NCBI RefSeq assembly: GCF_037975245.1 | Contig: NC_092579.1 | Span: 19,242,678 to 19,306,677, forward strand | From: Apostichopus japonicus | Taxonomy: Eukaryota > Echinodermata > Holothuroidea > Aspidochirotida > Stichopodidae | DNA length: 64,000 bases | Reading direction: 5' to 3' | Shown here: piece by piece, positions 1-64,000 of the stretch | How positions within the stretch are numbered: position 1 is the stretch's first letter | How the letters are laid out: each line of letters opens with the position of its first letter | Translations under genes and position numbers: made by a program | Notes under the pieces: model-generated | Seen by the model: the letters and a program-made list of their open reading frames with translations, nothing else | What the model was told of the DNA's origin: nothing | Database searches by the model: none

Positions 1-3000
1 TTAACTTTCTTTTAGAAGGGGGTACCCCAACAGCCCTGGGTCCTCTTTATAACTTCTGTTGGTAAGAGAGTGCAACACCATCCCTTGGACATCCTGAAAA
101 CTTCCCTTGAGAGAGATGTTTTTTTTTTTAGGTTTTTTTAAGCACAGGTACAGTGATTTGCCATATATTTTTCTACACAAACATGAGTTGAATGCTGGTT
201 ACTTTGCTTGTGTACTGCATGGAACACACTTTTGTGCCTAATGTAAATAATGCCAGACCAAACTTTTCATGGACTCTTGATGCATTTTTCGAAATTAACT
301 TATATCACTTATAAAGACAAAGACTGGGCCTTGTGAATACCTCACCCTGTTTGTATTTTATCTCCCTATATTTTTTTTTTCAAACTTAAATTCTGTAGAG
401 CTGTAAATCATCATGGAATAATTTGCTCTGCCTTCCTAGATCTGGATGTAGTACTATGTGTATGGTAAGGCCTGGTGCTGGGCTAGGGTAGGTAGCACAG
501 AACTATAAGCTCTGTTGACGTGCAGCACGGTTAAATACATGCACCTCATAAAAATCTCTGTATAGTTCCGTTTATTAGTCGTATATGGGATCTATCAGAC
601 AGTTTTGAAGGTTTTGTCTGAGACAGACAGAATTGTTTTAAGGGATATTATTTGCTTGAAAAAATTCTGTATTTGATATCTTGAAAGAATCTATATTCGA
701 TATCTTGAAAAATTTCATATAGAAGTAGAAAAAAGAGATGGAAAAGCAAAGACCTATACTTTTTATATCAGCCTATTTTTAAAGGAAAAAAGATAATAAA
801 TGAAAAGCACTTGCAAAATGGTGGGAGAAAAATTGCAAAGTTGTGGAAAGCAATCGGATGGGAAGCAAATGGTATTTTTTTCTCTTCTATCATCAAATAA
901 TTATTCATTGCACTGTTCAGTAATTTCTATCGGTTCACACAATTTCATAAATTTCCGGGTTTTATTTTAATTTGTATGTCTTGCCCTCTGTTGTTGTTTT
1001 CTTTTCTGTCTGTGTCAGTCTAGCATAACTTTCTTTATCTGTTTGGGAAATAAACAACAAAAACTCTTTGTTGAAACATTCAATATTTTGTCGCCCTCAT
1101 CCTCTTCCTCTTAAAATCTTCCTCTTGGGCTCCAAATTTCATAATCAGGTCACAAATTTGGACTCCTACAGTACTTTCCATTTCTGATAAACCCTCTGTT
1201 ATGGACTTCGATGTCCGATAATTCGTAATACTGTTTTCTTTCTGTTTTAACCATTTGATTTCACAGTAGTACACAATCATCCACTCCCAAGTGGTAATAG
1301 TCATTAGTTCTTTAAATATCAATAAATTCCAACAATACAAGGGCATTGAACTGCAGCTGTTAATAAACTGGAATTTGTGATATTTATACTTTCAATAGCA
1401 ATATGTGTCAAGGAGGTGTGATTTTAGCAATATTCTGATTATCATATTAAGCTTTATTTATCTAAAATCTGAGTTTCCTACTTGTGCTGGATTTTGGACC
1501 TGTAGTTCAATAGCAAAACTGTTTACTTTAGTATCAATGTGATTGGGAAGCTTGCTGTAGGATCATCTTAATCACATCATAACAGGTATGGATGGGATAA
1601 GTTGTGAGCCTGAATGTTTTGATATTGTAGAATATGATGTTCAAAAAGGAACCCCAAAATATATATTTCTGAGACCTGGGCTCTGAGAATAAAGGTTTGT
1701 AGGAGACATCAGAGTCAAAGAGGTACAGTATTAGGTTTAGGAGGGATATCCCAGGGATAGGTGTTGCCAGGTTAAGGGTAACTCCCCTCCCAGTTGTAGT
1801 CAAGCATTCATCTCCCCCACCCGTCCCCATTCAGTTGCCTGGTTACTATTTGATTTTTAGCCTTTCCTACTTCCATCTGTTTAAATTAATCTGTCTTTTC
1901 TTGCCATATATGTACCTTGTTTACATACAAACCGGTTTCCAAAATTTCCCTTTCGAAAGGTACAAGATCTCCTCAGTACAGAATTTGTGCTGTTTCACAG
2001 TTTTCTATAAACTTTGAATGTTAGAACGATTTCATTCTCTCCTGGCAAATCACGACTAGACTCATGTATAAATGCAAATAGGATAGCAGGGTGAGAACAT
2101 GTTACAGGAAATAAATTATACACAAACGCATCACAAAATGCTTTGCCAATTGGGCTAACTGCTATACTGAATGCTAAAGATGTATAGCAGTTTTTGTACC
2201 CAAGAAGTTCAGGAACCATAGCATTTTATGAGAGACAGACCTTGGAGCCTTTCAAAACTTCTTAGCAAACATTGGACACTAAATTGTGTTTGGTATTATA
2301 TGGACCAGCGACAGAAGTGTTATGCCACTGGCAGGTGTACATCGACAGATGACAACAGAATGAAATGATGGTGAAGCTAAAAAGGACAAATTCTAGTATT
2401 TCTATGAGACTATGATCAATGAAAGAACTTCAAACCATCGTGAACACTTTTTCTACCAAGTCGGATACCACATCCTGCCTTCACTTGATATACTAAGCTT
2501 TAGTTTTGATCATTGCAACAGTGGTGTATATGCTTGAATGTAGATACTTAATATTACACATGCAGTTGTGTCAACACTGTCAATGATTGCTTTAAGTGTG
2601 ATAAACTGGCCATTGATAGGTTTTAACTTGCACTACTGCACCTGTCCAATAGCGTTATAGATTGTCTTCACGTATAGGTGAGTGGTTGCCGTGGGAGCCA
2701 AACCTGCAGACACGCAGTAGTCAGTAACATTGTCGTGTTATTATATTTGTCATAAAGTCGTATTTTATTGTTAAGTGTTTGTCTCGTTAGATGGGCTGTC
2801 TCGTTAATTTGGCTGTCATTAAAATGCAAGCGTTGCATGTGAATGTTCATGAAGGGGAATATTGATAAAGTACACACAGTTAGTTAATTCATTACCTTTT
2901 TAATTTTGTGTCTGTTTAATCAGGTTTGTGCGTTTATTGTTTTCTCATCTGGTCTGCACAAGGTTTTTTAGTAAATTATCTTTCATCAGTAGTGGAGTAT

Positions 3001-3675
3001 TTAACATTCCAAGAAGAATGTTCTACTTTTTCTTCAAACATGGTAGCAACATGTACGACATACTCTCATGGTTGCTTGGGTTTAAAAGGGGCAAAATTAA
3101 ACTGCAAACTTGACTGGCTGTGCTGTAATTAATTAGTTAATATTGCTGTATTTTGATCTTTTTGTTGACCTTCCATCCTTATCCTACCCTATTCTCCCCC
3201 TCTCTTTCTTCCTCCCCATCTCTCTTTCCCCTTTCCCTCTCCCTGCCCATCTCAATTTCTTTGCCCTTTCCTTTCCCCTCTACTCCCCACACCCTACTCC
3301 CACCCCCTATCCCCATCCCCTACTCCCCATCCCCCTACTCCCCATCCCCCTACTCCCCATCCCCCTCTTCTCCCCATCCCATTTTTCTTCCCACCCCCAT
3401 TTTCACCCTCCCACCCTTTTTACAGAAGATTACAACCTCAGGTGCTAATGATCACATGAACTAAAGAGACAACTCGAGGCTTTAAAATCTGACCAAGCGA
3501 CTAAACTTTGTTAAGTAACATCTTGTTATGATGATGTATACAGGAATGATGTGCTTCATGGAAACTTAACAGCTACTTTTGTATGAATCTGTAAGGGGAA
3601 CATCTTAGGTTAAATCATTTTCAGAATGATGCATGCCCTATTATATGAAACTTGATCCATTTCTTCTTTCGATAG
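1..3675 (+). other. Presumed SGSM3 intron or upstream sequence
   Basis: No exon can be supported here. The first recognised exon (3676) starts in phase 0 just after the TBC domain, so an intron must precede it. Low-complexity pyrimidine tracts occur at 3165-3430, including a short tandem repeat of CCCCATCCCCCTACT type at about 3295-3375. The rest is unremarkable AT-rich DNA. Confidence 0.5.
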
Positions 3676-6600
3676 GTTGGGATGAAGCATTCCACATCCC
3701 TAACTGACCTGGTGGTGGACACACATAGGAGGAAACATTTGGCCTATCTCCTGGCAGAGTCGGGATCCTCGACAAACTCAGATACGCCGTCTGCTCTCCC
3801 GAAACAGGTTTGTACGAAAAATAAAATAAAAACAAACATGGTCTTTTGAACGTCGGTACCAATTTAGGTATACCACATTATAAACAGAAACTTCACCAAA
3901 ACTTGAAAAAAAACCAGCAGGATTCCAACCGATGAAAATCACTTCAGGTTTTACCATATTAACTAAACAGAACCGAAACTCGAAAAACAAAGCAGGATTC
4001 CGACAGACTAAAATTAATTAGCAAAAATTCTCCAAATATCCCCAGCAGGATTACAACTGATGATAAACACACTGTAAATGTTAGATTGAAACCTTCAAGA
4101 AATTGAAGGTTTGGAAAGAAGAGTAAGTGGTGGGTGTTTTAATACCCAGAAGTAGGGTAAGTATCATCTGTGATAAATACCAAAATATGTGAAAGTTGTT
4201 TGGAGTGTTGACAGATAAATTGATGGATGAAGCTGTTAATAGAACTTGATTGGGAACATGATGACATCTTAACATATCTTACAAATATCAGGTTGGTGAA
4301 ATGTCCCAATTGTTGGTGTGCATGGACATGGAAGCAACCTCAACCTCAAGAGCATGAAATGATTCAGTGAATTGAACAACTTTTAGTTTCTCTGAAGCAA
4401 CTTTTAGTTTTATTGGTATCTAGTTTACCTAAGACAGAAGAGGAATTGTCATAAACCTAACTTACAACTGTGTATACTATAGACTGTCAACATCACAGCT
4501 GGAAGGGGGGGGGGGGGGTGGAGTGGGGTGGGGGGTGTTATCAACATGTGAAGGGGGAACCCCAAGGACACCAGTAGAATTTGTTGCTGGAGTTGACTTA
4601 ATTTAACTTCTTTAAGCGAGCTCTACTCCGCATCATTTCTCGATGGTACATATGGGATGTGATATGAAGGAAATATCGTGAGATATATTTTGTCATTTTT
4701 TTCTCTATTTTTTCTCTTGCCTCTGTCTCTTGCAGCATGTGAACAAAAGACAACTGCAGAGGAAAAGATCCTTCATTGGGACAATCTTTGGTGAGTGTTT
4801 TATTTTTAGCTTTAGGGGTTCTTGTCACCCCTTAATATGTTTAATATTCCTTTTTCCTGAGTAAGTAATGTCAACCCTACCCTCCCCCACCCTTCCCCCT
4901 ATCCCCCTTCCTCCAAATGTATAGTTCTATCTGATATCCCTTGCACATATGCTAAGGTTTCCTTTCCTTGTGTTGCATGTGTCTAATTTGCAATATCACA
5001 AATTGCAGAAAAGCTAAACAATCTGTTACATTTATAGCTGTCTTCTTCATCATATTTATCCCAATTTATTTTGTTATATTTCTGCAACATGTTTTGACAA
5101 ACATGTGTTGTTTTTTAAACTTTTGAGTGTAAAAAAATCTCAGATTATGGGTCTCTCACCACATGATTTACTTTTCAACATCAATTGTTTACATTTATTG
5201 TGCTCATTTTATGGAGTTTAGGAAACCAATGCAAAGTTTGATTTATTTTCAAAGCTTAATATATGTAATCATTTCAATTTTTAAAATGTCTTTTGCACAC
5301 GTTTGCTTTATTTTCCCTCGTGCCTTACATTCCTTGTTTATTTGTTCTTGCAGGTCCGGATGAGAACGGAGGTGATTTGAAAGCCAAGAATGTACGACAG
5401 ACAGAGCTGGTCTCCGATTTGAAAGACGCTGTTCTTCAAATTGGCAGACATTTCCAGTCAATTGACCCCAAAAATGCCAAAATTGTAAGCAAATCTTGTA
5501 TATTTCTTCAAATGTATAAACAGATAAAACTGTTCTCTGAATTAGGAGAATTTTTGTTTCTCTTGGATTTGAATTCTAGCATTTTAATTTAGTAACTGGT
5601 GAATTCATAGGCACACAATATTAAAAGGATGTGAACTAGATGGTCGGAAAACTTTTTTTGGTTTCTATCTTCTGTATTTTTGTTTTATCTCCAGAGTTTG
5701 ACTGCAGATTATTCCCTCGAGAGCCATCAGAGTGACCACGAACAGTTTGTCAACGTCTCCAGAACAAGAAGGAGAAGGGCTAAGGCTCTCTTGGATTTTG
5801 AAAGGCATGACGATGATGAACTTGGCTTCCGAAAGAATGATATCATAACAGTGAGTTGGTCGTACTTGTAATCTGCTAGGTATGAATACGATTACGAGAG
5901 AGAAAAATTATTCATATTCATATTAGTCAGGACGAGGAATTGAGCATGGGTTTTCATTTGCCACTCCTGCAAATAATGCGGTTTTAAAATGGAATAACCT
6001 TTGAAGTCCATCTGTGAACACGATTTCCAAATTGTGTGCTTCATATACAATTAAATGGATCTAGAAATATGAATTTTAGCAATATTAATGTTGCTTATGA
6101 ATTAATCTTTGTCTTCTTTTCAGATCATTTCACAGAAGGATGAACATTGTTGGGTGGGTGAAATCAATGGTTTGAGAGGTATGTTCATTTCTGATTACTG
6201 AACGTGTTCTAAAGTTAATTAAAGGGATATTCTGCAAGATGAAGTCAGTTGTTTAATATTAAAGCATGCTGGAAATTTCCTGCATCGGTGGGTCAAAAGC
6301 ACATTCTCGTATCATTTTGTGTTTTGAAGCAAAAGTTTGATAAAAATGTCAGTTTTCATTCACAAAATTACCTGTGACTTATTGAACTTTTCATTCTTTG
6401 AACAGTTGGAGGCAATAAAAGTCTTGGATGTTTCCTTAATATTAAGTTTTGTGTTGCATCTGAAGTGACTAAATGGCCTCTTATGTTAAACTAAGTAGTT
6501 GAGCCACTTTAGTCAATGAGCCTCATATATATTAAAGTGTAATTTCTCAAAGATTAAAAACGGTATCAAAATACAAGCTGGACTAATAGCAGTGTTTTAG

Positions 6601-9600
6601 AAGTCTGCCTTATATCAAAATTATGTGCCTAGAGTCCTCCTTCCTACTCTTAAAATCCTGTTCTTAACTAAGACTATTTATTTCGGTGGTTCATAATTCT
6701 CCTGCATTTTGGTAAGTATTCTACATCCTTTTTGTTGTTGTTTTTTTCTTGGTGCAATAGGCTGGTTTCCTGCAAAGTTTGTAGAGTTGTTGGATGAGAG
6801 GAGTAAACAGTATACCAGTGCAGGTGATGACAGCATCACAGAAAATATTACTGATCTGGTCAGAGGGACTCTGTGTCCAGCACTCAAGTCCATATTTGAG
6901 CATGGCCTCAGACAACCGTCCATTCTGGGAGGACCATGCCATCCCTGGCTGTTTATTGAAGAGGTAAGGAAACTTACAGATAATCTTCTTGTGCACAATT
7001 CCACAACCGCTTTCTATGTTTGTTTTTTGTGTTTTCATCCTTGGCTCTGATTGGATGGTACTACTGTGTTGTGAAAGCATTCCTGACAATCTGTTATTCT
7101 AGCAAAAGTATGACATTCCTTTAGCTGTATATGAATTTGTTTGTTATGTTCGTCAACGTTAAATACGTTTGATGATGGTAGGATTGTTGTCTGTTAAGTA
7201 GAGTTGATGTCGTTAAATTTGTTATACCAGTGGATTCTATAGTTATAAACAGTAGATTCTATAGTTATAAACAGTAGAGTTACTTTGGCAAATCCAGGAT
7301 AGATCCAAAATACAAAGAGAAAGTCAATAATTATAAAGATGAATACCAATGTCAAAAGAGTGTCTGGCCAGCAAAGTGCGTAGAAATGAAAACTTGTATT
7401 GAAAATTGCCCAGTAAAGATTTGTTCATTTCATGAGTAAATATGGGGCCAGTGTTCCATGTGGATCACTTGCTATCTTTTTCAAGTGATACACTGCGACA
7501 TTTTGTATAATTGACAAAAAAACACAAAAAGTTATGTTTAAGCCAGTTGCTACTATTCTCTTCCATTTTAAATGAACTAGTTTAATCAGAAGAATGAATT
7601 GTCTAAAAACTAGAAATGCATTACATACCTTCTTATTTCTTGATATCCAGGCAAGTGCAAAGGAGGTGGAGAGGGATTTTGAGTCAGTCTACTCCAGATT
7701 GGTATTGTGTAAGACATATCGGTACGTCAACATCGATGACTGCTTTATTTTTTTGTTAAACATCTGCTGCATTTTCTTGTCCGAGCAAATCTAGCATACT
7801 TTGTATAGTTTAATAATTCCTTACCTAAAAAGGACAAGAATTTACCTTGACTGCTACAAGCCCTGTCTGAATTTATTCTCATCCCTGACTCTGATTAGCT
7901 TATCATTAGGTGTCATGTGACCTTATCGTGGAAATTTGATATTTTTGTAAATAACTGAAATCAATGCAAGGTATTTCAGATCACAAAATGGTTACTTTTT
8001 CAATAACAGATGCTTGGGGTAATTGTGTGTGTACATGCCTGGTAAAACAACATCTTTAGGATGATATGCAATAATTCTGCTGCTGCTAGTGAACAGGGTT
8101 CACAGTGTTACTTTCAATGGAAGCTACAAAGCATACTGTACATACAAACTGAAAGTCAGTTCAGGGTTTATCTGATGAGAAAATCCTGTCGGCCTAGACC
8201 TAGTCTTTAGATTTGACCTTTGAAGATATTGAAAATATATATTATCTATTAAAAGAAATTATTGTGACATTTTAAAAAAAATACCATATCTCTGGATGAT
8301 TATTAATTTTGTTCTCCTCACACCAGACTGGATGAAGATGGTAAAGTCCTCACTCCGGAGGAGCTACTCTACAGAGCGGTGCAGGGCATAAATCAGTCAC
8401 ATGACCGAGCCCATGCCCAGATGGAGGTCAAATTAAGGTCACTGATATGTGCAGGACTCAAGTAAGTTGGCCGGACCAGACTTCCCAAATTAAAATGCAT
8501 TGTTAAATGTCAGGCTTGTTTGCTACAAGGACAGTGTTCCTACTTGTAATTACAACCAAGGGGGACTGGAGTCATGAACTCTGTGTGTGATAGTTTGCCC
8601 ATGCCTGCCATGGAACTGAATTAATCCATGGTCAAGTTTTTTATATTTTATCTGTCGGTAAAGCTTTTCATTTCTTCGTGCATCTTCATCTCACCTGCAT
8701 TATCACTTGTAAAGACAAGTTATCTATAATTCTCGTTGCCTGCCTCCACCTCTCTCTCTCTCTCTCTCTGGAAGTATTTTGACATCCTTTGAAGAGAAAC
8801 CAGTTTCTTTCGGCTCCATCTTTCACCCTCCTCGAAAGACAGAATTTTCTTGAAACTGTAATCCATAGTGACTTGAGTTTTCCTTTTAATTTCCCGTTTT
8901 GCAGTGAACAGGTCCTTCACCTGTGGCTTGAGGCTCTCTGCTCTTGCGAATCCATCGTGGAGAAGTGGTACTACCCATCGTCATTTGTCAGAAGTCCAGG
9001 GTGGGTACAGATCAAATGTGAACTTCGTGTTCTCTCAAAGTTTGCATTCAACTTGTCGACGGATTGGGAGATACCAACAAAGAAAGAGGTGAGTAGACTA
9101 TTAAAATTCCTCTTTGCAGTTTATTGAAGAGTAATTTTTTTTTATTTATGTATCTTATCCTGTGGTGTTTCTATATTCCTGTTGATAAATATCAGTTCAC
9201 CAAAATTCATTTGGGTGTTCATTGAACTAAACAGTGCTAACTCACTACATTTCATTCGTACTTATAAACTTAATATAGAACTGTATAACCTGGTAACTAT
9301 TTTTAGCATTAAGTAAAAAGTACTCAAATTCTAATATTTTCTTTATAACAAAATTTTTCACCTGTGTGTAGTAACTTCAGTGATACTGTAACTACTCAAA
9401 ATCAATTCACCTGTTTGTTAAATTCATCCAAATTCTTGTTAACTTGAATGTTTACCCACGTAAACGATTTGCTGCATATTTCCACAAATATCATAGATTT
9501 TTTTCAGAACAGTTTCTTTACAAAGTTGTGTCACTTTTATTAAAATTATTTTATGTTTTTTTGCATATTTTTGAAATAATAAGCAGTTTTTCAATTCCAT

Positions 9601-12600
9601 TAAGACAGACAAAATTTGTTTATTCCAATCAAAATGACATTCGCTGATCTGTGAGATCAAAGAAAAGTGTAAACATCATATCACCCCTTTCACTTTTTCA
9701 TGTTGTTCATTCGCATTCAATTTATTAGATATTTTCTTTAATATTGGTTTCTTAAAAAAAAGGAAAAGCTGATCGCAACAAGATGAAGCAAATTAATAAA
9801 TAAATAAATAAAGAAAGCAAAGCAAAGCAAATTCTTTGATAAATATCTTAAACAAAAAATAGTAAAAAATATGAATGCTGTTTTGCAATAGAAATGTGTT
9901 TTTGCATCCTCTGTCCAATTCATCCATCTAGAAGTTCGGTTTCATTTCTTCGAATAAGTAAACAATATTGATCTTCCCACAAGTTGTGTCGTTCAGCTAG
10001 CGTGGGACAGCTGTTGTGCAAGAATTCATTCTCTTCCCAAAGGATGCAATTCACCAATAAATTAACCTTTGATACAAGTTTATGACAATGGAGAGAAAAA
10101 AACATTAATAAAATTTGTATAAAATTGTTTCTTGTCTTCAATTAAACTACAAAATACATAATTCTTTTCCTGGAATCTGCAGTAGTTGTTTTCTTAAAAT
10201 AAAAATAAAACTACAAGAAAAATGCATGACTTTTTTATATCATATAATGCATGCTTTCATCATCTCCATGGGAGCCATCAATAAATGCATGAAACATCTC
10301 CCTCTTTTGGTCCTCTGATTGTGGTTTTCTGTAGGGCAAGTTACTGTTTGAGTACATTTGTGACATATATTCAGCAACAGATGGTAGGGTAACGTGGCAG
10401 CCTGTCTAAAAATGTGTGTGTTACAAAATGGGAAACTGCACTATATATCTTAGAGCACTATCAAACGTTTCCAAGTTACCCTGTTTCTGAATGATAAGAC
10501 ATTCAAGCAGATCTAAAAAAAAAAATCTGGAATTCTTCTTGTCTTTGAGTATCGTAAACCCTCATCAAATCTGAATTCTTGGACAAATGTTAATCTCGTG
10601 GATAGAATTCTTTGCTTTTAAATGATTTTCTGTGATAATTATCCTCAGTATATTTTATTCAGTCAGCTGCTGTTCATTAGGGCCGGATATAGCTTAGGAG
10701 CAAGGGATGGGTTGGGGGTTGGGGTGTTGTGGAGTGGGGGTTTGTGGGGTGGGGGTGACATCCTAGGGTACCCTTAGCTCACAGGGAAAACTGCTCTTAG
10801 GTAGCTAAAAGTACTGAAATGGGTCAGGATTAATTACGATTAGCTAGAAAAGAAAAGAATTCAACTTTAAGTAGGCGGATAGAACAAGTCCAATTTGAAA
10901 CAGTTACCGATGTTACTGAAAACCTCAAGCTGAAAGTTGTGACAAAGTCAGAACTTGTTGGCACTAACATTTGATACAAAAGGAACAAAATTCTAGACCA
11001 AAAATTGAATATTCAAATAGTGCTTCCTCCTCTCTGTACCCACCTCTCTGTCTCCCCACATCTCTGTACCCCCCCCCCACTTAAATTATAGGAAATGACA
11101 AGAAACACAAGAGATATTTAAAAGAAAAAAAAAACATTAGAGAATCAGAGGCGTAGGTTGGTTCTGAGATCACAATGCCAGTCGATTCAGATTCTGAAGA
11201 TATCTGGACAGAACTTTGTAATTTTTACATGATCGGCTTTGTGTCAAGTGCAGTTCAGATGAGTAGGGGTTTTCGGTCCCAACTCTCACTCTTGAATTGA
11301 GGACATCCGAAGCAATTTACAGCTACCCCACTTCAGATAATCAATGTGATTGCCAATGTACTGAAAGCAACTTAGATTAGGTCAGAAATTTTGACTCCCC
11401 CCCTCCCCCCCCAAAAACAAAATGTTTTCAGATAATTATTTGAAAACCGTCACTTTTGTCCAACATCTGTGACTTTCTTAAAAGAACAATTAGACTTTAT
11501 AATTTCATTTTTCTGTTAATGGAATCTCTTTCTTATTTGGTTTGCCCTCCCCCCCCCCCCCATTCTCTGACTGGCATGCCCGTTGACTGAATCGATCATT
11601 TCATTTCTCTATTTGCACCAGGGCAAAGCTTCTCTTAAAGATAGCGTCCAGGACATGCTTATCAAACACCATCTATTCAGCTGGGATCTCTGAACATGAA
11701 ACACTGCTGCTACTACTACTACTACTACTATCCTACTCTTTGCTTGTCATTCTATGTGTCCATAGTGTCGGTAGTGATGCTGCAGACACTATGTACAGTC
11801 AGAGGTGGAGGCAAAACCCATATTTTCGAGGATAAACACATCATCTTTTCTCCTCTGGGAAGTCGTCATGTAGACTTTTTATATATGGTTCTGGAATGCT
11901 GACAATTTTACACCTATGGTGAAGGGTATAACATTTCTTCTAAGTAATATTTGTTCATGTTGATATCATTGTGATATCAAGGTTATGCATAATTCATATG
12001 GTGACATTATGGTTGCGTAATTATGGTGGCGTGCTGTTGAAATGATGATAGCACCATGTGACTTTAAATGATTACATCGTGGTGATTCGTCTCTCATGGC
12101 AAATGGCGTGATGACATGATCTAATGATAGTGTCATGGCTACATTGCCATCATGTCAGAAATGGTATGATGGTTTGAGTAGCGGTGAGACCACGGTGACA
12201 TCGCGGTTGTGACATGGTGACATGACTTAGTCACTTTGGTAAAATCATGGTGACATAGTGATGTCACAGTGATGTCATGGTGACATGACTAAGTCACTTT
12301 GATGTATTGGTGGTATCACTATACCATGATAGTAGAATCATGGTGACATCATAGTTATGTCATGGTGATGTTATGGTGACATGACTAAGTCACTTTCATG
12401 TACTGGTGGTATCACTATACCATGATGGTAGCATCACGGTGACATCATAGTTATCTCATGGTGATGTCATGGTGACATGACTAAGTCACTTGATATATTG
12501 GTGGTATCTCCATACCATGGTGACATCATAGTGACACGGTTCTTCATGATGATGTTATGGTGACATGACTCAGTCACTTTGATGTATTAGTGGTATCACT

Positions 12601-15600
12601 ATACCATGATGGTAGCATGGTTTGTCATGGTGACGTGACTGAATCCCTGTGCCATCTTGGTACCATCACCATACCGTGATGGTTTCATCATGGTGACATG
12701 ACTATGGTGACATGATATAATCATGACACCAAGGTACCATCATGGTGGGATGTTGGCATGGTGGTTTTATCTCATTTAACATATTGTTCTTGAATGCATT
12801 TGGATATATTAAATACACCATAATTTTATTGTCATCTGTGTATAATATAGGTGGCGGACTATGATATTATTTAACATTCATGAATCACAACAAGCTCCTT
12901 CATCTTTGAAGTACTGAGCAGGTGGCGGGTAGATGTAATGCGTTGTATATTGCCAGTCGATGCTACATGGCCCATTTAAAAATACAAATTTGTTTGAAAA
13001 AACAATTGCAGCTTTGGACTTTGCACAAACTCTTTGTAAAATTCTCAAGCAACTGTAAGAATGAATTTTTAAGTCAAATTAAGGGAGAAAATTAAATACT
13101 TAATGAAGTTAAGAAACGAAACTAGAAGACATGGTCCACCTGGACAAGAAAACCTTTCCCACGGGGGTTGTTTCTAATAACTTTGGCAAAATTGATAATT
13201 TACGAAAAAGACTTTCAACATCTACAGGGAAATTATTTATTTAGATTATTTATTAACTATTTATTGATTTACTGTGCAATCTGTGTCATCAGAGAATTAA
13301 CCATAACAACAAAAATATATAAAAAACTTGGCATTTGTTCAATTAGAATAAAAATAATAACAATAATAATCATAATAATTTATGCATTTTTAAAATGCCG
13401 AAATCCAGAACAATTAACTGTTCACGGTGTTGAACAATGAAAACAAGAGCTGAGAAGATGAGCCTTGAAGTTACAATTATTTTATTTACAGTGGAGACTG
13501 GCAAATTATTTGTGGGAATAAAGTTAATAGTTGGTGAAAAACTATAAGTTATGTTATTAAAAGGTATGCAAGTGTCTGTTATGTATTCAAAAAAATATGG
13601 TTCAATGAATTACCTCTAATAACAAAGTTTGATTGATTTGAGGTCAAAGGTCAGTTTAGAATTACAGGTTCACACGGTAGCAATCTTTCTTTTATCCTAA
13701 AAGATCGTTTATCTGCAGATTCTCCAAAATTGTTTCATTCTCATCACAAGACTGATGTTATGAAATTTGTGTATAAAGTATTGTTGTTAAGAACACAAAA
13801 TGAATTTTCTTATGTTTGGCTTTTGACAATTCAATGTAGTGATTTGTTTATTGCTTTACAAGTCTGGTTTTATTCTCAAATGCAATTTCATTTTTTAGCT
13901 TTACAATTCAGTAAAAAAGGAAGTTAGCCCGTAGCAACTGTGCACCGTGCACATGCCTACATGCAGTTGTACAGCCTCTGTGTGCATTTTATTTAGATTG
14001 CAATGTAACAATGTCTTTGGTCATGTGATAGTCACATGTTAATCCTAATTTCTCTTGTCTCATCAAACTTTCAAGTATAATCTATTATAAAACAGTACAT
14101 ATGATTACTTTAAAACCTTGGTTATATTCCGAAATCTATTTATCTTTTAACTTTTAGAAAACCAAGACGTGATAGTTACTGCTTATCCAATTCTTTCAAA
14201 TTTAGTGCAATTTAACATTGATTGTGTGTTAGTTTCTCATCTATTTATTTCAAAATGATTCCCGATAAAAGAGATCGACATGTTTTGGCATGTTTGTAAG
14301 TATTCGAAAAATCGTTTTCAGAATTAAGGTTTAACGGAGCAAAATATTCATTCTACCCTTGCTTTATTCAGGGGTATAACAGGCAGGTGTTGTAAGAAAT
14401 CTTGTGGGGGGGTTGTTGGGTTTTGATCTCATATGTACTTTTCTTATGATTTGTTGGTTATACTCCCATGTCTGAGGGAATGGTGGTCCTAATTCTATGA
14501 GTGCAAAGTGCCGCAGATTCTAGTTAAAATTCTAGTTGATTCTAGTTGAGGGTTAGATTGAACATCTCCACTGATGTGTCAGCTTTTGTGCATTCCTCAA
14601 AAAATCTAATATAGCAACGAAAAATGTATGTTTTGTTTTGGGTCCTTCAGAGGTCTGCGTTTGACGAGGGTGGGGGTGGGGGGATAAATGAACCCATTTC
14701 TTTAATAGTTTTGTTTAGTTTTCCTAAGAGAAAAAAAATGAACGATGTTAGCATACTGTAAATGTACTTTTCCTCCTATTTTACAAAAACTTCTGTCATA
14801 GGACAAATATATGTTTTTTTTGGGGTGATTCTGTGATTTCTGTCATAGTTGTTTGGTCTTTTTTGCATGACTCGTAAATTTGATTAATATCCCTAAGGTC
14901 TGCTTGAAAGCATTAGAACAGTAGTGTTTATCTTTAATATAAAGACCTTTTTGGGTCATATTTGTCATTATTATCAAATTCTTCAAAAATATGCACAAGT
15001 TAATGATGCAATAAGGGAGATTTGGTCCAATACAATAATGCTTTAAGTTAGAAACTATAGTTTAAAAAATAACAATACTGAACAGGAAACTTAATTGATG
15101 TATTTTATAGACAGAATAGTAATTTGTGTGCCTAAATGAATTCTACCACAGATGGTTTATTCTAATCAAGTTTTGCATTTTAATTGAAACACTTGATTTT
15201 GACCATTTTATCAAAGTAATATGGTTCAAAATATGGGCTATGACAATTTGATATTTAAAAGGATGAATTTAGGTCACAAAATAATTCATTTTGATATTTT
15301 GTAGATCGATGAGAAAGCACTCCCAGTTGGTCCAGGCTGTGTTTCTATAATGCTATAATTTGATATGGAATTTGAATATTTTCAACTGAAAATGGAATAA
15401 TTTATTATTACCTATATAAACATCTAGAAGGGTTTCTTAATTTGTGTCATCTGCACTGAACTTAATTGTTTTATGTGACATTTGGTAGGTTTGGTCAAAC
15501 TTTGTCAATATTCTCGGCCAAGAGCAAACAACCATGAATCAGATGTCTTAATGATCATTCAATATTGTCCCCAATATATTCCAGAAAGTCAGATAACAGC

Positions 15601-18449
15601 TCACCCATGCTCAAGTTTCAAACTTGAGCATGGGTGAGCAATTTTACTGCCATTCCCTCAATTATCAACAGTACTGTGATATTTAATTGTCTATTCTAGC
15701 AATCCAAAATGCCTGAGAATAGATTTGAAGACCAGGACATTCAAGGAAAGTACTTTTGAAACCTACTAGCAATTTTTAGTGTAGTGTGCTAAAGTTGGAG
15801 GTCAACACTAATGACCTTTGACCCCATGACATCAGCGCTTCTGAGGGAAGCACCTGTGCTAGCATAATGCTTAAATTATTTTATGGTCAAGTACTTCTAG
15901 ATCTGACATTGGAAGAACAATATATAAAATAAAACTTAGGAATATTATCTTATTCATACAGCATTTGCAAGGTTCCAGATCTCTTTAAATATTTATTCTG
16001 AAATACAAAACCTTGATTGTACTCTTTTTCTTCTTCATTTTCCTGGTTTTTGTGCAATTACTTACATCTTTCCACCTTTTTTGTGTGTAATTCAGTCTCT
16101 AAAATTTCTGCCTAAATCTACATCATTCACAATTTTTTGTGTATTCACTTTTATTGTCATTTATATGTATTTATTGTTTTCTTCATCTTATTTTTGTTGT
16201 CTTTAAACCATCTTAAACATATCAAATATTTCACAATTTCAGGTTCTTTCCGGTAGATTAAGATTCTGTTAATTTATCATAACTCTATGACAACCAACTT
16301 GCTAGCATAAGAAAGAACTATGAATTAAAAGTACAAAAATACATGCAAATATTGAACGTTTGTAGAAGTTACATATATAAATACTCAAAACAGTCATTTA
16401 GCTCAACATGCAGCTTATGCAAATCCTGTTGCAAAATGTTTATCAATGTTGCAATAGCTGTTGCTGTTAAAGATTATTGTACAGCGTCTTCTTTTTGTTT
16501 TTGAAATTTAAATAATAATTTAATCTTAAGTTCAGATAAATGGTGTAATTACAATATTACAAAAGGGAAGGGGCGTGAAGGAGTGGGGAGGGGTGTAGCA
16601 TGATCGCATTTCGACATAATAGTACTGGCAATTTAATAAACTTAACAAAGGATATTTCTTAGTGAAAATTTGATGATATCCATTGTTCCTCAGTGCTTTT
16701 TTGATTGTTGTGTAATTTACAAAAAAGTGCAATATTAAGTTTAAAGGCTTTCATGTCAAATCCACAAACAAAGTGAAATATTTATTTGAGTCTATCTTTT
16801 GGGTAATGAAGGGATAGGAAGAAATTAGAACAGCTGAGGACAGATTTCACAGATATCGTTGAAATAAAACGTCTCTTGTTTTTCATTGTCTAATCTATCT
16901 TATCTTCAAATGTCACTATTCTCTGAGTTTATTTGATAAAGAACATTCTCTCGAGAAAAACAGACCATTCTCTTGTGCCAAAAAAAAAACACTGGTATGT
17001 TACTACAATTTACTAAAGTTGCTGTATTAATTTGTTCAGGAAAGTACATGACCATCTAATTTATGGCAAGAATTTAAGAGAGGAAAATAGAATAACATAA
17101 TTAAAAACAAAAGAGGAATGAAGCAAACAGAAAAGTATTCATATGAGTATAAATTGTTACTATGAAGTTAGCTGTGTGTAGTTTAAAATATACTTAAGAA
17201 ACTGTTAAGTATATTTCACGGTGTTATTATTCATTTGATGAAAAGAAATACATTTTTTTTTATTACTTTAAGATTTTAACTTTTGTCTGTAGCTAGATAA
17301 TTTGATTGTATTTGGTTGGCAGAAGAAGTCAACAGATGGATAAGATAACAAAATTAGTTACTGACAACAAGACCCAGTTGTATATGGTAGGACGCTATCT
17401 ATAAATTGTATGAATGATTTGACCTGAACAAAATGGTCTTAAATTCAGTCGCAAATTAATGATGTAATAGAGAATAAATATATATTAAGTTTGAGATTTC
17501 ATCTCAAAATCAGTTCGTTTATTTCTATTTTTTTTATAGTGTTACCAGGGGTGGGACTATTGGTGTTAACAGCTGTTCTCCAGGATAGGAAGGGAGAGAG
17601 AGGGGAAGGGAGAGGTGAAGGGAGGTGAGAGAGGTGAAGGGAGGTGAGAGAGAGAGGAGAAGGGGGGGGGGGTAGAAGAGAGGGAATGTGAGGTCTTGTT
17701 TCAGACAGGCATATGTAGTTTGTCTCTTGAAACACCTAAAGAATTCTTGAAAAAAGGCTTGATTGCATGGGAAGAACTTTGGGAGTCTAGGGGAGGGAGT
17801 GGAAGGGGTTGATAGATATGGGGAGAGAGTTGATAGTTTGGAAAGAGTAATGCAAAGAGAGACCCCATTTTAGGAGGCATATTTGTGATGTTGGGAGACA
17901 GTGTCGATTCAGAGTGACTGGTCCATCTTTGTCATCAGTTATGGTTTAAGATATATTGTAGCTAACTGCTGATGATGCTGGTAGTAAAGCAAATGTCATT
18001 TCTTCGTGCTGTGCTACTGATCCATCAGACAAGAATGCTTGGCCACCCTGTAAAGAGAACCAGTTAAAAAAGAGTGAAAGAGTAGGGCGGGGAGGGGGTG
18101 GGGGTGGAGTGATCAACATAATGAACAGGGACGAAATCAATCTTGATACATTATGAATGTTACTTTATCAAACTCACAGTAAGGTCAGCAAGAATACTTT
18201 ATAAGAAAAGTCACCCAAGGTAGATCATGGGAACAAAAACCAATCAACTTTGTTATCTCTCAACCCCAATCGTCTTACATCGAGACTGAAACCGTATGAA
18301 GATGATGATTATTTATTCACTTCTATCAAAATGACTTTAATATTTAACCTGTATGCTGTTCCTTATTTTTCCCCCAGGGTGGTCCACTACTGAAGCAGTG
18401 TGTCCAGGACCTTCTAGTCACACATCACTTATTCAGCTGGGAATTATAG
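3676..18449 (+). CDS. SGSM3: SGSM3, small G protein signaling modulator 3 (3' part, spliced)
   Basis: SGSM3 (RUTBC3) is a cytoplasmic TBC-SH3-RUN protein that modulates Rab and Rap GTPases. Visible coding exons: 3676-3807, 4736-4790, 5354-5484, 5695-5850, 6124-6178, 6761-6963, 7651-7721, 8327-8461, 8905-9088, then 11622-11693 or 18378-18449. All have AG/GT borders and compatible phases, giving 397 codons plus stop with either end. Counting from the first visible codon, residues 1-44 (with HRRKHLAYL) are the stretch just after the TBC domain. The SH3 domain spans about 135-190 (AKALLDF at its start, [11 protein letters not shown] at its end). The RUN domain runs from about 200 to 370 ([59 protein letters not shown]). 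The N-terminus and TBC domain lie before the window. Identification rests on near-continuous similarity to vertebrate SGSM3 as I know it. Confidence 0.93.
9089..11621 (+). other. SGSM3 intron before the proximal terminal exon
   Basis: Donor GTGAGT at 9089. AT-rich, with G-rich and C-rich runs at about 10700-10760, 11065-11080, 11395-11412 and 11549-11561. No further exon recognised. Confidence 0.6.
11622..11693 (+). CDS. SGSM3: SGSM3 terminal exon, proximal copy
   Basis: A terminal exon that joins in phase 0 to the exon ending at 9088. The acceptor is a pyrimidine-rich tract ending CACCAG at 11621. It encodes 23 residues ([20 protein letters not shown] then WDL) and stops with TGA at 11691-11693. 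Vertebrate SGSM3 also ends in a DML-x-KHHLFSWD motif, so this is a plausible native C-terminus. An (ACT)n microsatellite starts about 15 bp after the stop, and a long minisatellite follows. A candidate AATAAA lies far downstream at 13517-13522. It is homologous to the exon at 18378-18449. Confidence 0.85.
   Translation, partial: GKASLKDSVQDMLIKHHLFSWDL
11705..11732. repeat. (ACT)n microsatellite
   Basis: Uninterrupted CTA/TAC trinucleotides, about eight units, in the presumed 3' UTR of the proximal SGSM3 terminal exon. Confidence 0.85.
12040..12770. repeat. Degenerate minisatellite, about 95-bp period, GTGACATCATGG-rich
   Basis: The motif CATGGTGACATGACTAAGTCAC recurs in slightly altered form near 12215, 12278, 12374, 12470, 12558 and 12627, spaced roughly 60-96 bp apart. 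Between copies runs TGGTGGTATCACTATACCATG and related sequence. It lies between the two SGSM3 terminal exons. The edges fade gradually, so the limits are approximate. Confidence 0.8.
12771..18377 (+). other. Intron between the two SGSM3 terminal exons, distal part
   Basis: AT-rich, without recognised exons. It holds a perfect inverted repeat (15599-15639), given separately, and a purine-rich low-complexity stretch at 17585-17690. No convincing coding exon was seen on either strand. Confidence 0.5.
15599..15639. repeat. Perfect 20-bp inverted repeat with 1-nt spacer
   Basis: Arms 15599-15618 and 15620-15639 are exact reverse complements (left arm starts GCTCACCCATGC, right arm ends GCATGGGTGAGC). 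The single central base is C at 15619. It would form a 20-bp stem in RNA or a cruciform in DNA. Confidence 0.97.
18378..18449 (+). CDS. SGSM3: SGSM3 terminal exon, distal copy
   Basis: The second terminal exon, exactly as long as the proximal one (72 nt, 23 residues plus TAG), and also phase 0 after the exon ending at 9088. The acceptor is strong (TTTTTCCCCCAG at 18366-18377). The peptide [20 protein letters not shown] then WEL matches the proximal copy at 14 of 23 positions, including VQD, HHLFSW and the final Leu. A 3' UTR of about 700 bp follows, with AATAAA at 19142-19147. Both copies keep splice signals, frame and motif, which argues that both are used as alternative last exons. Confidence 0.85.
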   Translation, partial: GGPLLKQCVQDLLVTHHLFSWEL

Positions 18450-19165
18450 AACTGGCTCGACAAGTATTGATGTCACAATTTGAAAGAACCTATATCTATT
18501 ATATTAAAGGGCAGTAAAGATGAGAGGCCTTCAACAGTTATTTACTCACAAATGCCAAAAAAAGGAAGAAACATATCGCACATCATCTAAGTTTTACACA
18601 GTTCGTATTTTATGGGCTTTATGTCTTTACTTGTATGTTAATTAATAGTGAAGTTAGTTTGAAGATGAGAAATGCTTGAAAGAAGTTGCCTAAAGAGATT
18701 GTAATAAGTTTTGTTTATGAGTTATAGACTTTGTATAGGACTTAATGGAGAAGAGAATTCAATCGATTAGAGGGCGCTAGTCAAGAAATAACGAGGATGA
18801 TGTTGCCAGTACACAAAATTAGATAGGATCAGTCACAGTGGACCACGAAATCGGTTAATGCTTTTTTTTTTCCTCTCGTTATTCGATGAAAGAGCGATAA
18901 CTTTCATATAAAAAGGATCGCAATTGGTATTTTAGTATATAGTATTAACAAGTGCAATACTTTTATGTACATATTTATCTAGTTCTCAAAAAACAAAACA
19001 TGTTTTTACTAGTTAAGTAATAATGACTTAAAACCCCACCGGTGTATTTTTCGTTTCTCACTAATTAATTACAAGACTGATTGTTGCATGCTATCATTTC
19101 TACTGTCAGTTGATGGTTTTCAATTTCCTATGATTTTCCTGAATAAATTGAAGCAAAAACAAAAC
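18450..19165 (+). other. SGSM3 distal 3' UTR with polyadenylation signal
   Basis: AT-rich sequence after the distal stop codon. No reading frame of note. The hexamer AATAAA at 19142-19147 is the first convincing polyadenylation signal; cleavage would be expected 10-30 bp later. The end point is inferred. Confidence 0.5.
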
Positions 19166-19757
19166 TAGCAGACATTGTTTGGAGCAAATTACCAAAGGGA
19201 AGAGATTGATCAATGTACGTGATAGAGTCGCTCAAGCCTAAGGCCTACAATAATTATTGGTCGATGCCGTAGAGATAAATGTCGTGAAGAATAACTTTCC
19301 AAAGTTGTTGAGAAAAAAATCTTATTTCAATTCGTAGATATCACATATTTAATGTTCCTTCATACAGAAGACTTGATGAAGTTTAAATATAACATCATTG
19401 AACCACATGCTTAAGTTTGTTTTGTTCAGTCCTTGATTTATTAGAATGTTTATTTTCTCGGACGGAGATGGGTTTTCAAAGCACTTAACATGACCCGAGT
19501 ATGATATATTAAGTTTAAGTGTCAACACTGTTAACATTCTACCTTGAAAAATATGAAGAAAAAAACAAATAGAGAAAAGGTAAAAATAATTCAGATCCTA
19601 ATGACACCATGACATCATAGATTTAAAAAGAAAATGACAACTACCAGATACGTTTTTGAACATAATCAACTAACATATCTCCCAAACAGAACAAGAAGCT
19701 GTATAGGGAGAGTTGAACTGTAGATGATGGCTGGGTTTGTGTCCCATTAAGGGTCGA
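19166..19757. other. Intergenic sequence
   Basis: AT-rich DNA between the SGSM3 3' end and the foldback element. Nothing recognised. Confidence 0.4.
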
Positions 19758-19765
19758 TAGAAAGC

Positions 19766-20727
19766 AGGTCACTTCGCCCAACTGCCATTTCGCCCAACCA
19801 GCCTGGTCATTTCGCCCAACCAGCCTGGTCATTTCGCCCAACCAGCCTGGTCATTTCCCCCAACCTTGATTAAATATGATACTTAAAAAGGAAACGTTGG
19901 GGAAATTGTTAACGTTACAGGATACGAAACGAATATTAAGGAAACTTGAGGATGGATCATTGCTATAGGGGTTAGGTTTGATAGTAAACGTTCGAATATT
20001 AAGGAATATTAAGGAAACTTGAAGTCCTTTACTTTGTATAACTTTAGTAAGGAAACGTTCAGGAATTTTTAACGTTACAGGATACGAACCGAATATTAAC
20101 CCCTTAAACACTGATCCATCCTACTGACTAACAATTCCCGAACGTTTCATTATTAAATTGAAAAAAAAAATTAAAATATAAAACCCGTCCGTAATATTGA
20201 AGTACTATATTTAATCAATGTAACCACGTTATCAATATAACCACATATGTAATCACATATGTAATCAATTTAACCACGACTTCAAGTTTCCCTAATATTC
20301 GGTTCGTATCCCGTAACGTTAACAATTCCCGAACGTTTACTATCAAACCTAACCCCTTAAACACTGATCCATCCTCAAGATTCCTTAAGGTTAAATAGGT
20401 TTTTATGAAGACCGATTCCCTTGTGTTTGTATAACATTAGATTAACACTATGTAGAACTAGATAAACCCAAAGGATGAATAAAAATCAAATTGAACTAGT
20501 GGAATAGCAAAAGTAATATTATTCTGACTGAATATTAGTAAAAAAAAAGTTGGGCGAAATGACCAACACGGTTGGGCGAAATGACCATGCTGGTTGGGCG
20601 AAATGACTATGATGGTTGGGCAAAATGACCATGCTGGTTGGGTGAAATGACCAGGCTGGTTGGGCGAAATGACTAGGCTGGTTGGGCGAAATGGCAGTTG
20701 GGCGAAATGGTTGTTGGGCGAAGTGAC
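19766..20727. mobile_element. Foldback-type DNA element with satellite-like termini and 8-bp target duplication
   Basis: The left end carries head-to-tail units of about 22 bp (CATTTCGCCCAACCAGCCTG) from 19770 to 19865. The right end carries the same units inverted, more copies of them, from 20540 to 20725. Further inside, 19895-20115 and 20278-20385 are also inverted copies of each other (GTAACGTTACAGGATACG-type sequence). TAGAAAGC flanks the whole on both sides (19758-19765 and 20728-20735), as expected for an 8-bp target duplication. There is no transposase frame, so it is non-autonomous. The 8-bp duplication would fit a hAT-type integrase, which is inference. Confidence 0.82.
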
Positions 20728-20735
20728 TAGAAAGC

Positions 20736-21280
20736 GGTCGATATACCGCAACGGGTGCAACGTCATTAGCCAAGTACCTTTTCTCTCGTTAGTGCGGGTT
20801 GGATAGGTGTCTTTCGTGTGGGCCGCCTCTTGAGCATCTATGCTCTACTGATTTGGTTTTCACAATAACTGCTCTACTTATCTGAAATAAAAAATATTTT
20901 CCCTAACCTATTATGAGTAATAAAACAAAAATAAAGAAAGAGAGAACAAGCCGTTCTGTCTGTTTTTAATTCCTTGCCCAAAGGCTCAAGGAATCTATGC
21001 GATGGTGATTGCATGTGTGTGTATGTGACGCCTTGGCTCGTAAACACGATAAATCAACAATGGCAGGTTGGATTGAACTTATTGAAGTCATACTTGGTAG
21101 GCCTACATAGATGCGCCATACTGAGTAGAAGAACCCTATTGATTTTGGTGCTCATCTCATGAACAATAATGAGGTCACGGGGTCAAACGTGAAAATCTCC
21201 AAATGCTAATAACTCCGCACCCGAAAGTAATAATTTATTCATACTTGGTATAACTGTGTTGGTAGGTTTTTGTTTCTAAT
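20736..21280. repeat. Intergenic; fragment of a dispersed GGTCA-type repeat
   Basis: The stretch at about 21090-21200 (GAGTAGAAGAACCCTATTG, then a GAGGTCACGGGGTCAAA motif) resembles the degenerate repeats at 34290-34790. It looks like a diverged member of the same dispersed family. The remainder is unremarkable. Confidence 0.45.
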
Positions 21281-21351
21281 ATTTTTTTTTCTGCAGACGC
21301 CCATGTATTTCCCCAAACTAAATTTCTAAGCCATGAGATCTAAAACTTATA
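21281..21351. repeat. Dispersed ~70-bp repeat, copy 1
   Basis: Poly-T followed by CTGCAGACGCCCATGTATTT and ending in GAGATCTAAAACTTA. A near-identical copy is at 54648-54717. The common function or parent element is unknown. Confidence 0.7.
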
Positions 21352-22172
21352 CAACAAACAGTTAAAACAACAGTATCGGGCAGTATGTTATCACCCTCCC
21401 TTCCATTTTTGAAGAAAAAATTACGATTAAAACATTGAACACTTCTATCGCTTAGCGTACAACTTCCGAGGAACAATACAAAACCGGAAAACATTTATAA
21501 ATAACAAAGGTTTGATTAGACTGTTTTGAAATTACGTATCACTGGCAAGATGCGTCAAGCGCCCTCTTTCAACACTTCTATCGCTCAGTAACAAAAGAAA
21601 CTTTTAGGGCAACAAAAGGCTTAAAACCTTTGTTCGTCGTAAAAGTTTTTCAGTTTTCTATTGTTCCTCGTTTCAACGTTTTCTGAATTTTCATGGCACA
21701 TGTCGCGAAACGGTTAAAAACTATTTATATGAAATAACCAGTTAAAAAAACAGTATCTGGCAGTATTTTATCCCCCTTCGTGCCATTTTTGAAGAAAAAA
21801 TTACGATTAAAACATTGAAAATTTCTGTCGCTGAGCATACAAATTCCGAGGAACAGAACCGGAAAACGTTTATAAATAACAAAGGTTTGATTTGACTGCT
21901 TCGAAATCACACGTATCCACTGGCAAGATGCGTCGAGCGCCATCTGGCGGCCTCTTTTTTGGTCAGTTTTCAACTTCAGATGAACAATAGACAAGCGAAA
22001 AACTTTTAGGACGAACAAAGGTTTTCAAATCTTTTGTTCGTCCTAAAAGTTTTTCGCTTGTCTATTGTTCCTCTGAAGTTGAAAACTGACCAAAAAAAGA
22101 GGCCGATAGATGGCGCTCGACCCATATTGCCAGTGACACGTGATTTCAAAGCAGTCAAATCAAACCTTTGTT
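21337..22172. repeat. Two tandem ~375-bp units, the second ending in a long hairpin
   Basis: The segment starting GAGATCTAAAACTTATAC near 21337 is repeated from about 21715 (offset 375 bp, measured on ATAACAAAGGTTTGATT at 21501 and 21876). The second copy forms an almost perfect inverted repeat at 21878-22172: two arms of about 140 bp around a short centre near 22025. The first copy has the same plan but is more decayed. The form is that of a hairpin MITE, but no clear target duplication was seen. Confidence 0.75.
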
Positions 22173-22226
22173 GCTATTTCCTCCTTCCATTCTGAAGTTG
22201 AAATATTAGAAACGAGCATTATTTCT

Positions 22227-22632
22227 CAACAGTTGCTGTGGCGCAGTGGTTAGTGCTCTGGACTACAGAGACAGACGAACACACTGTCATGAGTTCGAGC
22301 CCCAGAGAGAGCATTTTGGTCTTTTGCCATTTCCTCCTTCCATTCTGAAGTAGAAATATTAGAAACGAGCACTATTTCTCAACAGTTGCAGTGGCACAGT
22401 GGTTAGTGCTCTGGACTAGAGAGTGACAGACATACTCCATGTCTCCGGTTCGATCCCCAGACAGAGCATTTTGATTTTTTGCTCTTTTACTGATTCCATT
22501 CTGGACTTTGAAGTTTAAATATTAGAAACGAGCATTAATTCTCAACAGTTCTAGTGGCGCAGTTGGTAGTGCTCTGGACTGGAGAGACACAGACAAACTC
22601 AATGTCTCCGGTTCGATCCCCAGACAGAGCAT
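22227..22632 (+). repeat. Three tandem tRNA-derived SINE-like units
   Basis: Three units start near 22231, 22383 and 22545. Each has an A-box-like element (TGGCGCAGTGG at 22239; TGGCACAGTGG near 22392; TGGCGCAGTTGG near 22554). A B-box-like element follows about 50 nt later (GAGTTCGAGCC at 22291; GGTTCGATCC at 22447 and again near 22610). Each unit is preceded by a related leader ending GAAATATTAGAAACGAGCAT. The heads cannot be folded into a normal tRNA cloverleaf, so these look like tRNA-derived SINEs arranged in tandem, not functional tRNA genes. A partial fourth copy follows to about 22665. Confidence 0.7.
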
Positions 22633-22669
22633 CATGTCTGCGGTTGATGTCCAGACAGAGCCTTTTACT

Positions 22670-24651
22670 TTTCTACCCTCTGGAGGGAGTGGAAGTATAA
22701 ATATAAGAAACAAAGTTTTTCCAGAGGGCGGTCCCCCCTCCTCCTGATAAGGTGAGCACCGAAGGTGAGAGGTGAGAAGGGGTAAAGGTGCGGAAAAGGT
22801 GCAGACAATACTCCAGTAAAAGGAAGGGAAAACAAGAGTGATACTTGGAAATAACTTCTTTTTTATTGACAAATCAGTTCATGGACAGGATGTTTCTTCA
22901 TCCCTCCCACCACAGTTAATACCCTTCAACCACCTGTCCAGTAACAGGTTATCCCTTTTCGAATTATTATGCAAATACTAATCAAAACATGCAATACATC
23001 TTTCATAAACATTCTTAGTGATACCTGCATCTACTATTGAGATGGTTGGGTGACAACAGACAGTTATTTTGTATAATGTTTCTATTATTTATATCAGCCT
23101 GAAGGGCAGTTATTTTATTACGCTAAGCAGTCACATATACATATGGGATAAGCCCTATGGCCTTTTAACTTTTTGCCTATCCAATTCACAACAGTACATT
23201 CTTGTTGGACACTTTTTTTTTCAAACATTTGGGAGACCATTTTCACATGAGGGGAAAAAGAATGGATTTCTCCTAGATAAAAATAAAAACCCCATCTTAC
23301 TTTAGCCAGACAGGGCTTGAACCCATAGGTTTGCTTGACAACAAATTCCCAATAAAAAAGAGTTGGCCTTCCATGGCTGATTGATGATTCAGTTTACAAT
23401 ACCATGGCACCCGGATATCTACAATATCATTTTCTTTAACTTTCATTTATTATTAACTAAACCTGGTTATGAATTAGTTTTAGATAACTCTTAAATTTTA
23501 CATTTTTGCCCTCCAGTTTGCAAAAAGGAAACAATACTACCATAGCACACAAAACATAAACGTGGAAAGGTTGCTCCCTTTCATTGCCGTTCCATTCCCC
23601 CTCCCCCCCGCTCCGACTACCACACCCCAAATTATATACACAGAGATTGCATTATTGGCAGTTTCTTTAAATATAACCTTATCAGTAAACTTGTCCTTCT
23701 GCAAACTGAAAATTCAATTCAAAGATTCTCCCTCTTCACTTTCATTTCTCCTTCCCCTTCCTCTATCCGTCTCCTCACCCCCCCCCCCACCCCTGGTTCT
23801 CCCAACTACCATCCACAACTCCTGCCCAATATCAAATTCAGTCACCTTAACATCCTCATAAAGTGTTAGTCAGTCAAGCACCACAATGTCTGTAGACCAA
23901 AAAATCAACAACCGAAACCCGTTATTAAAGCTTTAAAGCCCCATAAAATAAAGATGCTGTTTTTTTTCTTCTTTTTTCTCTAAACAAGATAAACACACAA
24001 ACACCAAATCCAAAATATATATAATTTCCAATTCCCATTTTGAATATTCTTCAATTTTTTTTGGCCAAGCCACGTTAAAAAAGTGAGTGTTATTCTTTTT
24101 GGCCTTCCCCCATCTTTGTGTTTGCATTGCAACAAGGAGTAGTTTTCTCTACTTAAAAAAACAAATAACATCAAATAAAACTTAAATAAAAGATAGTGAC
24201 AGCACATGCAGGAGAAGAGTGAGAGCCCTCCCAAATACTACAGGCTTATGTATACAAAAGACCTCACGGACCCAGATTAAGGGTGAAGGAGTTTCACCTT
24301 TTTTCAAGTTCCAAATAACCTGGACTAGCCCATTTGACCTGACGTGTGTCATTCCTGTGGTCTTATGATGGATGTTTACGAAATGTGATATATCAATCTG
24401 TGGGTGCTTCACCTGAATGCACCCGGAACCACGACATGCAAAACATGCAGATATAATCATGTAACTGTATAATGCCAACACATACATACTGTAACAACAA
24501 AGACCAAAGGAGAGAGAAAAAGAAGAAAAATAACATGGTTGGTAAAGATATCACTCCTATTCGCCTGCAGATATTCCCATTAGTGATCGCATTTGATCCC
24601 GGAGAGATGCTATCTTCCGATCCTTTTTCCGACATCGTGGCAAATCCAGAG
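22670..24651. other. Region downstream of the SRP68 exon
   Basis: No gene recognised. C-rich runs at 23596-23610 and 23778-23792. It may include the SRP68 3' UTR (minus strand); minus-strand AATAAA candidates are seen as TTTATT near 22861 and 23111 but are far from the stop codon. Confidence 0.35.
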
Positions 24652-24929
24652 TTACTTTTCACTCCCGCTCCACCATCCACGCAGGAACCCACCCAGACCC
24701 CCCTGCGCGGCCGATTTATTCTGTTCCAGTTTCTCGTCCAAGGAGGGTAACTCTATATGGTTCAGAGCTATGTCAAAGAAGAGCGGTTTGCACGGTGACG
24801 GCTTAAAGTCTGTTGGAAATGCCAGGTCCGGCTTGTTGGCGTTGGACCGGTCCAGCCTTTCCGCCAGCGGTCGATTGTCCTTCAGACTGAGTTGAGCCAT
24901 TCCTTTGCTGATTGAAGGTTCATTGGAAT
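24652..24929 (-). CDS. SRP68: SRP68 C-terminal exon (signal recognition particle subunit)
   Basis: SRP68 binds 7SL RNA and, through its C-terminus, SRP72 in the signal recognition particle that targets nascent secretory proteins to the ER. This minus-strand exon begins after TTTTCAG (acceptor at 24930-24932) with a phase needing one base from the previous exon. It encodes 91 residues and stops at 24652-24654. Key residues are KDNRPLAER, then PCKPLFFDIALNHIELPSLD and EKLEQ, which match the end of vertebrate SRP68 (CKPLFFDLALNH, LEDKLEQ). The tail is Gly/Trp-rich (GGFLRGWWSGSEK). The exon looks intact, with no frame break, but no other SRP68 exon was recognised up to the U2AF2 gene at 38 kb. 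Confidence 0.85.
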
Positions 24930-24932
24930 CTG

Positions 24933-25917
24933 AAAATTAACGCAAAGAGGTTCATGGTAAGCATTGGCCTTTTTGTTTTTTAAAAGTATTCTTGGGTGGA
25001 GGGTATTTTCTATGGGTGAGGGTAGTCGGAGGGTGGGGGAAGTCAATTCAATTAATTGTGAGAAATGTCATTCAATTAGGAACCACATAAGGCCTATTCT
25101 CATCTTTGTAGAAAGTTTGTCAGCTTGAGCTACCTGACAGTTCATAAGTAGGGGGGTATATTGGAGTGGAATTTGATATTTGAATCCCTGAATAGAGAAA
25201 GTTTACAAAACTTGATAATTTGCAGTCATTTTAGTTGTTGCTGTCACAACAGAAATGGATACCCACTTTCTATTATTTGTAGATGACAGAGACTGGTTCA
25301 ATCGCAATCTACAAGGCCAGATAAACTCTTTATATTTTGGCTTTCAATTTCTTTATTCTGACAAATTTCAATAGAACAAAAAACGGCATTTTTGATCGGG
25401 CTTTTGATACTTCCTTGTGATCCCTGGACATCATACATTCAGCTACAAGCAAAAATAACTGTTGTCTGTCTTGTCCACCACAATAATCCTATTGTAATAT
25501 TTTCAGACCCTAAGGGCTAAAAGGCCTCCCCCACCTTCCCCCCCCCCAAGGGTGAAAAGGGCGGTGCTGCTTCCAACCGAATGAATCTTTTCACTCATTG
25601 TTTAACCAAAGAGAAAAATTTGGGAAAGAAAACAACAGATTATTAATATAAAGGCCATATTTCTCTGAATCATTATCTATGCTCTGATGGAATACATTTG
25701 TTCCAGTAGCAGGGTTCAATTCCCAGGTTTCAAATGGACTGGGCAGTTCTGCATTTTCCTGCATTTTCCTGATGATCAGACCCAAAAGAGAACATCGATA
25801 TGTCACTCCACCGTTATCCCAAAGAAGAAACCTTTCAGAAACTCAAGGGTACTAAAGGGATTTCCTCATTTCAATTTAACCAGGGGTCCTAAACTAAATT
25901 AACAGGGTAGTAGCATG
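24933..25917. other. Presumed SRP68 intron or intergenic
   Basis: AT-rich with a C-run near 25540. Nothing else recognised. Confidence 0.35.
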
Positions 25918-25925
25918 ATGGTCTC

Positions 25926-26485
25926 TAGGGATGCACCGGATATTCGGTCCGGCCGGACTATCCGGCCGGAAAGTGAGCAATTATCCGGTTCCGGTTCCGG
26001 CCGGATATTTTTCAAAATCCGGCTGGATCTTTTTCAAAATCTGGCCTGATTTATTCCTTGAAAAGGTGTTGGTATTAACTTAAATCAATGTAAACTATTT
26101 CCAAAAATTAATAAAAACATTCAAAGTAAGGAAAAATTAGGTTTAACATGTTTAGTATGAGATTTGTGAAATGTAGCTTCCCGTTTAAAACAAACTTCAT
26201 AGGTAGTATGCAGTATTTTTCCAGCAAACAAATTTACATACTGTATCAAGCTTGTCAACAATTATATTGTAGTTATTTTTTTTAAAGAATGTAGATTACA
26301 CCACTTCAAGTCATATTTAATCTCATAAATGGGGTCTTAATTTCACCTTCTTTATAATATGCGTATACCTCACCTAAGATTTGCTCCTTGTTTCATACTT
26401 CTACTTCTTTTTAATGATTTTCTTTTGTGTAATGAAAAAATCCGGTTCCGGGCGGATCCAAAAATTTGGATCCGGTGCATCCCTA
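25926..26485. mobile_element. hAT-type MITE, 560 bp
   Basis: The termini are inverted: TAGGGATGCACCGGAT at the left and its complement ATCCGGTGCATCCCTA at the right. ATGGTCTC flanks both sides (25918-25925 and 26486-26493), an 8-bp target duplication. Both ends are rich in CCGG-type subterminal motifs. There is no coding frame. The TAGGGATGCACC terminus and 8-bp duplication are typical of hAT elements. Confidence 0.92.
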
Positions 26486-26493
26486 ATGGTCTC

Positions 26494-28295
26494 TGCCTGA
26501 TTCCAACAAATTCAAAGTTCGCCTTGTGAACCACCAAAATTAAGGCAAAAGATCTGTCCTCTTCTGGACAGACATTCTGTGAAAGGAATGGAATTATAGG
26601 TTCAGGTCAAGACTGCTGGTGACCGATTTGCACTGTATGCTCTGTAAAATTGGCTATAGAATGTCTCTGTTCCTACCCTGAAGATCATTTCAAGGAGAAG
26701 TTAACATTCCATATCTTTCAGTCACCTTAAGATCTTTCAACCACTTGTTCTAAACCTGATCCAGCTTCATTAGAGACATCCAAGACTCACAAGTTTACTT
26801 TCATTTTCTCTTCTTCTTCTTTTATATTCTTCTTTCACCTGAGACAGTAATTATAAAGATAAGATTTCATATATTGGAAAGCAGATAGCCATCGCATCTA
26901 GACTCATTTTTATACACTCCCTTCCTCCCCCTCCTCCTGACTACCTAAACAACCCCTGACTGCTGCCTTATTGATATAACTATGTATTAACAAATGTATA
27001 TCATTGTGGTTTCGTAATGGCAGAAATAAACAAAATGAATACCATAGCTTAAATATATCTGTGTTACTATAATAAACTGCATACCAAAACAGAAGCACCA
27101 CTGAAAGCTACAATATCTCAGACCCAGTCCAGCAGGATGTTACAGTCACAGTTCATGGAGTCTTCTTGTGAATCAGTGTGGCCCATGCAATGCTGTAAAT
27201 ACAAACATGAAAGCAACGTGTGTATATATATACCCATGGTGTGAAATAAAATTTCAGTAATTGTTTTACATAAAATCATCTCCCAGCTTGCATACATGCA
27301 GATACCTTTTCCGATGAATGTTTACAAACATGAATAAACTGTACCTCTTTTTGTTACTAAGTATTTCATAAAATGCCGAAACTTCCTTTGATGAACATTG
27401 TTCACTATCATGGTCAAGCCAATAGTAAGGAATGAATGCAATACAAATTGAGAACATCTCATCAGCCAAACAATTTTGAGAGCATGTACCAGTTTAATAC
27501 TAATGAAATAAACATCATTCTTGAAACGAGAAACTTGACAAGTGAAATAAGGACCGACACTTAAGCTACAACCTGTACACTTAGCAAAGATGTAAACTGG
27601 CTTTTCAGCCTACAAAAGTACCAACAACATATTGGTATATTCATGGTAACCCTCATGTGCTTCCATGACTTCTAGCACCTGTGTAATAATATTCTACATC
27701 AACAAGGACAGAGATACTGTATAGTGTACTGTACTTGTCTCTCAATACTCTTAAATTGTGTTTACCATGGATTTTGTTCCTCAAAACTTTCAAATTAAAA
27801 ACCAAGTTTAAGACAATGACTCAACAATGAGAGGTCAACTTAGCAAAGTTTGAACTTGGTTTATAATAATCGAAGTTTCAGTGAAACAGTTCTGCCTACC
27901 ATAAAATCACACCTTATAGGCATCAAAAGAAGTCTATGATCTAATAAATATCTTACTTAAGCCGAGAGTTGGACCAATATTGTTAAGCCTAGCTTCAGGT
28001 CAAAACTATGCTAGTTGATCAAATAAATACATGGATGTATTAAGTTAGTTGCCTACGCTACGCTAGGTAATATCAGCTTGCATGGAGAGTTTTCTCCATA
28101 TTTGAACCATCACCAACATCACTTAGACTGCAGAGCTAGGCCCAATTGCTTGAGAATTTCATATTACAAAGTACCATTGCTTGTATAAGTAGCCTAGGAT
28201 AGGCTAGTTCGTCACCATCTCTATCTAGCCTGCCCTTTGGTAAGCTAACCTAGGTTTTCCGATTTCATTTCATGGTAGGCCTAGCTTGAGGCCTT
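26494..28295. other. Intergenic or intron
   Basis: No gene recognised. A short minus-strand stretch at 27121-27196 has an acceptor-like border but encodes nothing I recognise. TAGGCCTA-like words become common from about 28000. Confidence 0.35.
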
Positions 28296-29190
28296 TAGTT
28301 TCCGGATCCATTTGTTTCCTCCCCTGAAACAACATGATTTTCCTCCCACTAAAAACGTTCCGTAACTTACCTCCCCTACATCATAGAGTCCTGAGTAAGT
28401 TGTCATGTGAAACTAACATTTTCAGGGGAGGAAACTAAGGTATTTCATGGGAGGCATATTGGCTAGGCTATGTGGAAAGAATAGATGTTGTAAGTGGAAT
28501 AACTGTAGGAAAAGATTTAAGAGGGAAAGGTAACATTAAGGGAGAAAAATAACATGGTTAAGGAAACTAACAAATTATTTTCAAGGAGGAGACTTTTGTT
28601 CTGTAGGCTCTGACGGCATATTTTCTTTGTAGAGTAAGCTAAAGAAAGTTGTGATAATATGTAGGAAAATAGGAAATGTGACCAGGTACCTTACTTGAGT
28701 TCAGTGATTGGAAGATAAATATTGTTTGTGAAAATTAGGGCGGATTGTTTGCATAGGATTGTATACGAACATCGGGTAATTCATAGTGATAATGGGTTAT
28801 TTGCATGTATGGTATTCATTGTGGGAATGAAATAACATAGAAAATTTAGCAGATACGTATGCCTCCATAGTTCCTCCTGTAAAATCGTTGTTTTCCCATT
28901 TACCAGTTTATTCAATTACTATAAGTGTCTCTTCCAACATAGCAACCGGTTCCTTGAAATATGTTCCTTTCTTTCACCAAACTCTCCTAAATCACAAGAT
29001 ACATTTACTACTGTTGCTTGCTTCACTACCTAAATTAATTCTTTCCACAGCCTAGCCATCTTTCTTCCCCTCCCCCTCCTCCCCCCTGAAAAACGTTGGT
29101 TTCCTCCCCTAAAATTTCAGGGAGGAAACTAACGTTTTTATTCTTGGAAGTTGGAGATGAAACCAACGTTTTTTCCTGTCCGGAAACTAA
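28296..29190. mobile_element. Probable inverted-repeat element (TTAGTTTCCGGA termini)
   Basis: The left end TTTAGTTTCCGGATCC near 28294 and the right end TGTCCGGAAACTAACG near 29178 are inverted copies. Subterminal TTTCCTCCCCTGAAA-type motifs recur in both orientations (28314, 28423, 29100-29130). No target duplication could be read, so the limits are uncertain. Confidence 0.5.
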
Positions 29191-29844
29191 CGGGAGCCGA
29201 CCTTGCCTATCTGAAATGATGGAAATAGAAAAATAGCAAAGAGAGAGCTTTTATCCTAAGCTAATTTGTCTGGCTGCAATTAGTTTCTTGAGGATGTGTT
29301 ACTGTTAAGTGCTAGATGGCATATGCTATGGTACTTGGTACAATGGTAGGCTACTCTGTAGGAATTTAAAGACAATTAATTAAGTTAGGCCTAGCCTAAC
29401 TGTACTAGCCTTAACCAGAAAGTAATTAGGCCCAACCAGCTAGGTCTAGCATTTTGTCGGCAGATATAAAGTGACTTATTTTACTTACATAAATTGTCTT
29501 CTGAATAACATATAAGGCCTAGGCTAGCATTCCAACTTGCCTTCGTGAGCTAGCCTTTCTTAAGGCCTAAGCGAACCTATTCATGATAGGCTAGCCAAAT
29601 TTCTCACGCTCGCTGACTCAAACAATGTCAAGTACTAACTTGCTCCACAAAACTAATGAACAACCTTCGAGCTGGTGAATATATCTGCCATTCACATTCT
29701 TTTGCAGTTACTCCCCATACAGAATAGGCTACAATTTTCAATTACGTATGAATTGTTAGCCTACGGCTGCCAGGAATAGACGCCATGATAGTTCCTTAAC
29801 AGTTGCGCGAAATTGTGCAGAAACAGTCCGTCGTACATTAACTT
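29191..29844. other. Intergenic, TAGGCCTA-rich
   Basis: AT-rich, with many CTAGGCCTAG-like words. No gene recognised. Confidence 0.4.
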
Positions 29845-30112
29845 ACAAACCTCTTTACTCGGCCGCTGCTCCTGGGAGGGCTAAACTGGTCTAAAATTGC
29901 CTCAATTTTACCCAATTTTTTAACCACATGTGCTTCCATTCATGTTCTTTAACATCCAAGCCACAAAAAGAGCTCATCCTAATTGATAACATAGCAGAAA
30001 AGTTGTTCTCCTGCTCCTAATTGGCACTTTTCCTGAAGGAGAACACTTGCCGCGGATTGATATAGACGCTAATAGGAGTAAGCCACCATAGGCCTAATTA
30101 CCAACCTGAAGC

Positions 30113-30205
30113 TATCCCAGGATTCATCACAGGATTCAGATTCATCCCAGGAATCATCACAGGATTCATCCCAGGATTCATCACAGGATTCATCCCAGGA
30201 TTCAA
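30113..30205. repeat. Short tandem repeat (CAGGATTCATC units)
   Basis: About six units of roughly 14 bp alternating CAGGATTCATCACAGG and CAGGATTCATCCCAGG. It sits just inside the left inverted repeat of the element at 29845-31701. Confidence 0.85.
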
Positions 30206-30423
30206 AGCTGAAAAGAACAATTGCATATAAAATATGAAAAAACATTTTGCTGGAAAAACTGTAGATCTGTACTTCAGAAATTGCATATATTCATCCTTAG
30301 TGTTTCCTGAGTCAGTGTTGAAAAAGACACCATGTCACTCTGTGATCGTAACTTTGGGGTTAGGAAACAAAGCTAAAGGAAGGCTCTCCTCAGTCGTACC
30401 TTCAGATTTGATAGCCACGCACA

Positions 30424-30711
30424 TCAACCCAAATTTGATAAAGATATCACAAAGTGTATTAAGGTGTCAAATTTCTTGAACCTGTTATAATCTGTCTTCA
30501 CAAAGTCACACAACCTAGTGGAGGCTTCAGAAAATCTTGGGTCCAGCTCTTCATTGTGCCTTTTCTTTGGATACAAATACCTTGTGTAATTTGTGTAGCA
30601 TGACTGCTGATATTTGACTTCAATAGCCAGGATACCAGTGTCATCTCTTTCTTTAGCTGCTTGCTGAAGTTTTGCTGCTCCTATGGTAGAACTCATCACT
30701 ACATTGTCCAT
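30424..30711 (-). CDS. Fragment of a transposon-associated Cys/Tyr-rich protein
   Basis: A 95-residue frame inside the inverted-repeat element. It contains AAKERDDTGILAIEVKYQQS followed by CYTNYTRYLYPKKR. A conserved K-Y-x-x-S-C-Y-x-x-Y-T block is familiar from uncharacterised, repeat-associated proteins of marine invertebrates. It is probably a remnant of a larger protein. No function can be assigned, and it may not be expressed. Confidence 0.45.
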   Translation of the reverse strand: MDNVVMSSTIGAAKLQQAAKERDDTGILAIEVKYQQSCYTNYTRYLYPKKRHNEELDPRFSEASTRLCDFVKTDYNRFKKFDTLIHFVISLSNLG

Positions 30712-31804
30712 TTTTCTTGGATGTGTAAATCTATAATGTCCCTGCTTCTCTCTTTTATTTCAGAAAAATTGTTTCAATTCCAAGTTTTATGTTCTAATTT
30801 TACTGCGGGCTAATGTGTGACTTAAAAGTCCTTTTCTTTTTTTCTTTTTTGGGGATTTGAGAGTAGTCTCATCATGATGAGACTTGCAAGTTTCACCAGA
30901 TTTAGTAATGCAACTAAATGAAAGATTAAGATTTTAAATTAATCAATGAAAAAGGGAAAATGTTTGCTATGTGCCAATGCTTTGCTTTCTTGTGAAAATA
31001 TTAAAGATTCTTTCAAGTTTCACACATCCCGTTTATTACTTTTAAAGTAGGCTAGCTAATGAGACAATAGGGCAGTTACAGTAGTCGTTGTGTTAGTTAT
31101 TGTAAAAAGTGACTTTCGTACCACAATATGGTGACATGCTTATGTCACCTTGAAACTGTATGGCTGAGTCATTTCTGTTGGTGGAATTGAACCACCTGCA
31201 AAATAAATTCTGCATCACCTGAACAGATTTGTGAAATTGCCAAAACAGTTACCAAAAAAATGAAATCAAAAGCAATAGAACCATGTAAATTGGAGATGTT
31301 TAAATCATTCCCAAGTGTGAACCATCTTGTGAACACAAGTAACTTCAAATGCCAGTGTCCACACTGTGAGAATTTTTACTTTACAGTAACCACATACCGC
31401 CAACTTTCCCTAACACAGAAAACCTGGGCTAGTGCAAGTATACTACACATGCTATGAAAGTGACCCTTACAGTGGCATACTCCTATTAGAGTCTATATCA
31501 ATCCGCCTGATTTACTCCTTCAGGAAAAGTGCCAAAAAGCAGCATTAGAACATCTTTTGTGACCTGTGGCTTGCATGTTAAAGAGCATGAATGGAAGTAC
31601 ATGTGGTGAGAAAATTGGGTCAATTGAGGCAATTTTAGACCCCTTTAGGCACCCCAGGAGCAGCGTAAGAAATTTGTTTACCACTGAGTGAAGAGGTTTG
31701 TTTAAAAGTGACGAAAACTTCTGGCTCGGATAGCAAAAAATCTACACGGTCATGATATGGGAAATTGATAGTGCCAGAAAGGCCAATTTGTCAGCTATCC
31801 AGCT

Positions 31805-32350
31805 ATCTCAGTGGCGCCCTTTTCAGCTATTTACCACTTTTAACTCATTCGCGATTATTGATTATTGACTTTTTTATTGCGCTCTCATCTACCTATTGAC
31901 ATTTGTCACATTTTGTTGGCGATGAAACCTATTTATTCTTCGTTTATCAGCAAATTAGCAAGGCCCGGAAATGGTCATTTCCGGCGATCTAGGGAGTATC
32001 TTTACTCAAAAAAATTCTGTACGCTCCGCGCCAACCTGTGGTGGCGCTCCGCTTAGATGTATGTATGTATGTATATGTGATCTTCCCGCAAGCAGGAACT
32101 CGCGAAAGAAGCCATGGAGGCTTATAGACTCGCAAGCTGACCGAAGCCAATCTCTCGGCACACATCCATTTAACGTCCATGTCGGGAAGTTGTTATTGAA
32201 CAACACCCTTGCCAGACGACACACATTGCTGTCGGCGGGAATCGACGGGAATAGATAAAGTCGAATAGATAAAGTCGAATAGATAAAGTCGAAAGCGCCC
32301 ATTCAGACCATTCCCGCCCCCTCTGACCAATACCCCTAGCTCCGCCACTG
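31805..32350 (+). mobile_element. Decayed hAT-like MITE of the CAGTGGCGGAGC family, copy A
   Basis: The left end is lost: homology starts inside the element at CCCTTTTCAGCTATTTACCAC. The right terminus CTAGCTCCGCCACTG is intact at 32336-32350. Relative to the copy at 33851 it carries about 210 bp of extra sequence at roughly 32056-32270, ending in a tandem AATAGATAAAGTCG repeat. It contains the shared core module at 31965-32060. Confidence 0.75.
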
Positions 32351-32359
32351 GCTCCCAAT

Positions 32360-33850
32360 CATTCTTCCCCGTCAATCTGTCTAGTATCCCCCCCCCCCCA
32401 AACCGAACCTCGTTTATTAATTAAAGGAATATCTAATGATTAGAGACACTTATTCTAATGGTAAATCAGCAAACAGCAAGCAATAATGATTTAATCACGA
32501 AGATTTTTTTTCAATTTCTTAGTTACACCGTCATTTAACTTCCCACTCAATCCTACAATCCCTGATACCCTTCCATCCCAATGTAGGAAACGTCATCGTT
32601 ACACGCAGCACGCAACCGGATCTTTGTCTAGTTAATTGATCCTTACTGAGTCTCTCAACTTGAAAGCATATTTTTTTCTCCAAATAGATTAGTGAAAGTT
32701 ACACAGTTTTAAATAATAAATTAGAAGCATCGTTTTGTTAAAGCCTTGTATTATCGGCCTAGTCTTCCGATAAGCGTATATTAGCGTAACTTAGGGTTGA
32801 AAGAAATCAGTGAGAGCAGGTATTAATGATATGAACTACATATATATATTTTCAAGACTCATTTAGTACGAATTATTAGGTCCCCCTGGTAACATCATTT
32901 ACCCCCCCCCCCCATTCTCCCTTACCATTCCTCACACTAACCGCTTCTCTTACACCTAATATATGACATATCCTCGTAAAGCATGATGACCTAGGTCCCT
33001 CATTAATCTAATGCATGGGAGGAACTCGGAACTTTCTTCCTTATCCGCATATTCCAAGCTTTCTCCAAGAAAAGAGTTACAGTACCTATTACCCAGATGT
33101 TATGTAAATAATTATAAGCAGCCTCCCTCCTCATAAAACGTGATGATCTATGTCCCTCATTAATCTAAAGCATGGATGAACTCTCAACTTTAAGCATATT
33201 CCAAAGTTTTTCCACAAAAGAGCTACAGAACCTACTAGACAGAAATTATGTAAATGTCATGGACGGCATCCGTAGGGACATCGTTTTTTGGTCCACATTT
33301 GAGTTTCCATCATATCTTTAATCTACTTTTCATACATATCTTTTAATGTGATTGTTATAATGACCACATCTAAGGACTTTTGAGCCGTATTTCTGAATCC
33401 AGTGGAATAGTCTCGCTGAGATATAAAAGGATGAATTTTCCGTATATTTTCACGGTAGGCCCCTCTGTTCAAGGTCAACGCACGACTATAACATTAGGTC
33501 CACTAAGTGCGGATATTGGTCTCCATTTGCCACTATTGCAGCAAACCTAACCGAGCAACGTATCTACGGTGTCTCTTAAAAGACATCATTATTAACAAAG
33601 TCGAAAAGAATTTTTAGTCTCTTTGGTGTCATTTTAAAAGTATTTCTGATTACATTACGTACATATTCGCCCCCCTCCTTTTCTATGAGAAAAGTACTAT
33701 GGGAAACATGACAATGACCGTGCTAATATCAATCTCAAGATTACTAGCGATCAATTCGCTCAATTTGTTTCAAAAAATGGTTGAAAAGTGACATGAATTC
33801 CTCCTCGTTTATTCATTTTATTTGAGCATGTAGAACGCTTGAGATAACAT
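32360..33850. other. Intergenic
   Basis: C-runs at 32388-32400 and 32904-32915. Two segments near 32975 and 33140 repeat each other (GATGACCTAGGTCCCTCATT and GATGATCTATGTCCCTCATT), pointing to a local duplication. No gene recognised. Confidence 0.4.
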
Positions 33851-34217
33851 GAGCGTCCATACAGTCAGGGGCGGATGCCCCCCCCCCTCCCCCGACGGAT
33901 TCAAATGGACTGCTGGTGCCCTTTTCAGCTATTTACCACATTTAACTCATTTGCGATTATTGAATTTTTTATTGCGCTCTCATCTACCTATTGACATTTG
34001 TCACATTTTGTTGGCGATGACACCTATTTATTCTTCGTTTGTCAGCAAATTAGCAAGGCCCGGAAAGGGTCATTTCCGGCGATCTGGGGAGTATCTTTAC
34101 TCCAAAAGATTCTGTACGCTCCGCGACAACCAGTGATGGCGCTCCGCTTAGATAAAGTCGAAAGCGCCCATACAGACCATTCTCGCCCCCTCTGACCAAT
34201 ACCCCTAGCTCCACTAC
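33851..34217 (+). mobile_element. hAT-like MITE of the CAGTGGCGGAGC family, copy B
   Basis: Sequence from GAGCGTCCATACAGTCAGGG to CCCCTAGCTCCACTACAG is collinear with the complete copy at 52477-52854. Both termini have decayed and no target duplication is legible. The core module is at 34055-34150. Confidence 0.8.
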
Positions 34218-34289
34218 AGCATAAATGTTTTCGTGGAAATGGTAACCTTTATAGTCATACAGGTGGTGTGTGTGATGCATTGCTTGTAA

Positions 34290-36115
34290 AAACGATCTCA
34301 AGAATGGAAAATTGGACCAATTTTATAATTGGTGTGTAGGAATACCACATTGAGTAGAAGAACCCTATCATTGTTTACTGGTGGGTCAATTGTCATTTGG
34401 GGTCACCAGAGGTCAAATTGTGAAAACATGTAAACACGATATCTCATGAAGGAAAGCTTGGACTAATCTCATATTAAGTACGTAGTTGTGACACGTTAAG
34501 TTCAAGCCCCTTATTATTTTTGGTGGAGATCAAAGGTCATTTGGCATTACCAGCTAGGGGTCAAATTGTGGTAATCTTGTTATACTTGGCATGTGCATTG
34601 ATCATATAGAGAAGAAGTTAACTGTTTAACGTGGAGGTTAAAGGTAATCTGAGGTCACCAGATGTCAAACACTGAAAACCTTGTAAACACTATATCTCAA
34701 GGGCATGAGGTTAGTTCCAAGGTATTTCGACAACACAGCTAGTTGACCTCTAACGTCATTTCCGTTTAAGATTTGCTGATCGTATTGTGGAGTTTTTGGA
34801 TGTGTTGGGGATAGAGATGAAGATGCTAGTTACTTTTAGAGCATTGTTAAATCGAAATGCATAAAATCAAGTCAACAAATGATGGTAAACGAAGCACTCA
34901 GTGTGCGGTACTGTTTGCATCATTAAGGTAAGCGAAACCCTCAGATCTAGGCCCTAGGTAAAGATGGTACACGAAACACTCAGTTTGCTGTATCAGGTGT
35001 TTGAATCACTGTGTCTGTGCTGTGGTAAGTGAAACACCCTGCATGGAACTCCAAGTGTTTGAATCACTGTCCTGGTACTAAGTGAAAACCCTAAGAATGC
35101 AATACCAAGTTTTGCTGTCGAAACACCATGAAACTAGCCTCAACTAGCTGTGTTGTCGAAACACCTTGACACTAACCTCAGTGAAACCCTCAGAATGTAA
35201 TACCAAGTCATCTTTCATTCACTTCCCATGCTCCATTCATCTCCCATTCTTTATTCCTCAACCTGCCCCATTAATCTACCTTACCCAATTCATCTAACAC
35301 ACCATTCACATACCTCCATTCATTCATCTACTAACCCCACCCACCTTTTGCCATCCACTGATCTACCAAATATACTTCTAACCATTTAGTCAGTCCAACC
35401 ATAATTACAACCTTTACCCACTCTATCTCACTTCAACACACCCAGCCTTTACTTTAGTCTGACAGAAGTTTCTAAAAGAAACATGCTCAACTTTTTCTCC
35501 ATAGACACCAAATAATCTACTTGCAAAAAACTAATACAGGTCACTGGAGGTCAACCTGAGGTTAAAGGTGCTATTCCAAGGACATCTGACGTCAAATCCT
35601 CTGAAGACAAATACATTGAAACCAATATTTTTGAAGTTGATATTTGGTACGTAGGTTGCTTGTAGTAGGTACCACAAGTCTTTTGTGTAGATTCATGGTC
35701 ACTTGAGGTGAAGAGATCTTGAATGGTGAGAACTTTGTAAACATGTTAACTTGATAGGACAAATCCCTGTGAAGTTCTTAGTTGGTGTGCATGTAGATTG
35801 CTTATAGTAGTAAATATGAGAAGCATATTGATGAGAAGTTACTGTTTTTTTACCTCTTGATGGCACAAGCTAGTAGTTTTTTACCAGTGCATATTTAATA
35901 TTTTGGTTTTTGGCCTCTGACCTTTGGTGACCTTCACAGGCACCAAAAACAATAGGGCACACCTTCCCACTATGGCGTATCTACATATCAAGTTTGAGTT
36001 TAGTCCGACTTTCCCTTGTTGAGTTACAGTGTACCCAAGCAAGTGGCACAGACACACATAAACACACGCCAACCTGACTACATAGGTTCCTTTGCTAAAG
36101 CAAGGAACCAAACAT
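34290..36115. repeat. Cluster of degenerate dispersed repeats (GGTCA-type)
   Basis: Repeated variants of GGTCATTTGGGGTCACCAGAGGTCAAA and TTGTAAACACTATATCTCA occur at 34390-34690 and 35530-35770. Spaced variants of GTAAGTGAAACACTCAG occur at 34885-35190. A C/A/T-rich CATTCATCTACC stretch runs from 35215 to 35360. The cluster ends near 36110 with a short self-complementary stretch, GGTTCCTTTGCTAAAGCAAGGAACC. The type is common in marine deuterostome genomes, from memory. Confidence 0.55.
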
Positions 36116-36124
36116 GGAATGCGT

Positions 36125-36345
36125 ATTGATGAATTAATTATTGGTATCAATGGATGAATAAGTGGTATTGATGAATTAATAATTGGTATCAATGAATAAA
36201 TAATTGGTATAGACGAATCAATAATTGGTATTGTCGAAGGAATAATTGGTAATGTCGAAGGAATAATTGGTATCGACGAATCAATAATTGGTAAGACGAA
36301 CTAATAATTGGTAACAAACTGAATTAATAATTGGTATTGAAATTA
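36125..36345. repeat. Tandem repeat, AATAATTGGTA units
   Basis: Units of roughly 24-27 bp, each carrying AATAATTGGTAT followed by a variable GACGAAT, GTCGAAGG or GATGAATT part. About eight units. Confidence 0.85.
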
Positions 36346-36954
36346 ACATTTTGTTAAGACGTATTAAAACATATTTTGCCAAAGTACTTTTCACCAGTCC
36401 ATACATAATTAAATCAAACGAGACAGGAAATCAAAACTATAGAAACCTGTAGAATTTTCTGTATCATTTATTTCCAGCATACATAAGGAGAGACAAAAAT
36501 AAACTTGAAACATAAAACAGAATTGTCATCTCAAGGGAATATCTTCTACAATTTTAAGAGGAATGAATCAGATAAAAGCCTGTCTTAGTTTGATGTCCAA
36601 TACAGCTGATGTTTTAAGCATTAAAAATCTGAATTTCTGATTATCTCAGACGATTTGTAACTATTTATTATCAACCACTTTTAGACCAAAAACCATCGGA
36701 GTGATAAAGCAGGTCTTGTTATGATCGACTTAAGTGTATATCTTAACCAGCTGAGCACACCACTGTAAATTAATATTTTGCCCCCAATGTGGTAAAATGT
36801 AATTGCCTTTTTGCATTAATAAATGACTACATCAGAAATCCATTCCTTTAATTATCTTGTACAGACAGGTTATAGGTGACAGTTTGAACCAAATAAATCT
36901 TTTTCTCTCAAGTGCAACAATCTGATGGATTGGGTTAAATGAGAAACCATTTGT

Positions 36955-37150
36955 CACAAATATAAAGCATGTCACAAAATATTTAGCATGTCACAAAATA
37001 TTTAGCATACCACAAAATATTTAGTTTGTCACTACGTAAAAATTTTTTTTTAGCATGTAACAAACTATTCAGCATGTCACAAAACTATTCACTATATCCC
37101 AAAATATTTAGCATGTCACAAAATATTTAGCATGTCCCAAAATATTTAGT
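36955..37150. repeat. Tandem repeat, AGCATGTCACAAAATATTT units
   Basis: Units of about 20-22 bp, imperfect and partly interrupted near 37030-37060. At least seven recognisable copies. Confidence 0.85.
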
Positions 37151-38053
37151 TATCCACCTCGTCTATGCCCACTGCCATCTCCCAAGAGATCAGGCCTAAA
37201 CATTTGGGCTTTTTACTGGCTAAATGCCAGTGGAATTTGCCATTTACCAGCAGGAAAAAAGGCACTGGCAAAGTTTTCGGTCAGTAGAAGTTTAGACCCA
37301 AATCACAAGGAAAGATAGTAAACAATCAGTCCATCAAAGAATCGACACATCTCACTTACCTAACAAAAGCCCTGTATGACTGACTGCTTATAATCAGCAA
37401 ATATATGTCCTGTACAGCGACTAATTTATAGTAATCCAGGAAAAAAATTGCCAGTCAGAACTTGATTTTAGCCACTGGGTTTTCAAGCACTGACAAATTT
37501 TTTTTTTTCTTAAAGTGGCTGAAATTGTAAAATTCTAGGCCTGGAGATCCTTTCTTTGTATCCTACTTAGCAAACCCTATTTTTTTTTATTGCATATGAT
37601 TCTAAAATATCACATAATTTGAAAGCTACTTGTTTTTATTCCCATAAGTGTAACTCAATTCACATTTCAGTTTTACACATAATTGTTAACATAAACTTCA
37701 CTTAAGTGGTTACAATTACAAAAGGGTATACGTAACTATCAAAGTCCAAAATGAACAAATATATCGGTTTCTCTTCGAGGGAAAACAAATTACGACCAAA
37801 GAATCAAATTCAATCTATATTTAAAGAGTTTTGACAACTTCCTGCTAAGGTTGTATTGCTGTCACCTAAATTATTTCAAAGATACTTTCAATGGCTTTTT
37901 GGATTTAACAACAAGCAAAGAGGGCCTAGTAATTTACAATCAATGACTGAAAGTGCCATCAAAATTGCATTGATGGCTGAAGAACCATTCTTGTTGAATA
38001 AAAGTTAAAAGGAAAAAAAAAACAGTTATTTTTTTCTTTGTACAATTTTATAT
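37151..38053. other. Region downstream of U2AF2
   Basis: AT-rich, probably containing the 3' UTR of the minus-strand U2AF2 gene just below 38054. Nothing else recognised. Confidence 0.4.
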
Positions 38054-50066
<12,013 letters not shown>

Positions 50067-50331
50067 TTTTTGTGAAATATAGCAATTAATATCAGAAGGA
50101 AGATGTGATAATTTCAGACACGCTAAGTCTTGTTGGACTAAAAGTAAACGTCGCGTACAGTATATACGTATGAGCTAGGCGTCACAAAACTGTATTGATA
50201 TAGGCATAGACAATGCATGGTCGTAATCTAAAGCAGGTTGTAGTGCTGCCATCAATTTCTTGGGTCGCGTGCCTAGAAATCATTGAACGCGGATTGGGTG
50301 ACCTTTTGTTGTCATCTATTCGGAACAGTCA
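50067..50331 (-). promoter_or_regulatory. Presumed U2AF2 5' UTR and promoter region
   Basis: This 265-bp stretch lies between the U2AF2 start codon and a large transposon insertion that begins at 50340. No TATA box could be assigned. The core promoter is inferred only from position. Confidence 0.35.
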
Positions 50332-51904
50332 GTCGTAGCCAGTGTTCGATTTTTCCGGTATCGCATCGCAAAATGCGATCCAAAACGACAAACTTGCGAG
50401 ACGTTTCCAAATCAGCATCGCACATTGTGCCGATTTGTGCGATACAAATTCCTAGTCAGATTTGGGAGCAAACACTCAAACCTTAACTTACGAACTTCTA
50501 CTCAATGTAGAAGTTATAATTTATTGAGTTTACACTCAATGTACAACTTATTCACTTGATCGTATAGCGAAAAAAAAAACCTGAAAAAATAATATCCTAC
50601 CATAGTTAAGTGTAAAGCAAATAGCCTAACCACCTCGGCGGTTACGGATCTCACGTAACTAAAAGGTTCCCTGGCAACGTGCCAAAAAATGTTAACAAAC
50701 AGGTGTTACACAGGGGATGAGCTCACAGTTGTTGGGAAGGTACCTGGGCAAATTCGCAGCACATGTACCGTGGTACAGTAGTTGGGTATAGGGTTAAACA
50801 CTGCAGTTGTAAAAATGTACGCATAGTGCACGCTATTCATTGTTAGGCAGTCTAGAAACGGGGCTTTGCTGAACGTTGTTTGTTTCATAATATCGGAAGT
50901 TTTCTAAGTTGCACTTTTTAAAGATTGAAAGACAGATTAAATCTCTTTTCATTTTATAACATAATATAGCTACTTTAACTTGTCATTTTGAAATTTTCAT
51001 CAGTTTCGTGACAATTTAAATAAAAAAAGTTGTCAGTATTTTGCATCCTCAACTGCGAATTTTTTCATCGCCAGACATCGCAAAAAATGACAACAATTTT
51101 CGGGGGCTTTCGCCCCCAGGTTCCCCACGAGGGTTCTACCCCATGACCCCACCATAGCCCTAAGACGGGCCCCTGGACACCACGCCTTTATGCTCGCACG
51201 TTACGCGTGCTAGGCAGGCGAACACCGGCGGGAAATCGGCAGTGTGTTCGCGGGAAGTTGAACAAGGTTTTCCAACACTGCTGAACTGTGCAGTTACTGT
51301 ATGCATCATGTTCAAGGTTTTCACGGAGGCCTTTGAGGAAATGAATGGTTAGCAGGTGCGTATCCAGGGGGGGGGCGTTGGGGGCGCGCGCCCCCCGGGT
51401 AAGAAAAAGAGGAGAGAAAAAAAAGAGAAGAAAAAAGAGGGGAAAAAAGAGGGGAAAAAAGAGGAGGAGAGGAAGGAAGGGAAAAGAAAAAGAAGAAAGA
51501 GAGAAAAAGGAGAAAAGGAGGGAGTAAAAGAAAAACGCGAAGACACCGGGGAGAGGAAGAGGAACAGTGACATCATTACAGCGCTGAAGGGTAGCCAGTG
51601 ACGGATCAATGATTTCGTAAAAGTGTGACTCACCCTACCCCTTACACCGACAACTCCATTTTTTGACGTTTCCATTTTCCTCTCTCACTAATGATCTATA
51701 TATGTACTATATATGGTCTATCATAACGCGTGTGTAGAATTGTGCTATGAAACCAACTGTGGCTGGTCTCGAACTCGACCGTGTCGTCGGGGAACATGAC
51801 GCATTTTGGGATGGGGGCGACCGCCCGCCCCCCCCCCATTCAGCATTTTTTTAAATGATATCGCTAAGTAATTTCAAAACAGAAAGTGCTTAGAGGCAAC
51901 TTAG

Positions 51905-52082
51905 AAGGCCTGGGAAGTGTCATTTCCAGCGATCTGGGAGACATTTTCGGCCAAAATTTGCTTGTACGCTTCGCGCTAACAAATGGTCCTGGGTAGTGCC
52001 ATTTCCAGCGATCTGGGAGGCATTTTCGGCCAAAATTTTCTTGTACGCTTCGCGCCAACCTATGGTGGCGCTACGCTTAGAT
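51905..52082 (+). repeat. Two tandem copies of the shared ~95-bp core module
   Basis: The first copy (51905-51985) runs from a GGCCTGGGAAGTGTCATTTCC-like start to CGCGCTAACAAATGGT, where it breaks off. The second (51986-52082) is complete to CGCTACGCTTAGAT. Both sit in the middle nested element. Each carries the GTACGCTTCGCG and CCAGCGATCTGGGAG blocks. Confidence 0.85.
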
Positions 52083-52476
52083 AATTTGCCTACAGGCTTC
52101 GCCCCTCCCTTGGCAAATTCCTCGCTACGCGCCTGTTCGAATTTGTAACGCAAACAGCAGATATCACATCATATCAGTGAGCATGAAAATGGCGTTCCAG
52201 GATGAAAAGCCTCAAAACTGTCCGACTTGCCTGAAAAAATAACCAAAAATTTTCGCGCGCACGTCTTCATGTCAATATCATATAAGCAAGCATCGGTTAT
52301 TACATCGCATGCCATCATGTACCGTACGGTCCGTTCAAATTGCGCAGTATTTCGCGGGATGCTAATGTAAACAACGACATGTCTCATGTAGATGTATAAA
52401 AAGCATGGAGGTCCAATTATGTCAAAACTCTCTTTTACATTAGTAATGGCGAATTAGGGGCTGCACCCCCGCCGCG

Positions 52477-52854
52477 CAGTGGCGGAGCGTCCATACGGTC
52501 GGGGTGGATGCCCCCCCCCCTGACGGACTCAAATGGACTGCTGGCGCCTTTTTCAGCTCTTTACCACTTTTTACTTATTCTAGATTATTGACTTTTTTAT
52601 TGCGCTCTCATCTACTTATTGACATTTCTCACATTTTGTTGGTGTAATTTGGCGATGACACCTTATTCTTCGTTTATCTGCAAATTAGCCAGGCCCGGAA
52701 AGGGTCATTTCCGGCGATCTAGGGAGTATCTTTATTCAAAAAATGTCTGTACGCTACGCGCCAACCAGTGGTGGCGCCCCGCTTAGATACTGTCGAAAGC
52801 GCTCCTACAGACCATTCTCGCCACTCCTGACCAATACCCCTAGCTCCGCCACTG
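52477..52854 (+). mobile_element. Complete hAT-like MITE of the CAGTGGCGGAGC family, copy C (378 bp)
   Basis: Exact 12-bp inverted termini CAGTGGCGGAGC and GCTCCGCCACTG. CCGCCGCG flanks both sides (52469-52476 and 52855-52862), an 8-bp target duplication. It carries the core module at 52692-52792. It is nested inside the element at 51353-53543. Confidence 0.92.
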
Positions 52855-54309
52855 CCGCCGCGCCTCCTACGCCTATGTGTGTAGTGTTCGGTTGAAGGAA
52901 ATATCTGCTATTTTTTCATTTCCTTCAACCAACTTTTATAATAGCCGTTATAAGAGGTTTTAATGTTTGTACACCAATAAATTAACTGTGTCTGAATTTT
53001 CGAAAATTTCTGACCAACATTCTGCATCACACTTCCCTCTACTCGTGCAATTTTGACCGGTCTGTTAGGGGTTCAAGGAAGTTTTTCTATATTGGTTGTC
53101 CATAGATGAAATTTTGTACAACATTATGGGTATGTTTTCAAGTGAGTTTATTGACGAGAAATGGGAATTTTCAAATTCTGAACAAATATGGGGCTTAAAA
53201 CCTTCAAAATTGGGGCTGACGGGTATTGTGGGCCGCGACGTAGAATCACATACAAAAGCAAAGACCCACAGGAGATGCCATCAGGTCGAACATGATGTGT
53301 GCCGGGTTGACAAACTTCAAAAAGGTTATGGATGGAAACAAAAACTATTAGGAAATACCTGGTTCTCAGGCAAAAAGTGTACATCTGGTTGGTCATTTCA
53401 AGCCCGAGAAGTGCCGTTTCCGGTGATCTGGGGGGGTTTCAAAACAAGAAATTTTCTTGTACGCTGCGCGCCAACCGATGGTGGCGCTCCGCTTAGATAG
53501 TAATTCGCGCCCCCCGGGTTTGAAAATCCTGGATACGCGCCTGGTTAGTACAGTGTATATATGCTGCACTAATGCTGTGTGTAGGCCAAGGTTCACGAAG
53601 GTCATTGGTTATATTCGCGCGCCGTAGACGTGTTTTTAGATGTTACGGAGAGTCAGGTTTCCATGGATATTAATCGAAAATGAATCTGAGTTTAACTGAC
53701 GCTAAAGAAATGGATCGTCTTGGGCAGATTAACAAATCATTGCAAGTATAAATAAGTACAGGTAGCTCTGCTGTTAAAAAGAAAAGTTCAATATCGGTTT
53801 GCTGTTATCGGCAATTAGGCAAAATTTTACCGATACCGATATGCTGCCGATATTGCAAACATCGGCCGATACCGATATTGAAAACGATTATCGTAGCAAC
53901 ACTAGTATAAATAATAATAAAAAACAAACATTTTCTAGTTAATACATTGATCGCCAACATTTGGTCCGTTTTGTGGTAATTTCAAAACTGCTATTCAATA
54001 TTGGGGAACTGCTATGCAACAAAAATATTGTATAGCAATTGTCGAAATTTGTTGCTATGCAATTTTTTGGCCATAAGTCGAACACTGGTCGTAGCCCCTC
54101 TGCCCATTTTTCTCAATGAAAAAAAGTATATTATGTCAGTTGGATTATAAAAGAGTAGAGTGTGGTCTTGGGATCTTTGTAGCAGATTACTCCGTGGGGG
54201 GTCTGGGAGTATTCTCCCTCAAAGAATCTTTGTGCAAGTGACTACTTTTGTGTGAGGTTATGAAGAGGTGAGATAACCACAGCCAATGGTATACATGTAT
54301 GTTGGTCAT

Positions 54310-54894
54310 CATGGGCGCAGATCCTGGCGGGGACGCGTTCCCACCAACTTTTTCAGTGGTTCGGACATGATATACCGTGTCCCAACCAATTTGTCTTGAC
54401 CAAACGTTGAATTACAAATTCCCCTATATTAAACTTTGTGGTTGTGGTCAGCAAAACGGACTGAGTGCGAACAAAACAATCGTTAACAACTCACACTATG
54501 CGTTGCCAATTTGAGTTGGCTTCACGTCCAGTTCTCATTTTATTATATTTATCCACAGTCGCATTTGCGACAGTCTATAATTGTTTTCTGGGAGAGGACC
54601 ACAGACCCATCGTATACAAAAGTCTTCTTGGATTATATGTCCCCTGGTTTTTTTTTTCTGCAGACGCCCATGTATTTCTCCAAACTAAATTTCTAAACAA
54701 TGAGATCTAAAACTTACGGAGGTTTAGGAGCATCATTGGGTCTGAGAAGTGTTATTTCCGGCGAGCTGGGAGGTATATTTGCCAAAAATTTCTTGTACGC
54801 TACGCGCGAACCCATGGTCATGCACGCTCCGCTTAGATTGTATCAGAGAACAGACACGCGTCCCCACCATTATCCGAGACTGATCTGGGCCCAT
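54310..54894. mobile_element. MULE-like non-autonomous element (585 bp)
   Basis: Inverted ends: CATGGGCGCAGATCCTGG and GGGGACGCGT at the left, ACGCGTCCCC and GATCTGGGCCCAT at the right. GTTGGTCAT flanks both sides (54301-54309 and 54895-54903), a 9-bp target duplication as is usual for Mutator-like elements. It contains the ~70-bp repeat copy at 54648-54717 and a core module at 54740-54840. Confidence 0.75.
54648..54717. repeat. Dispersed ~70-bp repeat, copy 2
   Basis: Nearly identical to 21281-21351, including CTGCAGACGCCCATGTATTT and the end GAGATCTAAAACTTA. It lies inside the MULE-like element. Confidence 0.75.
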
Positions 54895-54903
54895 GTTGGT
54901 CAT

Positions 54904-56054
54904 ACGTCCTGTTAAAGATGCAGTAGTTTAAAATATACAACAAATTTAAAATAAAAAAGACACACCTAAGCTTCATATGATTTTGGCATTGTAATGTAAT
55001 CATTAGTAACCATACGTCCTATCAGTTTGACTTGATTCAAATTCTGTCAATTTTACAATATTGTGATTCCGTAGATCGAGGCCCTGAAAGTTGCCTTGGT
55101 TACCCTCACTTTCATCGAAATGGTTAAAATAAAATGGACTCTCACTCAGTTATGTTAGCTGTGAAGCTACCAGACATGGTTCTCACTACAAGTATTGAAT
55201 TTGAAAATTTAAGCAACTCGTTCCGAGATATTATATGTTTAGCTATATGGAGTGTTAGTAAAGGTTGTTTCAACGTATATATATATATATCATACGTTTC
55301 ACTGTTGTATAGTCAACTACATTTATCCAACTACCAAGAAGTTCCGAGTGCTTATAGGAGACACAGGCCTAAGCAACACTTCTAGCTTATTATGACAGAA
55401 ACATTTTGAACAGTTACAGCAAAACAGTACCCCGTTTCGGCAGATATCCTGGTTTAAAATTCTCCTTTAGGATTCCGATTACTACAAGTACGTTAGTCCG
55501 AGTATTGCCTGTTAGGATCCGAGTACAGATTTACCAGTGTATGAGTACAATCTTTACATAATCCGAGTACTTTTTAATCCGGGTTCTTTGCGAGTACTTG
55601 TCAATTACCTCGGATTGTTATTGCTTGCAAACTCTAGAATGTGTCAGTTAATATTATCAGAAATTATCAGATGTTGGCATGACGAAGTGGCAGGTGGCAA
55701 TTCCTGACATGAACACATGCATGGTTGCAAGATTAAAACAAGACTACTTTTAGACGCAAAAAAAGTAATTTGAATATGTAATACGCAGTCCGAAAACACT
55801 GCTAACCAGTCCAGACTGTTTTTCTATAACATTTTTAATTGTTGAGACAGCCGAGGCTCATCAATAAAAGTGACTGGACTATATAGTCTAATACATATAC
55901 CATTAGGTCGGTTCCTTTGGTGCAACCCCAAAACGCTATGAAAAAACATAAGACTTTGATGGAATGCAATCGAATGACCTCCATGGCTACCCTGTTGTTT
56001 ATATGACAGTGTTAAAAGAAACTACTTTGATGGAATGTTTTTGAATTTATTACA
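54904..56054. other. Intergenic
   Basis: AT-rich, with an (AT)n run near 55277. No gene recognised. Confidence 0.4.
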
Positions 56055-56062
56055 CTATAGAT

Positions 56063-56433
56063 CAGGGTTTCCCTAACTTTATCCCCCACGAACCCCCTGT
56101 AGATGTCAGAGTTGTCCGCGAACCCCCAACATTTCGAGACACGATCCGAGTCATTATTATACTATAATACTCATAACAATGCTACGTAAAAGATCAAGTT
56201 CATTGTATTATATTGTAATGCAAAAAAAAAAAATGAATAACTATATATTTGGAAACTTCAAGATCAGATCAGCTCTTTATCTTCACGACGTGCTGTCATG
56301 CGCACACCAACTTCACCAAAGTCATGCGGCCTGTGTCTGTTCATGCACGGTACGGTACTACTATGGCAACATATGCCATACATACATATGGGGGGGGGGG
56401 GGGGGTTCATGCACCTCAGTTAGGGAACCCCTG
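56063..56433. mobile_element. hAT (Charlie-like) MITE, 371 bp
   Basis: Termini CAGGGTTTCCCTAACT and GTTAGGGAACCCCTG are inverted copies. CTATAGAT flanks both sides (56055-56062 and 56434-56441), an 8-bp target duplication. There is a run of about 16 G near the right end. No coding capacity. Confidence 0.9.
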
Positions 56434-56441
56434 CTATAGAT

Positions 56442-59306
56442 TAACTTAACATTATAGCTTTCATCGAGAAGCCGACGTTATCATCAATGTATGCTGTATT
56501 GGGCCCCAAATATGTTAGATATTCAAATATGGTCACCTTTAGTCAAAATTCTTAAACTGATTTTATTACAACCTTCGAGGAAAGTATCCTCCACTGGGAC
56601 ATTTAGTCATCTTGTGTGTTCCTTAGAAATGTCTGAGAACAATTTGGAGAGTATAAAGACCTCCAGGAAAGTACTTTTTGAAAACTTCTAGCAATTATAG
56701 CGTGCTATAATTTCTGGCCTATACAGACTATCGGTACATTTAAAGCAGCATTCCAGCGAATTAAAATCATCTAAAGATAACTGCCTTAATAGCTAAAGAA
56801 AGGTAACAGGTCAGGAACCTTGAACTCGTGAACAAGTAGTCCGATTCCTCGGTATATCCCTCTCTCACAAAACATGTCGTGTAGAAACACGTGCAAATGC
56901 CTGTAACTATGGTTGCGCAATAATGTATGACTGTTGTCTCGCAGTGAGATGCTCAAAGGTCACACAAGGTCTATTCAAAGCTGCAGATGAGGTTGTGTTT
57001 GCAGATCTATTTCATGTATAGCCTATACTCAGTATGCGCCCTAGAAAGAATGCATCCCGTTGATCATCGGGACGTGTGATTTTGTTTTTTGTTTGCCTGT
57101 TAATTTCGTCATATTCACTCTGAGTTGCATGTTGATTCAGTATTTTGTTTTTTATAGCCTTACCTCCATACACAAGAGTGTAGTTTAACTGTTGGCTACT
57201 TTAACGATCAGATTGGATCAAACACAGAGCAAATACTACAAGTACAAATAAAAGGAAATAGCTGAAGCTGCTGGTATAGTATACAGAGTCACTGTGTTCA
57301 ATTAAGCCAGTTGTACGTGCTTTCAGATATAGGCTATATGCACTATTGAAGGTCGAAGCGATTTTGTTTTCTACGCTGGTAATTACCTCCAGCTGGAAGT
57401 TGAGTAATTAAAAGAAGTTGTCCACCATCCCAGCCCATGCAGTATCATCATTATAAAAGATAGGTAAGCATTAACATGTATACTGTTATACTGACGCAGC
57501 GTATCTAACATACAGGTGTCGGTGTTGTTCTTGTGTTCCTTCACTGTTCCTCAAAGTTCATCTCGTAAGCCTTTATCGATTGTATCATACAGAGCTACAG
57601 TCTGCGTATAGTAACAAACTTATTTCCATTTTAACGCAATTGGATATATTAATGAATATATGTATGCAGTGACGTTCTCTGCATAATTGTTATCATCTTG
57701 TAGCATCATATGTAGTCTTTCCAAAAATAATGAAGGTTTTACTAAAACTGAAAACCTTGTAGGCCTACTAAAAAAAATGTATTTTGCGATGGAAATAATA
57801 ACACCATATTAACATCTAAGGCCATCTAAAGCAATCTAACTGACTGAAATAAACTTTAGAATGCATGTCGAGTTCAGATCTAGAATTGTTTTTTTTTTTG
57901 GGGGGGGGGTGGGGGCTTGTATAGCTAAGTACTTCCGGGAGGGTGGTATTGCAAGGGCTTGGGCAGCCTCCCCGTAAAGTCAGCTTCCCTTTTCCTCTTG
58001 ATTTTAGTGAATTTTGTATCTATTATTCTGTAAACGCTTCCTATTTGTAAATGATTTTGCTTGTCTTTATTTTGCCTTACTCTGCCTATTCACATTTCTA
58101 TAAATCTGGTTGTTCCTAATTTTTTGCCAACCTGCAGGAACCGCGCTTCCGCACTGCTCGATCAGGCTTGTCCCCCCCCAACCCCCCCCCCCTCGTCACA
58201 ATCTAGGATGAATTACATAAATAAGAATGCCACCAGTGACCAGCACATGTGGTGCGGAGGAGACGGGGCCGGGGGGGGGGGCTCAAATTGCAAATTCCCC
58301 GACTGATTTTTGAAGGGCTACCGTATGAACCTTTATAAAAGCGCTGTAGGCGGATCGATTTAAAAAAAAAAAAATACGAAAGATAGGTGTTGCTGTGGGG
58401 TCGTTGAACGTGACTCCCATGTATGATGTTCTGGGGATACTCTCCAGAAGAAGAAAAATGAAAGTTTAAACGTCAAATGGTGCATTCTGAGACAAAGTTC
58501 TATAAGTAGGTCGAAACATGCAAAATTGTCAAATATAAACACTTTGAATTTTGCAAAAAATCCTTGGCCTGAACGCCTTTTCCCGACTGACGATGGAGGG
58601 TAGGGGAGGGGTGGGGTGGGATGGGATGGGGGAGGGGATGCGCACGCTACTGAATGACACCGAACACATTGCACTTGCGATATGCATCCGGCACGGACAT
58701 GTGTACTGGGAACTGCTTCGTTCGAGGACCATGATGCAATCACACTTACGAAGCTATACGTATACGTTTTCTGAGTAAACAGTTCATTATAGTTCAGCGC
58801 GTTATGACTATATAAACTGAAGTTACATCTAAAGTTCGATAGTTGTTTTATTATGCTTGTATCAATATCGTCAAGATGAACCGACTGATATTAACCCTGA
58901 TAACATTCATAAACACGATTCTATAGCCATGACTTAGCTGGTTCTGTATTGACATTGTTCCCACTACATATCGTACGTTATTTGTTGGTAAAAGTGAAGA
59001 CTGTCTTTGTGATTTTTTTTTAAAAACATATATATTTCCGACCTACAGCTAGTAAAGGGTCATAGCTTAATTTAGTGTGACTGGTCAGAATTGTTAGTGT
59101 TATACCGAACTGAAGTTAAGGAATCAGGTAATAATGGCTAAATGTTTTGTTTTTGTTTTGTTTTTTGTGCTAAATGAAAGGGCTGGGGGAATTGGAGGGG
59201 GGTGTAAGTGCAAAATTCTGCTGCTTGATGAGAAAGCTGTAAGGGAATAATTGTTTCAGGCATTCAGTTGACCAAGTTTTTCCCTGTTTTACTCTTTCAC
59301 AGCAAT
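56442..59306. other. Intergenic and presumed 5' part of the SLC35G-like gene
   Basis: No coding exon recognised. The sequence just before 59303 (TTTTTCCCTGTTTTACTCTTTCACAG, 59277-59302) has the form of a 3' splice site, so a 5' UTR exon of the carrier gene probably lies upstream. Its position could not be determined. Long G and C runs at 57890-57915, 58174-58192 and 58265-58282. Confidence 0.45.
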
Positions 59307-60689
59307 ATGGCGGCCATTAACGCCGCTTTCGTAGCAGACGATAACGAGGACGCTATCGTTAAAACAGCCTATCAGATTAATTCTAATGAAGACGCTATTG
59401 CTGAAACAGCCGATCAGATCAATTCTAATGAAGACGTTATTGCTGAAACAGCCAATCAGATTAATTCTAATGAAGACGTTATTGCTGAAACAGCCAATCA
59501 GATTAATTCCAATGAAGACGTCATCGCCGCTGAAACAGCCGATCAGATCAATTCTAATGATGTCGTCAACGGAAATCTTGGAGACACAGATACGTTTGCT
59601 GAACTTGAAACGCCTATCGACCACCCAAGTAAACTACAATTGTTGAGACTTCAGATTCACAAAAGAAGAGGCTTGTTATTCGCTTTGTTATCTGCTCTAC
59701 TGTTTTCGTCGGAAGATGTTGTCATGGACGTCCTAGCCAAAACATTAGATGTTTTTCAGATCACCTTTACGGTTAGTATTTTGACAGTTGTTTTATCAGG
59801 TGCATGCCTCTTCTTCGGCAAAATTAAACCACCAGCAGGAAGATGGCAGTGGACTTCACTCGCCATCAGTGGTATAGCACTGTCCCTCGGTATGCCTACC
59901 GCCCTCTTGTCTTTGAAGTACATGGATGTCGGCGCCTCCATAGCTATCATTTACACGATGCCAATTTTTACGGGGATTTTCGCGTGGATCATTTTGAAGG
60001 AACCCATGAAGCTGATACATTTGTTATTCGTAGCAGTGTCATTTGCGGGAGTCCTCCTTATCGCCCAACCAGAGTTTATATTTGGCAGCAACGAAGAACA
60101 AAACCCAGACGATAATGCCTTGCTGGGTACAATTTTTGCCTTGGTTTCAGCCGTAGCTTTTGCTCTTCTCGCCGTTATCTCTAGAAAACAGGCTGGCGCT
60201 GGTATGCACCTGTTTGTTTTAATGTTTTATAATGCTATCGTCACGGCTGTTGTTAATTCTCTCACCTGTACAGGGCTACAAGCTTGGGCAATGCCATCTC
60301 TTGTCAATTGGTTGGAGTTATTTGGATTTGCTTTCCTCGATTTTTGGGCACAGATGACTTTAATCATGGCGCTCATTTTGGAAGCAGCCATTTTGGTTTC
60401 TATAACAACAACCATTGAAGTCATGTTTGCCTTTATCTGGCAAATCACTATATTCCGTGTTTATCCTGATTGGAAAACGGGTTTCGGAGCAGTCCTTATC
60501 GTGTCTACGTGTGTGGGCATAGCTTTCACCAGCTCTGGATCTGAGCACGACCTATCAGAGACGAAAACTGAGGACATTGACCCGGTACAGGATAAAATAA
60601 CAACATCGGACAAAGTCGAACCAGAAATTGCAGTGAATGTTGACGAAAATGTTACCGTGAGAGACAGACATGTGATTGAGAGAATATAA
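59307..60689 (+). CDS. SLC35G-like transporter, drug/metabolite transporter superfamily
   Basis: A 460-residue membrane protein of the EamA/DMT fold, closest in feel to SLC35G. The substrate is not predictable. Residues 22-85 are a tandem array of 14-residue acidic units (QINSNEDVIAETAN-type, about five copies, one with an extra Ala). A linker and a basic segment (LQIHKRRG) lead into roughly ten hydrophobic segments from 122 to 410. Typical features include the end of the first repeat (ASIAIIYTMPIFTGIFAWIILKEP, about 210-233) followed by FAGVLLIAQPEF. The C-terminal tail (411-460) is acidic and soluble. I start at 59307 and not at the ATG at 59268, because a splice-acceptor-like tract ends just before it and ATGGCGGCC has good context. 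The coding region has no introns. Confidence 0.82.
   Translation: MAAINAAFVADDNEDAIVKTAYQINSNEDAIAETADQINSNEDVIAETANQINSNEDVIAETANQINSNEDVIAAETADQINSNDVVNGNLGDTDTFAELETPIDHPSKLQLLRLQIHKRRGLLFALLSALLFSSEDVVMDVLAKTLDVFQITFTVSILTVVLSGACLFFGKIKPPAGRWQWTSLAISGIALSLGMPTALLSLKYMDVGASIAIIYTMPIFTGIFAWIILKEPMKLIHLLFVAVSFAGVLLIAQPEFIFGSNEEQNPDDNALLGTIFALVSAVAFALLAVISRKQAGAGMHLFVLMFYNAIVTAVVNSLTCTGLQAWAMPSLVNWLELFGFAFLDFWAQMTLIMALILEAAILVSITTTIEVMFAFIWQITIFRVYPDWKTGFGAVLIVSTCVGIAFTSSGSEHDLSETKTEDIDPVQDKITTSDKVEPEIAVNVDENVTVRDRHVIERI
59364..59561. repeat. 42-bp coding minisatellite
   Basis: Tandem 42-nt units (one of 45 nt) inside the SLC35G-like reading frame, on ATTAATTCTAATGAAGACG. Units keep the frame. 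Their near-identity suggests recent expansion. Confidence 0.9.
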
Positions 60690-62746
60690 GCAGGTGGTAT
60701 AGATATGTCATAACATGTAGACTGACGCATGCTGAGTAGATTGTTTTCCACCCAGATAATCATTCATTCTCATGAACCGAAAAGAAAGAATTTAAATCAC
60801 TAAGGGAGAGTTTAACTCCATGTCAGTTATCGCTCTGAATGAAAAACGAAAGGGTTGCTTTTTACTCTACTGCAGAGCTGTAGAAACTTTATTTTCGATA
60901 GTTGTTTCTTATTAGAAGACTGAAATCATGCTTCAAAAGAGTGATCATTAAATACAAAACAAAGACAAAAAAAAACATTTTTTTTTTCTTTAAAATATAT
61001 AAATATACCTTCAGTGACCGGCACGCCCTGTTAACCCGGAATCCCATGCATGACGTGACATCTACAGCGTGAGCCTAGCCTACTGCCATACCGTTACCAG
61101 GTACGTACCAAACTACCGATTAGAGCGATAGTATAGTATCGTCAGTGCACGCGTTTTCGCGCAGACCAGCATGTTACTAACGTTCAGTGATAGTGCAGTG
61201 ATATTTCCCCAGTTCCATGGAAATATACAGAATGAGGGTAGCAGTTAGCTGAATTCAAATAATTATTCTGCAGGTAATACTCCTATCACTGCCGGCGCTT
61301 GTACTGTACCGAATTTATAACTAACGCTAGGTTATAACCTTATAGGGATTGAAGACTCGCCCAAACCGCGTGCCGGGCTCAGAGAAAGTTAACTTTCCGT
61401 TGCTTGGAAATGACGTTTTCTTCTTGTCGCTACAAAATGCAGACAGTCATGAAACGTGATACCTTGTTATCTTTTATCTAGACCTGAGGTGTCAAAGCTG
61501 CTATCGACTGTACACTAGTGTCTAATTACCGACGGTAACAAGCTGCGTGTGTTTTTTCTGGGATCGATGGTGGTGTCTAACACTTCTGTTACACCGCATT
61601 CGAACTAGGTAAGATTACTGGCATGAGACGTTTCTTTGTGCGCGAGTCTTCACACCCTTTAATATGAAATCATGTTGACGTCATGCATGTGATATGAGGC
61701 ATAGAGGGCGTGCCTTCATATCAGTGACCCGAGACGTATATAGAGATACGGCTCTCAATCAAGGACCAAATGTTTCCTTACAGACTTAAATGTTGATATA
61801 GACCGAGAATCACATATACACATATAGGAGTAAAATAAGAGAATTAACCCAGATCCAGAAAGCCATTACATCCGCAGTATGAATCGTAACACATCTTATT
61901 GCGTCATATACTCAATTTTAGAAACAAAATCATGCGAAAATCTAGATCTATGTAGTAACCTACTACGTTAATCCATTATTTCGCTATCAATAAAGTCAGG
62001 AATTCGTACCAATATATACAATACCGAACAGCCGAAAGCGACGGTGGAGCTAATAAAGGACTATGGGGTAGGTAAGGTATGCCCACCCTTCCACTTTGTG
62101 CTAAGTTATGTTGTTTTTTACAACACTTGTGTCCTTGCTATACATCACCGTTTCATCGTCTTGGCATTTTAGAATATGTCCGCAATTTTTCAAGTTTGTA
62201 CTTTATCCTAATTGGCTTCATTTTACAGTTCGGCTATATATAAAGAACAGAAGTTGATTGGTATAGAAAAGGATACAAAACTTACATATACTTCACAAAA
62301 TCTCCATATATTCCTAACCATATGTACAATACGCACAATCTTTGGCTTCATTAAAAAAATAACATTAAAATGCGTCTTTACTATATATCATATAGGTATG
62401 AGCTAAGATACACAATTTATCAGAATTCGCGGGTATTGCCAAGTGGAATATTTCATGTAATTTAATACGCACAGTTACACAATTGGTAGTATGTACTGTG
62501 GTTTATGATAGGGACACTACAAAATAAAGCAATCTAATAGTTTTCCAATTTTAATCTCGAAAATTGCGGCTGTTATTAAGAACGTGGTGACAATAAACAA
62601 GATCTTAAAAATTCAATATTTCGAATTTTAATCTTAAACTTCACCTTTTTGAGATTTAAATTAGAACATACAAAATGAAATGTTGAAATTGTGAAACTTC
62701 GAGATTCAAAATCGATGAATTTCTAGTTTTTCATATATTTTCATAT
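60690..62746. other. 3' flank of the SLC35G-like gene and intergenic
   Basis: ATTAAA near 60948 may be the polyadenylation signal. No further gene recognised up to the transposon at 62755. Confidence 0.4.
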
Positions 62747-62754
62747 ATTCAAGG

Positions 62755-63845
62755 CAGGCGCGGCGGAACGGAAAAATTATTGGGGGGGCTATTGTGTGGA
62801 GACTATCTAAGCGGAGCGCCACCATCGGTTGGCGCGGAGCGTACAAGAAAATTTGGGGTTTTTTCAAACCCCCAGATGGCCGGAAACGGCACTTCCCGAG
62901 TGTTTTATGCTGCGAATACCTTGCCCTGAAATATGGGTCTCAAGTCTGCAATTTCTCAGATTGCACGTAAAAATCTGTAAAAACATTGTAATTTGTATAT
63001 TCCATGGTGTTTTAAGAGAGTAGCTATTACTCGTAGTGTACTCGCATAGACGTTTTTGAGTGTAGTAAGGGCAGTGGTGGAACCAGGGGTATTGGTCAGG
63101 GGGAGGGCAAGAATGGGCTGTAGGGGCGCTTCGACACTATCTAAGCGGAGCGCCACCACAGGTTGGCGCGGAGCGTACAGAACATTCTTCAGTAAAGATA
63201 CTCCCTAGATTGCAGGAAATGACCCTTTCCGGGGCCTCGCTAATTTGCAGATAAACGGAGAATAAATACGTGTCGTCGCCATTTTGTCGGAAAATTACAC
63301 CAACAGAATATGACAAATGTCAATAGGTATATGAGAGCGCAATAAAATAGTCAAAAATCGCGAATGAGTGAAAAGTAGTGAAAAGCTGAAAAGGGCACCA
63401 GCAGTCCATTTGAGTCCGTCAGGGGGGGGGGGCATCCGCCCCCTGACTGTATATAAGGACGCTCCGCCACTAAGTAAGGGGATGTTGGAGAACTGGCTGA
63501 AATGAGGCAAGTCATTGGCCTAACACGAAGTTGTGTTACGCTTACCGGTACTCACACTCACTGCTTCCACTTTTCACGAGGCGTGAAGACGCGGTTGGGG
63601 TGACAATGTGGTCTATAGCCAGGGGACGGGCCGAGGGTCCCCCAGCAATTACTAAAATTATTACACCTATAGAGTATACGTGTGCATCGGACAGATCGAC
63701 AAGTATGCATTGAAAAAATGGGCAGATGCACGTTTCGGAGCCTTGGTAAATATTGGGGGGGCTTATCATGCATTTGCCCCCTCAACTTTTTTATTGGGGG
63801 GGGCTGAGCCCCCCCCCCCAAGCCCCCCCGGTTCCGCCGCCACTG
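62755..63845. mobile_element. hAT-like element (1.09 kb) hosting a nested MITE
   Basis: Left terminus CAGGCGCGGCGGAACGG and right terminus GGTTCCGCCGCCACTG are inverted with a few differences. ATTCAAGG flanks both sides (62747-62754 and 63846-63853), an 8-bp target duplication. A core module in reverse orientation is at 62805-62905. A second complete element is inserted at 63072-63472. G and C runs lie near both ends. Confidence 0.88.
63072..63472 (-). mobile_element. Complete hAT-like MITE of the CAGTGGCGGAGC family, copy D (401 bp)
   Basis: Ends CAGTGGTGGAACCAGGGG and GCTCCGCCACTA, the reverse orientation of copy C. AGTAAGGG flanks both sides (63064-63071 and 63473-63480), an 8-bp target duplication. 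The core module is at 63140-63230. It is nested within the element at 62755-63845. Confidence 0.9.
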
Positions 63846-64000
63846 ATTCAAGGTCCTGTGTAAAACAATGAATAAACCCGAGTTAAAGTTAAGTCCTATT
63901 TCCCCCTACAAAGTGATTTTATCGAATCAACTTTTTCTAATTTACCTATTCTTTTTTTTTTGAAGTGTTAAGTTCTAAAACATGAGATCTCAAAATAAAG

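Follow-up and report, generated by a model that had tools for sequence, protein, structure and literature searches.

The locus raises a simple question: does the SGSM3 gene in the 64 kb stretch of DNA analysed here (the window) have one last coding exon or two, and, if two, are both likely to serve? The earlier note on this DNA had described a pair of homologous terminal exons and read them as an ancient duplication that gives the protein two C-termini. The evidence set out below makes it quite likely, judging from the sequence, that the last coding exon of SGSM3 was duplicated in place long ago and that the two copies have been maintained ever since as functional alternative last exons.

The SGSM3 gene

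The coding exons upstream of the two candidate ends, with the evidence on which each was placed, are as follows.

3676-3807, + strand, most upstream SGSM3 coding exon placed here (others may precede it); splice sites, in-frame join
4736-4790, + strand, SGSM3 coding exon; splice sites, in-frame join
5354-5484, + strand, SGSM3 coding exon; splice sites, in-frame join
5695-5850, + strand, SGSM3 coding exon, first part of SH3; tblastn with a human probe, splice sites, Pfam, PDB match
6124-6178, + strand, SGSM3 coding exon, SH3; tblastn with a human probe, splice sites, Pfam, PDB match
6761-6963, + strand, SGSM3 coding exon spanning the SH3 end and the RUN start; tblastn with a human probe, splice sites, Pfam, PDB match
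7651-7721, + strand, SGSM3 coding exon, RUN; tblastn with a human probe, splice sites, Pfam
8327-8461, + strand, SGSM3 coding exon, RUN; tblastn with a human probe, splice sites, Pfam
8905-9088, + strand, penultimate SGSM3 coding exon, end of RUN, with the common phase-0 donor GAG/GTGAGT; donor score 12.2, Pfam

These nine exons, from 3676 to 9088, joined into a single open frame of 374 codons. The best PDB match of the SH3 part (query residues 3-69) was 2yuo (E 6.9e-38), entitled 'RUN and TBC1 domain containing 3', which we take to be an alias of SGSM3, and the second match was far behind (E 3.8e-15). Pfam recognised SH3_1 in the joined protein (E 9.8e-12) and, C-terminal to it, RUN (E 1.9e-33; residues 213-366 of 397), whichever tail was attached. 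With these SH3 and RUN matches the assignment of the sequence to SGSM3, presumably the gene also called MAP, RUTBC3 and CIP85, is well supported. The N-terminal TBC domain of SGSM3 would be expected before position 3676, where the window starts or further out. The tail encoded by the last exon comprises residues 375-397, just past the end of the Pfam RUN model at residue 366. When RUN plus tail A was compared with PDB by sequence, two weak matches were obtained (E 0.018 and 0.044), both stopping short of the tail; solved RUN domains are thus too distant for the tail to be placed on them by sequence.

Two homologous terminal exons

Two candidate last exons, here called A and B, follow the common donor.

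11622-11693, + strand, exon A, terminal, 23 residues and a stop (TGA); translation, tblastn, acceptor rank 10 of 553 AGs
18378-18449, + strand, exon B, terminal, 23 residues and a stop (TAG); translation, tblastn, acceptor rank 1 of 553 AGs

The description of SGSM3 as a gene with two end exons of the same length was confirmed: A and B are each 72 nt long and both close with HHLFSW[DE]L and a stop; both are in phase 0, as claimed, being preceded by CAG and in frame with the donor after GAG at 9088; and the separation given as 6.7 kb is 6756 nt from start to start. The translations agree at 14 of 23 residues, the figure reported before, and the underlying DNA at 44 of 72 bases. Residue differences fall at positions 2, 3, 4, 7, 8, 12, 14, 15 (K/T) and 22 (D/E). 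Five of the nine lie within the first eight residues, where the tails had been said mainly to differ along with position 15, and the four beyond residue 8 are M/L, I/V, K/T and D/E. Both tails have kept a core, VQD-L--HHLFSW-L, around a variable lead-in and a variable residue 15, and their translations contain three Lys and three Asp in tail A and one Lys, one Asp and one Glu in tail B.

A tblastn search of the whole window with tail A found B at E 2.65e-07, and the best match to A within 11694-20377 covered 15 of 24 positions (stop included), against a maximum of 9 of 24 in 60 mononucleotide shuffles; on these two results the likeness is not due to chance. A possible third copy of the tail at 28174-28224 was rejected as a chance match (E 0.11 with tail B and 0.13 with the human tail in tblastn, with in-frame stops).

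Splice sites were scored from the sequence only, with approximate weights. Acceptor B (13.2) was the best of the 553 AGs between 9.1 and 19 kb and acceptor A (7.7) the tenth. Acceptor A scores no lower than is usual for this gene, whose nine other acceptors span 3.5 to 11.0, and at least eight AGs besides B, without known role, score as high as A or higher. The common donor at 9088 (12.2) is the top one among the nine SGSM3 donors scored, with A 2.5 kb and B 9.3 kb past it.

Pairing between RNA segments was assessed by five crude duplex tests on 300-nt stretches in one species, each against 100 shuffles. In these tests no unusual pairing was detected between the donor side and the region upstream of A (46 of 100 shuffles equally good) or upstream of B (53 of 100), and two further combinations were ordinary (62 and 12 of 100 shuffles as good). 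The fifth combination, the flanks of A (11322-11621 with 11694-11993), was matched by none of its 100 shuffles. This pairing across A may only reflect C-runs and G-rich words, and it was given no weight because it involves neither B nor the donor and is one of five tests.

History of the duplication and selection on both copies

The 28 base differences between A and B are distributed as 9, 4 and 15 over codon positions 1, 2 and 3. By the NG86 method dN was 0.31 over all 23 codons, with dS not computable, while the last 15 codons yielded dN 0.17 and dS 1.59, synonymous sites being near saturation; two other estimators returned no value. Neutral simulations, with an equal number and type of changes scattered at random (200,000 runs from each exon), left at least 14 identical residues in a fraction of 0.00012 (from A) or 0.00047 (from B) of the runs and produced at least 15 third-position changes in about 0.004 of them, and the frame and stop outlasted 28 changes in 15% (from A) or 11% (from B). 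The selection test covers no more than 24 codons, a small number, and the identity test is inflated since the pair was noticed through its protein likeness, an effect that touches the third-position test to a lesser degree.

A search for signs that a larger block had been duplicated found none. The likeness of A and B ends at the exon edges: their upstream flanks scored 28 (mean 29.6 and maximum 40 in 30 mononucleotide shuffles) and their downstream flanks 30 (mean 27.3, maximum 33, likewise in 30 shuffles), and for none of the nine other SGSM3 exons was a second copy found in the window (next-best matches at E 0.15 or worse). On this sequence evidence the event is old and either duplicated only the last exon or has lost the traces in its flanks to decay, and both copies appear to have been under protein-sequence selection for much of the time since. 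The proposed ancient duplication of an exon, with preservation of both frames, is well supported by the homology, splice-site, codon-position and single-exon-copy results in the window. Pattern scans for relatives in IMG/VR viral contigs (two scans) and GTDB contigs (one) matched 4, 5 and 34 stretches, among which no relative was confirmed; these collections are without animals and none was expected.

The 3' ends and the probable use of the two exons

The following features lie downstream of the two stops.

11831, + strand, GATAAA variant after A; hexamer scan
12181-12189, + strand, strong donor-like site GCG/GTGAGA (exon end would be 12183); score 9.1
12808-12813, + strand, first ATTAAA after A, a candidate poly(A) signal indistinguishable from chance; hexamer scan
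13347, + strand, first AATAAA after A; hexamer scan
18503-18508, + strand, first ATTAAA after B, a candidate poly(A) signal indistinguishable from chance; hexamer scan
19142, + strand, first AATAAA after B; hexamer scan

Counts of AATAAA and ATTAAA combined were 11 for the 6.7 kb that follow A (about 12 by an estimate from composition) and six for the 2.4 kb that follow B (about four by the same estimate), and at this roughly chance density after both exons the hexamers are uninformative on separate 3' ends. Two repeats were also observed in these regions. Downstream of A, window positions 12182-12751 hold a tandem array whose 96-nt unit abounds in GTGACAT and ATGGTGA (array 12237-12615; repeat family D3 from 12182). 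Downstream of B, inverted repeats at 19770-20709 have 101-nt arms that are 92% complementary and 738 nt apart, with 22-nt tandem units inside, and resemble a foldback or MITE-type element.

The two exons have the anatomy of alternative last exons, with the same phase, the same length, mutual homology, a stop in each and an acceptor consensus before each. The spliceosome would join the donor at 9088 either to A, yielding tail A, or, skipping A, to B, yielding tail B; because a stop codon ends each exon, each protein would carry one tail only. Both isoforms would keep SH3 and RUN and would differ in the 23-residue tail. We infer that A and B are both used in transcripts, that a poly(A) site follows each of them and that the choice is regulated, possibly as a race in which early use of A and polyadenylation there compete with later use of B and its stronger acceptor.

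A different view places A inside the transcript: instead of a true last exon it would be an internal exon with a stop (about 11622-12183) that is spliced to B. Transcripts would then end at the 3' end of B, either with tail A translated and B as 3' UTR or with nonsense-mediated decay lowering SGSM3 output. The donor-like site at 12183 agrees with this, being one of three among the 669 GTs in 9.1-20 kb to score 9 or more and outscoring seven of the nine SGSM3 donors, as do the unconvincing poly(A) signals after A and the 490 nt from the stop of A to the junction, which would lie beyond the usual distance for nonsense-mediated decay. However, A shows protein-tail constraint in its coding sequence, something that a switch acting purely through decay could do without, the splice weights are approximate, and the 12183 site stands at the edge of a repeat tract where GGTGA words are common, which lowers its weight; we regard this arrangement as unlikely.

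It is very unlikely that either A or B is a relic, an old duplicate once in service and no longer spliced. If splicing of a 72-nt exon had ceased not long ago, the exon could still appear sound, but the frames, stops and acceptors of both have remained intact despite near-saturated synonymous sites, and only the minority of neutral runs given above (15% and 11%) preserved frame and stop. Assigning B to another gene, or to a second, incomplete SGSM3 on the + strand, would make use of the room for another transcription unit in the 6.7 kb past A; it is scarcely credible when a repeat occurrence was seen for none of the nine other SGSM3 exons in the window and the human probe found none besides the tail (matches with E below 1). 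Overall, A and B are a real, well-supported and, from their sequence, probably functional pair of alternative last exons.

Comparison with known systems

Homologous alternative last exons are a known arrangement, seen in capping protein beta and in tropomyosin (the terminal exons of the latter are homologous to each other), and SGSM3 is a new example. Vertebrate SGSM3 is known with a single tail that carries such a motif. The gene described here resembles it in having SH3 followed by RUN and a tail with this motif, and differs from it in encoding two tails rather than the one known in vertebrates. Over 19 aligned residues of the human tail, A matches 14 and B 12; the core VQD-L--HHLFSW-L is largely common to all three and the human tail is somewhat closer to A. 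No SGSM3 coding match was found after B in the window with the human probe, and a non-coding 3' exon may lie there.

In human capping protein beta, homologous exons at the 3' end are reported to go with multiple poly(A) sites (PMC3228551); like the present locus, that gene has two homologous last exons for two C-termini. SGSM3 differs in being another gene, with the exons in another protein region, and here the poly(A) sites and the use of the exons are inferred. In Tropomyosin 1, the choice between terminal exons 9a-9b and 9d is described as varying by tissue and stage in long reads, with PTBP1 named as a regulator (PMC8419188). As would be the case for SGSM3, the transcripts there differ at the 3' end and at the end of the coding sequence according to the terminal exon chosen; unlike the choice proposed for SGSM3, that of tropomyosin is documented by long reads and has a named regulator. 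Drosophila pip is cited for duplicated terminal exons, its eight clusters being an example from untranslated regions, and PGRP-LC for 3' variable regions governed by competing RNA structures (PMC9013439). Both resemble the SGSM3 locus in their tandem duplicated terminal regions and in the mutually exclusive choice that is proposed here; of competing structures like those of PGRP-LC, our crude duplex test found no sign between the 9088 donor and the A or B side.

The pair does not belong with strict internal mutually exclusive exons, which as described in PMC3228551 need surrounding exons, since A and B both end in a stop; in PMC5740500, terminal candidates are likewise handled separately from internal mutually exclusive exons. 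Among the open-access matches listed, no title or abstract opening mentions duplicated last exons in SGSM3.

Possible function of the tails

If both exons are used, the gene makes two SGSM3 proteins that are identical up to the extreme C-terminus beside RUN, which marks out as functional a short tail that the Pfam RUN model leaves uncovered and supplies a natural variant pair for binding tests as well as a cue for searching other animals. Merlin and small G proteins of the RAP type are reported as binding partners of the SGSM3 RUN domain (PMC11725557), and we hypothesise that a tail adjoining RUN could tune the binding of such partners. A bolder and rather doubtful suggestion is that the two tails form a regulated switch of RUN partner, merlin-type or RAP-type, that is common to distant animal lineages and that vertebrates lost or never had, with one RabGAP-type adaptor giving two tissue-specific outputs. 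In people, SGSM3 is a proposed candidate gene for intellectual disability (PMC11725557), which lends the function of the tail some wider interest.

Other features of the window

No Rfam family matched the window at the gathering threshold. On the - strand, ORF translations at 45793-49657 include an RS-type stretch and a proline-rich stretch, and the pieces look like what we assume to be a U2AF2 (U2AF65) gene; Pfam gave no match above the cut-off for three of these pieces, and one further piece with a recognised motif lies outside the three. A single open frame of 485 codons at 59232-60689 on the + strand contains two EamA transporter stretches (Pfam, E 5.7e-24) and an N-terminal repeat of the unit INSNEDVIAETA, and is presumably SLC35G-like. 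Related translations recur on both strands at 32006-32302, 34050-34322, 51894-52168 and 62687-63204 (such as SKRSATIGWR, VALRLDS and SGAPPSVGAERT), a recurrence that suggests a dispersed repeat.
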